A stretch of DNA of 64,000 nucleotides from Salipiger abyssi (GTDB lineage: Bacteria; Pseudomonadota; Alphaproteobacteria; Rhodobacterales; Rhodobacteraceae): positions 62,001 to 126,000 of the forward strand of contig NZ_JAEKIS010000004.1 of NCBI RefSeq assembly GCF_017311415.1, in the 5' to 3' direction. The notes below the pieces were generated by a model that did not search any database, had not been told where the DNA came from, and saw only the letters and a program-made list of their open reading frames with translations. Shown here piece after piece: positions 1-64,000 of the stretch (position 1 is its first letter; each line of letters starts with the position of its first letter). Made by a program: the position numbers and the translations under genes.

Positions 1-339
1 GCCGACGGCACGCTGCTGCGCGGCAAGGTCGGGCGCGAGATCGGCGTCGACGAGGCCCGCGACCGCGCCCGGCTGGTGGCGGTCAACATCCTCGGCGCGC
101 TGCGCGATCATCTCGGCGGGCTCGAACGGGTGACCGGCGTCATCAAGCTTCTGGGGCTGGTCAATGCCAGCCCGGATTTCGAGCGGCACCCGGCGGTGAT
201 CGACGGCGCCTCGACCCTGCTTGCCGATGTGTTCGGCCAGACCGGGGTGCATGCCCGCTCGGCCTTTGGCGTGGCCTCGCTGCCCAACGACATCAGCGTC
301 GAGATCGAGGCGATTTTCGAGATCGGAGACGCGGGATGA
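1..339 (+). CDS. RidA-family protein, C-terminal 112 residues (5' end outside window)
   Basis: The reading frame is open from base 1 and ends at TGA 337-339, so the start lies to the left of the window. The visible part matches the YjgF/RidA fold of the longer type 2 kind: a helix with GLERVTGVIKLLG, then NASPDF, then an HARSAFGVASLP stretch, and the closing strand VEIEAIFEI. Family members hydrolyse reactive enamine/imine intermediates released by PLP enzymes, or act as related deaminases. Its stop overlaps the start of the following PLP-dependent enzyme (ATGA), so the two are translationally coupled and probably share a pathway. The exact substrate cannot be read from the sequence. Confidence 0.85.
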   Translation, partial: ADGTLLRGKVGREIGVDEARDRARLVAVNILGALRDHLGGLERVTGVIKLLGLVNASPDFERHPAVIDGASTLLADVFGQTGVHARSAFGVASLPNDISVEIEAIFEIGDAG

Positions 340-1532
340 CCGGTATGTGGGACTGGCACGATGCGCAGGGGCTGAGCCGCGTCATTAACGTCTCCGGCAC
401 GATGACCGGGCTCGGCGCTTCGGTCACCGCTGCGCCGGTGCAGCAGGCGGTGGCGGCGGCGATGGGGCGCTTCGTCAAGATGCACGAGCTTCAGGCCCGC
501 GCCAGCGAGGTGATCGCGCGGCTCACCGGGGCAGAGGCCGGCTTCATGACCGCCTCCGCCTCGGCGGGGGTGAGCCTGTCGCTCGCCGGCTGCATGACGG
601 GGCTCAATCCGGGCGCCGCCGAGGCGCTGCCCCGCGATCCGGGGGAGGCACCGAATGTGGTGGTGCAGATGGGCCATCTCTGCGGCTACGGCGCACCGAT
701 CTCGCAGGCGGTCGAGCTGACGGGGGGTGCGGTGCGCTCTATCGGGCAGTCGACGCTCTGCACCGACTACGCGCTTGAGGCAGCGCTCGACGAGACCGTC
801 GCCGCGGCACTCTATGTCGTGTCGCACCATGTGGTGCATTACGGCCAGATTCCGCTGCGGCGCTTTGCCGAGATCTGCCATGCGCGCGGTGTGCCGGTCG
901 TGGTGGATGCGGCCTCGGAATACGACCTGCGCGGCTTCCTCGCCGCCGGCGCCGATATCGTCAACTATTCCGGCCACAAGTTCCTCGGCGGTCCGACCTC
1001 GGGCATCGTCGCGGGGCGGCGCGATCTGGTGCGGGCGGGCTATCTCCAGAATATCGGCATCGGCCGCGGCATGAAGATCGGCAAGGAGAGCATCGCCGGG
1101 GTGATCGCCGCGCTGGAGGCCTGGGAGACCCGCGATCACGCTGGAATCCACGCCCGCGAACGCGCGGCGCTCGACCTCTGGACCGGGGCGCTGGCCGGGA
1201 TCGACGGCGTTGCCGCCCGGATCGTGCCCGACCCGACCGGCAACCCGCTCGACCGGCTGGAGGTGCATGTGGATGCGGCGCGGTTGGGCGCCGGGGCCGG
1301 ATCGGTCGCGGGGCTGCTCGCGGCGCGCGATCCGGCGATCATCGTGCGCGATCACGAGGTCGAGCTTGGCTATTTCCAGCTCGATCCCTGCAACCTTCTC
1401 CCCGGTCAGGCCGAGATTGTCGCCGAGTCGCTGGTGGCGTGTCTGAACGACAGGGCTGCGCTGGCTCAGGCGGTGCCGGCCGATGCGCGAAATGGCGGCG
1501 TTGCGGGCTATCTGCAATGGGGTGCCGTCTGA
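336..1532 (+). CDS. SelA/DgaE-like PLP-dependent aminotransferase-fold enzyme
   Basis: A 398-residue protein of the fold-type I PLP family that includes L-seryl-tRNA(Sec) selenium transferase (SelA) and D-glucosaminate-6-phosphate ammonia-lyase. The Schiff-base lysine is expected at K215 in NYSGHKFLGGP, preceded by the VVVDAASEYDLRG segment that holds the cofactor-binding aspartate (D191). Members without the SelA tRNA-binding region usually work as beta-eliminating lyases on amino acids or amino sugars, and no tRNA-binding extension is seen here. Coupling with the upstream RidA gene (ATGA at 336-339) fits a lyase that releases an enamine. The start is chosen from this overlap. A true SelA role is unlikely, as no selenocysteine genes are nearby. 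Confidence 0.75.
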   Translation: MTGMWDWHDAQGLSRVINVSGTMTGLGASVTAAPVQQAVAAAMGRFVKMHELQARASEVIARLTGAEAGFMTASASAGVSLSLAGCMTGLNPGAAEALPRDPGEAPNVVVQMGHLCGYGAPISQAVELTGGAVRSIGQSTLCTDYALEAALDETVAAALYVVSHHVVHYGQIPLRRFAEICHARGVPVVVDAASEYDLRGFLAAGADIVNYSGHKFLGGPTSGIVAGRRDLVRAGYLQNIGIGRGMKIGKESIAGVIAALEAWETRDHAGIHARERAALDLWTGALAGIDGVAARIVPDPTGNPLDRLEVHVDAARLGAGAGSVAGLLAARDPAIIVRDHEVELGYFQLDPCNLLPGQAEIVAESLVACLNDRAALAQAVPADARNGGVAGYLQWGAV

Positions 1533-1592
1533 GCGGGACAATCACGATCACGGCGTATCACCCTACTGATCCAGAGGGGTGAGGGCCGAAAT

Positions 1593-1627
1593 AAAACAGG
1601 CGGCGGGAATGACCCGCCGCCTGTTTT
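1593..1627. terminator. Bidirectional intrinsic terminator
   Basis: A perfect 15-bp stem (aaaacaggcggcggg paired with cccgccgcctgtttt) closes a 5-base loop. The arms carry A-rich and T-rich ends, so it works as a hairpin plus U-tract on either strand. It sits between the convergent SelA-like gene and the 2-oxoacid dehydrogenase gene. Confidence 0.9.
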
Positions 1628-1634
1628 GTGCTCC

Positions 1635-4013
1635 TCAGGCGGAGCCGTAGATCATGGAAGACGGTTTGCGACCCAGCGTCAGCTCGCTCACCGAATTGGC
1701 GATGGCGTGGCGGTCGATCCCGAAATGATGGGCAAGATCGCCGATGGTGCCGGTCTGGCCGAAATGCTCGACCCCGTGCGGGATCGTCCGGTGTCCCTGC
1801 ACCGCGCCCAGCCAGGACAGCGTGGCCGGGTGACCGTCGATCACCGTGACGATGCTGCAATGGGACGGCAGCTCGGCCAGCAGCGACTCGACATGGCTGG
1901 TGGCGGCGGGATTGCCGCGCGCGCGTTCGCGCTGCGCCGCCGTCCAGCCGGCGTTGAGCCGGTCGGCGGAGGTTACCGCCAGCACGCCGACGTCGCGCCG
2001 GTGCTCGCCGATCATGCCGGCGGCGGCGATGGCCTCGTCGGCCACCGAGCCCTGATAGGCGATGACCACCGAGCAGTTCGGCCCCGGCTTGCGCAGCCAG
2101 TAGGCGCCGTCGATGGCGCCCTGACGGAAGGCGTCGTCCACCCGCTTGCCGGGCTGCTCCAGCGGTTTGGTGGTCAGCCGCAGATAGACCGCGCCACCGG
2201 TCTCGTCGCGCAGCCAGGTGCGTTCGTCCGGGTCGCCCTCGCCATCGCGTTGCAGGTAGTCGAAGGCCCATTCCATGATCACCGCCAGCTCGTCGGCAAA
2301 GGCCGGCTCGAAGCTCGCCAGCCCGTCCTGCGCCATGCCGGTGAGCGGTGTGCCGACCGACTGGTGCGCGCCGCCCTCCGGCGCCAGCGTCACCCCCGAG
2401 GGCGTGCCCGCGATGAGGAACCGCGCGCCCTGGTAGCAGGCGTAGTTCAGCGCATCGAGGCCGCGATGCACGAAGGGATCGTAGAGCGTGCCGACGGGAA
2501 TGACACGCTTGCCCCAGAGGCTGTGCGCCAGCCCCGCCGCGCCGAGCAGCAGGAAGAGGTTCATCTCGGCGATGCCCAGCTCGATATGCTGCCCGTCGGG
2601 GGCGAAGTTCCACTTTGCGGTCGAGGGGATGCGATGCTCGATAAAGGCGTCCTTCAGTTCCTCGCGGGCAAAGAGCTTGCGCCGGTTCACGAACGCGCCA
2701 AGCCCGGTGGTGCCGGTCACGTCGGGCGAGGTGGTCATGATCCGGGCGGCAAGCTCGCTGTCGCCCTTGGCCAGCTCGTCGAGGATCTTGCCAAATGCCG
2801 CCTGGGTTGAGATTTCCTTGTCGCTGGCAAATTCGATCTTCGGCACGTCGAGCCGCGCATCCGAATAGCGCCGCATGCCCTTGGCAAAGAACGGTACGCC
2901 GGCGAGAAAGGTCTTCAGCGCCGGCACGTCCTCAACCGTGGCGAAGGGGTCCCATTCCTGGCCCTCGGGGACACCCATGTCCTTTTGCCAACTGGCCATC
3001 TGCGCCTTGGTCATCAGACCGCCGTGATTGTCCTTGTGCCCGGCAATGGGCGTGCCCCAGCCCTTGATCGTGTAGGCGAGAAAGCAGGTCGGGCGGTCGT
3101 GGTCGATGGCGGCAAAGGTCTCGGCCATGGTCTCCACGCAATTGCCGCCGAGGTTTTCCATCAGCGCCGCAAGCTCAGTGTCGCTGCGCCGGTCGATGAG
3201 CGCGCTCACATCGCCCTGATCGCCCAGATCGTCCATCAGCCGTTTGCGCCAGACCGCGCCGCCCATATAGGTCAGCGCCGAATATTCGGTGTTGGGGCAG
3301 GCGTCGATCCAGTCGCGCAGCCGCGCGCCGCCCGGTTCCTCGAATGCCGCCCGTTGCAGCGCGCCGTATTTGACCCGCACCACATCCCAGCCAAACGCCT
3401 CGAAGATCTTTTCGATGCGGGTGAACAGCCCCTCGCGCACGATCCCGTCCAGCGACTGGCGGTTATAGTCGATGATCCACCAGGTGTTGCGCAGGTCGTT
3501 CTTCCAGCCTTCCTGGAGCACTTCGTAGATATTGCCCTCGTCCATCTCGGCATCGCCCACCAGCGCCACCATGCGCCCGGGTGTGACCTCCTCGCCCCAG
3601 CTCTTGGCGGTGATGAAATCCTGCACCATGGAGGCAAGCGCGGTAATCCCGACGCCAAGCCCCACTGAGCCGGTCGAGAAATCCACGTCGTCGATATCCT
3701 TGGTGCGGCTGGGATAGCTCTGCACCCCGCCGAAACCGCGGAAATTCTCCATCTTCTCTCGGGTCTGGTTGCCCATGAGATATTGCATCGCGTGGAACAG
3801 CGGCGAGGCATGCGGCTTGACCGCAACCCGGTCCTCGGGCCGCAGGGTCGAGAAATAGAGCGCCGTCATGATCGATACCATGGAGGCCGAGGATGCCTGG
3901 TGCCCGCCCACCTTGATGCCGTCCACCTTGGGGCGGACATGGTTAGCGTTGTGGATCATCCAGTGCGACAGCCACAGCAGCCGTTGCTCGATGGTCTTGA
4001 GGTGGTCGGTCAT
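1635..4013 (-). CDS. Homodimeric 2-oxoacid dehydrogenase E1-like (transketolase-superfamily) protein
   Basis: A 792-residue thiamine diphosphate enzyme resembling the single-chain E1 of the AceE/MdeB type. The ThDP motif GDAEMDEGN (residues about 153-161) is followed by IDYNRQSLDG. An AVKPHASPLFHA block lies near residue 66, and the pyrimidine-binding and C-terminal transketolase domains follow (IELGIAEMNLF; APEGGAHQSVGTP). Such enzymes decarboxylate pyruvate or 2-oxobutyrate and pass the acyl group to a lipoyl E2; no E2 or E3 gene is present here. It lies 232 bp downstream of acdS on the same strand, and acdS makes 2-oxobutyrate, so 2-oxobutyrate oxidation to propionyl-CoA is a reasonable inference, as for Pseudomonas MdeB. 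Databases may simply label it transketolase. Confidence 0.75.
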   Translation of the reverse strand: MTDHLKTIEQRLLWLSHWMIHNANHVRPKVDGIKVGGHQASSASMVSIMTALYFSTLRPEDRVAVKPHASPLFHAMQYLMGNQTREKMENFRGFGGVQSYPSRTKDIDDVDFSTGSVGLGVGITALASMVQDFITAKSWGEEVTPGRMVALVGDAEMDEGNIYEVLQEGWKNDLRNTWWIIDYNRQSLDGIVREGLFTRIEKIFEAFGWDVVRVKYGALQRAAFEEPGGARLRDWIDACPNTEYSALTYMGGAVWRKRLMDDLGDQGDVSALIDRRSDTELAALMENLGGNCVETMAETFAAIDHDRPTCFLAYTIKGWGTPIAGHKDNHGGLMTKAQMASWQKDMGVPEGQEWDPFATVEDVPALKTFLAGVPFFAKGMRRYSDARLDVPKIEFASDKEISTQAAFGKILDELAKGDSELAARIMTTSPDVTGTTGLGAFVNRRKLFAREELKDAFIEHRIPSTAKWNFAPDGQHIELGIAEMNLFLLLGAAGLAHSLWGKRVIPVGTLYDPFVHRGLDALNYACYQGARFLIAGTPSGVTLAPEGGAHQSVGTPLTGMAQDGLASFEPAFADELAVIMEWAFDYLQRDGEGDPDERTWLRDETGGAVYLRLTTKPLEQPGKRVDDAFRQGAIDGAYWLRKPGPNCSVVIAYQGSVADEAIAAAGMIGEHRRDVGVLAVTSADRLNAGWTAAQRERARGNPAATSHVESLLAELPSHCSIVTVIDGHPATLSWLGAVQGHRTIPHGVEHFGQTGTIGDLAHHFGIDRHAIANSVSELTLGRKPSSMIYGSA

Positions 4014-4199
4014 CGGGCGTCCCTCCTTGTGCGGGGCAGTGGGATTTGGCGGATCACGGCGCGCAAGCGCGGGCGGGCTCCTGCAACCGGTCTGTGCCGG
4101 CGGGAGTCTTCTGGGGCGTGACCGCGAAATGTTGGGGCAGTATGGCGGATTTTTCGACGGGCATGTGCGATATCGACAAATCCGGGGTGGCCTTGGGCG

Positions 4200-4235
4200 G
4201 GGCGCTCCGGGAAAAGCTCTTTCTCCGGAGCGCCC
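4200..4235 (-). terminator. Hairpin just after acdS
   Basis: A perfect 11-bp stem (gggcgctccgg with ccggagcgccc) begins about 10 bases past the acdS stop, with an inner gaaa/tttc pairing possible in the loop. No clear U-run follows on the minus strand. It may be a partial terminator or 3' stabiliser that sets acdS above the downstream E1 gene. Confidence 0.55.
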
Positions 4236-4245
4236 GAAACGCGCC

Positions 4246-5265
4246 TCAGCCGTCTTTGTAGTAGTAGCTGTAGCCGTTCAGCGCCGGTGCGCCGCCGAGA
4301 TGGGCATAGAGCACCTTGGAGCCTTCCGGGAAGAAGCCCTTCTTGGTGAGGTCGATCAGACCCTGCATGGATTTGCCCTCATAGACCGGGTCGGTCATCA
4401 TCGCCTCGGTGCGGGCGGCCAGACGGATCGCCTCGTTGGTCTCTTCCGAGGGCACGCCGTAAGCGGGGTAGGCGTAATCCTCGTTGATGACGATCTCGTC
4501 GTCGCGCACGGCCCGGCCGAGGCCCACCAGCTCGGCGGTGTTGTCAACGATGCCGCGCACCTGCGCACGGGTCTGCTCCGGCGTGGCCGAGGCGTCGATG
4601 CCGATCACCCGGTCGGCGCGGCCCTGATCGGCGAAGCCCACGATCATGCCCGCCTGGGTCGAGCCGGTCACCACGCAGACCACGATATAGTCGAACTTGA
4701 AGCCCAGCTCTTCTTCCTGCTGCGCCACCTCTTCGGCAAAGCCGATATAGCCGAGCGCGCCGTATTTGTGCACCGAGGCGCCCGCCGGGATCGCATAGGG
4801 CTTGCCGCCGGAATCCTTGACCGACTGGATCGCGTCTTCCCAGCTCTTGCGGATGCCGATGTCGAACCCGTCATCCACCAGCCGCGAATCCGCGCCCATG
4901 AGGCGGGTCATCAGGATGTTGCCCACCCGGTCGTAAACGGCATCGTAATGCGGCACCCATTTTTCCTGGATCACCACGCAACCCATGCCGATCTTGGCGG
5001 CGGTGGCGGCGACCATGCGGGTGTGGTTCGACTGCACGCCGCCGATCGACACCAGCGTGTCGGCGCCCGAGGCGATGGCGTCGGGCACGATATATTCCAG
5101 CTTGCGCAGCTTGTTGCCGCCCATGGCAAGGCCCGAGTTGCAGTCTTCGCGCTTGGCATAGATCTCGACCTTGCCGCCGAGCGCTTCGGAAAGCCGGGGC
5201 AGGTGTTCGATGGCGGTGGCGCCGAAGGTGAGCGGGTAGCGGTCGAATTTGTCGAGCAGTGACAT
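4246..5265 (-). CDS. acdS: 1-aminocyclopropane-1-carboxylate deaminase
   Basis: A 339-residue PLP enzyme (fold type II) closely like the Pseudomonas ACC deaminase, which opens the cyclopropane ring of ACC to give 2-oxobutyrate and ammonia. Family blocks appear in order: [28 protein letters not shown] with PLP lysine K52, [32 protein letters not shown] and [13 protein letters not shown]. The tyrosine-glutamate pair of DPVYEGK and the leucine of YAHLGG are the positions known to separate real ACC deaminases from D-cysteine desulfhydrases, and both are kept. It is divergent from an Lrp-type gene, the usual acdR-acdS layout. The enzyme acts in the cytoplasm and lets bacteria use the plant ethylene precursor as a nitrogen and carbon source. 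Confidence 0.93.
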
Positions 5266-5376
5266 GGTGAACTCCTGTTGTCTCTGCCGCGCAGGCTAGC
5301 GGATAAGATGTGAAAGGTGCTTTCTAATTTTAGCCTTTATTTTCCTTATTTTTGGGTTTTTATGGATAGATACGCG

Positions 5377-5388
5377 TGATAGCTATCA
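5377..5388. promoter_or_regulatory. Perfect palindrome in the acdS-acdR divergent promoter
   Basis: TGATAGCTATCA is a perfect 12-bp palindrome 30 bases upstream of the likely acdR start, inside a markedly AT-rich 150-bp stretch between the divergent acdS and acdR genes. Lrp-family regulators bind such AT-rich dyads, so this is a candidate operator for AcdR. No exact promoter elements are assigned. Confidence 0.45.
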
Positions 5389-5418
5389 AATAGCTCCATT
5401 AAAATGAGAGATTCTTTC

Positions 5419-5880
5419 ATGTCGGATCTGGACCGAATCGACCGCGAGATTCTGCGTCATCTCCAGCGCGACGGGCGGCTCACCAATGCCGAGATCGCCG
5501 AGACGGTAAACGTCAGCCCGGCGACCTGTCACCGCCGGACGCAGCGGCTGTTTTCCGAGGGGCATATCAGCGGCGTGCATGCGCGGGTGAATCCGGTCTC
5601 GGTGGGGCTGGGGGCGCTGGTGATGGTGGGGGTGGTGCTCGACCGCTCGACGCCGGACAGTTTCGCCGCCTTCGAACGTGCCGCGACCGAGATGAGGGAG
5701 GTGCTGGAATGCCAGCTCGTGGCCGGCGATTTCGACTATCTGCTCAAGATCCGCGTGCGCGATATGGCCGATTTCAACCTGCTGCACGGCAAGGCGCTCA
5801 TTGCCCTGCCGGGGGTGCGGCAGATCCGGACCTTCTTTGTGATGAAGGAAGTGAAGGAAAAGACCGCGCTGGCCTTTTGA
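5419..5880 (+). CDS. acdR: Lrp/AsnC-family transcriptional regulator (AcdR-like)
   Basis: A 153-residue protein with an N-terminal winged helix-turn-helix (residues about 7-50: IDREILRHLQRDGRLTNAEIA, then VSPATCHRRTQRL) and a C-terminal RAM ligand-sensing domain that closes with FFVMKEVKEKTALAF. An upstream in-frame ATG at 5404 exists, but the ATG at 5419 has a GAGAG sequence 8 bases before it and is preferred. Divergent position beside acdS matches rhizobial and pseudomonad AcdR, an Lrp-type activator of ACC deaminase. The role is therefore inferred mainly from context; ligand and direction of control are not visible. Confidence 0.8.
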   Translation: MSDLDRIDREILRHLQRDGRLTNAEIAETVNVSPATCHRRTQRLFSEGHISGVHARVNPVSVGLGALVMVGVVLDRSTPDSFAAFERAATEMREVLECQLVAGDFDYLLKIRVRDMADFNLLHGKALIALPGVRQIRTFFVMKEVKEKTALAF

Positions 5881-5897
5881 GCGCGCGCTCCGGTCCG

Positions 5898-7133
5898 TCA
5901 GATCCCGCGCAGGGCAGGGGAGAGCGCGGCCGTCACCGCATCGGTCTGCCCCTCGACGATATCGGCCAGCAGCCGCCCGGTGGTGGGGCCGAGGGTAAAG
6001 CCCTGATGCCCGTGGCCGAAATCGAACCACAACCCGCGATGGCGCGGCGCGGCGCCGACCAGCGGCAGCATGTCGGGCAGGCAGGGCCGGTGCCCGTGCC
6101 AGGTGCTGTCGGGCACCGGCGCGCCCAGATCCAGCAGTTCACTTGCGGCGCGCTGGCCGCGCTCGAGCTGGCGCAGGGTGCGCGGCGCGTTGCGGCCCAC
6201 CAGCTCGGCGCCGGTGGTGATCCGCAGCCCGCGTGTCATGGAGCTCATGACGATGCCGTTTGCATCGTCCAGACAGGGCCGGTTCAGCGGCGTCGGTGCG
6301 TTGAAATGACCGTGATAGCCGCGCTTCCAGATCATGTGGATGCGGTAGCCCAGCGGTGCCAGCAGATCCGGCGACCAGGGGCCGAGCGCAACCACCACGT
6401 CAGAGGCCTCGACCGGCCCCTCGCTGCTTTCGACCTTCCAGCCGTTGCCGGTCTCGGTCAGGCTGGTGGCGTCGCCGGTCAGCACCCGACCGCCGCGCGC
6501 AAGGAAAAGATCCGCATAGGCGCGGGTCAGCGCGCCGGGGTCCGAGGAGCTCCAGCTGTCGGTCCAGAGCAGCATGCCGGCCAGCGGGCCGTTTAGCGCC
6601 GGTTCGGCCTTGGCCAGTGCGCCGCCGGTCAGAACCTCCGATCCCAGACCGTAGCGGTCACGCATGCGCTCGGCATTGGCCGCCGCCACGTCCAGCGTCC
6701 GCGCCGTCCGGTAAAGCTCGCCCAGCCCGGTGCGCCGGATCAGCGCCTCGCTCTCCGAGGCGGCGATGAGCGGCGCGTGATCGGCGGTGGCGCTGAGCAC
6801 AAGCGGCGCGTAGCCCTTGGAGAGCACCGCGTGACGCGCGGGCGCCGAGTGTCGGAAATAGCGCCAGAGCGCCGGGGCGACACTTGGTAGGTCGCGCAGA
6901 TGCCAGAGCACATCGTTGCTCCGGCCCGTGGCATAGGAGAACAGCGTCGCGATGTCGTGCGGAATGGCATAGGGCTCCACCGCCTCGGCCTGGATCACCC
7001 CGGCATTGCCGTGGCTGGTCTCTGTACCGGGCGGGCTGCGGTCCAGTACGGTGACCGCATGGCCGCGCGCCTGAAGCGCCAGCGCCGCGCCGATGCCGAC
7101 CATGCCGGCGCCGAGAACGATGAATTCCGCCAT
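5898..7133 (-). CDS. FAD-dependent D-amino acid dehydrogenase-like oxidoreductase
   Basis: A 411-residue DAO-family flavoprotein like DadA. The N-terminal dinucleotide fold is clear (FIVLGAGMVGIGAALALQARGHAVTVLDR, glycines at residues 8-13), followed by ETSHGNAGVI, and the C-terminal FAD-closing motif DFGHGHQGFTLGPTTGR. DadA-type enzymes oxidise D-amino acids to 2-oxo acids and ammonia, passing electrons to the quinone pool from the inner face of the membrane. It is the last gene of a long leftward operon with D-serine dehydratase and RidA, which fits removal of D-amino acids. Glycine or other amine substrates cannot be excluded. Confidence 0.8.
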   Translation of the reverse strand: MAEFIVLGAGMVGIGAALALQARGHAVTVLDRSPPGTETSHGNAGVIQAEAVEPYAIPHDIATLFSYATGRSNDVLWHLRDLPSVAPALWRYFRHSAPARHAVLSKGYAPLVLSATADHAPLIAASESEALIRRTGLGELYRTARTLDVAAANAERMRDRYGLGSEVLTGGALAKAEPALNGPLAGMLLWTDSWSSSDPGALTRAYADLFLARGGRVLTGDATSLTETGNGWKVESSEGPVEASDVVVALGPWSPDLLAPLGYRIHMIWKRGYHGHFNAPTPLNRPCLDDANGIVMSSMTRGLRITTGAELVGRNAPRTLRQLERGQRAASELLDLGAPVPDSTWHGHRPCLPDMLPLVGAAPRHRGLWFDFGHGHQGFTLGPTTGRLLADIVEGQTDAVTAALSPALRGI

Positions 7134-7157
7134 TCCGCCTGTCTCCCGAGCTGGGCC

Positions 7158-7490
7158 TCAGCCCTCTGCGATCACCGTGATTTCCACCTTGGCGTCGATC
7201 ATCAGCGCGCAGCCGATAGTGGTGCGCACCGGGAAGGGCTCGGGGAACATCTCGGAATAGACCGCGTTGAAATCGGCGAAATCCGCCGGATCGGTCAGGT
7301 AGCAGGTGCAGGACAGGACGTTCGACAGGTCGAGCCCTTCCTTGGCCAGCGTCGCGGTGATGTTCTCGATGCACTGACGGGTCTGCGCCGCGATGCCCTC
7401 GGGCATGGTGCCGTCGGCGGCAAAGCCCAGCTCGCCAGAGAGATATAGCGTCTTGCCGGAACGGCGGGTCTTGGAGAGGGGGATGGCCAT
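7158..7490 (-). CDS. RidA-family imine/enamine hydrolase
   Basis: A 110-residue single-domain RidA/YjgF protein. The conserved arginine that binds the substrate carboxylate is R89 in PFPVRTTIG, and the closing strand VEITVIAEG holds the family glutamate. Known RidA proteins hydrolyse 2-aminoacrylate and other imines, preventing damage to PLP enzymes. It lies between a DadA-like oxidase and an amidase, two genes downstream of dsdA. D-serine dehydratase produces 2-aminoacrylate and DadA produces imino acids, so this RidA has obvious partners in its own operon. Role assigned by family and context. Confidence 0.85.
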   Translation of the reverse strand: MAIPLSKTRRSGKTLYLSGELGFAADGTMPEGIAAQTRQCIENITATLAKEGLDLSNVLSCTCYLTDPADFADFNAVYSEMFPEPFPVRTTIGCALMIDAKVEITVIAEG

Positions 7491-7511
7491 GAGTTTGGTC
7501 CTTTTCCTGGG

Positions 7512-9011
7512 TTAGTCGAAGGTCAGAAAGCCGGGAGCTTCGCTGAGACGCGGCGCGGCGGCAAGAGCTGCGATGTCGGGCCCGCGCGGCGCCAGATCGG
7601 AGAGCCCCGCGATCACCGCTTCCAGCTCGGCGGCGACGGCCAGCACACCCAGGTCGTCATGCCGTTTGCCGACGATCTGAAGCCCGAAGGGCATGTTGTT
7701 GGTGTCACGCCCGCAGGGGATGGTGATCGAGGGATGGCCCGGAATGGTCGAGGCATAGGCCATGGCCAGCCAGTGATAATAGCTCTTGGTCGCCACACCG
7801 TCGATTTCGGTCGGGTAGAGCTCGTGCCAATTGCGCGGGCTGATGCAGACGGCGGGCGAGATCAGGTAATCGGTGGTCTCGAAAAACGCCTGCCAGGCGC
7901 GGTAATAGCGGCCCTGGCCAAAGATCGCCTGCGCCACATCCTCGGCGGAATAGGAGCGGCCTTCCTCGACGTTGTCGCGCACATTGGGGCCGACCAGCTC
8001 GGGCTGTTCGTCCACCAGCTTGGCATGCACGCCGAGGAACTGCACCGCGCGCAGCACCGAAAAGATGCGGTCCGCATCGGTGCAATCGGGCGCGGTCTCC
8101 TCGATCTGCCCGAAGAAGGGGGCAAGCTGCGGCATCGCCTTGCGGAAATGCTCGCGCATGATGGTTTCGGTGGGGGCGAAGCCGTAATCCTCGGTCACCG
8201 CGATCTTCAGCGACGACAGATCGCGGCGCGGCAGATTGGCGAACCCGGCGGGATCCCAGGGCGTCTTGCCGTTCTGGATCAGCGTATAGGGGTCGTTGCG
8301 GTCGGGGCGTGCGAGCACCGAGAGCATGAGCGCGCAATCGGCAACGCTGCGGGCCATGGGGCCCGAGGTCGGCATCGGGATCAGCGCCGCCGCCCGCGTG
8401 TTGCCGGGCACCACGCCGGGGCTGGGCCGGTAGCCGACGATGCCGCAGAACGCCGCCGGATTGCGCAGGCTGCCGCCGGTATCCGAGCCGGTGGCGAGCG
8501 GGGCATAGCCGCAGGCCAGCGCCACCGCCGAGCCGCCGGACGAGCCCGCGCAGCTGCGCGTCAGGTCATGCGGGTTGGCGGTCACGCCATAGACGCGGTT
8601 GCGGGTGTTGCCGCCGGCGCTCCATTCGGGGTTGTTGGTCTTGCCCATGGGCGTCGCGCCCGCCTGACGCATCGCCGCGACAATGGCGTCATCGCCGGTG
8701 GCGATATTGTCGCGGAACGCCTCGGAGCCGAAGGTGGTGGGCAGGCCCTTCACGTCGATCATGTCCTTCACGCCGAAGGGCAGCCCGTGCAGCGCACCCA
8801 GCGGCGCGCCGGACATCACCGCCGCCTCTGCCGCTTTCGCCCCGGCGCGCAGCCCGTCGAAATCGCGCGCCACAAGCGCGTTCACCGCGTGGTCGACCTT
8901 TTCGACACGGGCAATGCAGGCCTCGGCCAGATCGACGGGCGAAAGCGCCTTGCGCGCGATGAGGCTGCGCGCCTCGATGGCGCCGAGATCGGCGGGGTCG
9001 GTTGCGGTCAT
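7512..9011 (-). CDS. Amidase-signature family hydrolase
   Basis: A 499-residue amidase-signature enzyme with the Ser-cisSer-Lys triad: K82 in PFGVKDMID, S157 in CAGSSGGSA, and nucleophile S181 in GSDTGGSLRNPA. These enzymes hydrolyse carboxamides, and the substrate range is broad. Its start overlaps the dsdA stop by 4 bases (ATGA), so it is coupled to D-serine dehydratase. In this operon it may release an amino acid from an N-acyl or amide conjugate. No GatB partner or GatA-like tRNA context is nearby, so a glutamyl-tRNA amidotransferase role is unlikely. Confidence 0.8.
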   Translation of the reverse strand: MTATDPADLGAIEARSLIARKALSPVDLAEACIARVEKVDHAVNALVARDFDGLRAGAKAAEAAVMSGAPLGALHGLPFGVKDMIDVKGLPTTFGSEAFRDNIATGDDAIVAAMRQAGATPMGKTNNPEWSAGGNTRNRVYGVTANPHDLTRSCAGSSGGSAVALACGYAPLATGSDTGGSLRNPAAFCGIVGYRPSPGVVPGNTRAAALIPMPTSGPMARSVADCALMLSVLARPDRNDPYTLIQNGKTPWDPAGFANLPRRDLSSLKIAVTEDYGFAPTETIMREHFRKAMPQLAPFFGQIEETAPDCTDADRIFSVLRAVQFLGVHAKLVDEQPELVGPNVRDNVEEGRSYSAEDVAQAIFGQGRYYRAWQAFFETTDYLISPAVCISPRNWHELYPTEIDGVATKSYYHWLAMAYASTIPGHPSITIPCGRDTNNMPFGLQIVGKRHDDLGVLAVAAELEAVIAGLSDLAPRGPDIAALAAAPRLSEAPGFLTFD

Positions 9012-10333
9012 GTCATGTCTCCCTGCATGCCGGCGGCGGGGCCGAGGCTGCGGCCCGCCGCGACATGGCTCTGATAGATCTCTTCGGGCAGAAAGGCGCC
9101 GCCGGTGGTCCAGACCACATGCACCGCCTGTGCTTCGCGCCCCGCCAGATGCGCGGCGCAGAACGCCCGTCCGGCCTCGGTGCCTTCCAGCATCTGCGGC
9201 CCACCAAAGCCCGACGCCGCCGAGGGCTCCAGCCGCAGCCCTTCCGCATCGGCCATCGCGAGCCAGCGGAAGAGGTCGTCGTCGGTGACGGTAAACACCC
9301 CGGCCAACCGGCGGCGCATGCGCTCGGCCACCAGTTGCGACATGGTGGCGACGGCCATGCCATCCGCCTCGGTGCGGTTGCTGAGCCCCAGCTCATAGAC
9401 CGAGGTTTCGCGTCCCGGCCCGTGGCGCATCTGAACCAGCGCAGACGGCGCCTGCACCGGCTCGACAAAGAACGGATGCACATCGGCGCCGAACACGCCG
9501 CGTGCGCCATAGGCGATGCCGCCCGGCGCGCCACCGATGCCGCAGGGCAGGTAGAGGATCAGCGGGCGCTCCGGCCCGATGGCGAGGCCCATGGCGTCTA
9601 GCTGGTCCTTCAGCTCGGCGGCGGCGGCGCTGTAGCCGTTGAAGAGCAGCGCCGAGCTTTCATCGTCGACGAAATGGGTCAGCGGATCGTGCGCGGCGAT
9701 GTCGCGGGCGGTGGCCACGGCGGTGGAGTAGTCGCTGCGGTGCTGCACCACCTCGACGCCGAGATCGCGCAGCCGCGCCACCTTCCACGCCTTGGCGTCA
9801 TGCGACATGTGCACCGTCGCCGCATATCCCAGCACCCGCGCCGAGATCCCGACGCTGAGCCCGAGATTGCCGGTGGAGCCCACCGCGATGCGGCGCTTGG
9901 CGAAAAACGCGCGGGCCTCGGGGCCTGCGAGCGTGGCGATGTCGCCGCCCTCGGCCAGAAGGCCGGCGGCGCGGGCCTGCGCCACGGCGGTGCTGAGCAC
10001 TTCGAACACACCGCCGCGCGCCTTGACCGAGCCCGCGACCGGCAGCGCGTGGTCGCCCTTGACCAGCAGCGTGGCCAGATCCGGCGCGGCGGCGGCCAGC
10101 GCCTCCCGGCAGCCGGGCACGGCGATGAGCTCGGAGCGGATCGCGCCCGAGGCGCCAAGCTCCGGCCAGAGCGCGGCGAGCAGCGGGGCAAAGCTCTGCC
10201 AGTCCGCCTGTGCCTGCGCGACATCGGCGGCGGCCTGCGGATCTTCCACAGGCGTATAGTCCGGGTTGGTCCAGAGCACGGGCTGGCCCGCGCGCAGCCG
10301 CTCCAGAAGCCTGTCGTCCTGCGGCTGGCTCAT
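9008..10333 (-). CDS. dsdA: D-serine ammonia-lyase (D-serine dehydratase)
   Basis: A 441-residue fold-type II PLP enzyme, almost the same length as E. coli DsdA (442). The Schiff-base lysine is K104 in PVAGSVKARGGVFEVL, and the glycine-rich phosphate loop appears as VGSTGNLGLSVG. Other family blocks include VHMSHDAKAWK, LPCGIGGAPGG and MLEGTEAGRAFCAAHLAG. The enzyme turns D-serine into pyruvate and ammonia through 2-aminoacrylate, and also accepts D-threonine. Both ends overlap neighbours (TauE-like and amidase genes) by ATGA, so it sits mid-operon. A classic DsdC regulator is absent; the GntR gene at the operon head is the likely regulator. Confidence 0.9.
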   Translation of the reverse strand: MSQPQDDRLLERLRAGQPVLWTNPDYTPVEDPQAAADVAQAQADWQSFAPLLAALWPELGASGAIRSELIAVPGCREALAAAAPDLATLLVKGDHALPVAGSVKARGGVFEVLSTAVAQARAAGLLAEGGDIATLAGPEARAFFAKRRIAVGSTGNLGLSVGISARVLGYAATVHMSHDAKAWKVARLRDLGVEVVQHRSDYSTAVATARDIAAHDPLTHFVDDESSALLFNGYSAAAAELKDQLDAMGLAIGPERPLILYLPCGIGGAPGGIAYGARGVFGADVHPFFVEPVQAPSALVQMRHGPGRETSVYELGLSNRTEADGMAVATMSQLVAERMRRRLAGVFTVTDDDLFRWLAMADAEGLRLEPSAASGFGGPQMLEGTEAGRAFCAAHLAGREAQAVHVVWTTGGAFLPEEIYQSHVAAGRSLGPAAGMQGDMT

Positions 10334-11142
10334 CCCATCAGCGCCTTGCGCAGCATATTGCCCGCCAGCAGAAGCACGGTGAGGGCAAAGACCAGCCGCA
10401 GCCGGGCGGGGCTCAGGCTGTGGGCGAGCTTCACGCCGACCGGCACCATCAGCAGCGAGGTCACCATGATCAGCGCCACGGCGGGCAGGTTCACATAACC
10501 CACGGTGCCCGGCGGCTTGCCGGCGATGCCCCAGCCGGTGAGCAGGAAGGCGATGAAACCGGGGATCGAGATCAGCAGCCCGAAGCCCGGCGAGGTGCCC
10601 ACGGCGCGATGCGGCGGCACGTTATAGGCGGTGAGCAGCGGCACGGTGAAGCTGCCGCCGCCGATGCCCATCAGGGCCGAGAAAAACCCGATGATACCGC
10701 CATAAACGGCGCTCAGCGCGCGGCCCGGCAGCGTGTCGGAGATGCGCCAGCTGCGTTTGCCGAGCAGCATGTAAAGCCCCAGCGACACGCCGATACAGCC
10801 GAAGACCAGTTGCAGTTCCTGGCTGCGCAGGCTGGCGGCGGCAAGCACGCCCAGCACCGAGCCGATGGCGATGAACGGCCCCCAGCCGCGGATCAGCTCC
10901 ATGCTCACCGCGCCGCGCTTGTGGTGCGAGGTGACCGAGCGCAGGGAGGTGACGATGATCGTGCCGGTCGAAGTGGCGACGCAGATCTGCATGAGCTGCT
11001 CGGGGTGATAGCCGAGCCCACTGAAGACGTAGTAGAAGGCGGGAACGAGGATGATCCCGCCGCCGACGCCGAGCAGGCCAGAGATGAGACCGGCCACGGC
11101 TCCGGCTGCGGCGATGACCGCGAAGAGGGTCAGAAGATCCAT
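10330..11142 (-). CDS. TauE/SafE-family membrane exporter
   Basis: A 270-residue polytopic membrane protein with about eight hydrophobic segments. The family duplication is visible as two glycine-rich loops: GLLGVGGGIILVPAF near residue 25 and SALMGIGGGSFTVPLLT near residue 160. TauE/SafE proteins export sulfite, sulfoacetate or other organic anions across the inner membrane. It lies between the M20 peptidase (3-base gap) and dsdA (ATGA overlap), so it belongs to the operon. It might export an end-product or a sulfur-containing fragment of the peptide substrate; the cargo is not known. Confidence 0.8.
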   Translation of the reverse strand: MDLLTLFAVIAAAGAVAGLISGLLGVGGGIILVPAFYYVFSGLGYHPEQLMQICVATSTGTIIVTSLRSVTSHHKRGAVSMELIRGWGPFIAIGSVLGVLAAASLRSQELQLVFGCIGVSLGLYMLLGKRSWRISDTLPGRALSAVYGGIIGFFSALMGIGGGSFTVPLLTAYNVPPHRAVGTSPGFGLLISIPGFIAFLLTGWGIAGKPPGTVGYVNLPAVALIMVTSLLMVPVGVKLAHSLSPARLRLVFALTVLLLAGNMLRKALMG

Positions 11143-11145
11143 CGC

Positions 11146-12534
11146 TCAGGCCTCCGGTGCGCCATGTTCCGCCAGATCGGCGAGGAGGCCGGTCATGCCG
11201 AGCAGCGCCTGCCGCGACAGGGATTTCAGCACATGTTCGTTGGGCGCGTGCTGGTTGCAGCCGGCATAGGAATGCGGCACCCAGATCGTCGGCAGCGCCA
11301 GCACCTCGGCAAAGCAGTCATTGGGCAGTGAGCCGCCGAGATTGGGCAGGATATGCGGCGCGGTGCCGGTGCTGCGCGTCAGCGAGGCGGCTGCGAAACG
11401 CACCCAGGGGTGATCGGGGTCGAGTCGCGTGGCGGGAAAGGCGCCGCGATCGGAGGGGACGATCTCGACCTTGTCGAACCCGTGCTTGTCGAGATGGCGG
11501 CGCAGGGCGGGAAGGATGTCGTCGGGATCGGTGCCCACCACAAAGCGCAGCTGGCAGGTGGCGCGCGCCCAGCCCGAGATCGCGTTGACCGGCGCCTCGG
11601 GCACGCCCGACACCATGGCGAGCACCGCAAAGCTGTTCCAGCCAAAGACCCGCTCGGACATGGTGAGGCTTTCCTCGCCCCAGTCGGGATCGAGTGCGAT
11701 GCCCGACTCGACGCCGGGCAGCACGGAAAGCACCTCGCGGATGCGCGGGGTGAGGCTGTCGGGGCGCCATTCCGGCACCGCGATCTGGCCGCGTTCGTCG
11801 GTGATGCAGGCCAGCGCATGCGCCAGGATGATCGCCGGATCGGCCAGCAGCCCGCCGAAATTGCCCGAGTGATGCGCGCCCTCGCGCAGATCCACCCGCA
11901 GATCGAAGAGCGCGCCGCCGCGCGAACCGGTGAAGATCGTCGGCGCCTCAGGCGACAGGCGCGGCCCGTCCGAGGCGATCAGCACGTCGGAGGCCAGCAG
12001 CTCTTTATGTTCTTCGCAGAACTGCTTGAGGCCGGGCGAGCCGTTTTCCTCGCCCATCTCGATCAGCACCTTGGCGTTGAAGCCAAGCTTGCCCTGCGCC
12101 TCGATCAGCGCCGCCATGGCGCGGATATTGATGAGGTGCTGGACCTTGTTGTCGGCGCTGCCGCGCCCGTAAAGCCGGTCGCCCTCCTCGGTCAGCTCAA
12201 ACGGAGAGAGCCCGTCGCGCCACTGGTCTTCCTGCGCGCGGATCACGTCGCCATGGCCATAGACCAGCACCGTGGGCAGCGCGGGATCTTCGATGCGCTG
12301 CGCCACCAGCAGCGGGCCGGCGCCGGGCTGCGGATTGTCGAAGAGCTCGGTGGTAAAGCCCATCTCGGTGAGCATCGGCACCATCGCCTCGGTCAGATAG
12401 CCCATGAGATGCGGCGTGCCGCGCGGATCCTGGCTTTCCGTGGGGCGCGCGACCAGCGCCGCCAGCTCGGACTGGAAGCGTCCGCTGTCGAAATACTCGG
12501 TGATCTTGGCCAGCGCCGTGTCGCGGATTGCCAT
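11146..12534 (-). CDS. M20-family metallopeptidase (dipeptidase/deacylase)
   Basis: A 462-residue M20 peptidase with zinc-binding residues H94 and D96 in [10 protein letters not shown]128 in [11 protein letters not shown], and the catalytic glutamate pair in [12 protein letters not shown] dimerisation domain occupies the middle, and a late histidine lies in [14 protein letters not shown]. The length and motifs fit the CNDP/ArgE-like branch that hydrolyses dipeptides or N-acyl amino acids in the cytoplasm. It is 22 bases downstream of a gamma-glutamyltransferase-like gene and part of the dipeptide-importer operon, so cleavage of an imported short peptide is likely. Exact specificity is unknown. 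Confidence 0.85.
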
Positions 12535-12556
12535 GTTGGGTCTCTTTCTTCGTAGG

Positions 12557-14128
12557 TCAGTCTGCCGTCACCCCGTCGCCCCAGGGCGAGAAGGTTTCGG
12601 TGGTGCCGGAATTGGTATTGCCCTCGCGCAGCACCCCGGCGGGGCAGGCAAAGGCGTAGGGGAAAGGCATGCGCTGCGCCAGTGCGAGCGGATGCGCGGC
12701 GGCCAGCGCCTCGGCCACCGGGCCGGCGAGCCGTTCGTCGGCCACCACCTGATCGCCGCCCGAGACGTCGATGCGCGGCGCCTCGATGGCCTCCTGCATC
12801 GACAAGCCCTGTTCGATGATATGACCGGCGATCTGGCCCACTGCGGGCATGATCTTGCGCCCGCCGCTGGCGCCGAGGGCAAAGCGTTTGCCGGGCGCCT
12901 CGCCGATCACCGGGCAGACATTCATCAGGCAGCGTTTGCCCGGGGCGAGCGAATTGGGTTTGCCCGGCTCCGGATCGAACCACATGATGCCGTTGTTGAG
13001 CAGCATGCCGGTCGAGGGAGAGACCACGCGGGAGCCGAAGATCGACAGCAGCGTCTGGGTCATGGCGACCATGTTGCCGTCGCGGTCGACGATGGAGAAA
13101 TGCGTGGTGCAGCCCGGCGCCTTGGCGCTTTCGTGGTCGCCCATGCCGTCGAGCCGCGCCTTGTAGGCGGCTTTGAGCGCGGCGGCGCGGGCGAGATGGG
13201 CCTTGGGCGTGACGGCTTCCTCGGCGCTGTAGCCCTCGGTCCATGTGCCGACCGCATGGGCCAGCGTCGGCCCGGCGGTGAGTCCGGGCAGCGCAAAGAG
13301 CTGCCCGTCGCGGAAGGGGATGACCAGCGGGTCGGACCAGTCCGGCGCGTAGTCTGCCAGATCGTCCATCGTGAGGAACCCGCCCTTGGCGGTCACGTCG
13401 CCCACCAGCATCGCCGCGATGTCGCCGCGATAGAAATCCTCCGCGCCCGCCTCGGCGAGATGGCTCAGCGTGGCGGCATGGCGCGACTGGTCGAGCCTTA
13501 TGTTCGACAGCGCCGTCCAGCCCGTGCCCTTGGGCCATTGCCCGTCGTCGAGGAAGAGCGCCGCCGCGTCGGCATCCTGCGCCAGATCGCGCGCCGAGGC
13601 GGCGATGACCAGCGCGGCGTACCAGTCCACATGCATCCCCTCGCTGGCAAAGCCGATGGCCGGGGCGAGCAACTCCTTCCATGGCATCCGGCCATAGCGG
13701 CGATGCGCCGCGGCGATCCCGGCGACGGTGCCGGGGACCGCGACCGAAGAGCCGCCGATGACGTTGCGGTCCTCGACCACCGCCTCCCAGGGGAAGAGGT
13801 CCGAGGCCTTGCCGGCGCCGGACAGCGGGTAATGCGCCGGATCGAGACTTGCCGAGCTGCGCATGCCGTAGTTCAGCGCCTGCGCGCGGCCCTCGTCCTC
13901 GCGCCAGATCATCATGCCGCCGCCGCCCATGGGGCCGGACATCCAGGGCTCCAGCACGCCGATGGCAAAGCTTACCGCAACGGCGGCGTCGAGCGCGTCG
14001 CCGCCCGCCGCCAGCACCTCGGCCCCGGCCTTGGCGGCCAGCGCGTGCTGGGCCGCCACCACGCCGTTGGCGGTGGCGGTGACGCCGGGTTTGCGGGTGA
14101 TCTGCGACGGCGAGAAAGAGCCGCTCAT
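12557..14128 (-). CDS. Cytoplasmic gamma-glutamyltransferase-family hydrolase (YwrD type)
   Basis: A 523-residue Ntn-hydrolase of the gamma-glutamyltranspeptidase family. The autoprocessing nucleophile is expected at T341 in [14 protein letters not shown], and [17 protein letters not shown] and the PNSLAPGKR segment follow. No signal peptide is seen, so it should act on substrates brought in by the adjacent ABC importer. The frame remains open further upstream, but ATG 14126-14128 overlaps the stop of the transporter ATPase gene (ATGA) and starts the conserved domain, so it is chosen. It probably removes a gamma-glutamyl or related acyl group from an imported peptide. The second, exported member at 22650-24443 differs clearly from it. 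Confidence 0.85.
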
Positions 14129-15789
14129 ACTACGCCCCCGACGCCCGACGCGGCGCTGACCGGCGGCAGTTTCGACACGTCGGGCACGTCCCAGCCCTGG
14201 CCGGGCTGCGCTGCCAGAAGCTGCTGCGTGTAGGGGTGCGACGGCGCGCCGAACACCTTGTCCACGGTGCCGCGCTCGACGATGGCGCCCTGCTGCATCA
14301 CGATGAGATTGTCGCAGACCTGCGCCGCGACCCGCAGATCGTGGGTGATGAACAGCACCGTCAGCCCCATCTTGTCGCGGATCTCGTTGAGCAATTTCAG
14401 CACTTCCTTCTGCACCGACACGTCCAGCGCCGAGACCGCCTCGTCGGCGATCAGCACTTTCGGTTCGACCATGAGCGCGCGGGCAATGCAAATGCGCTGG
14501 CGCTGGCCGCCGGAAAACTGGTTCGGATAGCGGTTGAGCGCCTCGGGATCGAGCCGCACGATCTTCATCAGCTCACGGGCGCGCGCCATCGCCTCGGCGC
14601 GGTCGCGACCGAAATTCACCGGCCCCTCGACGAGCTGGTCGCCGATGGTGCGGCGCGGGTTGAGCGAGCCATAGGGATCCTGAAAGACGATCTGGATCAT
14701 CTTGCGGTAGGGGTGCAGCGCGCGCTTGGAGAAGGCAGCGATATTCGTGCCCTCGACCCAGACCGCGCCCTCGTCGGGATCTTCGAGCCGGATCAGGCAT
14801 TTGACCAGCGTCGACTTGCCAGAGCCCGACTCGCCCACGATGCCAAGCGTCTCGCCCTTGCGCACGGCGAATTCGATATTCTTGCAGGCATGCACGATGC
14901 GGCCTGGGCGGAACATGTTGCCCTTGACGTGATAGGTCTTTTCCAGCCCGGCCACCTTCAGCAGCTCGGGCCGGCCGTCGAGACTGTCGCGCTCGACCCG
15001 TGTGCGGCGCGGCACCGCGTCGATCAGCAGGCGGGTATAGGGATGCTGCGGGCGGTTCAGCACCTCTTCGGCAGTGCCTTCCTCGACGATCCGGCCCTCT
15101 TTCATCACCACCACCCGGTCGGCGATCTCGGCCACCACGTCGAAATCGTGGGTGACGAACATGATACCCGCGCTGTGATGCTCGCGCAGCTCCTTGAGCA
15201 GATGCAGGATCTGCGCCTGGGTCGAGAGGTCGAGCGCGGTGGTCGGCTCATCGGCGATCAGCAGTGCCGGGTCGAGCGCCAGCGCCATGGCGATCACGAT
15301 GCGCTGCCGCTGCCCGCCCGAAAGCTGGTGCGGATAGCTGGTATAGATGCGCTCGGGCTCGGGCAGGTGCACCTCTTGCAGCAGGCGCAGCGTGCGGGCG
15401 CGGCGCTCGGCGGCGGCAAGATCGGTGTGCTGCTCGAACATCTCCTCGATCTGGTTGCCGACCGTGTAGCAGGGGTTCAGCGCCGACATCGGTTCCTGAA
15501 AGATCATCGCCATGCGGCGCCCGCGCAGCTTGGCGTGCTCGCTTGCCGAGATCTTCAGCAGGTCCTGCCCGTCGAAGATCACCTCGCCCGAGGAGGGGGT
15601 CAGCGCCTTGGGCAGCAGGCCCATGGTGGTGAAGGAGGTGATCGACTTGCCCGAACCGGATTCGCCGACGATGCAGACGATCTCCTTGGGCTGGATGTCG
15701 AGGCTCAGAGCTTCGACCGCGTGGGGGCGGTCGCCGCCCTTGGGCAGATCGACCGTCAGGTTGCGGATGGAAAGGATGGGATCGCTCAT
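14125..15789 (-). CDS. Dipeptide-type ABC transporter ATPase, fused DppD-DppF
   Basis: A 554-residue protein with two complete ABC ATPase domains. The first Walker A is GESGSGKS at residues 42-49 and the second is the same sequence in [16 protein letters not shown] near residue 325. Each half has its own Q-loop ([20 protein letters not shown]) and signature ([18 protein letters not shown]). It powers import of peptides or related solutes through the two permeases upstream. Fusion of the two ATPases is common in this family. It overlaps the permease stop and the GGT-like start by a few bases, so the importer and the hydrolase are tightly coupled. Confidence 0.92.
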
Positions 15790-16697
15790 CAGTTACGGCC
15801 CTCCGGTGCGGTGACATCGCGGATCGCGTCACCCAGCATGTTGATCGACAGGACGAGGCAGAACAGCGCCACACCCGGAATGGTGATAAGCCAGGGCTCG
15901 AAGAGCAGCATTTCCTTGCCTTCCGAGATCATCAGGCCCCAGGAAGGGGTGGGCGGCTGCACGCCGAGCCCGAGGAAGGAGAGTGCCGCCTCCAGGATGA
16001 TGGCGTGGGCCATTTCCAGCGTGAAGATCACGATCAGGTGGTTCATCACATTGGGCAGGATGTCTTTCCACAGCACGCGAGGCAGGGAGGCGCCCAGCAC
16101 CTCGGCGGCGGCGACATACTCCAGCTTGCGCACCTGCATGGTGGCCGAGCGCAGCACCACGGCGAAGCGGTCCCAGAGCAGCAGGCCCAGCACCGAGACC
16201 ACCACCATCAGCGAGCCGCCGAAGAGCGCGACCACCGCCAGCGCCACCAGCACCACCGGCATGGCGAGGCGCACGTTGATGAGGAAGGTCACGGCCATGT
16301 CGACGCGGCCGCCGAAATAGCCCGCGAGGATGCCCAGCACCGAGCCGATCACCGCCGAGATCGTGGCGGCGAAAATCCCGATCATCAGCGAGATGCGCGC
16401 GCCATAGGCGAGGCGGGACCAGAAATCGCGCCCCAGCGCATCGGTGCCCAGCCAGTGCTCGGCCTCGCCGCCGAGGAACACCGGCGGCTTCATCCGCGCC
16501 AGAAGATCCTGGTCATAGGGGCTGTACTGGGTCAGCAGCGGCGCAAAGATCGCGACGAAGACGATGATCCCCATCAGCGTGGTGCCGAAGATCAGGCCGC
16601 GGTGGCGCAGGGCGCGGCGCAGCATGGCCTGGCGCGGGGTCAGCGGCGCTTCGCGGGCGGGGGGTGTTGCGGGGGAGGCGGCAGCGGTCTGTGTCAT
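15789..16697 (-). CDS. ABC transporter permease, DppC type
   Basis: A 302-residue inner-membrane permease with an N-terminal segment and about six membrane helices. The DppC features are visible: LGTDALGRDFWSRLAYGARISL after the first periplasmic loop, the EAA-like loop AAAEVLGASLPRVLWKDILPNV, and ALSFLGLGVQPPTPSWGLMI. It pairs with the DppB-like permease encoded just upstream. Its stop shares bases with the start of the ATPase gene. The substrate class, short peptides or similar solutes, is inferred from family. Confidence 0.9.
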   Translation of the reverse strand: MTQTAAASPATPPAREAPLTPRQAMLRRALRHRGLIFGTTLMGIIVFVAIFAPLLTQYSPYDQDLLARMKPPVFLGGEAEHWLGTDALGRDFWSRLAYGARISLMIGIFAATISAVIGSVLGILAGYFGGRVDMAVTFLINVRLAMPVVLVALAVVALFGGSLMVVVSVLGLLLWDRFAVVLRSATMQVRKLEYVAAAEVLGASLPRVLWKDILPNVMNHLIVIFTLEMAHAIILEAALSFLGLGVQPPTPSWGLMISEGKEMLLFEPWLITIPGVALFCLVLSINMLGDAIRDVTAPEGRN

Positions 16698-16713
16698 GTG
16701 TCGGCTCCGAGGC

Positions 16714-17631
16714 TCAGCCCACGCGCAGGCGCGGATCCATCCACGCGTTCAGCACGTCGGCAAGGAAAGTGAAGAGGATGTAGAACATCGAGAAGACGAG
16801 GATCAGCGCCTGCATCACCGGCAGGTCGTTGCGGCTGATGCTTTCCCAGGCGAGGAAGCCCGCCCCGTGCAGCGCAAAGATCGACTCGACCACAATGGAG
16901 CCGCCCAGCATGAAACCCATCTGCACGGCGGCGAGCGAGATCACCGGGATCACCGCGTTGCGCAGCGCGTGCTTGAACAGCACCTTGCGCGGGTTCAGCC
17001 CCTTGGCGCGGGCGGTACGGATGTAATCCGCCGAGAGCACCTCGATCATGCCGGCGCGGGTCAGGCGCATGATGGCGGGGGTGGCGTAGTATCCCAGAAC
17101 CACGGTGGGCAGGATGAAGTGTTTCCAGCTATCGGAACCCGACGCGGGCACCAGCCCCAGCTTGATCGAAAAGACCACGATCAGGATCAGACCGAACCAG
17201 AAGGACGGGATCGCCTGCCCGACCACCGAGATGAACAGCGCCGCGCGGTCGATCAGCGAATTGGGCCGCACCGCTGCCGCCACACCCATCGGGATCGCGA
17301 GGATCAGCGCGAAGGAGATCGCAAGCAGCCCCAGCGTCATGGTCACGCCCAGCCGGTCGCCGATGATCTGGGTGGTCGGCAGGTCGAAATACCACGACCG
17401 CCCCAGATCGCCCTGCGCGGCGGAAACCAGCCAGTCGGCATATTGCACAGGCAGCGGCCTGTCGAAGCCGTATCGCTCGGTGATAGCGGCGATGTCTTCG
17501 GAAGAGGCGTTCTCGCCCGCGATGGAGATTGCGGGGTCTCCGGCGAGGAAGAGCAGGCTGAAGCTGATCGCCGAAACGGTCAGCGCGACAAGTGCCGCGA
17601 GCCCGAGGCGTTTGAGAATATAGAGCAGCAT
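16714..17631 (-). CDS. ABC transporter permease, DppB type
   Basis: A 305-residue permease starting MLLYILKRLGLAALVALTVS, with the long periplasmic loop after helix 1 that marks DppB proteins (RYGFDRPLPVQYADWL). The EAA-like loop is SADYIRTARAKGLNPRKVLFKHALRNA. It should form the channel with the DppC-like protein 16 bases downstream. A strong hairpin lies between this gene and the binding-protein gene upstream, which would allow the binding protein to be made in excess. Confidence 0.9.
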   Translation of the reverse strand: MLLYILKRLGLAALVALTVSAISFSLLFLAGDPAISIAGENASSEDIAAITERYGFDRPLPVQYADWLVSAAQGDLGRSWYFDLPTTQIIGDRLGVTMTLGLLAISFALILAIPMGVAAAVRPNSLIDRAALFISVVGQAIPSFWFGLILIVVFSIKLGLVPASGSDSWKHFILPTVVLGYYATPAIMRLTRAGMIEVLSADYIRTARAKGLNPRKVLFKHALRNAVIPVISLAAVQMGFMLGGSIVVESIFALHGAGFLAWESISRNDLPVMQALILVFSMFYILFTFLADVLNAWMDPRLRVG

Positions 17632-17654
17632 CTGAGGATCCTGTGGTCAGGCGA

Positions 17655-17683
17655 TGCCCGGCAGCACAGATGGCTGCCGGGCA
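17655..17683 (-). terminator. Intercistronic hairpin behind the binding-protein gene
   Basis: A perfect 11-bp stem (tgcccggcagc with gctgccgggca) with a 7-base loop sits 10 bases after the solute-binding-protein stop and before the first permease. No U-tract follows. Such stems in ABC operons stabilise the upstream message or partly stop transcription, giving more binding protein than permease. Confidence 0.6.
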
Positions 17684-17693
17684 CCAAGAGGGA

Positions 17694-19202
17694 TTAGTTC
17701 CACGAGAAGTCGAAGAAGCGTACCAGCTCGTCATCGGTGGGGGTGAAGTCCATCTCCTGGCTCATCACGTAGTTCACGTTGTAGGTCCAGAGCGGCACCC
17801 AGTAGGCTTCGGTGGTGATCTTCTGAAGCGCCTTGGAATAGAGCGCCTTGCGCTCTTCTTTGTCGATGGTGGTGTCGGCGGTCTCGATCCAGTCGATCAC
17901 TTCGGGATCGCGCGCATCGTCCTGCGGGCCTTCGGTGAAGAATTCCGCGGTGATCGCCGAGGCGTCGGCCACTGAGTTCGACCCCCAGGTCAGGAAGGCC
18001 ATGGGAACCTCGCCCTTGCGGTGCTTTTCGCGCAGTGCCGCGTATTGCATGAAGTTGAGGTTGGTGGTGATGCCGACCTCATTGAGATACCCCATGATCG
18101 CCTCGGCATAGGGCCGGTTGCGATAGGCATAGAAGTCGATCTCGAACCCGTCGGGATAGCCAGCCTCGGCCAGCAGTTCCTTGGACTTCTCGGGATCGTA
18201 CTCGTAGCCGGTCACCGACTGGTCGCAGGCGAACTGCGCGGGCGAGCAGGCGGTGTCGATCACTTCCGACGAGCCCTTGACCAGCGCATCGACAATCGCC
18301 TGACGGTCGATGGCGTGATAGACCGCCTCGCGCACACGCTGGTCGGTCATCGGGCCCTCGCCCGAGCGACCAGCGGTGTCCATGGTGATGTAGCCCACGC
18401 GCATCGCCGGCGCGTTCACCACGGTATATTTGCCCATCGCTTCGAGCTTTTCGGCCTGATCGGCGGGCACGCCCCAGAGGAAGTCCAGCGTGCCGTTGAA
18501 GAACTCGGCGATCTGGGTGTTCACCTCGGGAATGGTGCGGATCTCGACATTGCCGACCCCGGCCATGCCTTTCGGCCCGTCGAAATAGTCGTCGTTGCGC
18601 TCCAGCGTGAAGCTCTTGCCCGGTTCCAGTTCGGCCAGCTTGAACGGGCCGGTGCCGATGGGTTTCAGGCCCATGCCGGTGGGGCCGACCTCGGCGTAAT
18701 ACTCATCGGGATACATGGCGACGGGGCCGGCGAGGAATTCCTCGGCAGCGGGGAAGGGCGCCGGGAGGATGATCCGCACGGTGTAATCGTCGATCTTTTC
18801 CGCGTGATCGATCCAGCCGACATTGGCCTTGTTCTTCACGCCGTTTTCCGGATCGGTCACGTAGTTGATCGTGTAGACCACGTCATCGGCGTTGAACGGT
18901 TCGCCATTGTGGAAGGTGACGCCTTCGCGCAGCGTCAGTTGGAGCGTAACGTCGTCGATCCAGGTCCAGTCGGTGGCCAGGTTGCCCTTGTACTCGCCGG
19001 TCTGCGGATCGCGGTAGAGAAGCCCGTCCCAGACCGCGTGATTGAGCAGCAGGCCTTCGCGTGCGGTGTTGAAATAGGTGTCCGCGGTCTCGAGCTCTTT
19101 GTTGAATGCCATCGACACGGTGTCGCTGGCTTTGTCCGCAAAAGCCGGGGCGGACAGGCAGGCGCACAGTGCGGTTCCAGAGAGAAGTTTCCATATTTTC
19201 AT
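17694..19202 (-). CDS. Extracellular solute-binding protein, family 5 (DppA/OppA type)
   Basis: A 502-residue periplasmic binding protein. The signal peptide begins MKIWKLLSGTALCACLSAPAFA, ending AFA-DK. Typical SBP_bac_5 blocks follow: GLLYRDPQTGEYKGNLATDW, LREGVTFHNGEPFNADDVV, and MTDQRVREAVYHAIDR. The frame extends upstream, but ATG at 19200-19202 has GGAG 9 bases before it and begins the signal peptide. As first gene of the operon it is next to the GntR-family operator. Such proteins bind peptides, glutathione or related solutes; the ligand is not determined. Confidence 0.9.
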   Translation of the reverse strand: MKIWKLLSGTALCACLSAPAFADKASDTVSMAFNKELETADTYFNTAREGLLLNHAVWDGLLYRDPQTGEYKGNLATDWTWIDDVTLQLTLREGVTFHNGEPFNADDVVYTINYVTDPENGVKNKANVGWIDHAEKIDDYTVRIILPAPFPAAEEFLAGPVAMYPDEYYAEVGPTGMGLKPIGTGPFKLAELEPGKSFTLERNDDYFDGPKGMAGVGNVEIRTIPEVNTQIAEFFNGTLDFLWGVPADQAEKLEAMGKYTVVNAPAMRVGYITMDTAGRSGEGPMTDQRVREAVYHAIDRQAIVDALVKGSSEVIDTACSPAQFACDQSVTGYEYDPEKSKELLAEAGYPDGFEIDFYAYRNRPYAEAIMGYLNEVGITTNLNFMQYAALREKHRKGEVPMAFLTWGSNSVADASAITAEFFTEGPQDDARDPEVIDWIETADTTIDKEERKALYSKALQKITTEAYWVPLWTYNVNYVMSQEMDFTPTDDELVRFFDFSWN

Positions 19203-19254
19203 GAGGTTAAGCTCCGAGTTGGTCGTTTTAAGGGTTGTATTCTGTCTTTTTATA

Positions 19255-19264
19255 TTGTATACAA
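19255..19264. promoter_or_regulatory. Candidate GntR/FCD operator TTGTATACAA
   Basis: A perfect 10-bp palindrome lies 52 bases upstream of the binding-protein ATG and 37 bases before the GntR-family GTG start, in the AT-rich divergent promoter. FCD-type GntR regulators commonly bind palindromes of the TTGTATACAA kind, so it is a strong candidate for control of both the operon and the regulator. Confidence 0.7.
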
Positions 19265-19300
19265 AAATCATGGATTGCATATCGTCAAGGGTTTTCCGCT

Positions 19301-19972
19301 GTGACCGATCATTTGAAGACCGCTGCCCGTATCTGCTCAATAATTGAGCAGCGTATCGCCTCCGGCGCTTATGAAGATGGCGACAAGCTAAGTGAGATGG
19401 CGTTGGCCGAGCAGCTCAAGGTGTCACGCACGCCGTTGCGCGAGGCGTTTCAGATGCTCGATTCCATCGGGCTGGTGACGCTGATTCCGCGCCGTGGGGC
19501 ATTTGTGAAACGCCCGACCATGACGCGGCTCGTTGAGATGTTCGAGGTGATGGCAGAGCTGGAAGCGTGGTGCGTGCGTCTGGCGACCAAGCGGATCACC
19601 GCGGCGCAGCGTCTCTATCTGCGGCAGGCGGCACAAGATTGCGACGCCGCTTTGCAGGCGGGTGCGCCGGATCGCTATTACGAGGCGAACAACCGGTTGC
19701 ACGGGATGATCTATGAGGCCTCGGGCAACCAGGTGCTGGCGGAAGAAACCCAGCGCATGCACCGGCGCCTGCGCCCGTTCCGGCGTCAGCAGCTCGATGT
19801 GAGCGGGCGTCTGGCGAAATCCATGAAAGAGCACGCCGATATTCTCGATGCGATGAATGCAGGCGATGCCGACCGCGCGGCGGATCTGATGCGCCTGCAC
19901 ATCAACACGCTGAGCTCGACCTATGACAGCTATCTGACCACGCTGGGAGAGCATGTTCGGGACAATGCCTGA
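19301..19972 (+). CDS. GntR-family transcriptional regulator with FCD domain
   Basis: A 223-residue regulator with an N-terminal winged helix (residues about 10-70; LAEQLKVSRTPLREAFQML) and a helical C-terminal FCD domain with metal-ligand candidates (RYYEANNRLHGMIYEASGN; KEHADILDAMNAGD). The frame is open from 19235, but the GTG at 19301 follows an AAGGG site and begins where family homology begins. Divergent from an 11-gene catabolic operon with a TTGTATACAA palindrome between them, it most likely represses that operon until a small carboxylate or amino-acid ligand binds. Confidence 0.88.
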   Translation: MTDHLKTAARICSIIEQRIASGAYEDGDKLSEMALAEQLKVSRTPLREAFQMLDSIGLVTLIPRRGAFVKRPTMTRLVEMFEVMAELEAWCVRLATKRITAAQRLYLRQAAQDCDAALQAGAPDRYYEANNRLHGMIYEASGNQVLAEETQRMHRRLRPFRRQQLDVSGRLAKSMKEHADILDAMNAGDADRAADLMRLHINTLSSTYDSYLTTLGEHVRDNA

Positions 19973-20019
19973 GCCGAGCCGTAGGGCGCGCGGGGCAGTT
20001 CGTTCGACAGGTTGCGCCG

Positions 20020-20440
20020 CTAGACGCGGTTCGTCCCGGGCCGCAGATCGCGCAGTGCTGCGAGAACGCGGTCATTCGCGGTTCGGTCTCCGATGGTGAT
20101 CCGTAGGGCCGGACGGTCGGACATCCGGAAACCGATGATCAGGATACCCTGGTCTTTCAGGGCCTCGATCCGGTCCAGGCCATCCTCTGGGCCAAGTAGC
20201 GCGATGAAATTCGCCGCCGTCTCCAGCGGCTCATAACCCGCCTCGGTCAAGGCCGCCCGCATCCGCGCGCTCTCGGAGAGCGGTTCCGCCGCCATGGCCC
20301 GCGAATAGGGCAGATCAGTCAGCGCGGCGAGCCCTGCAGCGAGCGACAGGCGCCCGAGGCTGAAATTCGAGCGCACCTTGTGCATGGCCGTGGCAAGTTC
20401 CGCGCTGTCCGCGCGGCCATAGCCCACCCGCGCCCCAGCC
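20020..20440 (-). pseudogene. C-terminal fragment of a class I/II aminotransferase (HisC-like)
   Basis: About 140 codons match only the small domain of a histidinol-phosphate aminotransferase: GARVGYG, MHKVRSNFSLGRLSLAAG, YEPLETAANFIALL, GILIIGFRMSDRPALRITIGD. The large domain, with the PLP lysine, is absent. Upstream the sequence passes into a LysR fragment in another frame. This is a remnant and cannot make an active transaminase. Confidence 0.7.
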
Positions 20441-20545
20441 TGTCCGCCGCCCGCGAGGTGCCGCGCTCCAGCATGAGCGCCTCGAAGACCTTCAGCAGGT
20501 TGAGGTCGAGATGTTTGTGGAGGGTCTTGTCTTGCGCCACGTCCC
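20441..20545 (-). pseudogene. N-terminal fragment of a LysR-family regulator
   Basis: About 35 codons encode the start of a LysR helix-turn-helix (LHKHLDLNLLKVFEALMLERGTSRAADRLG) that stops abruptly where the frame of the HisC-like remnant begins. The DNA reading helix and the whole effector domain are missing. The two pieces look joined by a deletion. Confidence 0.65.
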
Positions 20546-20660
20546 GTCCCCTTGCGTGCAGGCCCTTCGCGCCGACCCCGGGGCGGAGTTTATCCATCGC
20601 TTGCCCCTGTTCAAGGCGCCGCCAGTGCGCAGGGCGGTTGATCCCCGTACGCAAAAGATA

Positions 20661-20676
20661 TACATTCCTGAATGTA
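20661..20676. promoter_or_regulatory. Inverted repeat upstream of the toxin-antitoxin module
   Basis: TACATTC-CT-GAATGTA is a perfect 7-2-7 inverted repeat 22 bases before the antitoxin start. It overlaps the expected promoter zone. AbrB-type antitoxins autoregulate through such repeats, so it is the likely operator. Confidence 0.6.
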
Positions 20677-20698
20677 GATCATTCCGAAAGGGCGCAAG

Positions 20699-20926
20699 AT
20701 GCAGGTTTCCAGATGGGGCAATTCGCTGGCCGTGCGCCTGCCTGCGGATCTCGTGCGCGCGCTGGATCTGAAAGAGGGCGACCGGATCGAGCTGCACGCG
20801 GATGCTCAGGGTCTGGCCGTGTCGCGCCAGCCCCGTGCAGACGAGATCCTCGCCGGCCTGCGGCGGTTCCGGGGGCGTCTGCCCGAGGGCGCGCAGCTGA
20901 GCCGCGACGCCGCGCATGAGCGCTGA
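20699..20926 (+). CDS. AbrB/MazE-fold antitoxin
   Basis: A 75-residue protein with the SpoVT/AbrB DNA-binding fold: MQVSRWGNSLAVRLPADLV, then DLKEGDRIEL, then a charged C-terminal tail that should wrap the toxin. An AAGGG site lies before the ATG. It overlaps the downstream PIN-domain gene by 11 bases, the standard antitoxin-toxin arrangement. It should neutralise the toxin and repress the module through the inverted repeat just upstream. Paired with a PIN toxin it is best called a VapB-like antitoxin of the AbrB class. Confidence 0.85.
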   Translation: MQVSRWGNSLAVRLPADLVRALDLKEGDRIELHADAQGLAVSRQPRADEILAGLRRFRGRLPEGAQLSRDAAHER

Positions 20927-21329
20927 GTTCTTCGACACCAATATCATCCTCTACCTGCTGAGCGACGGCCCCAAGGCCGATATCGCCGAGCGCCTGCTGG
21001 CGCGCGGCGGCACGATCAGCGTGCAGGTACTGAACGAGGCGCTGGTCAACTGCCGCCGCAAGGCCGGGATGAGCTGGGACGAGGCGGGCGCCTTTCTCGG
21101 GGCGATCCGGGGTCTTTGCGATGTGCTCCCGCTGACCGAAGACACTCACGATATCGGGCGGGCCCTGTCGGAGCGCTATGGCTTTTCCGTCTATGACGGC
21201 ATGATCGTCGGCGCGGCCCTGTCGTCGGGCTGCACCCTGCTCTGGTCGGAAGACATGCATAACGGGCTGCTGGTCGAGGGGCGGTTACGTATCCGCAATC
21301 CCTTTGCAGACGCGCAGCCGCCGACCTGA
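20916..21329 (+). CDS. PIN-domain ribonuclease toxin (VapC-like)
   Basis: A 137-residue PIN-domain protein. The acidic metal-binding residues are visible: D7 in FFDTNIILY, E41 in QVLNEALVN, D94 in YDGMIVGAA, and D113 in LLWSEDMHNG. VapC toxins cut tRNA or rRNA when free of antitoxin. It overlaps its antitoxin gene and ends 3 bases before the convergent pepT gene. All catalytic residues are intact, so the toxin should be functional. The target RNA cannot be predicted. Confidence 0.87.
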   Translation: MSAEFFDTNIILYLLSDGPKADIAERLLARGGTISVQVLNEALVNCRRKAGMSWDEAGAFLGAIRGLCDVLPLTEDTHDIGRALSERYGFSVYDGMIVGAALSSGCTLLWSEDMHNGLLVEGRLRIRNPFADAQPPT

Positions 21330-21332
21330 CCG

Positions 21333-22574
21333 TTACTCCTTGCCCGCCGCCAGCTCGACCAGCGTCAGGCAAAGATTGGTGGCCATCGCCATATCCTGCA
21401 CCGAAATCCACTCCAGCGGACCGTGGAAGTTCTGCATGCCGGTGAAGAGGTTCGGCGTCGGCACACCCATCTCGGTCAGCCGCGAACCGTCGGTACCGCC
21501 CCGGATCGGCACCGAAACCGGCTCCACCCCGATCTTGCGGCAGGCGTCGCGGGCGAGGTTCACCGGGGTCATGTCCTCTTCGAGCCAGTAGCGCATATTG
21601 CGGTATTGCGGCGTGATCTCGCAGGTGATCGTGGCGCGCGGCTCGGTCGACTGCACCGCCGCGCAGATTCGGCGCAGCATTTCGCCCTTTTCCGCCAGCC
21701 CCTCGCGCTCGAAATCGCGCAGGATCAGCTTGAGCCGCATCTGCGAGGAGCCGCCGGTCATGTCGGTGACATGAACGAAGCCCTCGGTGCCGTCGGTCGT
21801 CTCGGGCGACATGGTGGCCTGCGGCAGCAGATCCACGATCTTGGCCGCGAGATGGATGGCGTTCACCATCTTGCCCTTGGCAAAGCCCGGATGGATCGAC
21901 ACGCCGGTGACGGTGATCTCGGCCCCGTCCGCCGAGAAGGTCTCGTATTCGATCTCGCCCACGCGGCCGCCGTCGAACGTATAGGCAAAGGCGACGCCAA
22001 GGTCTTCGGGCAGCGCCTTGTCCACACCGCGCCCGATCTCCTCGTCCGGGGTAAAGGCGATGCGGATCGGCCCGTGCGGGATTTCGGGATGCGCCAGCAG
22101 ATGGTGCGCGGCGGCCATGACGATGGCCACCCCGGCCTTGTCATCGGCGCCCAGCAGCGTGGTGCCAGAGGCGGTGACAAGGTCATGTCCCTGCTTCTCG
22201 GCGAGATAGGGATACTCCTTGGGCGACAAGACCAGCGCGGCATCGTCGGGAAAACTGATGTCCCCGCCGTTATAGCCGCGCACCACGCGCGGCTTGACGC
22301 CGCTCGCGTTGAACTGCGGCGCGGTATCCACATGCGCCAGCAGGCCGATGGTCGGGCCCTCGGCGGTGCCGGGGATCGTCGCCAGCACCGCGCCATACTC
22401 GGTCAGTTGCACATCCTCGGCGCCGATCTCAGCAAGCTCCGTCTCCAGCAGGCGCAGCATGCCGAACTGCACCTCGGTGCTGGGCGCGCTGGGGGAGTCG
22501 GCGTCGCTCTGGCTGTCGATGGCCGCATAGCGGACGAGACGATCTTCGAGTTCCTTGTCGAACGGGTTTTGCAT
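21333..22574 (-). CDS. pepT: Peptidase T (tripeptide aminopeptidase)
   Basis: A 413-residue M20B metallopeptidase close in length to E. coli PepT (408). Zinc-site motifs are present: GLLAHVDTAPQ, LGADDKAGVA, the catalytic AFTPDEEIGRG, and the PIRGGTDGSRL block near the C-terminus. The enzyme removes the N-terminal residue from tripeptides in the cytoplasm. An ATG four codons upstream (22586) lacks a ribosome site, whereas the chosen ATG has GAGAGG before it. It stands upstream of nothing on its strand but follows the exported gamma-glutamyltransferase gene, possibly sharing a peptide-salvage role. Confidence 0.9.
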   Translation of the reverse strand: MQNPFDKELEDRLVRYAAIDSQSDADSPSAPSTEVQFGMLRLLETELAEIGAEDVQLTEYGAVLATIPGTAEGPTIGLLAHVDTAPQFNASGVKPRVVRGYNGGDISFPDDAALVLSPKEYPYLAEKQGHDLVTASGTTLLGADDKAGVAIVMAAAHHLLAHPEIPHGPIRIAFTPDEEIGRGVDKALPEDLGVAFAYTFDGGRVGEIEYETFSADGAEITVTGVSIHPGFAKGKMVNAIHLAAKIVDLLPQATMSPETTDGTEGFVHVTDMTGGSSQMRLKLILRDFEREGLAEKGEMLRRICAAVQSTEPRATITCEITPQYRNMRYWLEEDMTPVNLARDACRKIGVEPVSVPIRGGTDGSRLTEMGVPTPNLFTGMQNFHGPLEWISVQDMAMATNLCLTLVELAAGKE

Positions 22575-22649
22575 CGGGCCTCTCATCGTTTTGCGCAGAG
22601 AAGGGCGGGCGGGGCGCCGAGAGTCAAGCCTCGGCGCCTCAGGAGCGCG

Positions 22650-24443
22650 TTACTCTCCGAGCGCGATCCCCTCGCGGCGGGGATCGGCGCCGCCAAGCAA
22701 AGTCTCGCCAAGCGAGATCGCGTGAAGGCCCGAGTTCAGATCGCGGGTGCTGACCTCATATCCCAGCGCGCTGAGCGGCTCGGCCAGATCGGCGGCGGCG
22801 GTGCCCGCTTCCAGATCGTAGGTGCCGAAGCGGTTCACCAGATGCGGCATCGCGACGGCCTGCTGCACATCCATGCCCCAGTCGAGATGCGCGATGATGC
22901 CCTGCGCCACATAGCCGATGATGCGGCTGCCGCCCGGGCTGCCGATCACCAGCACCGGGGCGCCGTCCTTCAGCACGATGGTGGGCGCCATGGAGGAACG
23001 CGGCCGCTTGCCCGGTTCGACCCGGTTGGCGATGGGCACGCCGTCCGCATGGCTGCGGAAAGAGAAATCCGTCAGCTCGTTGTTGAGCAGGAAGCCATGG
23101 GTCATCAGCCGCGAGCCGAAGCCGTTCTCGATGGTCGTCGTCATCGACAGCGCGTTGCCCTCTGCATCGACAATCGAAATATGCGAGGTCGAGGGGAATT
23201 CGATGCTCTCATCGTCGGCGAGCAGCATCGCGTGATCCCATTCCGGCGCGCCGGGCGCGACTTCGGGCAGAGTGTCGTCGCCCGAGAGGAGCTTGGCGCG
23301 GTCCCGCAGATATTCCGGCGCGACCAGCCCCTTCACCGGCACCGGCACGAAATCGGTGTCGGCCATGTAGCGCCCGCGATCGGCGAAGGCGAGGCGCGAG
23401 GCATCGCCGATCAGCCGCCAGGCCTCGGGGCTCTGCGACCCCAGCGCGGCAAGGTCGTAGCTGTCGAGCATGCCCAGGATCTGCCCCACGGTCAGTGCGC
23501 CGGACGAGGGCGGACCCATGCCGCAGACATCGTGAGCGCGGTATTCGGCACAGACGGCGGGCCGCTCGATCACCCGGTAAAGCGCCAGATCGGCGGTCGA
23601 GAGCCGCCCCGGATTGCCCTCGGCACCGCGCACGGTGGCGACCAGATCCTCGGCGATCTCGCCAGTATAGAAGGCATCGGCCCCGCCGGCCGCGAGCTTG
23701 CGCAGGGTCTCTGCATAAGGCGCGTTGGTCAGCGTGTCGCCCGCCGCGATGGCGGTGCCGCCGGGAAAGAAATAGGCGGCAGTGTCGGGAAAGCGCTGGA
23801 GCCGCTCGGCGTCCTCCGCCACGAGCCCTGCAAGCCGGGGCGAGACGGAAAAGCCGCCCTCGGCCAGCCGGATGGCGTCGTCGAAAAGCCCCGCCCAATC
23901 GGCGCGGCCCCAGCGGCGATGCGCCTCTTCCAGCAGCATCGGCGTGCCTGGCGTGCCGACCGACAGCCCGCCAACCACCGCGTCGAAGAATTTCAGCGGC
24001 GCGCCTGTCTCGTCCTGAAACTGGCGCGGATCGGCATCGAGCGGCGCGGTTTCCCGCGCATCCAGCGTGGTGACCTTGCCGCTTGCCGCATCGTACCAGA
24101 CCAGAAAGGCACCGCCGCCCAGCCCGGAGGATTGCGGTTCGACCAGCCCCAGCACCGTCTGCACCGCCACCATCGCATCCGCCGCGCTGCCGCCCGCGCG
24201 CAGCACCTTGGCCCCGGCTTCGACCGCCAGCGGGTTGGCCGCCGCGATCATCCAGTTTTCCGCCGCGACCGGTGTTCCGGCGTCCTTGGCCGCCATCGCG
24301 GCCTGCGCCGCGTCCGAAAGACCCGAAAAGGCCGCGGCGGGATCGGTCTGCGCCTCGGGCGCGACCGCATCCGCCGCCTCCTGCGCCAGAGCGGGGAGGG
24401 CAAGAAGGCCCGCAATGGTTGCCAGACAGGTCAATCGTCTCAT
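22650..24443 (-). CDS. Exported gamma-glutamyltranspeptidase
   Basis: A 597-residue Ntn-hydrolase with signal peptide MRRLTCLATIAGLLALPALA, so it is periplasmic. The autoprocessing nucleophile is T419 in PSTSHISIVDAEGN; TTTIENGFGSRLM, LLNNELTDFSF and SSMAPTIVL follow as in classical GGT. It transfers or hydrolyses the gamma-glutamyl group of glutathione and related peptides. The frame is open to 24506, but ATG 24443 has GGGAG 8 bases before it and starts the signal peptide. The resulting dipeptides could feed peptidase T, whose gene lies just downstream. Confidence 0.88.
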   Translation of the reverse strand: MRRLTCLATIAGLLALPALAQEAADAVAPEAQTDPAAAFSGLSDAAQAAMAAKDAGTPVAAENWMIAAANPLAVEAGAKVLRAGGSAADAMVAVQTVLGLVEPQSSGLGGGAFLVWYDAASGKVTTLDARETAPLDADPRQFQDETGAPLKFFDAVVGGLSVGTPGTPMLLEEAHRRWGRADWAGLFDDAIRLAEGGFSVSPRLAGLVAEDAERLQRFPDTAAYFFPGGTAIAAGDTLTNAPYAETLRKLAAGGADAFYTGEIAEDLVATVRGAEGNPGRLSTADLALYRVIERPAVCAEYRAHDVCGMGPPSSGALTVGQILGMLDSYDLAALGSQSPEAWRLIGDASRLAFADRGRYMADTDFVPVPVKGLVAPEYLRDRAKLLSGDDTLPEVAPGAPEWDHAMLLADDESIEFPSTSHISIVDAEGNALSMTTTIENGFGSRLMTHGFLLNNELTDFSFRSHADGVPIANRVEPGKRPRSSMAPTIVLKDGAPVLVIGSPGGSRIIGYVAQGIIAHLDWGMDVQQAVAMPHLVNRFGTYDLEAGTAAADLAEPLSALGYEVSTRDLNSGLHAISLGETLLGGADPRREGIALGE

Positions 24444-24584
24444 GGCTGTTTCTCCCGGCGAACACAATTTTGACCTGAGCCTAGCACGGCAAAATATCGG
24501 GGTCATTCGTTCGCTGTGGAGAAAGGGGAGCGCGGCCCGTCTCTCGCCCCGCCGGTGCGGGGTTCATGAGCGTGCCGCTCCTCA

Positions 24585-24612
24585 GCCGCTGCGCCGACAG
24601 AGGCGCAGCGGC
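24585..24612. terminator. Strong hairpin downstream of the aldo/keto reductase gene
   Basis: A perfect 11-bp stem (gccgctgcgcc with ggcgcagcggc) closes a 6-base loop in the 207-bp gap between the GGT gene and the aldo/keto reductase gene. It lacks a clear U-run. It most likely ends or trims the reductase transcript. Confidence 0.45.
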
Positions 24613-24650
24613 ATTGTCAGAGTATCAGGGACAGCCCCAAGCGCTAGCGG

Positions 24651-25511
24651 TCACGCCTTTGCGTAGACCGGAAAGACGCTGGCGTCGCCGTAATCCTTGA
24701 TCGGCTCGATAGTCTTCAGCGCCTCGATATCGGCGTCGGAGATTTCAAACTCCACGGCGGCGTTGCTCTTCATGTGGTCCGGGTTGCCGGTTTTCGGCAG
24801 TGCCACCAGCCCGAGTTGCAGCACATAGCGGATGCAGAGCTGCGGCACGGTCACGCCGTATTTCTCGGCCATGGCGCCGATCTCGGCATTGTCGAGGATC
24901 TTGCCGTGGGCGATGGGCGAATAGGCCTCGACGGTTACCCCCTTGCTCTTGGCATAGTCGATCAGCTCGAACGGCGTGTTGCTGATATGGGCGAGGATCT
25001 GATCGACCATCGGCTTGATACGTGCGTTTTCGAGCAGGTTGTCGAGATCTTCCTTTTGGAAGTTCGACACGCCGATGGCGCGGATCTTGCCGGCGTCATA
25101 GGCCTCTTCCAGCGCCTTCCATGCCGCGAGATTGCCTTCGAAAAAGCGGTCGTCGCCGGAAAAATTCGCCCATGGCTGCGGGCTGTGGATGATCATCAGG
25201 TCGATATAGTCGAGCCCGAGGGTTTCGAGCGAGCCTTCGATGGCGGCCTTGGCGCCGTCGTAATCCTTGATCTCGGCGGCGAGCTTGGTTTGCAGGAACA
25301 GCTTGTCGCGGGCGATGCCGGAGGCGCGGATGCCTTCGCCGACGCCGCGCTCGTTGCCATAGGCCTGCGCGGTGTCGATATGGCGATAGCCGAGCCCGAT
25401 GGCCGCTTTCACGGCGTCTGCGGCCACGTCGTCTTCGATCATCCAGGTGCCGAGGCCGAGTTTCGGAATGTCGACGCCGTTCGAGAGGGTATATGTTTCG
25501 TTGTGGATCAT
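24651..25511 (-). CDS. Aldo/keto reductase
   Basis: A 286-residue AKR-family NADPH-dependent reductase. The catalytic tetrad is visible: Asp and Tyr in YRHIDTAQAYGNERGVG, Lys in FLQTKLAAE, and His in LMIIHSPQPW. The cofactor end shows IGVSNFQKEDL and LPKTGNPDHMKSN. It starts at ATG 25509-25511 with AAGG 7 bases before; longer open frame upstream is not used. Family members reduce aldehydes and ketones such as 2,5-diketo-D-gluconate or methylglyoxal. It is alone on its strand, so its physiological substrate is not inferable. Confidence 0.85.
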   Translation of the reverse strand: MIHNETYTLSNGVDIPKLGLGTWMIEDDVAADAVKAAIGLGYRHIDTAQAYGNERGVGEGIRASGIARDKLFLQTKLAAEIKDYDGAKAAIEGSLETLGLDYIDLMIIHSPQPWANFSGDDRFFEGNLAAWKALEEAYDAGKIRAIGVSNFQKEDLDNLLENARIKPMVDQILAHISNTPFELIDYAKSKGVTVEAYSPIAHGKILDNAEIGAMAEKYGVTVPQLCIRYVLQLGLVALPKTGNPDHMKSNAAVEFEISDADIEALKTIEPIKDYGDASVFPVYAKA

Positions 25512-25868
25512 CTGAGTGCCTTTCTTTTCCATGCGATCCGAGCCGGTTTCTTCCGTAGCTCGGTCAATCCTGTCGATCCGCACCGCAAGCGGGCGAAGGC
25601 GCGTGTGGCGCTTTCGCCGCCCGGTGTTTCGCAAAGGCGCGAAGGGCGGTATCGGTTCCATGTTCCGCATATAGGACCGTCGCGTGGACCGGATAATCCA
25701 AGCAGAGCGACATTCACCTATGAGCAAATTTCATGAAGGGCGTCGCGCCGGACGGATCGCCAACCTGCGCATTCCCGATCTGCCCTGTCCCTGCCCCAGC
25801 CGGCGGGGCGGGCAATGCCGGGACGTATGTGCGAAGATCTCGTCGAGCAGCGACAGGCCGGCGTCGCG
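25512..25868. other. Intergenic stretch upstream of the aldo/keto reductase gene
   Basis: This 357-bp gap holds no gene I can support. It contains a hairpin at 25592-25618 (11 pairs, one GU) that would lie in the 5' leader of the reductase gene. The small open frames here have no family signature. Confidence 0.4.
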
Positions 25869-26591
25869 CTATGTTGCGTCGGGCGTCTGAATGAGGCCGA
25901 GCTTGCGGGCATCGGCGCGCATCGCATGAATGAGGTCGTCGACCGAGACGCGCGACCGGGCCATGTCGGGCGATGCCAGCTCCTGTAGAATGATGCCGTC
26001 GATGCCGGCCATGACCAGCTGCGCCAGGCGCTCGACATTGCGCATGGTTTCGGGGTCTTCGGCATCGACATGGAGTGCGAAGGCATCCACATGCGCGCGG
26101 ATGTAGTCGTTGTACTGGCGCCGGGCCATCCAGCGGGCATCGGCGCTGCGTAGCGCGTAGAGCGTCAGTTCATACTGAACGATCTGAATGGTCAGGTCGT
26201 CCTCGGCGTGGCGCCAGTCGGCCAGCAGGGCGCGGCCAATACATTCATCGAGGTTTCGGCTACCGGCGACACCCATGCGTAGCGAGCGGTCCATATTCGC
26301 GCCGAGATAGTCCAGAACGGCGAGCAGCAGGGCGTCCTTGCTTTCGAAATGGTAGTGAAGAGTTCCGAGGTTGACCTGCGCGAATTCGGCGATCTTGCGC
26401 GTGGTGATCCCGGTCACGCCTTCGGCGCAGAGCGCCGCAAGCGCGCCGGTCAGCAGCTTTTCCCGCGTCTCCCGCGCCTTGCGGCCCATGCGGGGGCGGG
26501 CCCCGGGCGCCGTAGCCGGCTTGTCGGGGCTGATTTCGGCGTTGGGCGCGTCCGCGCCGGACGGGGTTTCGGGAGGGTTCTTCATGCTCAT
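25869..26591 (-). CDS. TetR-family transcriptional regulator
   Basis: A 240-residue TetR regulator with a disordered N-terminal leader of about 35 residues, then the helix-turn-helix (residues about 40-85: KARETREKLLTGALAAL, GITTRKIAEFAQVNLGTLHYHF). The C-terminal ligand domain is of the type that follows KDALLLAVLDYL. A second ATG two codons later is equally possible as start. It is divergent from the hyuA-led operon; the 200-bp space between holds the palindrome TGGTC-TATT-GACCA. It probably represses that operon in the absence of substrate. Confidence 0.87.
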   Translation of the reverse strand: MSMKNPPETPSGADAPNAEISPDKPATAPGARPRMGRKARETREKLLTGALAALCAEGVTGITTRKIAEFAQVNLGTLHYHFESKDALLLAVLDYLGANMDRSLRMGVAGSRNLDECIGRALLADWRHAEDDLTIQIVQYELTLYALRSADARWMARRQYNDYIRAHVDAFALHVDAEDPETMRNVERLAQLVMAGIDGIILQELASPDMARSRVSVDDLIHAMRADARKLGLIQTPDAT

Positions 26592-26660
26592 ACTCGCATA
26601 ATAGGCGCTGAAACAGGCAGAGGCGATATTTCGTCGGCCTCTGATACGGTTTTAGATTTT

Positions 26661-26674
26661 TGGTCTATTGACCA
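26661..26674. promoter_or_regulatory. Candidate TetR operator upstream of hyuA
   Basis: TGGTC-TATT-GACCA, a perfect 5-4-5 inverted repeat, lies 70 bases from the TetR start and about 118 bases before hyuA. Its half-site GACCA recurs nearby in the same operon, which supports a common regulator. Confidence 0.5.
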
Positions 26675-26747
26675 GTTTCGTGCATCGTTGAAACTCTCTC
26701 CAAAGAGAAAACAGAGTCGAATCCGATCATGTCCAATTTCTTTTTTA

Positions 26748-26760
26748 ATCAAAAGACCAA
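26748..26760 (+). repeat. Repeated motif ATCAAAAGACCAA (copy 1)
   Basis: This 13-mer lies 32 bases upstream of the hyuA start. Copies differing at one base lie at 30560 and 31028. All share the GACCA half-site of the nearby palindrome. Confidence 0.45.
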
Positions 26761-26792
26761 GATCATCGACAGGTAGACAGGAGAACGGCGCC

Positions 26793-28841
26793 TTGCGCAA
26801 GATCGGCGTGGACACAGGCGGGACATTCACGGATTGCGTGCTTTTCGATGAGGAGCGCGGGCGTGTGGTCGTTGAGAAGGTGCCGTCTCAGCCGGCCAAT
26901 CCGGAGCAGGCGATCCTCGATGGGGTTCAGCGGGTGACCCGTCTGGCAGGGCTGAGCCTCGCGGAGATCGACGTGATCGCACATGGCACGACCATCGCAA
27001 CGAATATCGTGATCGAAGAAACCTATGCGCGTGCTGGCGTGCTGGCGACCAGCGGCTGCCGCGACGTGCTTGAGATAGGCACCCAGCAGCGGCCGCAACC
27101 ATATGCTCTGATGCACGCGCCCAAGCCGGTGCTGGTGCCGCGGGACCTGCGGGCCGAGGTGGCGGGGCGGGTGGATGCCGAGGGCAATCCTTTGGTGCCG
27201 CTCGATGAGGACGCCGCGCGCGCGGCCGTGCGGGCGCTGCTCGCCGAGGGCGTCGAGGCTCTGGCGATCACCGGGCTTTTCTCGTTTCTTGCGCCCATGC
27301 AGGAGCGCCGTGCCGCTGCCATCGCCGCGGAGGTCGCGGCGGAGGTGGGGCAGCCGCTCTATATTGTCGTCTCGTCCGATGTGTCGCGCGAAGTGCGGGA
27401 ATTTCCGCGTTTCGCTACAGCCGCCATCAACGCCTCTCTGGCGCCAAAGCTCGACCCTTATGTCCGCCGGCTGGATGATGAGCTGCGCGACTCCGGCTTT
27501 GCTGGCGAGCTGCTCATCATGCAAAGCTCCGGCGGCATCGCGACCGCGCAGCGCTCCATGGGCGAGCGCGCGCATCACCTTGTTCTGTCCGGCCCGGCGG
27601 CTGGCGTGGTGGGCGGCGTGGACGTTTGCGCACAGGCGGGGATCGGCGAGCTGATCACGCTGGATGTGGGCGGTACGAGCGCGGATATCGGCGTCGTGGT
27701 GGGGCAGGAGCCCCGGCTGCAATTCGAGATGGATCTGCCGAACGGCACGCCCTTGCAGGTGCCGAACCTTGAGATCGAGACCATCGGCGCGGGTGGAGGC
27801 TCCATTGCCTGGATCGACGCGGGTGGCGCGCTTCAGGTGGGGCCGCGCAGCGCCGGGGCCCGTCCGGGGCCCGTCTGCTTCGGGCTTGGCGGCACCGAGC
27901 CCACGGTCACCGACGCGCAGGTGGTTCTGGGGCGTCTGAACCCCGCCGGGCTGCTGGCCGGCGGGCTGCGGCTCGATCGGGAGGCGGCGGTTGCGGCTAT
28001 CGCGACACTGGCGGACCGGCTGGGAATGAGCGTCGAGGACGCGGCCATGGGCATCGTTTCGGTGATGGAGGCCAATATGGCGGGCGCCATCCGCCGCACC
28101 GCCGCGCGCAACGGCGACGATCTGCGCGACTTCACCCTGGTGGCCGCTGGCGGTGCGGGTGGGCTCAGCGTTGCGGCGCTGGCGCGCGATCTTGCCATTC
28201 CGCGTGTTCTCGTACCGCGCCATCCGGGGTTGCTCAGCGCCGCCGGACTGCTGAACGCGCCGCTGCGACACGATTTGACGCTGCCGATTCTTATCGCGGG
28301 CGAGGCGCTGGTGCCGGACGATCTGCTGTCGCGGCAAGCGGCGCTGGAGGCCGAGGTCGCCCGTGCGCTGCACGATGACGGCATGCCGGCGGAGCGTTGC
28401 AGCTTTGGCCATGCGCTCGACATCCGCTATTTCGGTCAGGAATTCTCGGTCACCACCCCTGTCACGCCGGGTGAGGCGGTGGCCGATATTCTCGATCGCT
28501 TCCACGTCGCGCATGAGCGCGTCTACGGCCATTCCGCGCCGGGCGACCGCACCGAGGTGACCGCGCTTCGGGTCAACGGAGCGGGCGCGGTGAACGCCAT
28601 GGCCGGGTTCGATCACGCCGCGCCCGCCGAGGCGAAGTCCCGTACGCGACGTGTCTGGTTCGCCGAGGCGGCTGGCTATGTGGACACGCCGGTTGTCCCA
28701 CGCGAGGCATTGGTCCCCGGCGACAGCCTGACGGGCCCGGCGATTGTCGAGCAGCTCGACACCACCATCGTTCTGCCGCCGGGCCGCCGGGCACAGGTCG
28801 ATCCGCGCGCCTGCCTGATCATCGAGGGGATCGCCGAATGA
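26793..28841 (+). CDS. hyuA: Hydantoinase/oxoprolinase family protein, subunit A
   Basis: A 682-residue ATP-dependent amidohydrolase subunit of the HyuA/5-oxoprolinase family. ASKHA-type motifs are clear: KIGVDTGGTFTDC at the N-terminus, HGTTIATN, MQSSGGIATAQ, LSGPAAGVVGG and LDVGGTSADIG. Together with HyuB it hydrolyses cyclic amides such as N-methylhydantoin, 5-oxoproline or acetophenone-type carboxylation substrates. The frame is open far upstream, but homology begins at TTG 26793, which has AGGAG 9 bases before it, so a TTG start is proposed. Overlap with hyuB (ATGA) shows a two-subunit enzyme. Confidence 0.87.
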   Translation: MRKIGVDTGGTFTDCVLFDEERGRVVVEKVPSQPANPEQAILDGVQRVTRLAGLSLAEIDVIAHGTTIATNIVIEETYARAGVLATSGCRDVLEIGTQQRPQPYALMHAPKPVLVPRDLRAEVAGRVDAEGNPLVPLDEDAARAAVRALLAEGVEALAITGLFSFLAPMQERRAAAIAAEVAAEVGQPLYIVVSSDVSREVREFPRFATAAINASLAPKLDPYVRRLDDELRDSGFAGELLIMQSSGGIATAQRSMGERAHHLVLSGPAAGVVGGVDVCAQAGIGELITLDVGGTSADIGVVVGQEPRLQFEMDLPNGTPLQVPNLEIETIGAGGGSIAWIDAGGALQVGPRSAGARPGPVCFGLGGTEPTVTDAQVVLGRLNPAGLLAGGLRLDREAAVAAIATLADRLGMSVEDAAMGIVSVMEANMAGAIRRTAARNGDDLRDFTLVAAGGAGGLSVAALARDLAIPRVLVPRHPGLLSAAGLLNAPLRHDLTLPILIAGEALVPDDLLSRQAALEAEVARALHDDGMPAERCSFGHALDIRYFGQEFSVTTPVTPGEAVADILDRFHVAHERVYGHSAPGDRTEVTALRVNGAGAVNAMAGFDHAAPAEAKSRTRRVWFAEAAGYVDTPVVPREALVPGDSLTGPAIVEQLDTTIVLPPGRRAQVDPRACLIIEGIAE

Positions 28842-30559
28842 CCGCCACCGCTCCGCTTGGCACGAATGCCATTGATGCGCCCATCGACCCGGTGACGGTT
28901 GCCGTCATCGGCGCGGCCCTGCGCGCCGTCGTTGGCGAGGCGGGCGAGGCGCTGCGGCGTTCGGCGCATTCGCCGATCATTCGTGAGATGCTGGACTATT
29001 CCTGCGCGCTCTTCGACGCGACGGGCCAGACGGTTTCCGAGGATGCCAATATCCCGGCGCTTCTGGGGTCCATGACCTATGCCATGCCGCATCTTCTGGC
29101 CGAAAACCCGCCCGAGACGATCCGGCCGGGAGATATTTTCATCGGCAACGATCCCTATCGCGGCTGCACCCACACGCTCGACATCCATATCTTTGCGCCG
29201 GTCTTCGACGGTGAGCGGCTGGTGGGCTGGGTCGGCAATCTCGCCCACCACACAGACATCGGCGGCACCAACCCCGGCACCGAGGGCTTTGCCAACCAGT
29301 CGATCTATGAGGAGGGGCTGCGCTTTCCCTGGGTCCGGCTGATGGAGGACGGGCGCGAGAACACCGCGCTGATGCGCTACTTCGAGAACAACACCCGCGA
29401 TCCTGTGTCCTCCATGGGCGATATCCGCGCCCAGATCGCCTCGGCCCGGCTGGCGCTGCGGCGGCTCGACGGGCTGATCGCCAAATACGGCGCCGACCGG
29501 CTGGGCGATGCCATGGCGGCGCGGATCGAGCAGAGCGAACGGCGGGTCCGCGCCATGCTTTCGGCGGTGCCGGATGGCTCGGGCCGGGCCGAGGGGTTTC
29601 TCGACAACGACGGGCTGAGGGACGATCCGGTCCGTATCGCGGTCGAGGTCACGCTGGCCGGCGACCGGCTGGTGGTGGATTTCACCGGCACCGATCCGCA
29701 ATTGTCGGGCGGCATGAACGCGTCGCGCACGGCGACGCTGGCGGCGGTGATCTTTGCGGTCAAGGCGATCTTCGACCCGGAGGCGGAGCAGACCGCAGGC
29801 AGCCTGCGCCCGGTCGAGATCGTATTGCCCGAGGGCTCGGCGGTGAACCCGGCCTTTCCGGCGGCGGTCAGCCTGCGCCACCTCGCGGCGCAGCGGATCA
29901 CCGACACCATCGTGCGCGCGGCAGCGGATTTCGTGCCGGGTCTTGAGGTGGCGGGCTCCTTCGTCGGCTTCTCCTCGATGGCGGCGGAATGCCGGCATCC
30001 GCGCACCGGGCTGACGGTGGTCATGGCCGACGATCTGGGCGGCGGTATGGGCGGCAACGGGCGCAATGACGGATTGTCGGGCGTCGACCCCTATCTCGGC
30101 AATGTCGGTATCCTGCCGATGGAGATCTGCGAGCGGCAATATCCGATCCGCATCCTCACCACCGAATTCGTTCCCGACAGCGGCGGGCCGGGCCAGCACC
30201 GGGGCGGGCTGGGCATACGGCGGATCTATGAGTTTCTCGACCGTGCCGATGTGGTCTTTTACACCGAGCAGACCCGCGCAGAATTCGCGCCCTGGGGCGC
30301 GGCGGGCGGCAGGCCGGGCCAGCCCGCGCGGCTGGTTCTGGAGCAGGCCGACGGGCGCTGCACGCCGGTCATGAAAAAGCGCGTGCTGGTCGGCCCGGGC
30401 GACCGCATGGTGACCGAGACGGCGGGCGGCGGCGGATGGGGCGATCCGGCCCGCCGCGATCCCGGGGACGTGATCCGCGACCTGCGCGAAGGAAAGGTCA
30501 CGATTGAGGCACTCTCCGGCGCTTACGGTGCCGCCACGTCCTCGGACGTTGACAAATAA
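28838..30559 (+). CDS. hyuB: Hydantoinase/oxoprolinase family protein, subunit B
   Basis: A 573-residue HyuB-family protein. The typical order is present: IDPVTVAVIGAALRAVVGEAGEALRRSAHSPIIREMLDYSCALFD, then PGDIFIGNDPYRGCTHTLD, NLAHHTDIGG, and late GGPGQHRGGLGIRR. The first block is cited in parts. It forms the second half of the ATP-dependent cyclic-amide hydrolase with HyuA and is translated from an overlapping start. Length agrees with family norms (about 560-590). The specific ring substrate is unknown; the importer behind it may supply it. Confidence 0.87.
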   Translation: MTATAPLGTNAIDAPIDPVTVAVIGAALRAVVGEAGEALRRSAHSPIIREMLDYSCALFDATGQTVSEDANIPALLGSMTYAMPHLLAENPPETIRPGDIFIGNDPYRGCTHTLDIHIFAPVFDGERLVGWVGNLAHHTDIGGTNPGTEGFANQSIYEEGLRFPWVRLMEDGRENTALMRYFENNTRDPVSSMGDIRAQIASARLALRRLDGLIAKYGADRLGDAMAARIEQSERRVRAMLSAVPDGSGRAEGFLDNDGLRDDPVRIAVEVTLAGDRLVVDFTGTDPQLSGGMNASRTATLAAVIFAVKAIFDPEAEQTAGSLRPVEIVLPEGSAVNPAFPAAVSLRHLAAQRITDTIVRAAADFVPGLEVAGSFVGFSSMAAECRHPRTGLTVVMADDLGGGMGGNGRNDGLSGVDPYLGNVGILPMEICERQYPIRILTTEFVPDSGGPGQHRGGLGIRRIYEFLDRADVVFYTEQTRAEFAPWGAAGGRPGQPARLVLEQADGRCTPVMKKRVLVGPGDRMVTETAGGGGWGDPARRDPGDVIRDLREGKVTIEALSGAYGAATSSDVDK

Positions 30560-30572
30560 ATCAAATGACCAA
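30560..30572 (+). repeat. Repeated motif ATCAAATGACCAA (copy 2)
   Basis: The copy begins one base after the hyuB stop, in the 100-bp gap before the binding-protein gene. It differs from copy 1 at one base and is identical to copy 3. Confidence 0.45.
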
Positions 30573-30659
30573 AAATAAATTCACCTCCGGCATCAAGGCT
30601 TCCGCAGAAGAGCCCAAAATCAACGTCTGCCGGTCACTTCCACAACAGGGAAAAGACAG

Positions 30660-31805
30660 ATGCACAAGACGATGACGCCTCTTATTGGCATGCAAGCTCT
30701 TCGTGGTTCCAGAGGTCCGACGCGCCGCGAGGTGCTGGGCGGGATGCTGGCCGCATCGACCGCGAGCCTTGGCCTGCCGCGCATGGCGCGTGCCGCAGAT
30801 GCCCGTATTTCTTATGTCGGTTGGGAGGGCTATGATAGCGCGTTCACCGCTGGGGGCTTTCTGGAACAGAACGGCGCGGAGCTGGATGCCACATATATCG
30901 CCGCGACCGAAGACATCATCACCCGGCTGCGCTCGGGCGGGATGGGCACGGTGGACATCACCAGTTTCAACCACCTCTACAATCCACTCATGGGCGAAGC
31001 CGGGCTGATCGCACCCGTTAAAACAGATCAAATGACCAATTTTGATAAGCTCTTGCCGCAGTTCCGAGACATGGCGACCGAGGCGGACGGCACCTGCTAC
31101 GGCATTCCGCTGACCTTCAGCAGCTGCGCGCTGCTGTATAACCCCGCGATGGTTTCTGCCGCGCCGACGAGCTGGAAGGACTTCCTCGCACCCGAATACA
31201 AGGGCAAGGTCGCGCTGTTCAGCGACGCGCTGACCAATATCCTGGTCTGGGCGCCGGTGGCGACCGGTGTCGCCGATCCGACCCGGCTGACCAAGGCGCA
31301 GCTCGACGAGACCGTCGACCTGCTGATCACGCTAAAGAAGGAGCATGTCCGCGCCATGCCCGCGAGCCTCGGCGACGGGGCGGAGCTGCTCATTCAGGGC
31401 GAGGTCGCCATGATCATGGGCTGGGAGCCGATGGTGATCTGGTGCCGGGAAAAAGGTGTCGAGGTCTCCATTGCCAAGCCCGAGGAAGGCACCTGGGCCT
31501 TTGTCGATACGCTGAACATCGCGACCGACGCGCCGAATGCCGATCTCGATCTGAGCCTGATCGACCATGCGATCAGCGCCGACGCACAGGCGGAATTCGG
31601 CAATGCCAACCTTCTGGGGATCGTCAACGCCGAGGCGGTGGGGCAACTCTCGCCCGAGCTTCAGGAGCTCTATGGGTTCGACAATCTCGATGCCTATTTC
31701 GAGCACGCGCATATCTACCCGCGCATGTTCCCGCTTGAGCCCGAGGGTGATTTCGTGACCTACGATCAGGTGCTCGACGGCTACGACCGGTTCCTGCGGG
31801 CCTGA
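30660..31805 (+). CDS. Tat-exported solute-binding protein, spermidine/putrescine (PotD) type
   Basis: A 381-residue periplasmic binding protein. The N-terminus carries a twin-arginine signal, PTRREVLGGMLAAS with R22-R23, and a cleavage region near ARA-AD. The mature part begins ISYVGWEGYDSAF and shows the PotD/PotF class I order, with GIPLTFSSCALLYNPAMV. A binding protein of this class takes polyamines or other amine-like cations, but many relatives bind unrelated small molecules. It heads the four-gene ABC importer and follows hyuAB. Tat export suggests folding in the cytoplasm before transport. Confidence 0.87.
   Translation: MHKTMTPLIGMQALRGSRGPTRREVLGGMLAASTASLGLPRMARAADARISYVGWEGYDSAFTAGGFLEQNGAELDATYIAATEDIITRLRSGGMGTVDITSFNHLYNPLMGEAGLIAPVKTDQMTNFDKLLPQFRDMATEADGTCYGIPLTFSSCALLYNPAMVSAAPTSWKDFLAPEYKGKVALFSDALTNILVWAPVATGVADPTRLTKAQLDETVDLLITLKKEHVRAMPASLGDGAELLIQGEVAMIMGWEPMVIWCREKGVEVSIAKPEEGTWAFVDTLNIATDAPNADLDLSLIDHAISADAQAEFGNANLLGIVNAEAVGQLSPELQELYGFDNLDAYFEHAHIYPRMFPLEPEGDFVTYDQVLDGYDRFLRA
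31028..31040 (+). repeat. Repeated motif ATCAAATGACCAA (copy 3)
   Basis: An exact repeat of the 13-mer at 30560, but within the binding-protein coding region. The position argues that it could be chance or an internal operator. Confidence 0.3.
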
Positions 31806-31831
31806 CGGAACGGGACACGGAGGGGGATCCG

Positions 31832-32896
31832 ATGGCAGCCGCATCGCTTCTGGAACTGCGCGGTCTGACGCGCCGCTACGGGACGATGACCGCGGTGCAG
31901 CCCATCGACCTCGCCATTCGCGAGAACGATTTCTTCGCGATCCTCGGCCCGTCGGGCTGCGGCAAGACAACCTTGCTGCGGATGATCGGCGGTTTCGTGC
32001 AGCCCTCGGACGGATATGTGCTGATTGGCGGGCGGGACGTCACCCGCCTGCCGCCGGACAAGCGCCCAACGGGCATGGTGTTCCAGAATTACGGTCTCTT
32101 CAGCCATATGACCGTGCGGCAGAACGTGGCCTATGGCCTGCGTCTGCGACGCAGGCCGCGTGCCGAGATTGGCGCGGAGGTGGAGCGGATGCTCGACCTC
32201 GTGCACCTGTCGCCCTATGCCGACCGGCCCGCCAAGGATCTGTCGGGCGGGCAGAAACAGCGGGTCGCGCTGGCGCGCGCGCTGATCCTCAAGCCGAAAG
32301 TGCTGCTGCTCGACGAGCCGCTCGCCGCGCTGGATCTGCAACTGCGCAAGGCGATGCATCAGGAGCTTCTGGCGATCCACGAGGCGATTGGCGGCACGTT
32401 CATTCTGGTCTCGCACGACCAGACCGAGGTGATGACCCTGGCGAACCGCGTGGCCGTGATGAGCGGCGGACGCGTCGCGCAGGAAGGCAGCCCGACCGAG
32501 ATCTACGACCGACCCGCCGACCCGTTCGTCGCGCGGTTCATCGGCGACGCCAACCTGCTGCCCGCGCGGCGTACCGGAGGCGTGATCCTACTTGGCGACG
32601 GCGCGCCGCCGATCCCTTCACCCGGTGCCGACGCGGCGGTCGACGTGATGCTCCGCCCCGAGGCGCTGCGGCTTGTCGCTGGCCATGGCAGTGGGCTGCG
32701 CGCGTATATCGAGCAGGTGGTGTTCCAGGGCTCCCACGTTCGGGTGCATTGTCTTGCAAAGCAGGCCGGTGGCGCCGAGATGCGCGTGACCGCCACCCTT
32801 GGCCGAGACGTGTTGCCGGCCGGGTCAGGGCAGGGTGCTGCGGTCTCGATCACATGGGCGGAGGGCGCGCCGCTTGTCCTTCCGGCGGGGGCGTGA
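31832..32896 (+). CDS. ABC transporter ATPase, PotA type
   Basis: A 354-residue ATPase. Walker A is GPSGCGKTT (residues 39-47), the Q-loop follows in GMVFQNYGLFSHM, and the signature is LSGGQKQRVALARAL with Walker B LLLDEPLAALD. A C-terminal TOBE domain (about residues 270-350) is typical of polyamine and spermidine importers. A GGAGG site lies before the ATG. It energises the importer made of the neighbouring binding protein and two permeases. Confidence 0.93.
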   Translation: MAAASLLELRGLTRRYGTMTAVQPIDLAIRENDFFAILGPSGCGKTTLLRMIGGFVQPSDGYVLIGGRDVTRLPPDKRPTGMVFQNYGLFSHMTVRQNVAYGLRLRRRPRAEIGAEVERMLDLVHLSPYADRPAKDLSGGQKQRVALARALILKPKVLLLDEPLAALDLQLRKAMHQELLAIHEAIGGTFILVSHDQTEVMTLANRVAVMSGGRVAQEGSPTEIYDRPADPFVARFIGDANLLPARRTGGVILLGDGAPPIPSPGADAAVDVMLRPEALRLVAGHGSGLRAYIEQVVFQGSHVRVHCLAKQAGGAEMRVTATLGRDVLPAGSGQGAAVSITWAEGAPLVLPAGA

Positions 32897-32898
32897 CC

Positions 32899-33774
32899 AT
32901 GCGCATGCCCGATGCCGAGCGCGCGCAACTCCGGCGCGAGGGGCTGAAGACAGCGTTGCTCATGGCGCCTGCGGTGATCGTGTTTATCGGGCTGTTCGTG
33001 GCACCGCTTGCCTGGTTTTTCGTGCAGAGCTTCTGGCGCAACGCGACGTTCCGCGTAGTGCCCGATTTTCAGTTCGGCAATTATGCGACCGCCTTTCGCG
33101 ATTATGGCGGCGTGCTGCTGCGCACGCTGGGGACCGGGCTGGAGGTGGGGGGGATCACCACCGTTCTGGCGTTTTTCTTCGCCTATGCGGTGCGCTTTGC
33201 GCTGGGGCGCGCCGGGCCGTTGATCCTGGTGATCGCGCTCACCACGCTCTTCGGCGGCTATGTGGTCAAGGTCTATGCCTGGCGCTCGCTGCTGGGTCTC
33301 GACGGTATCCTGAACGGCGCGCTGATGGCCGCCGGGCTGACCGACGCGCCGGTCGAGGCATTGCTCTTCAACGCCGGGGCGGTGACGGTCACGCTCACGC
33401 ATTACCTTCTGCCGCTGGCGATCCTGCCGCTTTACGGCGCGCTGGCGGATATGGACGAGACGGTGATCGCGGCGGCGCGCGACAGCGGCGCCTCGGCGCC
33501 GCGCACCATGTTCGACATCGTGCTGCCGCAGATCCGGCCCGCGCTGATCGCCAGTTTCGCCATGAGCTTCCTGCTCGCCGCCGGGGATTATGTCACCCCG
33601 GCGCTGGTCGGCAGCCCCGGCAACGCGATGTACGGCAATTTCATCCAGTCGCAGTTCGGGCTGCGTATGAACACGCCGCTGGGGGCGGCGATGTCCTTCA
33701 GCCTGCTGGGCTGCTGTCTGCTGATCCTTGCCACGGTCTGGCTGGTGATGCGCAGGGTGCTGAGGGCCAGATGA
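32899..33774 (+). CDS. ABC transporter permease, PotB type
   Basis: A 291-residue permease with about six membrane helices. It begins MRMPDAERAQLRREGLK, then LLMAPAVIVFIGLFVAPL, and the EAA loop is AARDSGASAPRTMFDIVLPQI. The upstream in-frame extension overlaps the ATPase gene and is rejected; ATG 32899 follows the ATPase stop by 2 bases. It forms the channel with the next permease, whose start overlaps its stop. Confidence 0.9.
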   Translation: MRMPDAERAQLRREGLKTALLMAPAVIVFIGLFVAPLAWFFVQSFWRNATFRVVPDFQFGNYATAFRDYGGVLLRTLGTGLEVGGITTVLAFFFAYAVRFALGRAGPLILVIALTTLFGGYVVKVYAWRSLLGLDGILNGALMAAGLTDAPVEALLFNAGAVTVTLTHYLLPLAILPLYGALADMDETVIAAARDSGASAPRTMFDIVLPQIRPALIASFAMSFLLAAGDYVTPALVGSPGNAMYGNFIQSQFGLRMNTPLGAAMSFSLLGCCLLILATVWLVMRRVLRAR

Positions 33775-34541
33775 GACAGGGCGCCGTTCTCCCATTTGCC
33801 TTCACCGCCGCCGTGCTGCTGTTTCTGACGGTGCCGCTGGTGCTCTGCATGCTCTTCGCCTTTACCACCGGCAACGCGTCGAGCCTGCCGGTGCCGGGGC
33901 TTGGTCTGCGCTGGTTCCGGGCGCTCGACGCCAACCCGCAGTTCTGGGCGGCGCTGTCGGTCACCGCGCAGGTGACCGTCGGCTGCGCGCTGGCCAGCAC
34001 GCTTACCGGACTGCTGGCGGCCATCGGCATGACGCGCATGTCCACCGCCCGCGCGATGAGCTGGCTTGTGGTGTTGAGCCTGCCGCTGATGCTGCCGCCG
34101 CTGGTGCTGGGCCTGGCGCTGCTGACCTTCTTCACCTCGGTGGGGCTGAAACCGGGCGTGACCGCGACCATCCTCGCGCATCTGGTCTTTACGCTGCCCT
34201 TCGTCACCGGGGTGCTTTACGCCCGGCTGTCCACGATGGACCGCGCGCCGGTCGATGCCGCCCGCGACCTCGGTCAGAGCCCGTTCGGCGCCTTTCGCGA
34301 CGTCACCCTGCCAGCACTCGGCCCGACACTGATCGGCGCGATGCTGATCGCCATGGCGCTGTCGCTCGACGATTTCGTCATCACCTTCTTCACCACCAGC
34401 CGGAACACCCTGTCGACGCTGATCTGGGGCATGATGCGCCAGAGCATCACACCCGAAATCAACGCCATCGGCACTTCGATCATCGCCTTCAGCCTGTCGG
34501 TGACGGTGATCGCGCTGCGCCTGACACGCTACCGGGGCTGA
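33771..34541 (+). CDS. ABC transporter permease, PotC type
   Basis: A 256-residue permease starting at ATG 33771, which overlaps the PotB-type stop by 4 bases. Membrane helices are evident (FTAAVLLFLTVPLVLCMLFAF; LSLPLMLPPLVLGLALL), and the EAA loop reads AARDLGQSPFGAFRDVTLPAL followed by SLDDFVITFF, characteristic of PotC. With the binding protein, ATPase and PotB it completes a polyamine-type importer. Confidence 0.9.
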   Translation: MRQGAVLPFAFTAAVLLFLTVPLVLCMLFAFTTGNASSLPVPGLGLRWFRALDANPQFWAALSVTAQVTVGCALASTLTGLLAAIGMTRMSTARAMSWLVVLSLPLMLPPLVLGLALLTFFTSVGLKPGVTATILAHLVFTLPFVTGVLYARLSTMDRAPVDAARDLGQSPFGAFRDVTLPALGPTLIGAMLIAMALSLDDFVITFFTTSRNTLSTLIWGMMRQSITPEINAIGTSIIAFSLSVTVIALRLTRYRG

Positions 34542-34573
34542 CCCTTGCTCCTCTTCCCTCGAAAGGATCCGTT

Positions 34574-35893
34574 ATGACGACACCCGCCGCAAAACCGATG
34601 CATCTGGGATGGTTCATGGGGTTTTCCCCCGATGAATGGAACACGCCCTTTGGCAATGGCGGCGCGCCCTGGGACGGTCAGTTCTTTGTCGAGATGGCCA
34701 AGACGCTGGAGCGCGCCTGTTTCGATTTCCTCATGGTCGAAGACACGCTGATGGTGTCGGAGGCCTATGGCCATTCCATGGACACCTATCTCAAACACGC
34801 GCTGATGGTGCCCAAGCACGACCCGGCGCCGCTGGCCGCGATGATGACCTCGGCCACCCGCAATATCGGGGTGATCACCACCATGTCGACCATGGCCTAC
34901 CCGCCTTTCATGCTGGCGCGGCTGGCCTCGACACTCGATCACATCTCGGGCGGGCGGTTCGGCTGGAACATCGTGACCTCGGGCGAAAACACCGCCGCGC
35001 AGAATTTCGGCATGGACGCGCTGCCCCCGCGTGAGGACCGCTACGCGATGGCCGAGGAATATATGGAACTGATCGGCGAGCTGTTCGGCTCCTGGGATCC
35101 CGATGCGGTGGTGATGGACCGGGAGGCGGGCCGCTATGCCGATGGCAGCAAGGTGCGGACAATTGATTTTCAGGGCAAGTATTTCAAATGTCGGGGCCCG
35201 CTCAACACGGTGCCCTCGCCGCAGGGACGGCCCTTTTACATGCAGGCCGGCGGCTCGCCGCGCGGGCGGGATTTTGCCGCGAAACATGCCGACGGCATCG
35301 TTGCGGTGGGCAATGGCATCGCCGGGATGAAGGCCTATCGCGACGACATCCGCGAACGGGCGGTCAAGTTCGGGCGCGACCCGGATCAGATCAAGATCTT
35401 CTTTTGCATCACACCGGTTCTGGGCGAGACCCATGAGGAGGCCGTCGCCAAACACGCCCGCATGATCAACAACGACCTTTTCATCGAGCAGAGCCTCGCG
35501 TTCATCGCCGGGGTGACCGACATCGATTTCTCGCAGTTCGATCTGGACAAGCCGTTGCCGAAGCTGACCACCAATGGCGAGCAGGGCTCTCTGGACAAAT
35601 TCGCGCAATGGGGCAGCGGCAAGACGCTGCGCCAGCTGGTGATTGAAGCGTCGGGCGGGCTGGTGTCCTCCATCGAGCTGATCGGCACGCCGGACGAGGT
35701 CGCCGAGCGCATGGGCGAGGTGATGGCGGAGGTGGGCGGCGACGGGTTCCTGATCTGCTCGCCTTCGCTGCGGGTCGAGCGGCGCCATGTGGTCGAGATC
35801 GCCGACGGGCTGATCCCGGCGCTTCAGCGCCGTGGGCTGGCCCGGACGGAATACACCGGCAAGACGCTGCGCGAGACCGTGCTGGAATTCTGA
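34574..35893 (+). CDS. LLM-class flavin-dependent monooxygenase (NtaA/SnaA/DszA type)
   Basis: A 439-residue luciferase-like TIM-barrel protein. The family run GRFGWNIVTSGENTAAQNFG, the insertion YADGSKVRTIDFQGKYFKCRGPL, and GRPFYMQAGGSPRGRDFAA all mark the NtaA/SnaA/DszA branch, which uses FMNH2 supplied by a separate reductase. Members open or cleave C-N, C-S or ring bonds. No flavin reductase gene is next to it. It sits behind the importer with AAGGA before the ATG, so it is probably an early catabolic step on the imported compound. Confidence 0.87.
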   Translation: MTTPAAKPMHLGWFMGFSPDEWNTPFGNGGAPWDGQFFVEMAKTLERACFDFLMVEDTLMVSEAYGHSMDTYLKHALMVPKHDPAPLAAMMTSATRNIGVITTMSTMAYPPFMLARLASTLDHISGGRFGWNIVTSGENTAAQNFGMDALPPREDRYAMAEEYMELIGELFGSWDPDAVVMDREAGRYADGSKVRTIDFQGKYFKCRGPLNTVPSPQGRPFYMQAGGSPRGRDFAAKHADGIVAVGNGIAGMKAYRDDIRERAVKFGRDPDQIKIFFCITPVLGETHEEAVAKHARMINNDLFIEQSLAFIAGVTDIDFSQFDLDKPLPKLTTNGEQGSLDKFAQWGSGKTLRQLVIEASGGLVSSIELIGTPDEVAERMGEVMAEVGGDGFLICSPSLRVERRHVVEIADGLIPALQRRGLARTEYTGKTLRETVLEF

Positions 35894-35900
35894 TCCTGCC

Positions 35901-35919
35901 GCGCCGCTGGCAGCGGCGC
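35901..35919 (+). terminator. Small hairpin between the LLM and FAD-oxidase genes
   Basis: gcgccgct and agcggcgc form an 8-bp stem with a 3-base loop just after the monooxygenase stop. There is no U-tract, so it may only trim or protect the transcript end. Confidence 0.35.
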
Positions 35920-35943
35920 GCCCCCTTGTCACGGAGCATCGCC

Positions 35944-37344
35944 TTGGCCCGTCCCGCAGACCTTCCGCCGATGCTGGCCCATGCCCGCCCGCGCCCGTTT
36001 TGGCCCGACACCGTGCCGGCCAGCACTCCCGCCCCGGCGCTAGATGGGGATATCGCCTGCGATCTGGCCATTGTCGGGGGTGGATTTCTCGGGCTCTGGT
36101 CCGCCGTTCATGCGCGCCTGCGGTACCCGGACGCGCGGATCGTCGTGCTCGATGCGGGGGTTTGCGGCGGCGCGGCCAGCGGCCGCAATGGCGGCTTCTG
36201 CGCCCCGTCGATTTCGCACGGGCCGGGCAATGCCATGCGGCGCTGGCCGGACGAGGCCGAAACGCTGATCCGTCTCGGGGCCGAGAACCTTAACGACTTT
36301 GCGGAGGATCTGGAGGCGCTGGCGATCGAGGCGGAATTCGAGCGCGGCGGCAAGCTCGTTGTGGCGCGGACACCCTGGCAGGAAGAGGCGCTGAAAGAGA
36401 CCGGGCGTCTGTTTGCGCGCTGCGGTATCCCGGCGCGCCTGCTGCGTGGCACGGCACTGGCGGAAAAGCTGGACTCGCCGGTCTATACGTGCGGCCTGTG
36501 GGAAGAAAACTACGCGCTGGTAAACCCTGCCAAGCTGGTGGCGGAGCTGCGGCGCGTTGCCATGGCGAGCGGCACCTGTCTTTACGAAAACACGCCGGTG
36601 ACCGGGCTGCGCACGAGCGACGATGGCGTCGGGTTACAGACCCCCGGCGGCGCCCTGCGCGCCGGCAAGGTGATCCTCGCGACCAATGCCGCCCGCCCGT
36701 TGCTGCGGCGGCTCGCACCCGCGGTCATTCCCGTCTACGACTATGCGCTGATGACCGCGCCGCTGACGCAGGCGCAGCTTGCGTCCATCGGCTGGACCGG
36801 GCGGCACGGCATCTCCGACAGCGGCAACCAGTTCCACTATCTGCGCAAGAGCGCGGACAACCGGATCCTCTGGGGTGGTTACGATGCGATCTATCATTTC
36901 GGCGGTCGTCGCGACGCGGAGCGCACGCAGCGCCCCCAGAGCTTTGCGCGGCTGGCCGAGCAGTTCGCCGAAGCCTTCCCGCCGCTCGCCGATACACCCT
37001 TTGACTATGCCTGGGGCGGGGTCATCGACACCTCGGCCCGCACAACGTTTTTTACCGGTCTCAGCGAGGGCGGCCGGGTCGCCTGGGCGATGGGCTTTAC
37101 GGGGCAGGGGGTGACGGCCACGCGCTTTGCCGCGCTGTCGCTGCTCGATCGGCTAGACGGGTTGCAGACCGAACGAACGAGGTTGCGGATGACCTCGACC
37201 CGGCCGTTTCCGTTTCCGCCCGAGCCGCTGCTTTATGCCAGTGTGCGGATGGCGCAGCATGGCCTGGCGCAAGAAGACCGCACCGGGCGGTGCGGTCTCA
37301 CTCTCAAGGCGCTGGACGCGCTCGGAATCGGTTTCGATTCCTGA
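35944..37344 (+). CDS. DAO-family FAD-dependent oxidase (PuuB-like)
   Basis: A 466-residue flavoprotein. The FAD-binding fold is CDLAIVGGGFLGLWSAVHARL, followed by ASGRNGGFCAPSI, a motif shared with gamma-glutamylputrescine oxidase. The C-terminal part has TGLSEGGRVAWAMGFTGQGV. The frame opens earlier at TTG 35926, but TTG 35944 has GGAG 7 bases before it; an ATG at 35971 is the conservative alternative. The enzyme should oxidise an amine, matching a polyamine-type importer and an upstream LLM oxygenase. Substrate unverified. Confidence 0.8.
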   Translation: MARPADLPPMLAHARPRPFWPDTVPASTPAPALDGDIACDLAIVGGGFLGLWSAVHARLRYPDARIVVLDAGVCGGAASGRNGGFCAPSISHGPGNAMRRWPDEAETLIRLGAENLNDFAEDLEALAIEAEFERGGKLVVARTPWQEEALKETGRLFARCGIPARLLRGTALAEKLDSPVYTCGLWEENYALVNPAKLVAELRRVAMASGTCLYENTPVTGLRTSDDGVGLQTPGGALRAGKVILATNAARPLLRRLAPAVIPVYDYALMTAPLTQAQLASIGWTGRHGISDSGNQFHYLRKSADNRILWGGYDAIYHFGGRRDAERTQRPQSFARLAEQFAEAFPPLADTPFDYAWGGVIDTSARTTFFTGLSEGGRVAWAMGFTGQGVTATRFAALSLLDRLDGLQTERTRLRMTSTRPFPFPPEPLLYASVRMAQHGLAQEDRTGRCGLTLKALDALGIGFDS

Positions 37345-37358
37345 GGCAGCCAGCCGGA

Positions 37359-38150
37359 TCAGAAGACCGGCATCGAGCCGCCATTGACCCAGTAATCCGA
37401 GCCGGTGACAAAGCTGGCGCGGTCCGAGCTCAGGAACAGCACGACCTCGGCCACCTCTTCGGGCTCGCCAATGCGCTGTAGGGCGAATTTCTTGTGCTCC
37501 TTTGCGAAGTGGTCGATGACCTTGTCGCGCTCCATGCCGCCATACATTTCGGCCAGCAGGTCAATGAAGCCGCCGGGTTTCTCCCAGATCGGTGTGCGGG
37601 TGGCGCCGGGCGAGACGCAATTGGCGCGCACGCCCTGCGGGCCGAACTCGATCGACAGCGATTTCATGAAGCTCAGAACGGCCGCCTTGGACATGCAGTA
37701 GTCGTAGAACAGCGGCTCCGGCATACGGCCGAAATCCGATGCGATGGCCACGACCGAGCCCTTGCCCGCCTTGGCCATATGTGGCACCGCCGCCCGCGCA
37801 CAGCGCAGCACGCCCAGCACGTTGACGTCGAAAGTGTTCATCACGTCCTTGTCGCCGGTATCGCTCAGCCCCGTGCGGGTGGGCGCTACGCCGGCGCAGC
37901 AGACAAGCGCGTCGATCTTGCCATGAGCGTCGAGCGCCGCCTGCGCCAGCCGCTCTCCGCCGTCGCCGCGCAGGTCGACTTCGACGCCGGTGACGCTGCC
38001 GAGGCCGGACAGGCCAGACACCGCCGAGACATCGAGATCCCCGGCAATCACCTGCGCGCCTTCCTCGACAAAGCGCGTGGCGGTGGCGAGCCCGATGCCG
38101 GATCCGGCTCCTGTGACGATCACGGTCTTTCCCTGAAATTCCTGTGACAT
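37359..38150 (-). CDS. Short-chain dehydrogenase/reductase
   Basis: A 263-residue classical SDR. The NAD(P)-binding motif is VIVTGAGSGIGLATA, the VCCAGVAP region matches the NNAG position, and the active-site YCMSK follows (Y-x3-K). SDRs of this kind oxidise or reduce secondary alcohols on sugars, polyols or aromatics. A strong GGAGGAG site precedes ATG 38148-38150; the longer open frame is rejected. It is the last gene of a three-gene leftward set divergent from the Rbs-type sugar importer operon, so both arms probably share a substrate. Confidence 0.87.
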   Translation of the reverse strand: MSQEFQGKTVIVTGAGSGIGLATATRFVEEGAQVIAGDLDVSAVSGLSGLGSVTGVEVDLRGDGGERLAQAALDAHGKIDALVCCAGVAPTRTGLSDTGDKDVMNTFDVNVLGVLRCARAAVPHMAKAGKGSVVAIASDFGRMPEPLFYDYCMSKAAVLSFMKSLSIEFGPQGVRANCVSPGATRTPIWEKPGGFIDLLAEMYGGMERDKVIDHFAKEHKKFALQRIGEPEEVAEVVLFLSSDRASFVTGSDYWVNGGSMPVF

Positions 38151-38202
38151 TTCATTCTCCTCCCAATGCAGCGAATGTGTGGTGATGGCCGGCGGGCGCA
38201 CG

Positions 38203-38679
38203 CTAGAGCAACTGCCAAATCAGCCGGTCGAGCGAGATGGGGCCGCCGCCGTAGAAGACGAAGAACAGCGCGCAGAAGCCCCAAAGTGCATAGTGTTCGA
38301 ACCCGTTCTGGTTCGAAAAGAACCCGTCCTTGATGTGGTGGATCGCGGACAGGAACAGCAGCGCCGCGCAGGTTAGCGCGACGGGCCGGGTGAACAGACC
38401 GAGCGCCAGCAGGGCGCCGCCCACCAGATTGTTCACCGTCGAGAGCCAGGCCCAGAACATCCCCGGCTTCCAGCCGAATTTCTCCATATAGGCCGCCGTT
38501 CCCGCGACGGTCTGGACCGGCATGCCGGTATTGGGGAAAAACTGGAAGCTGGCCCGGAGCGCGTAGAGTACCAGGACCACGCCGACCCAGACCCGCAACA
38601 CCAGCGCCCAGATCGCAAAAATCGCGGGGAAGGATGTTTCGGCAAATTGAAAGAGCGACGGTGAGGCTGTGATATCCAT
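38203..38679 (-). CDS. DoxX-family membrane protein
   Basis: A 158-residue integral membrane protein with about four hydrophobic helices (IWALVLRVWVGVVLVLYAL; VNNLVGGALLALGLF; ALTCAALLFLSAIHHI; YALWGFCALFFVFYGG). The glycine-rich GALLALGLFTR turn fits DoxX-type proteins, several of which sit beside redox enzymes as a quinone-linked subunit. It lies between a deacetylase-like gene and an SDR gene. A role as membrane partner of an oxidoreductase is possible but unproven. Confidence 0.75.
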   Translation of the reverse strand: MDITASPSLFQFAETSFPAIFAIWALVLRVWVGVVLVLYALRASFQFFPNTGMPVQTVAGTAAYMEKFGWKPGMFWAWLSTVNNLVGGALLALGLFTRPVALTCAALLFLSAIHHIKDGFFSNQNGFEHYALWGFCALFFVFYGGGPISLDRLIWQLL

Positions 38680-38733
38680 GACGGTTCCGGTTGTTATTGG
38701 GGCGCCTGTCGGCCCTGTTTCGCGGGGGCCGGC

Positions 38734-39579
38734 TCAGGCCGTTTCGTGCGGCGTGTCGGCCTGTTCGAGCGCCCACCGGGCGATCTCGTCCTTGCGCATG
38801 AAGACAACGCCGGGATGCCCCTGCGCATAATCGACAAAATCGCTGATGACCTTGGCGATGCCGGGCTGACCGCCGATGCGGTCATGCACGCTGACCGACA
38901 TCAGCCGGCGACGGGTCTCGGCCTCGGCATAGAGCATGTCGAACTCGTCGCGCAGATCGGACCCGAACGCTGCACCCGAGAGCGAGAGCATATGGAACCG
39001 GTCGATATCGTTGTTGCGCCTTGTGTAAGGCACGACGCCGAAGCGCCCGCCGTCGACCTCGACGGTAAAGGGCTCGTCGCGGCTGGTGTCGTCGATATAG
39101 TAGGTGAAGCCCAGCGACTTGAGGATGCTCAGCGTGTTGGGGCTGTTGCGCAGGGCAAAGGCGTTGAAACCGACGGGGCGGGTGCCTGTGGCCGCCTCGA
39201 TCGCCGCGATGTTGCGGCTGTAGGAGGCGCGCTCCTCATCGGGGCTCATCCGCCAGTGAGGCTCCCAGGTGTGACCGTGCGCCGCCGCCTCGTGGCCGCG
39301 TTCGACGATCTCGCGGGCGATCTCGGGATGACGCTCCACCGCCTGGCCGACCATGTGCGATGTCACCTTGATGCCCTTGCGGTCCCACAGGTCCAGAAGC
39401 CGGGGCAGCCCCTCTTTCACGCCGTAATCGAACCATTTTCCGGTCGCGATGTTCGCGGTTTCCGGGTCCATCTCGGCAAAGGGGCTGTAGGGCGCCTTGT
39501 CGGGCTGCGCGCCGGCCTCGAACTGCATCGAAACCGAAATGACCAGGCGGGCGCCGTCGGGCCAGTATCCTGCTGCCAT
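38734..39579 (-). CDS. Polysaccharide-deacetylase-fold hydrolase (PuuE-like)
   Basis: A 281-residue NodB-fold (carbohydrate esterase 4-like) protein. The conserved regions are RLVISVSMQFEAGAQ near the N-terminus, GHEAAAHGHTWEPHW in the middle, and the PVGFNAFALRNSPNTLSIL region. The first motif lacks the TFDD aspartates of true deacetylases, as in the allantoinase-type PuuE branch. The chosen ATG at 39577-39579 has GGGAGG 8 bases before it; an earlier ATG has none. Members hydrolyse amides or cyclic ureides. It faces a shared divergent promoter with the sugar-isomerase operon. Confidence 0.78.
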   Translation of the reverse strand: MAAGYWPDGARLVISVSMQFEAGAQPDKAPYSPFAEMDPETANIATGKWFDYGVKEGLPRLLDLWDRKGIKVTSHMVGQAVERHPEIAREIVERGHEAAAHGHTWEPHWRMSPDEERASYSRNIAAIEAATGTRPVGFNAFALRNSPNTLSILKSLGFTYYIDDTSRDEPFTVEVDGGRFGVVPYTRRNNDIDRFHMLSLSGAAFGSDLRDEFDMLYAEAETRRRLMSVSVHDRIGGQPGIAKVISDFVDYAQGHPGVVFMRKDEIARWALEQADTPHETA

Positions 39580-39783
39580 CGGTCTTCCTCCCATTTATTC
39601 GTTTAGCAACTAACGATATGATGGAACTATTATGGTGCACGGATCTATCTGTCAATCCACTGGTAAATAGCAGAAATAGGAAAAATTTGATATCTACACT
39701 ATTGACTCATCTATGGTTCCGCATCTAGCGTCTTTCTAGTTCATTACTATCCTAATTATAAAACGCTCTGGGAGGAGAACAGG
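39580..39783. promoter_or_regulatory. AT-rich divergent promoter with MarR-type palindrome
   Basis: This 204-bp gap is far more AT-rich than its surroundings and separates two divergent operons. At 39603-39613 it holds TTAG-CAA-CTAA, an inverted repeat typical of MarR-family sites. Two MarR genes at the far end of the right-hand operon make it a likely operator. Confidence 0.55.
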
Positions 39784-40662
39784 ATGGCCAGAACCGGAGA
39801 GGTCCGGCGCCGGGCAGGTTATGACCTGACCCTGTGGCCGGCCTGCGTGCGGGGATATCCGCTGCGCGAGCAGATCGCCGCGGCGTCGGCGGCCGGGTAT
39901 TCCTGCATCGCGGTCAACTCGGCGACCTATCTCGCGGCGCTGTCGGAAGGTCTCTCCGGCGCCGAGATCGCTCGGATCGTCGAAGACTACGGTCTTCGCG
40001 TCTCATGGGTGGATGCGGTCACCGGGTGGCTGCCCGTCCGCTATCCGCCACGCGCGCCGGAACTGAGGGACTTCCTCGATCACGACCTCGATATCGCCTT
40101 CGAGATGGCAGAGACGCTCGGCGCGACCTCGCTGCTCGCCGTCGGCAGTTTCGATCACGCCGCGATTTCGATGCAGGAGCTTGTCGACCGGTTCGGAAGC
40201 CTCTGCGACCGCGCGTCCGCACATGGTCTGCGCGTTGGGCTCGAGTTTATTCCGTTCTGGGGTATCCCGACCCTGCGCACGGCGCTGGATATCGTCGCGG
40301 CGGCTGGGGCGTCGAATGGCGGTTTCGTACTCGACAGCTGGCACCTGTATCGCGGCGACCCCGATCTTGCGCTGATCGGCGAGATCCCGGCGGGCAAGCT
40401 CTACGCCGTGCAGCTCGCCGATGCGGCGCTGCGGGTCCGGGGCGTCAACCTGCTCGACGACTGTCTTCAGTACCGTTGCGCGCCCGGGCAGGGGGCGCTG
40501 CCGCTCGACGATTTCATGGCGGCGGTGATGCGGCTCGGCGTGAGTGATTTCGGCCCGGAGATCTTTTCGTCGGCGCTCGACACCCTGCCGGCGCAACAGG
40601 CGGCGGAACTCTGCGCCGATGCGACCCGCGCGCTGCTGGAAAAACATCACATCGCCGCCTGA
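39784..40662 (+). CDS. Sugar-phosphate isomerase/epimerase-like TIM-barrel protein
   Basis: A 292-residue AP-endonuclease-2/xylose-isomerase-like TIM barrel. Metal-ligand candidates lie in LRVGLEFIPFWGIPTL (Glu), GGFVLDSWHLYRGDPD (Asp/His) and the closing FGPEIFS (Glu). Members isomerise or epimerise sugars and inositol derivatives (IolE, IolI, dehydroshikimate dehydratase). It heads the right-hand operon, followed after 26 bases by an SDR, which fits a polyol or inositol-like pathway. The particular reaction is not resolvable from sequence alone. Confidence 0.8.
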   Translation: MARTGEVRRRAGYDLTLWPACVRGYPLREQIAAASAAGYSCIAVNSATYLAALSEGLSGAEIARIVEDYGLRVSWVDAVTGWLPVRYPPRAPELRDFLDHDLDIAFEMAETLGATSLLAVGSFDHAAISMQELVDRFGSLCDRASAHGLRVGLEFIPFWGIPTLRTALDIVAAAGASNGGFVLDSWHLYRGDPDLALIGEIPAGKLYAVQLADAALRVRGVNLLDDCLQYRCAPGQGALPLDDFMAAVMRLGVSDFGPEIFSSALDTLPAQQAAELCADATRALLEKHHIAA

Positions 40663-40688
40663 GGGCGGAAATCAAGTGGAGGATAAAC

Positions 40689-41486
40689 ATGGATCTTGGT
40701 CTTGAGGGAAAGGTCGCCGTTCTCAGCGGCGGCGGGCGCAAGGGTGGTATCGGCTGGGCGACGATCAAGCAGCTGACCGAGGCGGGCGCCAAGGTGCTGA
40801 TGGGCGATATCCAGATCGACAGCGCCTATGAAGAGCTGATGGCGGACGGATCGGTGCAGGTTCTGGAGCTGGACCTTTCGCAGCCGGGCAACCCCGAACG
40901 GCTGGTCGAGACCGCAGTGGAGCGCTTCGGCAAGCTCGACCTCCTGATCAACAACCTGGGCGTCACGATTTTTCGCAGCGGGTTTCTCGATGTCAGCGAC
41001 GAGGATTGGGATTTCACCTTCCGCACCAACTTCCTGTCGAATGTGCGCGCGTCGCGCGCGGCGATGCCGCATCTGATCGAGTCGAAGGGTGTCATCGTCA
41101 ACCTGGCTTCGACCCTGGGAACGACGCCGGTGCCGAGCCTTGTCGATTACAGCGCCTTCAAGGCCGCGACTCTGAACTTCACCAAGAGTCTGTCGGAGGA
41201 ATTCAATGCGCAGGGCGTGCGGGTCGTCGCGGTCTCGCCGGGCGCGGTTCTGACGCCGCACTGGACCCGCAAAGGCGGCGCGTTCGAGATGATGGCGGCC
41301 GAGCAGGGCGTCGATGTCGACACGCTGCGCGACGAGATCATTCCGCAGATGTTCGGCATGACCACGGGGCGCATGGTGCTGCCCGAGGAGATCGCCGCGA
41401 CGATCTGCTTTGCCGCTTCGAAACAGGGCGGCTCGTTCTCGGGTCTGGCGCTGACCGTCGATGCGGGCTCGGTGAAAACAATCTGA
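40689..41486 (+). CDS. Short-chain dehydrogenase/reductase
   Basis: A 265-residue SDR starting at ATG 40689. The Rossmann motif is GKVAVLSGGGRKGGIGWATI with an unusual longer glycine loop; INNLGVTIF takes the NNAG place, and the active site is VDYSAFKAA (Tyr-x3-Lys). The loop is longer than the usual TGxxxGIG, but the catalytic pair is intact. It lies between the isomerase and the sugar ABC importer. It is divergent in sequence from the SDR at 37359-38150, so two separate oxidation or reduction steps are likely. Confidence 0.87.
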   Translation: MDLGLEGKVAVLSGGGRKGGIGWATIKQLTEAGAKVLMGDIQIDSAYEELMADGSVQVLELDLSQPGNPERLVETAVERFGKLDLLINNLGVTIFRSGFLDVSDEDWDFTFRTNFLSNVRASRAAMPHLIESKGVIVNLASTLGTTPVPSLVDYSAFKAATLNFTKSLSEEFNAQGVRVVAVSPGAVLTPHWTRKGGAFEMMAAEQGVDVDTLRDEIIPQMFGMTTGRMVLPEEIAATICFAASKQGGSFSGLALTVDAGSVKTI

Positions 41487-41514
41487 AATCCGGCGTCTGG
41501 GAGGAGCCACTACC

Positions 41515-42519
41515 ATGTCACAAGAAGCCGTATCCAAGCTTACCCCGGATGCGAAGACAGGCGGCCCGTCGCTTTTCGCGCGGCTGACACGGTTCGACGA
41601 GGCCGGTCTGCTTTTGGGCTTTGTCTTTCTGGTGCTGCTGATCGGCATCCCGCATCCGGAATTCTTCAACCCCGGCTCGATCGAGGCCACGTTGCGCCAG
41701 ACCGCCTTTGTCGCGATCATCGCCTTCGGCATGGTGTTTCTGGTCGCCATGGTCGAGATTGATCTCTCGATCAGCGGGATCTATGCGGTCGCCGGTATGT
41801 CGATGGCGCTGCTGATCAAGGCGGGCGTCGATCCCTGGGCCGCGGTCTGCGTCGCGCTCTTGGCCGGCACATTGCTGGGGCTGGTCAACGGGCTGCTGTC
41901 GGTGCTGCTCGGCGTGCCGCTGATCATCGTGTCGCTGGGCACGCTGTCGGTGTTCTTCGGGCTCAACCTGATCATCTCGGGCGGGCTCGCGGTGTTCGGC
42001 ATGCCGCGCGACCACTCGTTCTTCCAGATCGTCGGGGGCAACCATTTCGGTCTGCCGATGACGGTTTGGATCACCATCGCGACCGGCATCGTGCTGCATT
42101 TCGTGCTCTGGCGGACGCGCTACGGCGCGCAGGTCCGGGCCATCGGCTCGAACACGGCGGCGGCGAAGTTTCTGGGCATCAAAGTGGCGCGGACACGGGT
42201 GCTGACCACCGCCTTCGTTGGCTTCCTTGCCGCGCTCTCGGGGGTGCTGACCCTTGCCTTCTTCAAGGCCTCGGAACCCACCATCGGCGCCGGGATCGAG
42301 CTGCGGGTCATCGCGGCGGTGGTGATCGGCGGCACGTCGCTGGCGGGTGGTTCGGGCACGATCCTGGGCGCCGCGCTTGGCGCGCTCATCATCACGCTGA
42401 TCGACAGCGGCATCGTCTTTTACGGCATCGACCCGGACTATTCGCAATTCGTGACTGGCGTCGTGATCGTCGTGGCCATCGGTCTCGACCGGCTGGCCAA
42501 GCGGCGCAAGACATCCTGA
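41515..42519 (+). CDS. Sugar ABC transporter permease, RbsC type
   Basis: A 334-residue permease with about eight to ten membrane helices. It carries the BPD_transp_2 features of monosaccharide importers: GMVFLVAMVEIDLSISGIYA, GLVNGLLSVLLGVP, and the C-terminal AAVVIGGTSLAGGSGTILGAALGAL (cited in part). It is the membrane channel of the carbohydrate-uptake-2 class and is encoded before its binding protein and ATPase. A GGAGG site lies before the ATG. Confidence 0.92.
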   Translation: MSQEAVSKLTPDAKTGGPSLFARLTRFDEAGLLLGFVFLVLLIGIPHPEFFNPGSIEATLRQTAFVAIIAFGMVFLVAMVEIDLSISGIYAVAGMSMALLIKAGVDPWAAVCVALLAGTLLGLVNGLLSVLLGVPLIIVSLGTLSVFFGLNLIISGGLAVFGMPRDHSFFQIVGGNHFGLPMTVWITIATGIVLHFVLWRTRYGAQVRAIGSNTAAAKFLGIKVARTRVLTTAFVGFLAALSGVLTLAFFKASEPTIGAGIELRVIAAVVIGGTSLAGGSGTILGAALGALIITLIDSGIVFYGIDPDYSQFVTGVVIVVAIGLDRLAKRRKTS

Positions 42520-42563
42520 CCGCGGATAAATTTCGCAAACGACTGAATGAGAGGGAGGAGCTC

Positions 42564-43667
42564 ATGTCTATTCGAACTGCAAAGACGACCCTGACGAAGG
42601 GCGCCATCGCGGCGCTGGCAGCATTGTCGGCCACCGCCGGGGCGGCTCAGGCGCAGGACAAGGTGACCATTTCGCTGATCCAGATCCTGACGGTTCAGGA
42701 ATGGGCCTCGGAGGTGGAGGCCGGCGCGCGTGCCGCGGTGGCCGATATCGGAGAAGACAAGATCACCCTGCGCGTGCAGGGGCCGGCCGGGTTCGAGTTG
42801 GCAAAACAGGCGCAGGTGACGCTGAGCGAGGTCGAGCGCGGCACCGATGCGATCATCCTGTCCAATGTCGCACCGGGGGCGATGATCGAGCCCGCCGCCA
42901 TTCTGGCCGAGCGCGGTGTGCCGATCACCTGGATCGTCTCGGCGCCGCCGAACGAGGTGGAGAACGCGTTCTTCGTGGGCAGCGACCCCTATGCGGTGGG
43001 CGAGGCCGGGGCAAACCTGATCGTTGACGCGCTGGAAGAGAAACACGGAAAGTCCGCATCGGAGCTGTCGGGCGAGATTGTGCAGGGGCTCTGCGTGCCG
43101 GGGCTGCCGGTGCTGACCCGGCGGATGGAGGCGACCGAGGCGGCGGTTTCGGAGCGGATCCCCAACGCCACCTTCCTGCCGCCCTTCGACTCCAAGCTGG
43201 ATTTGACCCAAAGCTATGCGTCCTGGAACCAGGCGATCCAGAAATACCCCGACGCCCTGTTCTATACCGATCCCTGCGAGGACGCGAACAAGAACATCCA
43301 GAAGATCCGGGTCGATGACGGTATCGACGTGCCGCAGGTCTATTACGACAACCCCGAGATCGCGCGGCAGGCGGTGCTGGATGGCGAGGTGACCGGCCTT
43401 GTCTCGTCGAACCGGTTCACCGAGGGCTATGTCGCGGTCTGGGCTACGGCCAAGGCGCTGATGGACGAGGAACAGCCCTTCCCGACGGGTTGGCTGCATG
43501 TGCCCTATAAGGTGGTCGATCAGGAGAATATCGGCGAATACATCGCGGCCTGGGACGATAACGGCGCCGGGCTGCGCAGCTTTTTCGATCCCGAGATCAC
43601 CACCACCCGCGCGTTGCCGCTGACCGGCCTGCCGCCGACCAGCGACTATAACGGCGGCGCGCAGTGA
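42564..43667 (+). CDS. Sugar ABC substrate-binding protein, RbsB type
   Basis: A 367-residue periplasmic binding protein with signal peptide MSIRTAKTTLTKGAIAALAA and cleavage near AQAQ. The type I fold is seen in VTISLIQILTVQEWASEVEA, VERGTDAIILSNVAPGAMIE and FFVGSDPYAVGEAGANLIVD. Ligands of this class are sugars, polyols or autoinducer-like compounds. ATG 42564 follows a gagggaggag sequence, and the upstream in-frame extension overlaps the permease gene and is rejected. A very stable hairpin lies immediately downstream, before the ATPase gene. Confidence 0.9.
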   Translation: MSIRTAKTTLTKGAIAALAALSATAGAAQAQDKVTISLIQILTVQEWASEVEAGARAAVADIGEDKITLRVQGPAGFELAKQAQVTLSEVERGTDAIILSNVAPGAMIEPAAILAERGVPITWIVSAPPNEVENAFFVGSDPYAVGEAGANLIVDALEEKHGKSASELSGEIVQGLCVPGLPVLTRRMEATEAAVSERIPNATFLPPFDSKLDLTQSYASWNQAIQKYPDALFYTDPCEDANKNIQKIRVDDGIDVPQVYYDNPEIARQAVLDGEVTGLVSSNRFTEGYVAVWATAKALMDEEQPFPTGWLHVPYKVVDQENIGEYIAAWDDNGAGLRSFFDPEITTTRALPLTGLPPTSDYNGGAQ

Positions 43668-43673
43668 CATTCC

Positions 43674-43699
43674 GGCGGCGCCGCTTCGGTGGCGCCGCC
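43674..43699 (+). terminator. Stable UUCG hairpin behind the binding-protein gene
   Basis: An 11-bp stem (one G-U pair) closes a UUCG tetraloop on a C-G pair, the extra-stable type. It lies 7 bases past the binding-protein stop and has no U-tract. It most likely protects the upstream message and raises binding-protein levels. Confidence 0.65.
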
Positions 43700-43722
43700 T
43701 CACCCTATCTGTCGGAGGCATC

Positions 43723-45297
43723 ATGACCCGTGAGATCTTTAGCGCGCGCGGCATCGGCAAGACCTATGGCGCGACCGTGGCGCTCGACAATGTCGGTTTC
43801 GAACTGCGCCCGGGTGAAATCATCGGTCTGGCCGGGATGAACGGGGCGGGCAAATCGACGCTCCTTCAGATCATCGCCGGCGCGATCCGGCCCTCTGCCG
43901 GCGAGCTGACCATTGACGGCCGTCCCGTCCAGTTCGGCTCTACCGCCGAGGCGCTGCGCGAGGGTATCGCCATCGTTTCGCAGGAGCTGAGCCTGTTCTC
44001 TTCGCTCTCGGTCGAGGAAAACCTGCGCATGCTCAAGGGGCGCCGTTCCTGGCCGTCGCGGTCCGTCTTCCGCAAGGAGGCCCGCAAGATCCTGAGCGAA
44101 CTCGGTTTCGACTACGATCTGGGCCGCCGCCTGGAAGGGCTTAGCCTCGGCGAGCGGCAACTGGTCGAGATCGCCCGCGCTCTGCTGCAAAACCCGCGCG
44201 TGCTGATCCTCGACGAGCCCACCTCGTCGCTGCATACCAGCGAGGTCAAGCGCCTGCATGACCAGCTGCGGCGGCTGCGCGATCTGGGCGTGGGCATCGT
44301 CTATGTCACGCACTTTCTGGAAGACCTTATCGACGTCTGCGACGAGGCGGTGGTGCTGCGCAACGGGCAGCGCGTGGCCTCGCCGGACCTGAAAGAGCCC
44401 GACAGCCTGCCCGCGCTGGTGGCGGCGATGCTGGGCGACGACCCGCTGGCCGATCCCGAGACCGAGGACGAGTCGGACCATGCGCTGGAGGGCTACAGCT
44501 TTCCCGAGGGCGGGCCGCTGGTGATCTCGGATCTGCGTGGCGCGTCAGGCTTTGCCGTCGACGGGCTCGAGGTAAAGGCGGGCGAGGTCTATGGGGTCTC
44601 TGGGCTCGTTGGGTCCGGCGTGTCGGATCTGTTCGAGATCCTGTTCGGGGTGCAGAAACCGGTAGCGGGCCGGGTGCGTCTGCCCTCCGGCGTCCCGCAG
44701 CAACCCGATCCGGCGGCGGCGGTGAAGGCGGGCGTCGCCTATCTGCCCGCCGACCGCAAGACGCTGAGCCTGATGCAGCGCCAGTCCATCGCGGAAAACG
44801 TCGTCAGCGTTCGCTCGCTCGCGCAGGGGCGCGACGGCATTGTGCTCGACCGCGCGCAGACCGTGGCCTTGGCGCAGAAACGCTGCGATCAGCTCGGGGT
44901 GAAGCTCGCCACGGTAGAGCAGAAGGTCTCCGAATTGTCCGGGGGCAACCAGCAGAAGGTGGTCTTTGCCAAATGGCTTGAGGCGCAGCCGACGCTGCTG
45001 TTGCTCGACGATCCGACCCGGGGCATCGACATCCATGCGCGGCTCGAGATTCACCGCATCGTCCGGCATCTGGCGCAGGCGGGGCTCGTCGTGCTGGTCT
45101 ATTCCAGCGACCCCGGCGAGATCATCGACCTTGCCGACCGCATCGGCGTCTTTGTCGACGGCAGGCTCGCCGGAGAGCTGCGCGGTGCCGAGATGACCGA
45201 GCACAACCTGCTCGTGATGATGAACTCCACCAAGGAGGCCGGGGCCGCACCGGGACCGGAGACAACGCAGAAATTGGAAACGGAGGGGCTGCCATGA
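43723..45297 (+). CDS. Sugar ABC transporter ATPase, two domains, RbsA type
   Basis: A 524-residue protein with two ABC domains. The first has Walker A GMNGAGKST (residues 38-46) and the LSLGERQLVEIARAL signature. The second has lost Walker A (SGLVGSGVSDLFEILFG) but keeps LSGGNQQKVVFAKWL and LLLDDPTRGIDI. This asymmetry is standard for RbsA/XylG importers. Its start is 23 bases after the hairpin; its stop overlaps the ABM-protein start (ATGA). It powers uptake of the substrate bound by the neighbouring RbsB-like protein. Confidence 0.93.
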   Translation: MTREIFSARGIGKTYGATVALDNVGFELRPGEIIGLAGMNGAGKSTLLQIIAGAIRPSAGELTIDGRPVQFGSTAEALREGIAIVSQELSLFSSLSVEENLRMLKGRRSWPSRSVFRKEARKILSELGFDYDLGRRLEGLSLGERQLVEIARALLQNPRVLILDEPTSSLHTSEVKRLHDQLRRLRDLGVGIVYVTHFLEDLIDVCDEAVVLRNGQRVASPDLKEPDSLPALVAAMLGDDPLADPETEDESDHALEGYSFPEGGPLVISDLRGASGFAVDGLEVKAGEVYGVSGLVGSGVSDLFEILFGVQKPVAGRVRLPSGVPQQPDPAAAVKAGVAYLPADRKTLSLMQRQSIAENVVSVRSLAQGRDGIVLDRAQTVALAQKRCDQLGVKLATVEQKVSELSGGNQQKVVFAKWLEAQPTLLLLDDPTRGIDIHARLEIHRIVRHLAQAGLVVLVYSSDPGEIIDLADRIGVFVDGRLAGELRGAEMTEHNLLVMMNSTKEAGAAPGPETTQKLETEGLP

Positions 45298-45602
45298 TTT
45301 TGGAAGTGGTCGAAATTCGGACGAAACCCGGCTCGGAGGACGTCTTTGCCGAAGGGATGAAGGCGGCGTTGCCGCTGTTTCAGGCGGCACCGGGGTTTCA
45401 CGGCATCGACGTGATGCGCGCAAAGGAGAAACCGCAGACCTTTTTCTGTCTGGTGAAATGGGACAGCGTCGAGGCCCATACCGAACAGTTTCAGAAATCG
45501 CCGGCTTATGAGACGCTTTTCGGGCTCATCGGAGAGGCAATCGACGGCGGTGTCGCTGCGTTGCATTGCGATTACGTGGCCTCTGCGGCAGTTATGTCCT
45601 AG
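45294..45602 (+). CDS. ABM-domain monooxygenase-like protein
   Basis: A 102-residue dimeric ferredoxin-like protein of the antibiotic-biosynthesis monooxygenase (ABM) family: ILEVVEIRTKPGSEDVFAEGM, PLFQAAPGFHGIDVMRAKE and FFCLVKWDSVEAHTEQFQKS are typical. Members act as cofactor-free oxygenases or as small isomerases, for example on quinols and sugars. It is translationally coupled to the sugar ATPase gene and ends the operon, before a terminator-like hairpin. Its role in the pathway is unknown. Confidence 0.8.
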   Translation: MILEVVEIRTKPGSEDVFAEGMKAALPLFQAAPGFHGIDVMRAKEKPQTFFCLVKWDSVEAHTEQFQKSPAYETLFGLIGEAIDGGVAALHCDYVASAAVMS

Positions 45603-45619
45603 AATTTCTGCGATTGCAT

Positions 45620-45641
45620 GGGCCGGACCTCGTTCCGGCCC
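45620..45641 (+). terminator. Likely terminator of the Rbs-type operon
   Basis: An 8-bp stem (gggccgga with tccggccc) with a 6-base loop begins 18 bases after the ABM-gene stop and is followed, after CGCG, by the weak T-run ATTTTA. It separates the operon from the first MarR gene. Confidence 0.55.
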
Positions 45642-45670
45642 CGCGTATTTTAGGATTGGACCCGCGCCCG

Positions 45671-46135
45671 ATGAACAGCCTCCCCCCCGACCGGAGCTTC
45701 GGTCACCTGATCCGCGACGTGAACCGCTATTTCCAGCGTGAGCTCGGCCGGCGGATCGCACCGCTCGGGGTATCGCTGGGGCAATGGTACGCGCTGCGGG
45801 TGCTTTGGATTCAGGACGGGATCTCTCAGGCCGAGATTTCGCAGCGCGCGGGCGTTGCCGCGCCCAGCATCGTCGCTGCGTTACGCAGCCTGGCCGAGCA
45901 TGGCTATGTGGTGCGCGACCGGCATCCCACCGATCAGCGCAAGAACATCATCTTCCTGACCAAGGCGGGGCGGCAGCTCGAATCCATCTGTCTGGCACAG
46001 GCCATCGAGGTGAATGCCTTTTCGCTGGCGGACCTGCCGGAGGAGGATGTTGAAACCTGCATGCGCGTGCTGCGCGCGGCCTGCGGGCGCTTTGTCGAGC
46101 AGGCGGAAGAGGCGGGTGCGGCGTCGGAGATCTGA
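45671..46135 (+). CDS. MarR-family transcriptional regulator (first of a tandem pair)
   Basis: A 154-residue MarR protein. It begins NSLPPDRSFGHLIRDVNRYF, then the winged helix (residues about 45-100: GISQAEISQRAGVAAPSIVAAL, VVRDRHPTDQRKNIIFLT). ATG 45671 begins the conserved domain; the open frame upstream is not needed. It follows the sugar-importer operon behind a terminator-like hairpin. Its paralogue, with the same beginning and wing, is the next gene. It probably controls the divergent catabolic promoter at 39.6 kb. Confidence 0.87.
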   Translation: MNSLPPDRSFGHLIRDVNRYFQRELGRRIAPLGVSLGQWYALRVLWIQDGISQAEISQRAGVAAPSIVAALRSLAEHGYVVRDRHPTDQRKNIIFLTKAGRQLESICLAQAIEVNAFSLADLPEEDVETCMRVLRAACGRFVEQAEEAGAASEI

Positions 46136-46566
46136 GCCTGTCCCGACAATCGGCAGCCTGCGGACGCGAGCGCTACTCTGCGGGTTGGCCGGTCTCTCCG
46201 GAGTCGCTTCGCCGCAGACACCCTTGTCAAGATTCATTACCGGGTTAATCAACGTAGTCGGCCTGGAGTGACAAGCGGTGCCGGCACGGTCTTGTTCTGG
46301 GATGGCTCTGGCGACTGCCCACGATGCCGTTTGGCGACGGTGCGCGCGGTGCGGACAGCAATGTTTTCTGCGATCTTTCGAGGTCGGCGGAGCCGCTGGC
46401 CCGCAGCGGTGCGGGCTCGATGTCGCAGGGTGGGGCGCTTGACACCCGAATTTCGCTCGGGGATAGGCTTGTTAAGATGCGAACTTAATATCCGGCAAGT
46501 GCGCCTGCCTCCGACGGCAGGGCGCGTTGCGCGAGCTTGGGCATCAGACGGGCCGCAGGAGCGACG
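46136..46566. promoter_or_regulatory. Intergenic region upstream of the second MarR gene
   Basis: This 431-bp gap has no coding sequence I can support. At 46472-46488 lies TTAAG-N7-CTTAA, an inverted repeat about 80 bases before the second MarR start and a candidate autoregulatory site. Confidence 0.4.
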
Positions 46567-47019
46567 ATGATCACACTTCCCCCCGATGAGAGCTTTGGGC
46601 ATGTCATTCGCAATCTGAACAGATTGCTGCAACGTGAGCTTGCACAAAAGATCGGTCGTCACGGGGTCGGCATCGGGCAATGGTATGTGTTGCGGGTGCT
46701 TTGGATTCAGGACGGGCTGACCCAGTCCGAAATCGCGCAGCGTGCCGGGATTGCCGCGCCGAGCGTGGCGATCACCCTGCGCAGTCTCGCCGCCGAGCAG
46801 TTGATTGTCCGCGAGGGCCATCCAACCGACCAGCGCAAGAACGTTGTCTTTCTCACCAAGAAGGGCCGGCAGCTCGAGAGCCCCTGTCTCGAAGCTGCGG
46901 CCTCGGTGAACGCGGCGGCGCTTTCGGGGATGTCGCAGCAGGACCTTGCGCATATGATGGCGCTGCTCGTTTCTGCACAGAGCCGGCTAATGAGCGGCGA
47001 TCCGACCGAAGCCGAATAA
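46567..47019 (+). CDS. MarR-family transcriptional regulator (second of a tandem pair)
   Basis: A 150-residue MarR protein, about the same length as its upstream neighbour and clearly a paralogue: ITLPPDESFGHVIRNLNRLL, GQWYVLRVLWIQDGLTQSEI, AGIAAPSVAITLRSL, HPTDQRKNVVFLTKKGRQLES. ATG 46567 has AGGAG 5 bases before it. It has its own upstream region with an inverted repeat, so it may be separately controlled. The tandem duplication suggests that the two proteins sense different ligands or cover different promoters. Confidence 0.87.
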   Translation: MITLPPDESFGHVIRNLNRLLQRELAQKIGRHGVGIGQWYVLRVLWIQDGLTQSEIAQRAGIAAPSVAITLRSLAAEQLIVREGHPTDQRKNVVFLTKKGRQLESPCLEAAASVNAAALSGMSQQDLAHMMALLVSAQSRLMSGDPTEAE

Positions 47020-47399
47020 GCACTTGTGTCGTCTGGGTGGTTTGGACGCTGAAGGCGCGTGATCTGGGGCGTCCGACACCCTTCTTACTACGATGCGGGC
47101 AGCCCAACGGCACCGGTTCGCTGCGAGCTGCAAGGTCACTCAACACGTTGTCGAAGACATGTATCGCGCCCAGGGGATCGTCTATTTCATTATGAGTGTC
47201 CGCGCGAAGACAATCCGGTCGCGCTGATGCTATGGCGCGCTGGTCCGCAGCCTCTGGTACGCGTCTACGCCAGGTTGAGAGGCATTTTCAAACAGCCGAA
47301 GATGCCATGCGCCTGCGCCAAAACTTTACATAAGACGGATTATCCGCATGATCGGCACTTCTAAGGCGCTCTCTAGCTGTGATGCCCTTTGGCAAACGG
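47020..47399. other. Intergenic region between the second MarR gene and motE
   Basis: This 380-bp stretch marks the border with the flagellar cluster. A rightward open frame at 47059-47364 exists, but it has no ribosome site, family motif or neighbour to support it. I see no other gene, repeat or clear terminator. Confidence 0.4.
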
Positions 47400-48047
47400 T
47401 CAAAGCCTGATATCGTCCAGACGCTGGTCGCCGGGCAGTTTGGAGCGTTCCAGAATGATCTGGGAAATCGCGCGCGCGCGCACTGGATTGAGCGCGGCGA
47501 GAATCGGCGCCGCGTCGCGCTCGTTCATCGTGCCCAGCACCATGACCGAGACCTCGATATCGAGGTCGTTCATGATTGCCGCGGCATCCTTGGGCTTCAT
47601 GTTCCGATAGAGCGCGACAAGCCGGTCGACATCGGCGGTATGCGCCGCCTCGACCTTTTGCAGCAGCTCTTCGAGCTCGGCCTTGAGATCGGCCAGCCTT
47701 TGCTGTTCCACCGCCAGCGTTTCGGCGGCGAGGTCGAGTTCTGCCGAGCGCTGTGCGTTTCGGTCTTTCTGGGTTTCAAGCAAATCCCGTTCTTCGCGGA
47801 TCGAGGCCAAAAGATCCTCTGGCGCCTCGCAGACCTCTGCCGGCTCAGCGGCTTTCGGCGCGGCGGCAGGCTCCGGTTCCACGCTGGTTGCCGCCGATGC
47901 GGCGGAGACAAAGGCCGTCTGTTCCGGCGCCTCCTGCTGCGACGCGCTGGCAAGCTTCGGCTCTTCGAGAAGCGTCACGCCGATCTTTGCGGCACTCACG
48001 ACCGCCAGACCGGCAAGGATAAGCGTGATGGGCCGCATCGCGTTCAC
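47400..48047 (-). CDS. motE: MotE-like flagellar motility protein
   Basis: A 215-residue protein with an N-terminal hydrophobic segment (MNAMRPITLILAGLAVVSAA), a long Ala/Glu-rich linker, a coiled coil (ELDLAAETLAVEQQRLADLK), and an MgtE-N-like domain (DVDRLVALYRNMKPKDAAAIM, DLDIEVSVMVLGTMNERDAAPILAALNP). This layout matches alphaproteobacterial MotE, a periplasmic chaperone-type partner of MotC that is needed for swimming. It overlaps the gene upstream by ATGA and is the last gene in the leftward fliL-led operon. Confidence 0.82.
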   Translation of the reverse strand: MNAMRPITLILAGLAVVSAAKIGVTLLEEPKLASASQQEAPEQTAFVSAASAATSVEPEPAAAPKAAEPAEVCEAPEDLLASIREERDLLETQKDRNAQRSAELDLAAETLAVEQQRLADLKAELEELLQKVEAAHTADVDRLVALYRNMKPKDAAAIMNDLDIEVSVMVLGTMNERDAAPILAALNPVRARAISQIILERSKLPGDQRLDDIRL

Positions 48048-48397
48048 GCCTCGCGCTGGCGAACGGTTTCAAAAAAGCCGCGCACCAGTTCGGACTTTCC
48101 GGGCACGGATGTCGCGCCGACCGGGCGCGTGGGCCGTTCGCGGCGCGTGCGGAAGGAGGGCTCTCCCCGCGCAGGTGCGCGTTCCTGCCGGGCCTCTTCC
48201 GCCGGCGGTTGACCGGCCGAGCGCAGCGCCGAGACGGTGCTTTCGCTGCGGTCCACCGCCGCCGAGAACGTGCCGATCATCGGTTCCATATCCTTCAACA
48301 CGGACATGAGCAGACGCACGCGGCGGTCCACCACCCAAGCATAAGCCATCGTGCCGACGAGCAGCACAAGGATAGCGATGTCAATCACGAAGGACAT
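48044..48397 (-). CDS. DUF6468/PflI-like flagellar protein
   Basis: A 117-residue protein with one N-terminal membrane segment (MSFVIDIAILVLLVGTMAYA) and a proline/arginine-rich cytoplasmic tail. In alphaproteobacteria a protein of this layout sits between fliM and motE and is called DUF6468, and in Caulobacter the similar PflI helps to position the flagellum. It overlaps both neighbours by a few bases. The match rests on layout and context, as the tail carries no catalytic motif. Confidence 0.6.
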   Translation of the reverse strand: MSFVIDIAILVLLVGTMAYAWVVDRRVRLLMSVLKDMEPMIGTFSAAVDRSESTVSALRSAGQPPAEEARQERAPARGEPSFRTRRERPTRPVGATSVPGKSELVRGFFETVRQREA

Positions 48398-49322
48398 TGG
48401 GAAGTTCCTCTTCTTCGTAGAGCTTTTCCATGAATTTTAGCGCCACCCGGCCATTCTTGCGGCGACCGACCTCGGCGCGCGCAAGCTCCTTGCCGGCGCA
48501 GCAGAGCGTGACCGGATCGTCCACCTGCATGCCGAGATCGAGTACCTGGCCGGGCACCCAGGAGAGCACATCGCGCATCGGGATCGAGGCCCGACACATC
48601 ACCGCCGCCATGGCCACATTGGTGCCGCCCAGCATATCGGTCATCTTGAGCCGCCAGCCGGTATCGCCGCCGAGCTGACCGCCAGTGAAATGCTGCGACA
48701 GCACATCGCTGACCTTCTCAAAGGCGGTGTTCGGCAGCACAAAGACCATTTCGCCGCTGCGGTCCTCGATCTCGATGCTCAGCACGGCGCGCACGCAGGC
48801 ACTGGTGGGCGGCGCCAGCAAAAGACCCTTGGGGTTGGTTTCAAGATGGTCGATTTTGAAACTCACCGGCGCGACATTGGCGAAGGCGCCCGAGAGTTCC
48901 TTTAGGACCTCCTCGCAGAACCCCTGCCCCACACGCTTTTCGATCGCGGTGAAGGTACGGGGGTTGCGCGCGCCGCCGGGCACGGCACGCCCGCCGAACG
49001 TGATCTCGAGTATGCTGTAGAGCAGATCCGGTTGCAGAATCGTCGCGATGGTGCCGCCCCAGCTTTCGGCATCGGTGACGGCAATAAGCGCTGGGTCAGG
49101 GAGGTTTTCCAGCGCGTCCTGACAGGTCAGATAGTCGATCTTTTTCAAACTGATATCGGCCATCGCCCCGAGATAGCTCTTGAGCACCTGCGCCAGAGAC
49201 AGCGAAAACCGGTCGAACACCACCTCCAGCATCGGTAGCCGCGCATAGGAGTACTTCGCGCGCTCGACGATCAGCTCTTGAACGGCGCGGGTGTCGGGGT
49301 GGATGGGGGATTCGACGCTCAT
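48381..49322 (-). CDS. fliM: Flagellar motor switch protein FliM
   Basis: A 313-residue C-ring protein. The central CheC-like domain and C-terminal SpoA domain are present, with GRRKNGRVALKFMEKLYEEE at the end. It binds FliG and FliN and receives phosphorylated CheY through its N-terminus, which here is short (MSVESPIHPD). The start overlaps the fliL stop by ATGA, and the stop overlaps the DUF6468 gene by 17 bases. Confidence 0.88.
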   Translation of the reverse strand: MSVESPIHPDTRAVQELIVERAKYSYARLPMLEVVFDRFSLSLAQVLKSYLGAMADISLKKIDYLTCQDALENLPDPALIAVTDAESWGGTIATILQPDLLYSILEITFGGRAVPGGARNPRTFTAIEKRVGQGFCEEVLKELSGAFANVAPVSFKIDHLETNPKGLLLAPPTSACVRAVLSIEIEDRSGEMVFVLPNTAFEKVSDVLSQHFTGGQLGGDTGWRLKMTDMLGGTNVAMAAVMCRASIPMRDVLSWVPGQVLDLGMQVDDPVTLCCAGKELARAEVGRRKNGRVALKFMEKLYEEEELPNVLRD

Positions 49323-49894
49323 TGCACAATCAGATCCGCGATAAGGAATTCCTGGGGCGCATCGCTGTCGGAAATCGCGCGGGCGCGGCGCAGTAACTCG
49401 CTTTTCAGCCGCACCAGCCCGATCGTGCCCTGAAGGTCGCTTTCGTTGAGCTGGCGCAGATAGTCCTGAAAGCTGTCACGAAGGAAGAGTTTGCGCTCTT
49501 CGATATTCTCGGCCCCGGCGATGCGGGAATCGTAGGCCAGCGCGAGGTTGAGTTTCAGAAAGCGCGTGGTCTGCCGCCCGGTGGCGGTGGTCGAGGTGAT
49601 ATTGACGATAATTTCCTTGAAAGGCGTGACGACAATGTTTTTTTGCGCCTCGGCCCCGTGGCCGCCGGCCGCTCCGCCACCATGCGCGGCGGCCTCGGTT
49701 GCATGCGTTTCGTCCGGGGCCGCGGGCTTGCCGCCGCCACCGAGCAGCGCCATCGCTCGCTGCGGGCCCACAGCCGCCACCAGCCCGCCCGCCAGAGCCA
49801 GCAGACAGACGACGAGCAACACCGCAATGCGGATGAGGCGCCCTGCTTTTGAGGGCGCGGCGTCGCTTGGGGATGTCTTTGACGAGTCGGCCAT
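49319..49894 (-). CDS. fliL: Flagellar basal-body protein FliL
   Basis: A 191-residue protein with one membrane helix near residues 22-42 (IRIAVLLVVCLLALAGGLVAA), a Gly/Ala/His-rich linker, and a periplasmic domain (IVVTPFKEIIVNITS, RFLKLNLALAYD, LRDSFQDYLRQL). FliL sits around the stator and supports torque. It is the first gene of a leftward operon and is divergent from fliF with a CtrA-like site between. Confidence 0.87.
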   Translation of the reverse strand: MADSSKTSPSDAAPSKAGRLIRIAVLLVVCLLALAGGLVAAVGPQRAMALLGGGGKPAAPDETHATEAAAHGGGAAGGHGAEAQKNIVVTPFKEIIVNITSTTATGRQTTRFLKLNLALAYDSRIAGAENIEERKLFLRDSFQDYLRQLNESDLQGTIGLVRLKSELLRRARAISDSDAPQEFLIADLIVQ

Positions 49895-49949
49895 GAACCG
49901 CGCTTTTGAACTCTACCTAATCTTGCATCACCATGCGCGAGAAACTGGA

Positions 49950-49964
49950 TTAAAGCAAGTATAA
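49950..49964. promoter_or_regulatory. CtrA-like box between fliL and fliF
   Basis: TTAA-AGCAAGT-ATAA matches the CtrA consensus TTAA-N7-TTAA at seven of eight conserved bases. It lies in the 147-bp, AT-rich gap between the divergent fliL and fliF operons. Confidence 0.5.
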
Positions 49965-50041
49965 ATCCCAATGAAGTTCTTGATGAACAAGAACAGTTGT
50001 GTTTATTCTTGGGAAAGATTTCAGCATAGGCAGAAATAGAC

Positions 50042-51748
50042 GTGCAAGCGATTCTCGACAATCTGAAGTCGCTCGGGTGGCGGCGACTCTCGGTTCTCGG
50101 AGGGACAGGCGTTGCGCTGATTCTGGCAATGTTTATCGGACTTTCCGTGGTTTCGACGCCCGATTACGTGTCGCTCTACCGCGATGTATCGCCGGCCGAG
50201 GCCGGGCGAATCGTCGAGTCGCTTGAGCAGGCGAATATCCCCGCCCGCGCCGAAATGGCCGGCACTGCCGTGAGTGTTCCGGCGGAGGACCTGGCGCGCG
50301 CACGGATGGAGCTGGCAGGCGCCGGACTGCCCAGCGACGGCACTCCTGGATGGGAGATCTTCGACGAGGCCAGCGGGCTCGGCATGAACAGTTTCATGCA
50401 GCGGGTGAACCGGTTGCGCGCCATGGAGGGCGAGCTGGCCCGCTCGATCCAGACCATCGACGGGGTCGAGGCGGCGCGTGTGCACCTGGTGCTGCCCGAG
50501 CGCGAGCCTTTCAGCCGCGAACGTGCCCGGCCCTCGGCCTCGGTTATCGTGCGTGGCGCGCGTCAGGTCAGCATGCGGCAGGCCCATGCGATCCGCTCGC
50601 TGGTGGCCTCCGCCGTACCGGATCTGGCGCCGGCGCAGGTCACCGTGCTCTCGGCTTCGGGCGAGACCATCCTGGCCGATGACGGTGAAGCGGGCAGCGA
50701 GGCATCGCTGCAATCCGCCCGGGCGCAGGTCGAGGACCGGCTCGGCCAGCGCATCGCACAGATCCTGACCGCCCGCGTGGGCGCAGGCAATGCGCGCGTG
50801 CAGGTGAGCGTCGATCTTTCGACCGAGCGTCAGGTCTTGCAGGAGCGAACTTTCGATCCCGATCAGCGTGTGGTGCGTTCCACCGAAACCCGCGAGGAGA
50901 GCCGCGAGGATCAGCGCGCCGCCGGTGGCGAGGTCGGTGTGGCCGACGATATCCCCGCCGCGCTGGCCGATGGCGCGCCGGGCACCAACAGCAATAGCTC
51001 CAACAGCACCAACGAGATCGTCAATTACGAGATCGGCGGCACCACGTCGGAGATCGTGCGCGAGCCCGGCGAGGTGGAGAAGGTCTCCGTCGCGGTGCTG
51101 GTCAACGGCATCTATAACGTTCAGGAAAACGGCGAAGTCGACTATCAGGAGCGCAGCGCCGAAGAGCTTCAGCGGCTCGAAGCGCTGGTGCGCAGCGCCG
51201 TCGGTTTCGATGAGGCGCGGGGCGACAGTGTTGAAGTTGTGAGCCTGCGCTTCATGGATTACTCCATGGATGTGGGCGAGCCGGTGTCGCGCAGTATCGG
51301 GCAGATCCTGTCTGAGAATCTCGGCACCATCCTGCGTGGGCTCTTTGCCCTGGCGCTTGTCGTGGTCGTGCTGGTTCTGGGCGTGCGCCCGCTGCTCAAC
51401 CGCGCCTTTGCGCAATCCGGCGAGGCCGAAGCCGGCGGCGAGCTGCCGGCGCCCGAAGGCACCGCCGCCCTGCCCGCCGCCGCGGCGGAGGGTGGGGCCG
51501 GCGCAACCTCCAACGTCACCCATATTCACACCACGCGGCAGGGCAATTCCGATCAGACCGTCTATCACAGCGGCACCGTGCTCGATCCGCTGCCGCCCGG
51601 CTCCGAGAACGACATGATCCCCGTCGCCTCGGTCGAGGGCGGCGTGCAGCGCGGCTGGATCAATACGGTCAGCGGTCTGATCGAGCGCGAACCGGATGAT
51701 GCGATCAAGGTGGTCCGCGCCTGGCTGGCAGAAGGGCCGAGCGCATGA
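50042..51748 (+). CDS. fliF: Flagellar MS-ring protein FliF
   Basis: A 568-residue MS-ring protein with a GTG start at 50042. Membrane helix 1 lies near residues 20-42 (LSVLGGTGVALILAMFIGL) and helix 2 near 430-450 (RGLFALALVVVVLVLGVRPLL). Typical regions are GLPSDGTPGWEIFDEASGLGM and ARVHLVLPEREPFS. It forms the base of the flagellar basal body in the inner membrane. It starts the fliF-fliH-fliN-fliP-fliG operon and overlaps fliH by ATGA. The ribosome site before GTG is weak. Confidence 0.93.
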   Translation: MQAILDNLKSLGWRRLSVLGGTGVALILAMFIGLSVVSTPDYVSLYRDVSPAEAGRIVESLEQANIPARAEMAGTAVSVPAEDLARARMELAGAGLPSDGTPGWEIFDEASGLGMNSFMQRVNRLRAMEGELARSIQTIDGVEAARVHLVLPEREPFSRERARPSASVIVRGARQVSMRQAHAIRSLVASAVPDLAPAQVTVLSASGETILADDGEAGSEASLQSARAQVEDRLGQRIAQILTARVGAGNARVQVSVDLSTERQVLQERTFDPDQRVVRSTETREESREDQRAAGGEVGVADDIPAALADGAPGTNSNSSNSTNEIVNYEIGGTTSEIVREPGEVEKVSVAVLVNGIYNVQENGEVDYQERSAEELQRLEALVRSAVGFDEARGDSVEVVSLRFMDYSMDVGEPVSRSIGQILSENLGTILRGLFALALVVVVLVLGVRPLLNRAFAQSGEAEAGGELPAPEGTAALPAAAAEGGAGATSNVTHIHTTRQGNSDQTVYHSGTVLDPLPPGSENDMIPVASVEGGVQRGWINTVSGLIEREPDDAIKVVRAWLAEGPSA

Positions 51749-52419
51749 GCTATGTCTTCGACCGTAATTTCGACGCCGAAGACGATGCCGTCCGGCGTGG
51801 TGACGCGCCGATTGTCGGCGCGGTCTTTACCCGCGCGGAATATGATGAGGCGGTGAGGCAGGCTCGCGACGAAGGCTTTCAGGCCGGGTTGCAGCAGGGT
51901 CGTGAAGACGCGGCGCAAACCGCGCAAAGCTCGGAATCCGCTCGCCGTCTTGCCGCGTCCGAAGCGGTGATCCCCGCCATGCAGGCGCTCTTTGCCGATG
52001 CCGACCGGCACCATGCGGCGCTCGAAGCGCAGATGGTGGAGTTCGTGCTCTCGGTCTTCCGCCAGGTCGCGCCCGATGTCAGCGAGCGCCTCGCAGACGG
52101 TCAGGCGCTACGCGAAGCAAAGGGCGCGGTGCGCATGGCGCTGGGATCGGCGCGGCTCGATCTTTGGGTGTCGCCGGATGCGCTGGAAGTCTCCAGCGCC
52201 GAGCTGGAGTTGGCCGCGCGGCAGGCAGGGTTCGGCGGGCGGCTTTCCGTCAAATCCGATCCCGTGCTTGGTGCCGGCGAGGTGCGCGCCGCCTGGGATA
52301 ACGGCGTGATGGAATACAGCTTTCACGAAATCTGCGCGCGCATCCTCGGCGCGCTAGGGACGGCACGGCAGGAGATCGAGCTGAAGCTCGGGCAGAAACT
52401 GGCAGGAGAAGAGTCATGA
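51745..52419 (+). CDS. fliH: Flagellar export assembly protein FliH
   Basis: A 224-residue protein in the FliH place, overlapping fliF and fliN by ATGA. The N-terminal half is acidic and helical (FTRAEYDEAVRQARDEGFQAGLQ), as in FliH. A conserved C-terminal stretch, LGAGEVRAAWDNGVMEYS, suits the ATPase-regulating FliH/HrpE domain. FliH links the FliI ATPase to the C-ring. Sequence identity in this family is low, so position in the operon carries weight. Confidence 0.75.
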   Translation: MSYVFDRNFDAEDDAVRRGDAPIVGAVFTRAEYDEAVRQARDEGFQAGLQQGREDAAQTAQSSESARRLAASEAVIPAMQALFADADRHHAALEAQMVEFVLSVFRQVAPDVSERLADGQALREAKGAVRMALGSARLDLWVSPDALEVSSAELELAARQAGFGGRLSVKSDPVLGAGEVRAAWDNGVMEYSFHEICARILGALGTARQEIELKLGQKLAGEES

Positions 52420-52766
52420 CCGACGAGGCGCAAACCACCGCGGGCACCGTCGCCGAAGCGGTTGCCGAAGAGGCCGCCGCCGAGCAGGCGGAGACCAAGC
52501 CCGGCGATAGCGGCAAGACCATCGACGCGATGCTGAATGTGGGGCTGAACGTCCAGATCGTTCTGGGCCGCACCCGCATGCCCATCGCACAGCTGCTCAA
52601 GCTCAGCCGCGGCTCGATCATCGAGCTCGACAAGAGCATCGGTCAGCCCGTCGAGGTGGTGATCAACGACCGGCTGGTGGCGCGTGGCGATCTGGTCAAG
52701 CTGCCCGACGACCGTCTTGGCGTCTCGCTGATCGAGATCGTCAAGGATTACGTGTCCGAAGAATGA
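52416..52766 (+). CDS. fliN: Flagellar motor switch protein FliN
   Basis: A 116-residue protein with a variable N-terminal part rich in Ala/Glu and the SpoA domain in the second half: VQIVLGRTRMPIAQLLKLSRG, ELDKSIGQPVEVVINDRLVA, and VKLPDDRLGVSLIEIV. FliN forms the bottom of the C-ring with FliM. It overlaps fliH and fliP genes, so the three are translated together. Confidence 0.92.
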   Translation: MTDEAQTTAGTVAEAVAEEAAAEQAETKPGDSGKTIDAMLNVGLNVQIVLGRTRMPIAQLLKLSRGSIIELDKSIGQPVEVVINDRLVARGDLVKLPDDRLGVSLIEIVKDYVSEE

Positions 52767-53611
52767 CCCGACATGGCGGCCTCCTGCGTGCCCTGCCCCT
52801 CTGCCTGCTGGCAGCGGTGCTTTGCGCGCTGGCCGCCACGCAGGCACAGGCGCAATCGGCGGGCTCGGACCTGCTGGGCGCCATCGGCGACGCGCTGAGC
52901 AGCGCGCCGGCGGGCTCGGACGAACGGGCGACGCTCTCGGGCCGGATCATCCAGCTTATCGCCGCGATGACGGTGCTGTCTCTGGCGCCCGGGCTGCTGG
53001 TGATCATGACCAGCTTTACCCGCTTCGTGATCGTGTTCTCCATGCTGCGCTCGGCGCTGGGGCTGAACCAGACCCCGCCCAATATGGTGCTGACCTCCAT
53101 GGCGCTTTTCATGACCTTCTTTGTCATGCAGCCGGTCTTTGAGGATGCATGGGAGGGCGGTGTGCAGCCGCTCATGGACAATGCGATCACCGAAGAGCAG
53201 GCGCTTGGGCGGATCGGTGATCCGTTCAAGAGCTTCATGTTCGTCAACACCCGCGAAAAGGATCTCGCGCTGTTCCGCGACATCTCGCAGCGCAGCGACG
53301 CGGGTGGCGAGGTGACAGACCCGGCGCCGCTGCCGGAAACCGCCGAAGAGGCCGGCTGGCGCGAGCTGGTGCCGGCCTTCATGATTTCCGAGCTGCGGCG
53401 GGCGTTTTCCATCGGCTTTCTCATCTACCTGCCGTTTCTGGTGATCGACCTGATCGTCGCCTCGGTGCTGATGAGCGCGGGCATGATGATGCTGCCGCCG
53501 GTGCTGATCTCCTTGCCGTTCAAGGTGATCTTTTTCGTTCTGATCGACGGCTGGTACATGCTGGCGGGCAGTCTCATGGAAAGTTACATCCCCCTCGCCG
53601 GGGGCGGGTAA
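52763..53611 (+). CDS. fliP: Flagellar type III export protein FliP
   Basis: A 282-residue inner-membrane export-gate protein. A signal-like N-terminus (LRALPLCLLAAVLCALAAT) is followed by membrane helices and the family runs LLVIMTSFTRFVIVFSML, GLNQTPPNMVLTSMALFMTF and FMISELRRAFSIGFLIYLPF. FliP forms the core of the FliPQR channel. It overlaps the fliN stop by ATGA. Confidence 0.95.
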   Translation: MTRHGGLLRALPLCLLAAVLCALAATQAQAQSAGSDLLGAIGDALSSAPAGSDERATLSGRIIQLIAAMTVLSLAPGLLVIMTSFTRFVIVFSMLRSALGLNQTPPNMVLTSMALFMTFFVMQPVFEDAWEGGVQPLMDNAITEEQALGRIGDPFKSFMFVNTREKDLALFRDISQRSDAGGEVTDPAPLPETAEEAGWRELVPAFMISELRRAFSIGFLIYLPFLVIDLIVASVLMSAGMMMLPPVLISLPFKVIFFVLIDGWYMLAGSLMESYIPLAGGG

Positions 53612-53632
53612 GACAGGCAGGAGAGCAGGATC

Positions 53633-54694
53633 ATGGCAGTTGCGAATCTCAAACGCGCCACCTCGACGGGGGCGAACGCGGCAACCGCCCGGCGGCGCAA
53701 GCTGACCGGCCCGCAAAAGGCGGCGATCCTGTTCCTGTGCCTCGGTGAAAAGCGCGGCTCGGCGCTGCTCCAGCAGCTCGACGATATCGAGATCCAGCAG
53801 GTCACGCGGGCGATGTCGGGGCTGGGCTCGATCTCCTCCGAGACGGTCGAGCAGGTGCTGAGCGATTTCGTCGAGGACATCACCAATGGCGGCGGCGTGG
53901 TCGGCTCCTTCGCTGTGGCCGAGAACCTGCTGCGTTCGCTGCTGCCGGGCGATCAGGTCGAGGGCATCCTGAAGGACATCCGCGGCCCGCTCAAAGAGCG
54001 CGATCTCTGGGCACGGTTCGGGGCGCTGTCGGAGAATGTCATCGCCAATTACCTCAAGGGCGAGCACGAGCAGACCATCGCGGCGATCCTGTCGAATGTG
54101 AAAACCGACGTGGCGGCCAAGGTGCTGCCGATCCTCGGGCCGGAAAAGATGCAGAACGTGGTCGAGCGGATGATCCGTATGGAGGCGGTGCCGCATCACA
54201 TGATGAAGCAGATCGAGGAATCCCTGCAAAGCGACATCATAAATGCCGGTGCCCAGCCCACGACCACCGAGCAGCATCAGCGCATGGCGGATCTGTTCAA
54301 CAAGCTCGACCGCAATGCCTTCGACGCCATGGCGCCGGCGCTTGAGGAGTCGATCCCCGACACGTTCGATGCGATCAAGGCCAAAATGTTCACCTTCGAG
54401 GATCTGGTGAAGATGGACGCGATGGATCTCGCCAAGATCATGCGCGGCATGCCTGGCAACACGCTGCCCACCGCGCTGCGCGGCGCCAGCCAGGCGGCGC
54501 GCGACGCCTTCCTCAACGCCCTGCCCTCGCGCTCGCGCGACATGTTGCAGGAAGAGATGGACAGCATGGGCCCGGTGCGCCGCCGTGAGGTGAGTGCGGC
54601 GCAGTCGATGATGCTGGATTACGCGCGGACCCTGGCGGACGAGGATCAGGTGCGACTGCCGCTCAGCGACGACGAAGACGACGAGATGTTCTGA
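53633..54694 (+). CDS. fliG: Flagellar motor switch protein FliG
   Basis: A 353-residue switch protein. FliG-N begins KLTGPQKAAILFLCLGEKRG, the middle domain has LKGEHEQTIAAILSNVKTDV, and the charged torque helix of FliG-C is MFTFEDLVKMDAMDLAKIMR. The EHPQ motif of the middle domain reads EHEQ (residues 144-147); the change from proline is unusual because this loop contacts FliM. The C-terminal end is longer and acidic (DDEDDEMF). It is the last gene of the fliF operon. Confidence 0.9.
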   Translation: MAVANLKRATSTGANAATARRRKLTGPQKAAILFLCLGEKRGSALLQQLDDIEIQQVTRAMSGLGSISSETVEQVLSDFVEDITNGGGVVGSFAVAENLLRSLLPGDQVEGILKDIRGPLKERDLWARFGALSENVIANYLKGEHEQTIAAILSNVKTDVAAKVLPILGPEKMQNVVERMIRMEAVPHHMMKQIEESLQSDIINAGAQPTTTEQHQRMADLFNKLDRNAFDAMAPALEESIPDTFDAIKAKMFTFEDLVKMDAMDLAKIMRGMPGNTLPTALRGASQAARDAFLNALPSRSRDMLQEEMDSMGPVRRREVSAAQSMMLDYARTLADEDQVRLPLSDDEDDEMF

Positions 54695-54707
54695 TCGGGG
54701 CGGTGAA

Positions 54708-54941
54708 TTGGAAACCCACCCTACGGCCGAGCGATGCATGGGCGCGGATCAAGGCCGCAGGCCACCGCGCCATCGCCGGCCCGCCCCACCGGGTTGGCGA
54801 TCTGATGACGTCCGCGCTTCGTTGAGAGGTCTTTCGGATTTGGCTGGGATAAAGCGAGGGGTACGAGCCGCCGGTTCGCCATCCCGCGGGCCGGCGATGG
54901 CGCGGCTTACGTCGATGCTGCACCGTAGGGTGGGCTTCCAA
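54708..54941. repeat. Nested inverted-repeat element between convergent genes
   Basis: A 234-bp element lies between the fliG and DUF1217 genes. Outer arms 54708-54726 and 54923-54941 match in 18 of 19 pairs. Inner arms 54765-54784 and 54886-54905 are a perfect 20-bp inverted repeat. It has no open frame with a family signature. It looks like a small non-coding repeat or palindromic element; the outer arms read CCGTAGGGTGGG on one side. Confidence 0.7.
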
Positions 54942-54967
54942 CCCTCCGCTTCGACGACATCAAACCC

Positions 54968-55789
54968 CTAGCGCAGCTTGTAGCCGCTGAAACCCGCGAT
55001 GGCTTCGATGTCGATGGTGACCGGCAGAAAGCTTCCCGAGCCGGAATTCGCGACGCCGGACAGGATCTGAACCGCGCCGTTGGTGCTGGTGAAATCCGAG
55101 TTGGCATCCGAGATGGCCACGTATTTACGTACCAGCTTTTCCACCTCTTCGGGATCTTTCAGCGTTTTCAGATCGAAACGGTCGGTCAGCATCTCGGCCT
55201 GGCGGTCGATATCGAGCGATGCCATCTGCGCCGGCAGGCCCAGGATTGTCCGGAAGAACTCCGACATCTCCGGATCTTTCAGAATGTCGAACGCCGTTTC
55301 GATCTCGTCCGCCTTGCGGCGGAACTCCAGTACCGTGCCAAGTGCCTCGTTCTCGTCGGTTTTGTCGTTCACATATTGCGTGTCGATGTATTTATCAACG
55401 ACGCGGTTCCTCCACGAACGCAGCGCGGTGTTGATATTGCCTTCGCCGTCGGTGCCGAACCCCATGGCGTTGTAAAGCTCCTTAAAGCGCGGATCGGTCA
55501 GCCGGTTGATCAGCGCATCGGGCTCCTCGATATTGCTCTTGAGCACCTTCTCCATCATCGCCTTGCCGAAGATCTGGTCTTCGAGATCGTAGGCCTTCAT
55601 CACAAAGCTGTAGAGCTCGTAATCGCCCATCAGATCGTCAACGCTTTCGACATCCGAGATGTTTTCCAGGAAATGCTCGATGGCGCGGGCGTGTTCGGGC
55701 TCTTCCCGCAGGAGCGCCTGTTCCTTGTCCTCGGTGGCATCAACCAGTTTCAGGGCGACCAGGGTCGACATGCCCGAAATCGAGATCAT
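54968..55789 (-). CDS. DUF1217 flagellar protein
   Basis: A 273-residue soluble protein with the DUF1217 pattern: LVDATEDKEQALLREEPEHARAIE, LYSFVMKAYDLEDQIFGKAMM, and RSWRNRVVDKYIDTQYVND. These proteins occur with alphaproteobacterial flagellar genes, and their function is unclear. It follows flaF-flbT on the same strand and overlaps the flbT stop by 4 bases (ATGA at 55786-55789). Confidence 0.8.
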   Translation of the reverse strand: MISISGMSTLVALKLVDATEDKEQALLREEPEHARAIEHFLENISDVESVDDLMGDYELYSFVMKAYDLEDQIFGKAMMEKVLKSNIEEPDALINRLTDPRFKELYNAMGFGTDGEGNINTALRSWRNRVVDKYIDTQYVNDKTDENEALGTVLEFRRKADEIETAFDILKDPEMSEFFRTILGLPAQMASLDIDRQAEMLTDRFDLKTLKDPEEVEKLVRKYVAISDANSDFTSTNGAVQILSGVANSGSGSFLPVTIDIEAIAGFSGYKLR

Positions 55790-56232
55790 GCGCGTTTCCT
55801 TTCGGGATCTGCGGCTTCGGGCACCAGTTGCGTCGGGTCGAGCCCGGCGGCGCCCAATACCTCGGCCTCGCGCGCGATCAGCGGGCGCAGGTCGCGCAGC
55901 GCGGTGTAATACTCCATGCGGCTGACATTGTTGGCGGCGCTGAAAACATGAAAGCGCAGATCGGCGGAAAACACCGTGGCCAACTCTGCCAGACGTTTCT
56001 GTACCGCTTTGGCCAGATCCTCGCGCTTTTCGGGATAGATCAGGGCGCTCTGGATCAGGTAATAGACCGCCTTCACCGGTGTCGCCGCCGCCTCGGGTTT
56101 CAGCAGGTCGGTTTCGCGGATGATATCCGCGCGGTTTTCCACGGTGACCGTGCTCTTGCGGCCGCCATTGCGCATCATGCAGCCGTTGACGACCAGTCGC
56201 TCAAAGGGTTTCAGCGTGAGATTGAGTGCCAT
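55786..56232 (-). CDS. flbT: Flagellin mRNA regulator FlbT
   Basis: A 148-residue protein with the FlbT signature: MALNLTLKPFERLVVNGCMM, then NRADIIRETDLL and LRDLRPLIAREAEVLGAAGL. In Caulobacter FlbT binds the flagellin message and lowers its stability until the hook is finished. Its 5' end overlaps the 3' end of flaF by 32 bases, so the two are translated together. Confidence 0.9.
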   Translation of the reverse strand: MALNLTLKPFERLVVNGCMMRNGGRKSTVTVENRADIIRETDLLKPEAAATPVKAVYYLIQSALIYPEKREDLAKAVQKRLAELATVFSADLRFHVFSAANNVSRMEYYTALRDLRPLIAREAEVLGAAGLDPTQLVPEAADPERKRA

Positions 56233-56635
56233 GATCCGATACCGTGGTCAGCGCCGGGCGCGAAGACAGCCCCGCGAGAATGCTGGAATTCACCTCGATC
56301 AGTGCGCGCAGGCCCGGCCCGCCGCCCAGCACCTGCTGGCTCTGACGGTCGACCCAGAGGGCGATGGAGATCAGCTGGGCGCGCAGTGCCTGCGGAAAGG
56401 CGTTGCCGCTTTCGGCGAGATCGTCGCGCAGGGTGATCCAGAGACGGCGATTGTCGGCGAGTGCGTCACGCAACCCGTCCGCCAGAACCGCACTGCGTGC
56501 CTCGTTGCTGTCGGCCGCGTCGAAAGCGGTACAATACGTTTCCATGGCGCCGGTGATGCGGGCGAAGACGCGCGCTTCGATCTGGCGCGGAGACTCGCTT
56601 TCGCGAATCGTGCGCTTGTAAGCGTTGATGCTCAT
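56201..56635 (-). CDS. flaF: Flagellin biosynthesis regulator FlaF
   Basis: A 144-residue protein matching FlaF: MSINAYKRTIRESESPRQIEAR and LWITLRDDLAESGNAFPQALRAQLISIALWV (cited in part). FlaF is needed for flagellin synthesis in alphaproteobacteria and acts opposite to FlbT. It lies 141 bp downstream of the flagellin gene, behind a terminator, and overlaps flbT by 32 bases. Confidence 0.9.
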   Translation of the reverse strand: MSINAYKRTIRESESPRQIEARVFARITGAMETYCTAFDAADSNEARSAVLADGLRDALADNRRLWITLRDDLAESGNAFPQALRAQLISIALWVDRQSQQVLGGGPGLRALIEVNSSILAGLSSRPALTTVSDHGTQSHAETL

Positions 56636-56718
56636 TCCGTTCCTGCCTCTGCTCCCCCGGCTGGTCCCGGGGCGATTTGTAAGCCGCCCCCGGTTGATCC
56701 GGGGTTGCGACGAAGAAA

Positions 56719-56736
56719 GGGCGCCTTGCGGCGCCC
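56719..56736 (-). terminator. Flagellin-gene terminator
   Basis: On the minus strand GGGCGCC-GCAA-GGCGCCC forms a 7-bp stem closed by GCAA, followed by TTTCTTC. It lies 41 bases past the flagellin stop and before flaF, so it probably ends the abundant flagellin transcript. Confidence 0.75.
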
Positions 56737-56776
56737 CTTCACTATGCCATCATAAGTTGTGCATTTTCCAGAAAAA

Positions 56777-57613
56777 TTACCGGAAGAGCGACAAAATATT
56801 CTGCGGCGACTGGTTCGCGATCGACAGCGATTGCGTGGCCAGCTGCTGTTGCACCTGAAGCGCCTGAAGACGGGCGGCTTCTTCTTCCATATTGGCGTCG
56901 ACCATGCCGCCGACACCGGCGTCGATCTTGTCGGTCAGCTCCGAAAGGAACTCTTTCTGCATTTCGACCGATTTCTCGGCGATGCCGAAAGCGGTGGCGG
57001 AGTCGATGGCGTCCGACAGGGCGCCTTCGGCGTTCTGAAGGGCGGTTTCCATCAGCGCCGTGGTCGAAGCTGTGGTCAGGTCGATGCCGGCCAGGGTGGA
57101 CTGGATCGCGCCCAGATCCTGCTGGTCGAAGCTCACCGTGGTGGTGGTGATCGAGCCTGCGGCGTCACGGCTGATGCCGGTGACGACGGTCACGGCCGAG
57201 GTGCCGTTGACGAGGTCGGAACCGTTGAAGGTCGCCTGGTCGATGGTGGTCTGGATACGGGCGGCCAGCTCGTCCAGTTCGGCCTGCACTTCGGTGCGGG
57301 TTTCCTCGGTGCCGCCCTGTGCGAAGGCGACGCGCTCGACGAATTCCGAGGCCAGGTCCTTGACGGTTTCAGCGCCCAGACGAGCTGCGGAAATCGAGTT
57401 CTGGGTCAGGGTCAGGCTTTCGTCGATGGCCTTGTAGATACGCGAGTCGCTCGACATCGTCTCGGAGATCGAGAAATACGCTGCGTTGTCTTTGCCCGAA
57501 GCGATTTTCAGGCCCGAGCTGATGCGGTCCTGGGTCGATGCGAGGCTGTTGTTGATATTGCGCAGCGTCGAGAGCGCGGACATTGCGCTCGCGTTGGTGT
57601 GGATAGAAGACAT
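56777..57613 (-). CDS. fliC: Flagellin
   Basis: A 278-residue flagellin, the filament subunit. The N-terminal D0/D1 helices are MSSIHTNASAMSALSTLRNI and TQDRISSGLKIASGKDNAAY; the C-terminal helices end LQALQVQQQLATQSLSIANQ and NILSLFR. The small central domain is usual for alphaproteobacteria. It lies just behind a perfect CtrA box (57711-57725) and ahead of a hairpin terminator, followed by flaF-flbT. It is the only flagellin gene in the window. Confidence 0.94.
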   Translation of the reverse strand: MSSIHTNASAMSALSTLRNINNSLASTQDRISSGLKIASGKDNAAYFSISETMSSDSRIYKAIDESLTLTQNSISAARLGAETVKDLASEFVERVAFAQGGTEETRTEVQAELDELAARIQTTIDQATFNGSDLVNGTSAVTVVTGISRDAAGSITTTTVSFDQQDLGAIQSTLAGIDLTTASTTALMETALQNAEGALSDAIDSATAFGIAEKSVEMQKEFLSELTDKIDAGVGGMVDANMEEEAARLQALQVQQQLATQSLSIANQSPQNILSLFR

Positions 57614-57710
57614 TTTCTGCTCCGATTTCTATCGTTATTGGTCTTCGTCTTTCTGACGAAAACGGTCCTGCCGTGAGACGATCCGTAACACGGCAAATTG
57701 GAGCATCGGG

Positions 57711-57725
57711 TTAAACAAAGGTTAA
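57711..57725 (-). promoter_or_regulatory. CtrA box upstream of the flagellin gene
   Basis: TTAA-ACAAAGG-TTAA exactly matches the CtrA consensus TTAA-N7-TTAA. It lies 98 bases upstream of the flagellin ATG and 2 bases past the preceding gene's stop, so it most likely controls the flagellin promoter. Confidence 0.75.
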
Positions 57726-57727
57726 AG

Positions 57728-58138
57728 CTAAATAGACTGGTCAAACCGTTGCGGCGAGGACACAGCTTTCTGCGGCCGGGCGCCATCGCGATCGTAGAGC
57801 CCGCTGAGGCTTTGGCGGTCGCGAATCCGGTCGATTTCGCGGGCCACCGCGCTGGTCGCCTCGGTCATCCGGCGCAGCATCGCGAGGTCTGTCTGGATGA
57901 GTTCGCGCAGGTCGTGCAGTTTGCGGCGCAGCTTTTCGGCGGCGGGTTTCTCGCCGGAAAGCAGATGGTCGGCCTCGGCAAAGGTGGTCTCGATCTCGGC
58001 AAGCAGTTCGGTCTTGCGCGGGTAGAGCTCTTCGACGCGCGCGAGCTGCCCCTGCCCGATGGCGGCGATCTCGTCGCGCAGCAGACGGGCGAGCCGGTCG
58101 ATCAGTAGCGTGGCGCTGGCGTGGGTTGCATCGCTCAT
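57728..58138 (-). CDS. FlgN-like flagellar export chaperone
   Basis: A 136-residue mostly helical protein (MSDATHASATLLIDRLARLLRDE, LYPRKTELLAEIETTFAEAD, RRKLHDLRELIQTDLAMLRRM). Size, helical content and place after the rod and P-ring genes suit a FlgN-type chaperone for FlgK and FlgL, whose genes are 2.4 kb away. It overlaps the flgJ-like gene by ATGA. Identification is by size and context more than by sequence. Confidence 0.55.
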   Translation of the reverse strand: MSDATHASATLLIDRLARLLRDEIAAIGQGQLARVEELYPRKTELLAEIETTFAEADHLLSGEKPAAEKLRRKLHDLRELIQTDLAMLRRMTEATSAVAREIDRIRDRQSLSGLYDRDGARPQKAVSSPQRFDQSI

Positions 58139-58455
58139 GAGCCTTGCTCCGTTGTGCCCGATTGCGCATAGGCGGCAAGAGCGCTGCGCAGGCTCGGGGC
58201 GATGCCGGCGCCGCCCTGCTCGACGATTTCGCGACCAAAGGCTTCGGCCAGGAAATAGCGCCAGGTTTCCTCTGCCTGCCCGCCGCCGAATTCACCGATA
58301 TCCACCTGCTTCAGCATCTCGTCGACCATCTGAGTGAGGAACATGGCCTCGAATTCCTTGGCGGCGGAGGCCGGCGCGTCCGGTGCCACGGCGCCGGGCT
58401 GCGCGTGCTGGGCGCCGGTGACTTGCAGCGCGGCCATGCTGGTCTTGATATCCAT
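58135..58455 (-). CDS. flgJ: FlgJ-like rod-binding protein (N domain only)
   Basis: A 106-residue protein with the rod-binding domain of FlgJ: AAKEFEAMFLTQMVDEMLKQ, FGGGQAEETWRYFLAEAFGREIV. The C-terminal muramidase of enterobacterial FlgJ is absent, as is usual in alphaproteobacteria, where a separate hydrolase is used. It lies 12 bases downstream of flgI and overlaps the FlgN-like gene, forming a three-gene set. Confidence 0.85.
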   Translation of the reverse strand: MDIKTSMAALQVTGAQHAQPGAVAPDAPASAAKEFEAMFLTQMVDEMLKQVDIGEFGGGQAEETWRYFLAEAFGREIVEQGGAGIAPSLRSALAAYAQSGTTEQGS

Positions 58456-58467
58456 CGCGCGCGCTCC

Positions 58468-59580
58468 TCAGATGATCTCGAGATCGGCGTGCAGCGCGCC
58501 CGCTGCCTTGATCGCCTGGAGAATGGAAATGGTCTGGGTGGCGGTCAGACCGATGGCGTTCAGCGCGTCCACAAGCCGTTGCAGACTGACATCCGCGCCT
58601 TCGAGAATGGTGAAATGCGCCTCGCTTTCCTCGACCCCGACGCTGGTGCGCGGCACCACCACGGTCGTGCCGCCGATGGTCACCGGGTTGGGCTGGCTGA
58701 CCATCGGATCTTCGCGCACCATCACCGTGAGCCCGCCCTGGCTGACCGCGACGCGGTCGATGCGCACATCGGCGCCGATCACGATGGTGCCGGAGCGTGC
58801 GTCGATCACCACCTTGGCGATGCTGTCGGGCTCCACCCGCAGGTTTTCGATCACCGAGAGCACCTCGGGCACGTCGCCCTTGCCCGACCCGCGCAGTCCG
58901 ACCTCGACCGTTGCGGAGTCGAGTGCCCGGGCGGAATTCGACCCCATGCGCTCCTGAATGGCCTCGGTCACGCGCATCGCCGTGGTAAAATCGGGGTTGC
59001 GCAGGTTGAGTCGGATCGAGTTGAGCGAGGTCAGCTCGAACTCCACCTCGTTCTCGACCGTCGCGCCGTTTTCGATCCGTGCCACCGTCGGTACGCCCTC
59101 GACCACCGAGGCCGCCATGCCCTGTGCCGCGTATCCGGCGACGGCAATCGGACCCTGCGCCACGGCATATACCTCGCCATCCGCGCCCGTCAGCGGAGTG
59201 ACGATCAGCGTGCCGCCGCGCAGCGAGCTGGCATCGCCCAGCGAGGAGACCACCACGTCGATGGGCGAGCCTCTGCGTGCGAAAGGCGGCAGCATGGCGG
59301 TGACCATCACCGCGGCGGTGTTTTCGGTCTTGATCCGGTCGTCCGAGAGATTGCCCACGCCCAGCCGTTCCAGCATCGCCTCGATGCTCTTTTCGGTGAA
59401 GGGGCTGTTGCGCAGGCTGTCGCCGGTGCCGTTGAGGCCGACCACCAGCCCATAGCCCACGAGCTGGTTCTCGCGCACGCCCTCGAAAGTGGCGATGTCC
59501 TTGATCCGGACATCGGCCTGCGCCGGCAGGGCCAGGCAAAAGGCGGCGATCAAGGCGCCGATGCGGGCTGCGATCCTCAT
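58468..59580 (-). CDS. flgI: Flagellar P-ring protein FlgI
   Basis: A 370-residue periplasmic protein with signal peptide MRIAARIGALIAAFCLALPA. Family runs are IKDIATFEGVRENQLVGYGLV, GLNGTGDSLRNSPFTEKSIE, KTENTAAVMVTAMLPPFARRG and DVVVSSLGDASSLRGGTLI. It builds the P ring around the rod in the peptidoglycan layer. It is the first gene of a leftward set, facing the ftcR-like gene across a 188-bp AT-rich gap. Confidence 0.95.
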   Translation of the reverse strand: MRIAARIGALIAAFCLALPAQADVRIKDIATFEGVRENQLVGYGLVVGLNGTGDSLRNSPFTEKSIEAMLERLGVGNLSDDRIKTENTAAVMVTAMLPPFARRGSPIDVVVSSLGDASSLRGGTLIVTPLTGADGEVYAVAQGPIAVAGYAAQGMAASVVEGVPTVARIENGATVENEVEFELTSLNSIRLNLRNPDFTTAMRVTEAIQERMGSNSARALDSATVEVGLRGSGKGDVPEVLSVIENLRVEPDSIAKVVIDARSGTIVIGADVRIDRVAVSQGGLTVMVREDPMVSQPNPVTIGGTTVVVPRTSVGVEESEAHFTILEGADVSLQRLVDALNAIGLTATQTISILQAIKAAGALHADLEII

Positions 59581-59647
59581 GGGACTCCGGGCAAAAAAGA
59601 ACTCTCTCTGGCAAGATTAAACATAAAAACCGGAGAAATCGCAATGA

Positions 59648-59662
59648 TTAAATCACATATAA
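59648..59662. promoter_or_regulatory. CtrA-like box between flgI and the ftcR-like gene
   Basis: TTAA-ATCACAT-ATAA matches the CtrA consensus at seven of eight conserved bases, the same pattern as between fliL and fliF. It lies in an AT-rich divergent promoter. Confidence 0.45.
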
Positions 59663-59768
59663 TCATGCTATCCTTGTCTAATGCTTGACCCCGGGAAAAA
59701 TACTGCGCATGATCGTCCTGTCCAGCCATGGATAATAAGACCAAAAAATGTCCCATCGGGAGAGCGTG

Positions 59769-60533
59769 GTGCATATCTACCTTTACGAGCCGCGATCCAA
59801 CGCCCTGGCCGGCCTGCTGTCAGAGCTGAACGAGGCACATTGGGAGCCCGTGGCGGTAAATGACGATTTTTTCGAGCGTCAGCTCGACCTGCTGGGCAGC
59901 GACGGCTATGCCGACCGCCCGGTCCTGCTCTCCGGCCATCCACGCATCGTCGAGCATATCGCGCGACTGCGCAAATCCGGCTGCCGAAATCCGATTCTCG
60001 TTCTGCGCGAGCAGCGCGACCCCGAAGCGGCGATGGAAACGCTCGATGCCGGCGCCGATGACGATATCGTCGGGCCGGTGACCGGGCTGGAGCTGCGCAG
60101 CCGGGTCAACGCGATCACCCGGCGCTTTCACGGCCACGCGGCGGCTTCGGTGCATATCGGCGACGTGACCGCCTATTTCGACGGGCGCGACCCGGATGTG
60201 GCCGGCCAGCCGATGAAGCTGTCGCAGCGCGAACTCGCGATCTTTCAGCAGATCGCGCTGGCGGCACCGCGCGTCGTGTCGAAATCGCGGATCTACGATG
60301 CGGTCTACGGCATGGCCGAAGAGCAGCCCTTCGACAAGGTGATCGACGTCTATATCTGCCGGATCCGCAAGAAGATCGAAGAGATGTCGCCGCTGGGCGA
60401 TCCGCATATCCGCACGATCCGGGGCCGTGGCTACAAGTTGGCACCGGAGATTGTCGAGCACGCCGACGGCCCGGTTGTGCTGCGGCCCTCAGACCATTCA
60501 GAACATGAAGTTCAGAAAGCTCAGCTGGGATAG
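59769..60533 (+). CDS. FtcR/Rem-like orphan response regulator of flagellar genes
   Basis: A 254-residue OmpR-type protein: a degenerate receiver domain (residues about 1-115) and a winged-helix domain (KLSQRELAIFQQIALAAPRV, VIDVYICRIRKKIEE, IRTIRGRGYKL). The phosphoacceptor aspartate is replaced: the strand reads PVLLSGHPRI, and the usual early acidic pair is missing. FtcR of Brucella and Rem of Sinorhizobium, also atypical, control flagellar genes. GTG 59769 with GGGAG 6 bases before it is preferred over ATG 59748, which has no ribosome site. Its 3' end overlaps flgL by 36 bases. Confidence 0.78.
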   Translation: MHIYLYEPRSNALAGLLSELNEAHWEPVAVNDDFFERQLDLLGSDGYADRPVLLSGHPRIVEHIARLRKSGCRNPILVLREQRDPEAAMETLDAGADDDIVGPVTGLELRSRVNAITRRFHGHAAASVHIGDVTAYFDGRDPDVAGQPMKLSQRELAIFQQIALAAPRVVSKSRIYDAVYGMAEEQPFDKVIDVYICRIRKKIEEMSPLGDPHIRTIRGRGYKLAPEIVEHADGPVVLRPSDHSEHEVQKAQLG

Positions 60534-61562
60534 GCGCGAGGTGGCGGCATAGCTTGCCTGAAGCTGCGCCTCCAATGCCTTGATATCGGTTGCGGCCTCG
60601 TACTCGTCCACGCCGACCAGATCGGAGATCCGGCTCTTGTAGAGCAGCGCGCGGTCTTCCATGCGGGTGTTCGCGGTCTCGATCCGCGCCGAAGCAGTGT
60701 CGAGCTGGGTCTGGCTGTCGAGCAGCCCCGAGAGCCCGGCATTCAGCCGTTCCGTGGCGGTCCCGACCCAGGCCGCGTAGGCCTCGTCATCGGGAATGGT
60801 TGTTGGGTCGGTGGCGGCGAGCATCGAAAGGCCCTGAAGCACCTGGCGGAACGCCGCGTCATTGGCCTGCACGCCGTAGCTCAGCGTCTCGCCGTCGCCG
60901 ATGCTGGCCGACATGCGCGCGCTGCCGGTGCTGCCGGTAAAGAACAGGGCGTCGAAATTCTCGTCCGGGTCGGCGGCGCTATTGGAAAAGATCGCGTCGA
61001 GCTCGGTAATCCGTGCGGCGACATCGGCAGGCGTGCCCATGCCCTGGGCGATCACGTCCTCGATCACGCCTTGCGGCGACAGGCCGGTATCGGCGCGCGG
61101 ACGGTCCCAGACTTGCAACGCCGTGGTCCCGTCGGCGATCCCCGCGAACATCGGCTGCCCGCCATAGTTCAGGTTGGCCTGGGCGATCACCATATCGAGC
61201 GCCGCGCGCGCCGAGGTCTGAAGCCCCTCCGCCGTTCCGCCTTCCGGTGAACCGTTGGCCAGCGCCAGCTCCAGCGTCGACTGCACCGCTTCGCGCATCG
61301 TGCCAATGGCCTGACTCATTGTATCGAGCCGGCTGCCGAGCAGCGAGTTGGCGGCGGTCTGTGCCTCGTCGCGCTCCAGCGCGGCGTTGAGGTTCAGCGC
61401 CTCGGCGGCGCCGGTGCCCAGTGACTTGTAGATATCGCTCTTCACGCCCGAGGACAGCTCCTGCTCGGCATTGGCAAGCTGGGTCTGCATTTCGGCATTG
61501 GCGTTGCGGCGGAGCAGGTTGCTGTAAAGCGTCGAAGGGCCCCGGTTCATCAGGTAGATCAT
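60498..61562 (-). CDS. flgL: Flagellar hook-filament junction protein FlgL
   Basis: A 354-residue flagellin-like junction protein. The N-terminal helix region is STLYSNLLRRNANAEMQTQL, ANAEQELSSGVKSDIYKSLG; the C-terminal helix is DLVGVDEYEAATDIKALEAQ and YAATSRLSQLSFLNF. FlgL joins FlgK to the filament. It follows flgK by 14 bases, and its last 36 bases overlap the convergent ftcR-like gene. Confidence 0.88.
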   Translation of the reverse strand: MIYLMNRGPSTLYSNLLRRNANAEMQTQLANAEQELSSGVKSDIYKSLGTGAAEALNLNAALERDEAQTAANSLLGSRLDTMSQAIGTMREAVQSTLELALANGSPEGGTAEGLQTSARAALDMVIAQANLNYGGQPMFAGIADGTTALQVWDRPRADTGLSPQGVIEDVIAQGMGTPADVAARITELDAIFSNSAADPDENFDALFFTGSTGSARMSASIGDGETLSYGVQANDAAFRQVLQGLSMLAATDPTTIPDDEAYAAWVGTATERLNAGLSGLLDSQTQLDTASARIETANTRMEDRALLYKSRISDLVGVDEYEAATDIKALEAQLQASYAATSRLSQLSFLNFMF

Positions 61563-61576
61563 GACAGGTCTCCGGG

Positions 61577-62992
61577 TCAGACCGCGCCGAGCAGGGTGTC
61601 GATCATCTCGGAGACGACCGTCAGCACCTGCGCGTTCGCGCCGTAGGATTGTTCGATGGCGGTGAGTTGTTGCAGCTCGTCATCCACATTGACGCCCATG
61701 AACGACATGCGTGTGCTCTGCACCGCGATCGCGCCGGCGGCGAGGCTTTCGGCGGAGCTTTCCGCCTCGGCGCGGGCGCTGTTCTGGCTGGCGATCAGCG
61801 TGGCGACATAGCTCGAGAGCGTGGCACTTTCGCCGAGCCCGGCCTCTGGATCGAAGGCCATGTCGCCGTCGAGCACGGCGATAAAGGCCTCTATCTGGGT
61901 GTTGTCGCCAGCGGCGCCGGGCACATCCGCACCCATGCCGTCGCGGATCCGCCAGTAGGCGCCGCCCTGCTCTGGCAGTACCGCGCCGTTTACCGCGATG
62001 CGCAGCGCCAGCCCGGGCGCGGCGGGATCGCTCAGCGCAGCTCCGGCATCGGTGAAAAGCCCCGCCTCACCGGGGGCGAGGCTGGCATCGGCGTCTTCCA
62101 TGCCCGCGATCAGCGCGCGCGCGACCTCGTCGAGCTGCGCCTGCATCTCGGGGAGCGTCTCGCTGAAAAGCTCGATCTTGCCGGCAAGCGCGCCTTCGGA
62201 GATCCCGCGCACCCCGGGCACGCCCGGGGTGATCTCGAACTCGCCGGCGGTCAGGGTGCCGGTTGCCGTGTCAAAACTCAGCACCTGCGCCGCGTTTCCG
62301 GCCAGCAGCGGTGCGCCGCCCGCCGCAAAAAGCTCGATCCGCCCCTGAGCATCGGTGCGCAGGGTGAAATCCATGTATTCGGCCAGCGCGTCCAGTTCCG
62401 CGCCGATCTTGTCCTGAAGCGCGAGCTGCGCCTCGCTGGTGCCGAGGCTGCCGGAAGAGAGCTGCTCGTTATAGCCGTCGAGACGGCTCAGCGCCGCGTT
62501 GATCTCGGCGATATCCGCGCCGATCCCGTCCTCGGCGCTGTCCATGGCGTCGGCCAGTTCCGAGCCGGCGCTGTTCAGTGTTCGCGCCAGCTCCTGAGCC
62601 TCCGCCACGGTGCTGCGCTGGAGCGCGCCGTCCGAAGGCGAGACCGAAAGCAGCCCAAGCGCGTTCTGGAAATCGGTCAGCCGGGTGAGGATCGTGTTGC
62701 TGCTCTGGCTGTCGCCGAGCAGCGAGGTGTAGGCGGAAAGCCCGGAGGCGATGGCGTCCTGCCGCGCTGTGCGGCCGACCTCGTCGCGATACATAGCATC
62801 GAGCGAGCTATCGACTGCCCGGGTGATTTCGCTCACCGTCGCCGCGCCCTGCGCATTGGTCGCGATATGGGTATCGCGGCGCGCAAAGTTCGGGTTGTTG
62901 GCGTTGGCGATATTCGACGACACGCTTTCGGCCCAGCGTGAGGTCACGCCCATGCCGCTGCGCGCCGCGTTGAAGGCAGATGTCAGCCCCAT
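61577..62992 (-). CDS. flgK: Flagellar hook-associated protein FlgK
   Basis: A 471-residue junction protein, short for FlgK but complete at both ends: MGLTSAFNAARSGMGVTSRW with SVSSNIANANNPNFARRD at the start, and LQQLTAIEQSYGANAQVLTV at the end. FlgK is the first junction layer on the hook. It lies between flgE and flgL, separated by 21 and 14 bases, in one leftward operon. Confidence 0.9.
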   Translation of the reverse strand: MGLTSAFNAARSGMGVTSRWAESVSSNIANANNPNFARRDTHIATNAQGAATVSEITRAVDSSLDAMYRDEVGRTARQDAIASGLSAYTSLLGDSQSSNTILTRLTDFQNALGLLSVSPSDGALQRSTVAEAQELARTLNSAGSELADAMDSAEDGIGADIAEINAALSRLDGYNEQLSSGSLGTSEAQLALQDKIGAELDALAEYMDFTLRTDAQGRIELFAAGGAPLLAGNAAQVLSFDTATGTLTAGEFEITPGVPGVRGISEGALAGKIELFSETLPEMQAQLDEVARALIAGMEDADASLAPGEAGLFTDAGAALSDPAAPGLALRIAVNGAVLPEQGGAYWRIRDGMGADVPGAAGDNTQIEAFIAVLDGDMAFDPEAGLGESATLSSYVATLIASQNSARAEAESSAESLAAGAIAVQSTRMSFMGVNVDDELQQLTAIEQSYGANAQVLTVVSEMIDTLLGAV

Positions 62993-63013
62993 GTCACAGT
63001 CCTATCCAGCGCC

Positions 63014-64000
63014 TCAGCGCTTCAGGTTCACCGTTTCCGTCAGCATCTCGTCGGCGGTGGTGATGATCTTGGCGTTCGACGAATAGGCGCGCTGGCGCTG
63101 GATGAGGCTGGTCAGCTCTTCGGCGATGTCCACATTGGCGGATTCCACGCCGCCCGAGGTCAGCGTACCGCTGTCGCCGCCACCGGCCTGGCCGAGATAG
63201 AAATCGCCGGAGTCGCGCGACATGGCAAAGGTCGAGTTGTTCGAAGTTTCCAGCCCGTTGGGGTTGGCGAATGTGGCCAGCGGGATCGAATAGAGCGCCT
63301 TGCGGGTGCCGTTGTCGAACACGCCCCAGACATCGCCGAACTCGTCGAACTCAACGCGGGAAAGCGTGCCGCTTTCGCTGCCGTCGGCCTCGATGGCCAT
63401 CGGGGTGTAATCGCCGGAGAACTGGGTGAGTCCGTCGAAGCTGTCGGGTGCGCCGAGCGACACGGTGACCACCTGGGGCGCGTCGGCATTGTCGATGGTC
63501 AGGGTCATTTCGCCGGTTGCCGGATCGAAGGCAAAGCCCGCCGGCGCCGCGGCGTTGGCGACGATATCGCTGTAGCTCGCCGGCGCGCCGACATTGGCGC
63601 CGCTGTCGTTGAAATCGACCGTTACGCTGCCGTATTCGGTGGTATCGTCCGAGATCGTCACCACCCACTGGTCGTCGGTGGTGTTGGGCTGGAAGGACAG
63701 GGTCAGGTACTCGGCCTCTCCCAGCGCGTTGTAATATTCCACCGAGGAGACAAAGGCGTCGCCCGGCGTATCGAGCCCGGTTTCCTGCGACGGCAGGTTG
63801 CCGCTGACCGAGACGTTCTCGGTCATGGCGCCGCTGATGGTCTGATTGGCGATGTTCACCGGCTCCAGATCGTTGAAGCTGCTCCGGTCCACCGCGCCCA
63901 GCGTGCCATCGGCTCCGTAGGCATAGCCCATCAGATAGAGCCCCGCCGCGTTGACCAGATTGCCGTTTTCATCGGGCTCGAAGCTGCCGACGCGGGTGAA
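63014..64000 (-). CDS. flgE: Flagellar hook protein FlgE, C-terminal part (5' end outside window)
   Basis: The frame is open to the right edge, giving 328 residues of the hook protein. It begins FTRVGSFEPDENGNLVNAAG then LYLMGYAYG, a typical FlgE segment, then a beta-rich domain, and ends with the flagellar basal-body C-terminal motif IAEELTSLIQRQRAYSSNAK, ITTADEMLTETVNLKR. It forms the curved hook between rod and filament. A methionine within the visible part is internal; the real start lies outside the window. Confidence 0.88.
   Translation of the reverse strand, partial: FTRVGSFEPDENGNLVNAAGLYLMGYAYGADGTLGAVDRSSFNDLEPVNIANQTISGAMTENVSVSGNLPSQETGLDTPGDAFVSSVEYYNALGEAEYLTLSFQPNTTDDQWVVTISDDTTEYGSVTVDFNDSGANVGAPASYSDIVANAAAPAGFAFDPATGEMTLTIDNADAPQVVTVSLGAPDSFDGLTQFSGDYTPMAIEADGSESGTLSRVEFDEFGDVWGVFDNGTRKALYSIPLATFANPNGLETSNNSTFAMSRDSGDFYLGQAGGGDSGTLTSGGVESANVDIAEELTSLIQRQRAYSSNAKIITTADEMLTETVNLKR

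Follow-up and report, generated by a model that had tools for sequence, protein, structure and literature searches.

A probable TetR-repressed operon for the breakdown of an amine-bearing cyclic amide in Salipiger abyssi

Eight genes of Salipiger abyssi probably make up a catabolic operon under TetR repression that acts on a cyclic amide (lactam) bearing an amine and that was probably acquired horizontally. The island lies in a 64,000-nucleotide stretch of DNA (the window) and comprises eight co-directed ORFs on the + strand in the order hyuA-hyuB-potD-potA-potB-potC-LLM-DAO, with a TetR-family repressor gene upstream on the − strand, divergent from hyuA (25869–26591; TetR_N, PF00440, 36.5 bits, and PF17940, both above cut-off). 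The genes encode the ATP-binding subunit of a hydantoinase/oxoprolinase-type lactam hydrolase (hyuA, 26793–28841, TTG start with AGGAG upstream; PF05378, PF01968, PF19278), its metal-binding ring-opening subunit (hyuB, 28838–30559; PF02538, 536 bits), a potD-like substrate-binding protein (SBP, 30660–31805; SBP_bac_8, 97 bits), a potA-like importer ATPase (31832–32896; ABC_tran, 122 bits, and TOBE_2), potB-like and potC-like permeases (32893–33774, GTG start, and 33771–34541; BPD_transp_1, 34 and 56 bits against a cut-off of 26), an NtaA/DmoA-family FMN-dependent LLM monooxygenase (34574–35893; Bac_luciferase, 171 bits; TIGR03860), and a DAO-family FAD amine oxidoreductase (DAO1, 35926–37344; PF01266, 185 bits; TTG, start codon uncertain). 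All eight and the TetR gene score above cut-off in a Pfam scan, and the gaps from hyuA through DAO are −4, 100, 26, −4, −4, 32, and 32 bp, in agreement with the earlier note's description of eight same-strand, mostly tightly spaced genes behind a divergent TetR gene. Rfam and tRNA scans gave no matches. A promoter-like match (10/12) in the 100-bp hyuB-potD gap may count against a single operon, yet the number of such sites is near chance (two found overall versus 1.6 expected).

A 15-bp palindrome between TetR and hyuA is likely the TetR operator. This putative site, TTGGTCTATTGACCA (26660–26674; core TGGTC-N4-GACCA), is the longest word common to the TetR/hyuA gaps of the window and of three related loci (L044, L163, and L046), and it is identical in all four LLM-containing clusters; every 8–10 base word shared by those four gaps falls inside it. 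Palindrome-like sites also precede hyuA at two further loci, L124 (two sites) and L123 (one mismatch). The perfect palindrome is unique within the window. Genome-wide, a relaxed pattern found four sites versus one for its reversed control, the other three having a GC-richer centre, while a pattern with A/T on both flanks found no match in the genome and also misses the window's own site. The relaxed pattern was not enriched genome-wide in relatives (8 versus 10 for the control, 4 versus 5, and 3 versus 1); on plasmids it gave five sites versus none for the control in BG8 and none for either in MPC6. The operator reading thus rests on position and identity rather than on the number of sites.

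HyuAB keeps the residues that bind ATP and metal in caprolactamase and is predicted to be an ATP-dependent cyclic amide hydrolase. Its Hydant_A_N, Hydantoinase_A, and Hydantoinase_B domains score above cut-off (169.5, 285.3, and 536.2 bits), and HyuA carries the phosphate-binding motifs DTGGTFTD at 7 and DVGGTSAD at 291 (D7 and D291), with GARPGP at 355. HyuB D53, H112, D115, and H138 align with Asp41, His99, Asp102, and His124 of CapB, the metal-site residues named in PMC8453981. The closest solved relative of HyuAB is an N-methylhydantoinase (HyuA versus 7hk5, E 4e-147). The six clusters in which a TetR gene and an operator-like site occur together group in a single HyuB clade (support 100/100).

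The grouping TetR-hyuAB-potDABC-LLM is more than chance, since it recurs in three other genomes, complete in two of them and lacking potA in the remaining one. Acidisoma and Zavarzinia hold the set without DAO in a different gene order, and a Parvibaculaceae metagenome-assembled genome holds it without DAO and potA, with potB directly after potD; the last cluster has no DAO or glutamine synthetase nearby and no potA, which counts against our preferred reading. Gene order is not conserved because relatives hold hyuAB divergent from TetR-(Lrp-like gene, on the other strand)-potD..LLM. The order-conservation test proposed in the earlier note therefore came out divided: gene content recurs, potA missing in 1/3, while order differs. 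TetR relatives, at 60–72% in Acidisoma, Zavarzinia, and Parvibaculaceae and 48–50% in Pseudomonas MPC6 and Sinorhizobium BG8, each lie in a hyuAB cluster. Among the matches listed, none of 19 other genomes of the genus showed a closely similar copy of the block (about 25.53–37.36 kb), on which ground we rejected vertical inheritance within the genus; four of the 19 have LLM-like DNA of 73–74%, again among the matches listed.

The LLM protein belongs to the NtaA/DmoA family by its TIGR03860 score (415.2 bits versus a cut-off of 279.7), and its best fold matches are tied (RcaE Z 42.4, BdsA 42.3, HcbA1 42.1, and LadA 41.9). The Pfam scan found no flavin reductase among the eight island genes, and all five Flavin_Reduct (PF01613) genes of the genome, from a genome-wide search of PF01613, are on other contigs, so that the missing reductase noticed earlier was borne out as far as tested. 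A RutF-like flavin reductase adjoins an LLM relative in Ancylobacter (L110). The LLMs of the window, Acidisoma, Zavarzinia, Parvibaculaceae, and locus L047 form one clade (support 100/98); L047 is too short for neighbourhood comparison.

An alternative that we consider somewhat unlikely is that two independent modules, TetR-hyuAB-DAO for an N-methylpyrrolidone-type lactam and potDABC-LLM for another compound (perhaps in N or S scavenging), were joined by chance or for shared induction. The hyuA and hyuB genes were found at search thresholds in just 3/79 LLM-relative loci, some of them short, leaving 76/79 without, and the MPC6 and BG8 clusters carry TetR, hyuAB, DAO, and an APC-type permease, while the stretch read contains neither a Pot nor an LLM homologue; LLM and HyuAB therefore need not share one compound. 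(We do not put MPC6 forward as a proven nmp cluster, the other plasmid matches to its NTF2-like gene covering only part of it and in several cases being HTH regulators.) Those of the loci without hyuAB that were read carry other importers. Gene-by-gene reading of LLM-relative loci covered eight in one round and four in another, with crude gene calling in which some ORFs are wrong-frame and lack a family match. The separation of potD..LLM from hyuAB in relatives, on opposite strands with the Lrp-like gene between, also fits two modules. Against them, all four LLM-clade members with long enough loci (window, L044, L045/L163, and L046) have a TetR homologue together with hyuAB genes that fall in a single clade. 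We rejected LLM and HyuAB as a general pair, given the 3/79 loci and a Marinibacterium plasmid in which the HyuAB about 5.5 kb from an LLM relative is unrelated.

The DAO gene is an exchangeable part of the cluster. The window DAO is 57–62% identical to the MPC6, BG8, and Shinella HZN7 copies and thus resembles those of APC-permease/hyuAB clusters without Pot and LLM, but only 28–30% identical to the DAO of Acidisoma and Zavarzinia, where a glutamine-synthetase-like (GS-like) gene and this remote DAO follow hyuAB. Given this remoteness and different cluster kinship, we rejected the window DAO as a member of the set common to its relatives. A DAO is linked in 5/6 clusters of the TetR/operator group, from two families only 28–31% alike, suggesting that an amine oxidase is needed once HyuAB has acted. 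More broadly, a DAO or FAD oxidase lies near HyuAB in 8 of the 11 clusters read (window, L123 at about 5 kb, L124, L163, L213 twice, L128, and L219; a twelfth, L159, ends at its locus edge and is outside the count), although clusters were found through HyuB, LLM, PotD, and DAO queries and a Ti plasmid was chosen for its opine genes, so that linkage counts are not a random sample. In the remaining three (L216, L214, and L215), tblastn with two DAO queries found no DAO near HyuAB.

Returning to our preferred reading of one lactam operon, PotDABC would bring the compound in, as its family suggests. LLM, with FMNH2 from a reductase encoded elsewhere, would then oxygenate it, probably at a carbon beside N, and so take off an N-substituent or oxidise the ring; this is the weakest step. 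Other NtaA/DmoA enzymes oxygenate the carbon next to N. Judging from its conserved residues, HyuAB would activate the lactam with ATP and hydrolyse it at the metal site to an omega-amino acid, and DAO would turn the freed amine into an aldehyde, with release of ammonia or an amine. In Acidisoma and Zavarzinia, gamma-glutamylation by the GS-like enzyme might precede this oxidation, as in the Puu pathway. Repression would be lifted when substrate or product displaces TetR from the intergenic palindrome. A lactam with an N-aminoalkyl group would suit as substrate. The families support the functions that the earlier note had assigned to the set, namely uptake, oxygenation by a flavin enzyme, oxidation of an amine, and ring opening driven by ATP. 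Its remark that the combination was unrecognised held in part: we found no named pathway for it, and no such gene set in the literature searched at title/abstract level, but hyuAB with an FAD oxidase or with a Pot importer is known elsewhere.

On a more specific version, which we regard as unlikely, the substrate would be a lactam derived from a polyamine, for example N-(3-aminopropyl)-2-pyrrolidinone (isoputreanine lactam) or a putrescine-opine lactam. The Pot-type importer would take up the aminoalkyl lactam, LLM would N-dealkylate it oxidatively, HyuAB would open the lactam so freed, and DAO (or GS plus DAO) would deal with the amine. For the lactam operon in general, the polyamine-type fold predicted for the SBP speaks in favour: its structure model is closest to YdcS (Z 33.9), PotD (Z 32.5), and PotF variants (up to Z 32.4). 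The matches listed comprise only binding-protein folds and their fusions, a pattern that does not exclude any alternative. PotA, B, C, and D all fall below polyamine cut-offs (PotD 67/582, TIGR01187 for the potA subfamily 320.9/355.6, PotB 112.5/348, and PotC 141.7/326 bits), which counts against the operon reading. Among what we take to be the polyamine-binding positions of PotD (W34, E36, Y37, S83, Y85, D168, E171, W229, W255, D257, and Y293), the SBP keeps W34, Y37, D168, W229, and D257; E36, S83, Y85, W255, and Y293 are changed, although a Glu adjoins, at T35, and E171 corresponds to N193 by phmmer and to a gap by MAFFT. We know of no described pathway for oxygenase-dependent breakdown of cyclic polyamine end products, and such a route is what this version would supply if true.

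Opine-like catabolism of an N-substituted pyroglutamate (for example agropinic acid, succinamopine lactam, or the putrescine opine rideopine as a lactam) seems quite improbable. It draws on Ti plasmids, which resemble the island in having HyuAB beside an FAD oxidoreductase, and a hydantoinase and a Pot-type importer in one region: FAD oxidase, HyuA, and HyuB are neighbours in the octopine Ti plasmid, and the succinamopine region of pTiEU6 has hydantoinase A/B genes and a potABCD-like importer (PMC6733357). Rideopine, which is N-(4'-aminobutyl)-D-glutamate, is able to cyclise to a lactam, and its putative region holds lactamase/hydantoinase genes in pTiS4 and pTiAB2/73 but not in pTi932 and pTi1078 (PMC8554961, PMC10410297). 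The portion of PMC4231840 consulted does not mention hydantoinase. Yet the Ti HyuA and HyuB are 42% and 36% identical to those of the island, the annotation of the Ti stretch read shows no LLM, and the FAD oxidase differs, the window DAO having no match to it at E 1e-5 (the MPC6 DAO relative matched weakly). The opine binders MotA and AgtB are among the fold matches of the SBP model, at Z about 28, below liganded polyamine binders (Z 31–33); apo SpuD scores Z 28.4, so conformation may explain this difference.

Degradation of hydantoin, creatinine, or N-methylhydantoin with a sarcosine-oxidase-like DAO, candidates put forward in part by the earlier note, we rejected as very unlikely because the eight genes include no N-carbamoyl amidohydrolase or creatinine deiminase and HyuA scores best among NCBIfam models with that of caprolactamase, albeit below cut-off (515 versus 1000), despite the N-methylhydantoinase relative and an LLM relative in a Salipiger plasmid that is followed by a gene annotated as creatininase.

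The island is a compact, testable unit in which a lactam hydrolase driven by ATP is combined with a flavin oxygenase and with an amine oxidase that can be exchanged, under a repressor whose likely operator comparison has brought out. The swap of two remote oxidases after one HyuAB clade is comparative evidence that the product of HyuAB is an amine open to oxidation. Should the substrate be identified, one clade of LLM oxygenases and one of HyuAB enzymes would gain a function, and TetR together with its site might find use as a lactam biosensor.

Several known systems share parts of this design. Island HyuAB is like caprolactamase CapAB in subunits, ATP motifs, and metal ligands, but we rejected membership because both equivalog scores (NF050156 and NF050157, 515.1 and 235.1 bits versus 1000 each) are below cut-off. 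The island LLM resembles NtaA/DmoA-family monooxygenases (NtaA, EmoA, DmoA, BdsA, RcaE, and LadA) in family score and fold but is 27–36% identical to the solved members in the fold list, and no reductase gene accompanies it in the island. The clusters of Acidisoma and Zavarzinia recall the gamma-glutamyl-polyamine (Puu) pathway in their GS-like gene and DAO after hyuAB, with a Pot-type importer, although the GS-like protein is below the gamma-glutamylputrescine synthetase cut-off (162 versus 650) and the island lacks such a gene. In the N-methylpyrrolidone operon nmpABCDEF of Alicycliphilus BQ1 and Paracoccus ZQW-1, as the parts consulted of PMC12866759 and PMC6987047 describe it, a HyuAB-type amidohydrolase is followed by an amino acid oxidase, and in one study oxidation precedes the HyuAB ring-opening step (PMC12866759). 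Compared through gene descriptions rather than Nmp sequences, the island similarly has hyuAB and a DAO-family gene, possibly an amino acid oxidase, in one directon; the products described there, which leave out nmpD and nmpE, include no LLM or Pot importer, and the nmpF semialdehyde dehydrogenase has no counterpart among the eight island genes, none of which is an aldehyde dehydrogenase. The parts of the island are of known kinds; its unusual features are the presence of an LLM oxygenase, an operator common to the related clusters, and the exchange of one oxidase for another.

The eight co-directed genes that the earlier note placed behind a divergent TetR gene (25869..26591, minus strand) were borne out, and the set of hyuA, hyuB, potD, potA, potB, potC, an FMN-dependent LLM monooxygenase gene and a DAO-family oxidoreductase gene (26793-37344, plus strand) is real. 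This island is most likely a lactam catabolic operon, a reading whose weakest link is that both the LLM enzyme and HyuAB act on one compound. Three of the seven junctions are 4-bp overlaps; the other four leave gaps of 26, 32, 32 and 100 bp, the largest between hyuB and potD. Neither Rfam families at gathering score nor tRNAs were found in the window. The 5.2 Mb genome carries 14 Hydantoinase_B genes, eight of them on contig C4 including the window's own. Beyond the island, 37359-42519 holds SDR, DoxX and deacetylase genes (minus strand) and TIM-barrel, SDR and permease genes (plus strand), 94% conserved in another genome of the genus (G937) and apparently a unit separate from the island; the deacetylase resembles allantoinase PuuE, with a score below that model's cut-off.

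The gene set recurs in other species. An LLM scan of 84,980 species' genomes returned 129 stretches, 88 with a relative, of which 80 were kept, making 79 loci. TetR, hyuA, hyuB, potD, potA, potB, potC and LLM occur together in 2/79, from Acidisoma cellulosilyticum and Zavarzinia aquatilis; a Parvibaculaceae MAG has the whole set except potA, with potB directly after potD, and a further locus (L047) is a truncated potC–LLM piece. Identities of the first three relatives to the window are 77–82% for LLM, 72–76% for HyuB, 65% for HyuA and 67–73% for PotD. Gene order differs from that of the window: hyuAB is divergent from TetR, after which come an opposite-strand Lrp/AsnC-type gene (domain checked in Acidisoma), the pot genes and LLM. 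In trees of the retrieved loci (87 LLM sequences; 44 HyuB sequences, the window's own duplicate excluded), the LLM sequences of the window and these four loci form one clade (100/98), and the HyuB sequences of the window, the three LLM-cluster relatives, Pseudomonas MPC6 and Sinorhizobium BG8 form another (100/100). Because the four HyuB from LLM-bearing clusters are not a separate clade within the latter, the module has been reshuffled. With nine of the genome's other Hydantoinase_B copies added to a HyuB tree, none groups with the island copy.

By sequence comparison, the oxidase is an exchangeable part of the island. The window's DAO is 57–62% identical to those of MPC6, BG8 and Shinella HZN7, and 28–30% identical to those of Acidisoma, Zavarzinia and Variovorax. 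MPC6 has hyuA, hyuB and an APC permease gene; TetR, ALDH and NTF2-like genes come next, on the opposite strand, and DAO and a cupin gene after them. BG8 has hyuA-hyuB-DAO-TetR, upstream of which an APC-like gene (assigned by eye) lies on the opposite strand, and its plasmid also carries a Pot set away from hyuAB (PotD 42%). In Acidisoma and Zavarzinia a GS-like gene directly follows hyuAB, and then another DAO; between the two species the GS-like proteins are 69% and the linked DAOs 63% alike, and the Zavarzinia GS-like protein scores 283 bits with Gln-synt_C. Neither a GS-like gene nor a DAO lies near the Parvibaculaceae cluster. HyuAB is thus accompanied by an amine oxidase from one of two remote families in 5/6 TetR-linked clusters. 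Since the GS-like protein scores near-equally as glutamine synthetase III and as gamma-glutamylputrescine synthetase, below both cut-offs, it may glutamylate the amine or capture a released one. In Acidisoma a further hyuA-hyuB-DAO set, unrelated to the first, lies about 0.7 kb downstream from it (L213:7611-12595) and is followed by a binding-protein-like gene (by eye), so that HyuAB is paired with DAO twice at one place.

A shared control site is likely present at hyuA. The putative operator in the TetR–hyuA gap, TTGGTCTATTGACCA (26660-26674), recurs as the same 15 bases, in either orientation, in the corresponding gaps of Acidisoma, Zavarzinia and Parvibaculaceae; it is the longest word common to the four gaps, and every shared 8-, 9- or 10-base word falls within it. 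BG8 has TGGTC-N4-GACCA sites (two before hyuA, two near the APC-like gene and one far off) and MPC6 has one, with a single mismatch. Letter shuffles of five gaps (MPC6 excluded) hold such a site in 1 to 7 of 20,000 cases. When at most one mismatch is allowed, 2 sites are present in the window versus 1.7 expected, the perfect one being 26660-26674, and three further perfect sites elsewhere in the genome have GC-richer centres. The 14-base form with the window site's centre occurs once per genome in the three relatives, each time in the TetR–hyuA gap; the loose pattern is not enriched across those genomes.

The LLM protein scores above the NtaA/DmoA family cut-off. Modelled at a mean pLDDT of 79.9, it best resembles in fold riboflavin lyase, BdsA, HcbA1 and LadA, which tie at Z ~42. 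Enzymes of this family commonly add oxygen at a carbon adjacent to N or S, and dealkylation can result. LLM relatives occur with their own RutF-like flavin reductase in Ancylobacter (250.6 bits, cut-off 254.75), alongside another importer with a TIGR03427-type binding protein (L083; 403.8 bits, cut-off 333.9), and on a Salipiger plasmid after an importer annotated as putative urea ABC and before creatininase and two SDRs. On Rhodococcus fascians pFiD188 a relative (56%; L160:8007-9311) directly adjoins the fas region (fas4). The PotD-like binding protein model reaches mean pLDDT 75.2 from five sequences (40–53 in the other four models) and is closest to YdcS, PotD and PotF (Z 31–34), with opine and GABA binders lower (Z ~28); because apo SpuD also gives 28.4, part of this gap may reflect conformation. 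Against what we take to be the PotD ligand positions, the Trp/Tyr/Asp frame is kept, E36 is changed and E171 probably changed (alignment ~20% identity), which might suit a ligand with one, not several, charged amines.

The island is probably mobile. We compared window 22600-42500 with 20 genus genomes including its own, best matches listed first. Among the matches listed, the left flank matches to 25527 in an aldo-keto reductase gene (91% in G937) and the right flank from 37359 in an SDR gene (94% in G937); between them, what the 19 other genomes contribute to the matches listed is LLM-like DNA (73–74% in four, weaker in a fifth), ABC-ATPase DNA (65–70%) and a single short hyuA match (67%). 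In G937 the two flanks are carried by separate replicons, and therefore a simple empty site is absent there. HyuB of the island's clade is rare. In a comparison of 385 class genomes (its own included, three candidates per genome scored), the highest-ranking match from another genome is 76% (probably Zavarzinia) and the next by E-value are 40–41%, and at E 1e-150 no further genome passes among 398 phylum genomes. Across 198 family genomes, the best LLM match outside its own genome is 39%. Elsewhere, window 1634-5995 (transketolase and ACC deaminase genes) is 96% identical to a stretch of G937:C1, probably Salipiger abyssi plasmid pPABY5, and the counterpart of 37359-43554 is on a 4.2 Mb contig of that strain, so the window is a replicon mosaic. 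An AbrB-type/PIN-domain, toxin-antitoxin-like pair at 20430-21308 is 91% identical to a pPABY5 pair, and a short sequence at 54740-54921 is a dispersed repeat, 80–81% similar to a pair of copies that lie some 2 kb from each other in a G937 locus.

The residues that caprolactamase needs are retained, namely the phosphate motifs in HyuA and four metal ligands in HyuB; PMC8453981 names these residues and considers several mechanisms, including lactam activation by phosphorylation followed by hydrolysis at the metal. Studies of Nmp operons describe HyuAB and an amino acid oxidase acting on N-methylpyrrolidone (PMC12866759, PMC6987047), list nmpAB, nmpC and nmpF (PMC6987047), and report 102.5- to 690.8-fold up-regulation of nmpABCDEF, an nmpB knockout strain, and oxidation to 1-methyl-2,5-pyrrolidinedione ahead of the HyuAB step (PMC12866759). 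That oxidation would be a possible parallel for the island's LLM. With an LLM oxygenase included, we found no description of importer, HyuAB and oxidase together among the open-licence papers listed by the literature searches. On a Marinibacterium plasmid (L159:8001-17305), an LLM relative (58%) shares one stretch with unrelated HyuA/HyuB-type genes, a polar-amino-acid-type importer and a YxeP-like hydrolase, possibly an independent LLM–HyuAB association. Ti plasmid NC_002377 carries FAD oxidoreductase, HyuA and HyuB genes side by side, presumably the agropinic acid genes. In pTiEU6, which has a potABCD-like importer, hydantoinase genes are suggested to open succinamopine lactams (PMC6733357); the idea is also discussed for rideopine, a lactam-forming putrescine opine, in PMC8554961 and PMC10410297, which give hydantoinase-type genes as absent from pTi932/pTi1078. 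Given the Nmp operons and these Ti plasmid regions, the combination of importer, HyuAB and oxidase is of a known kind.
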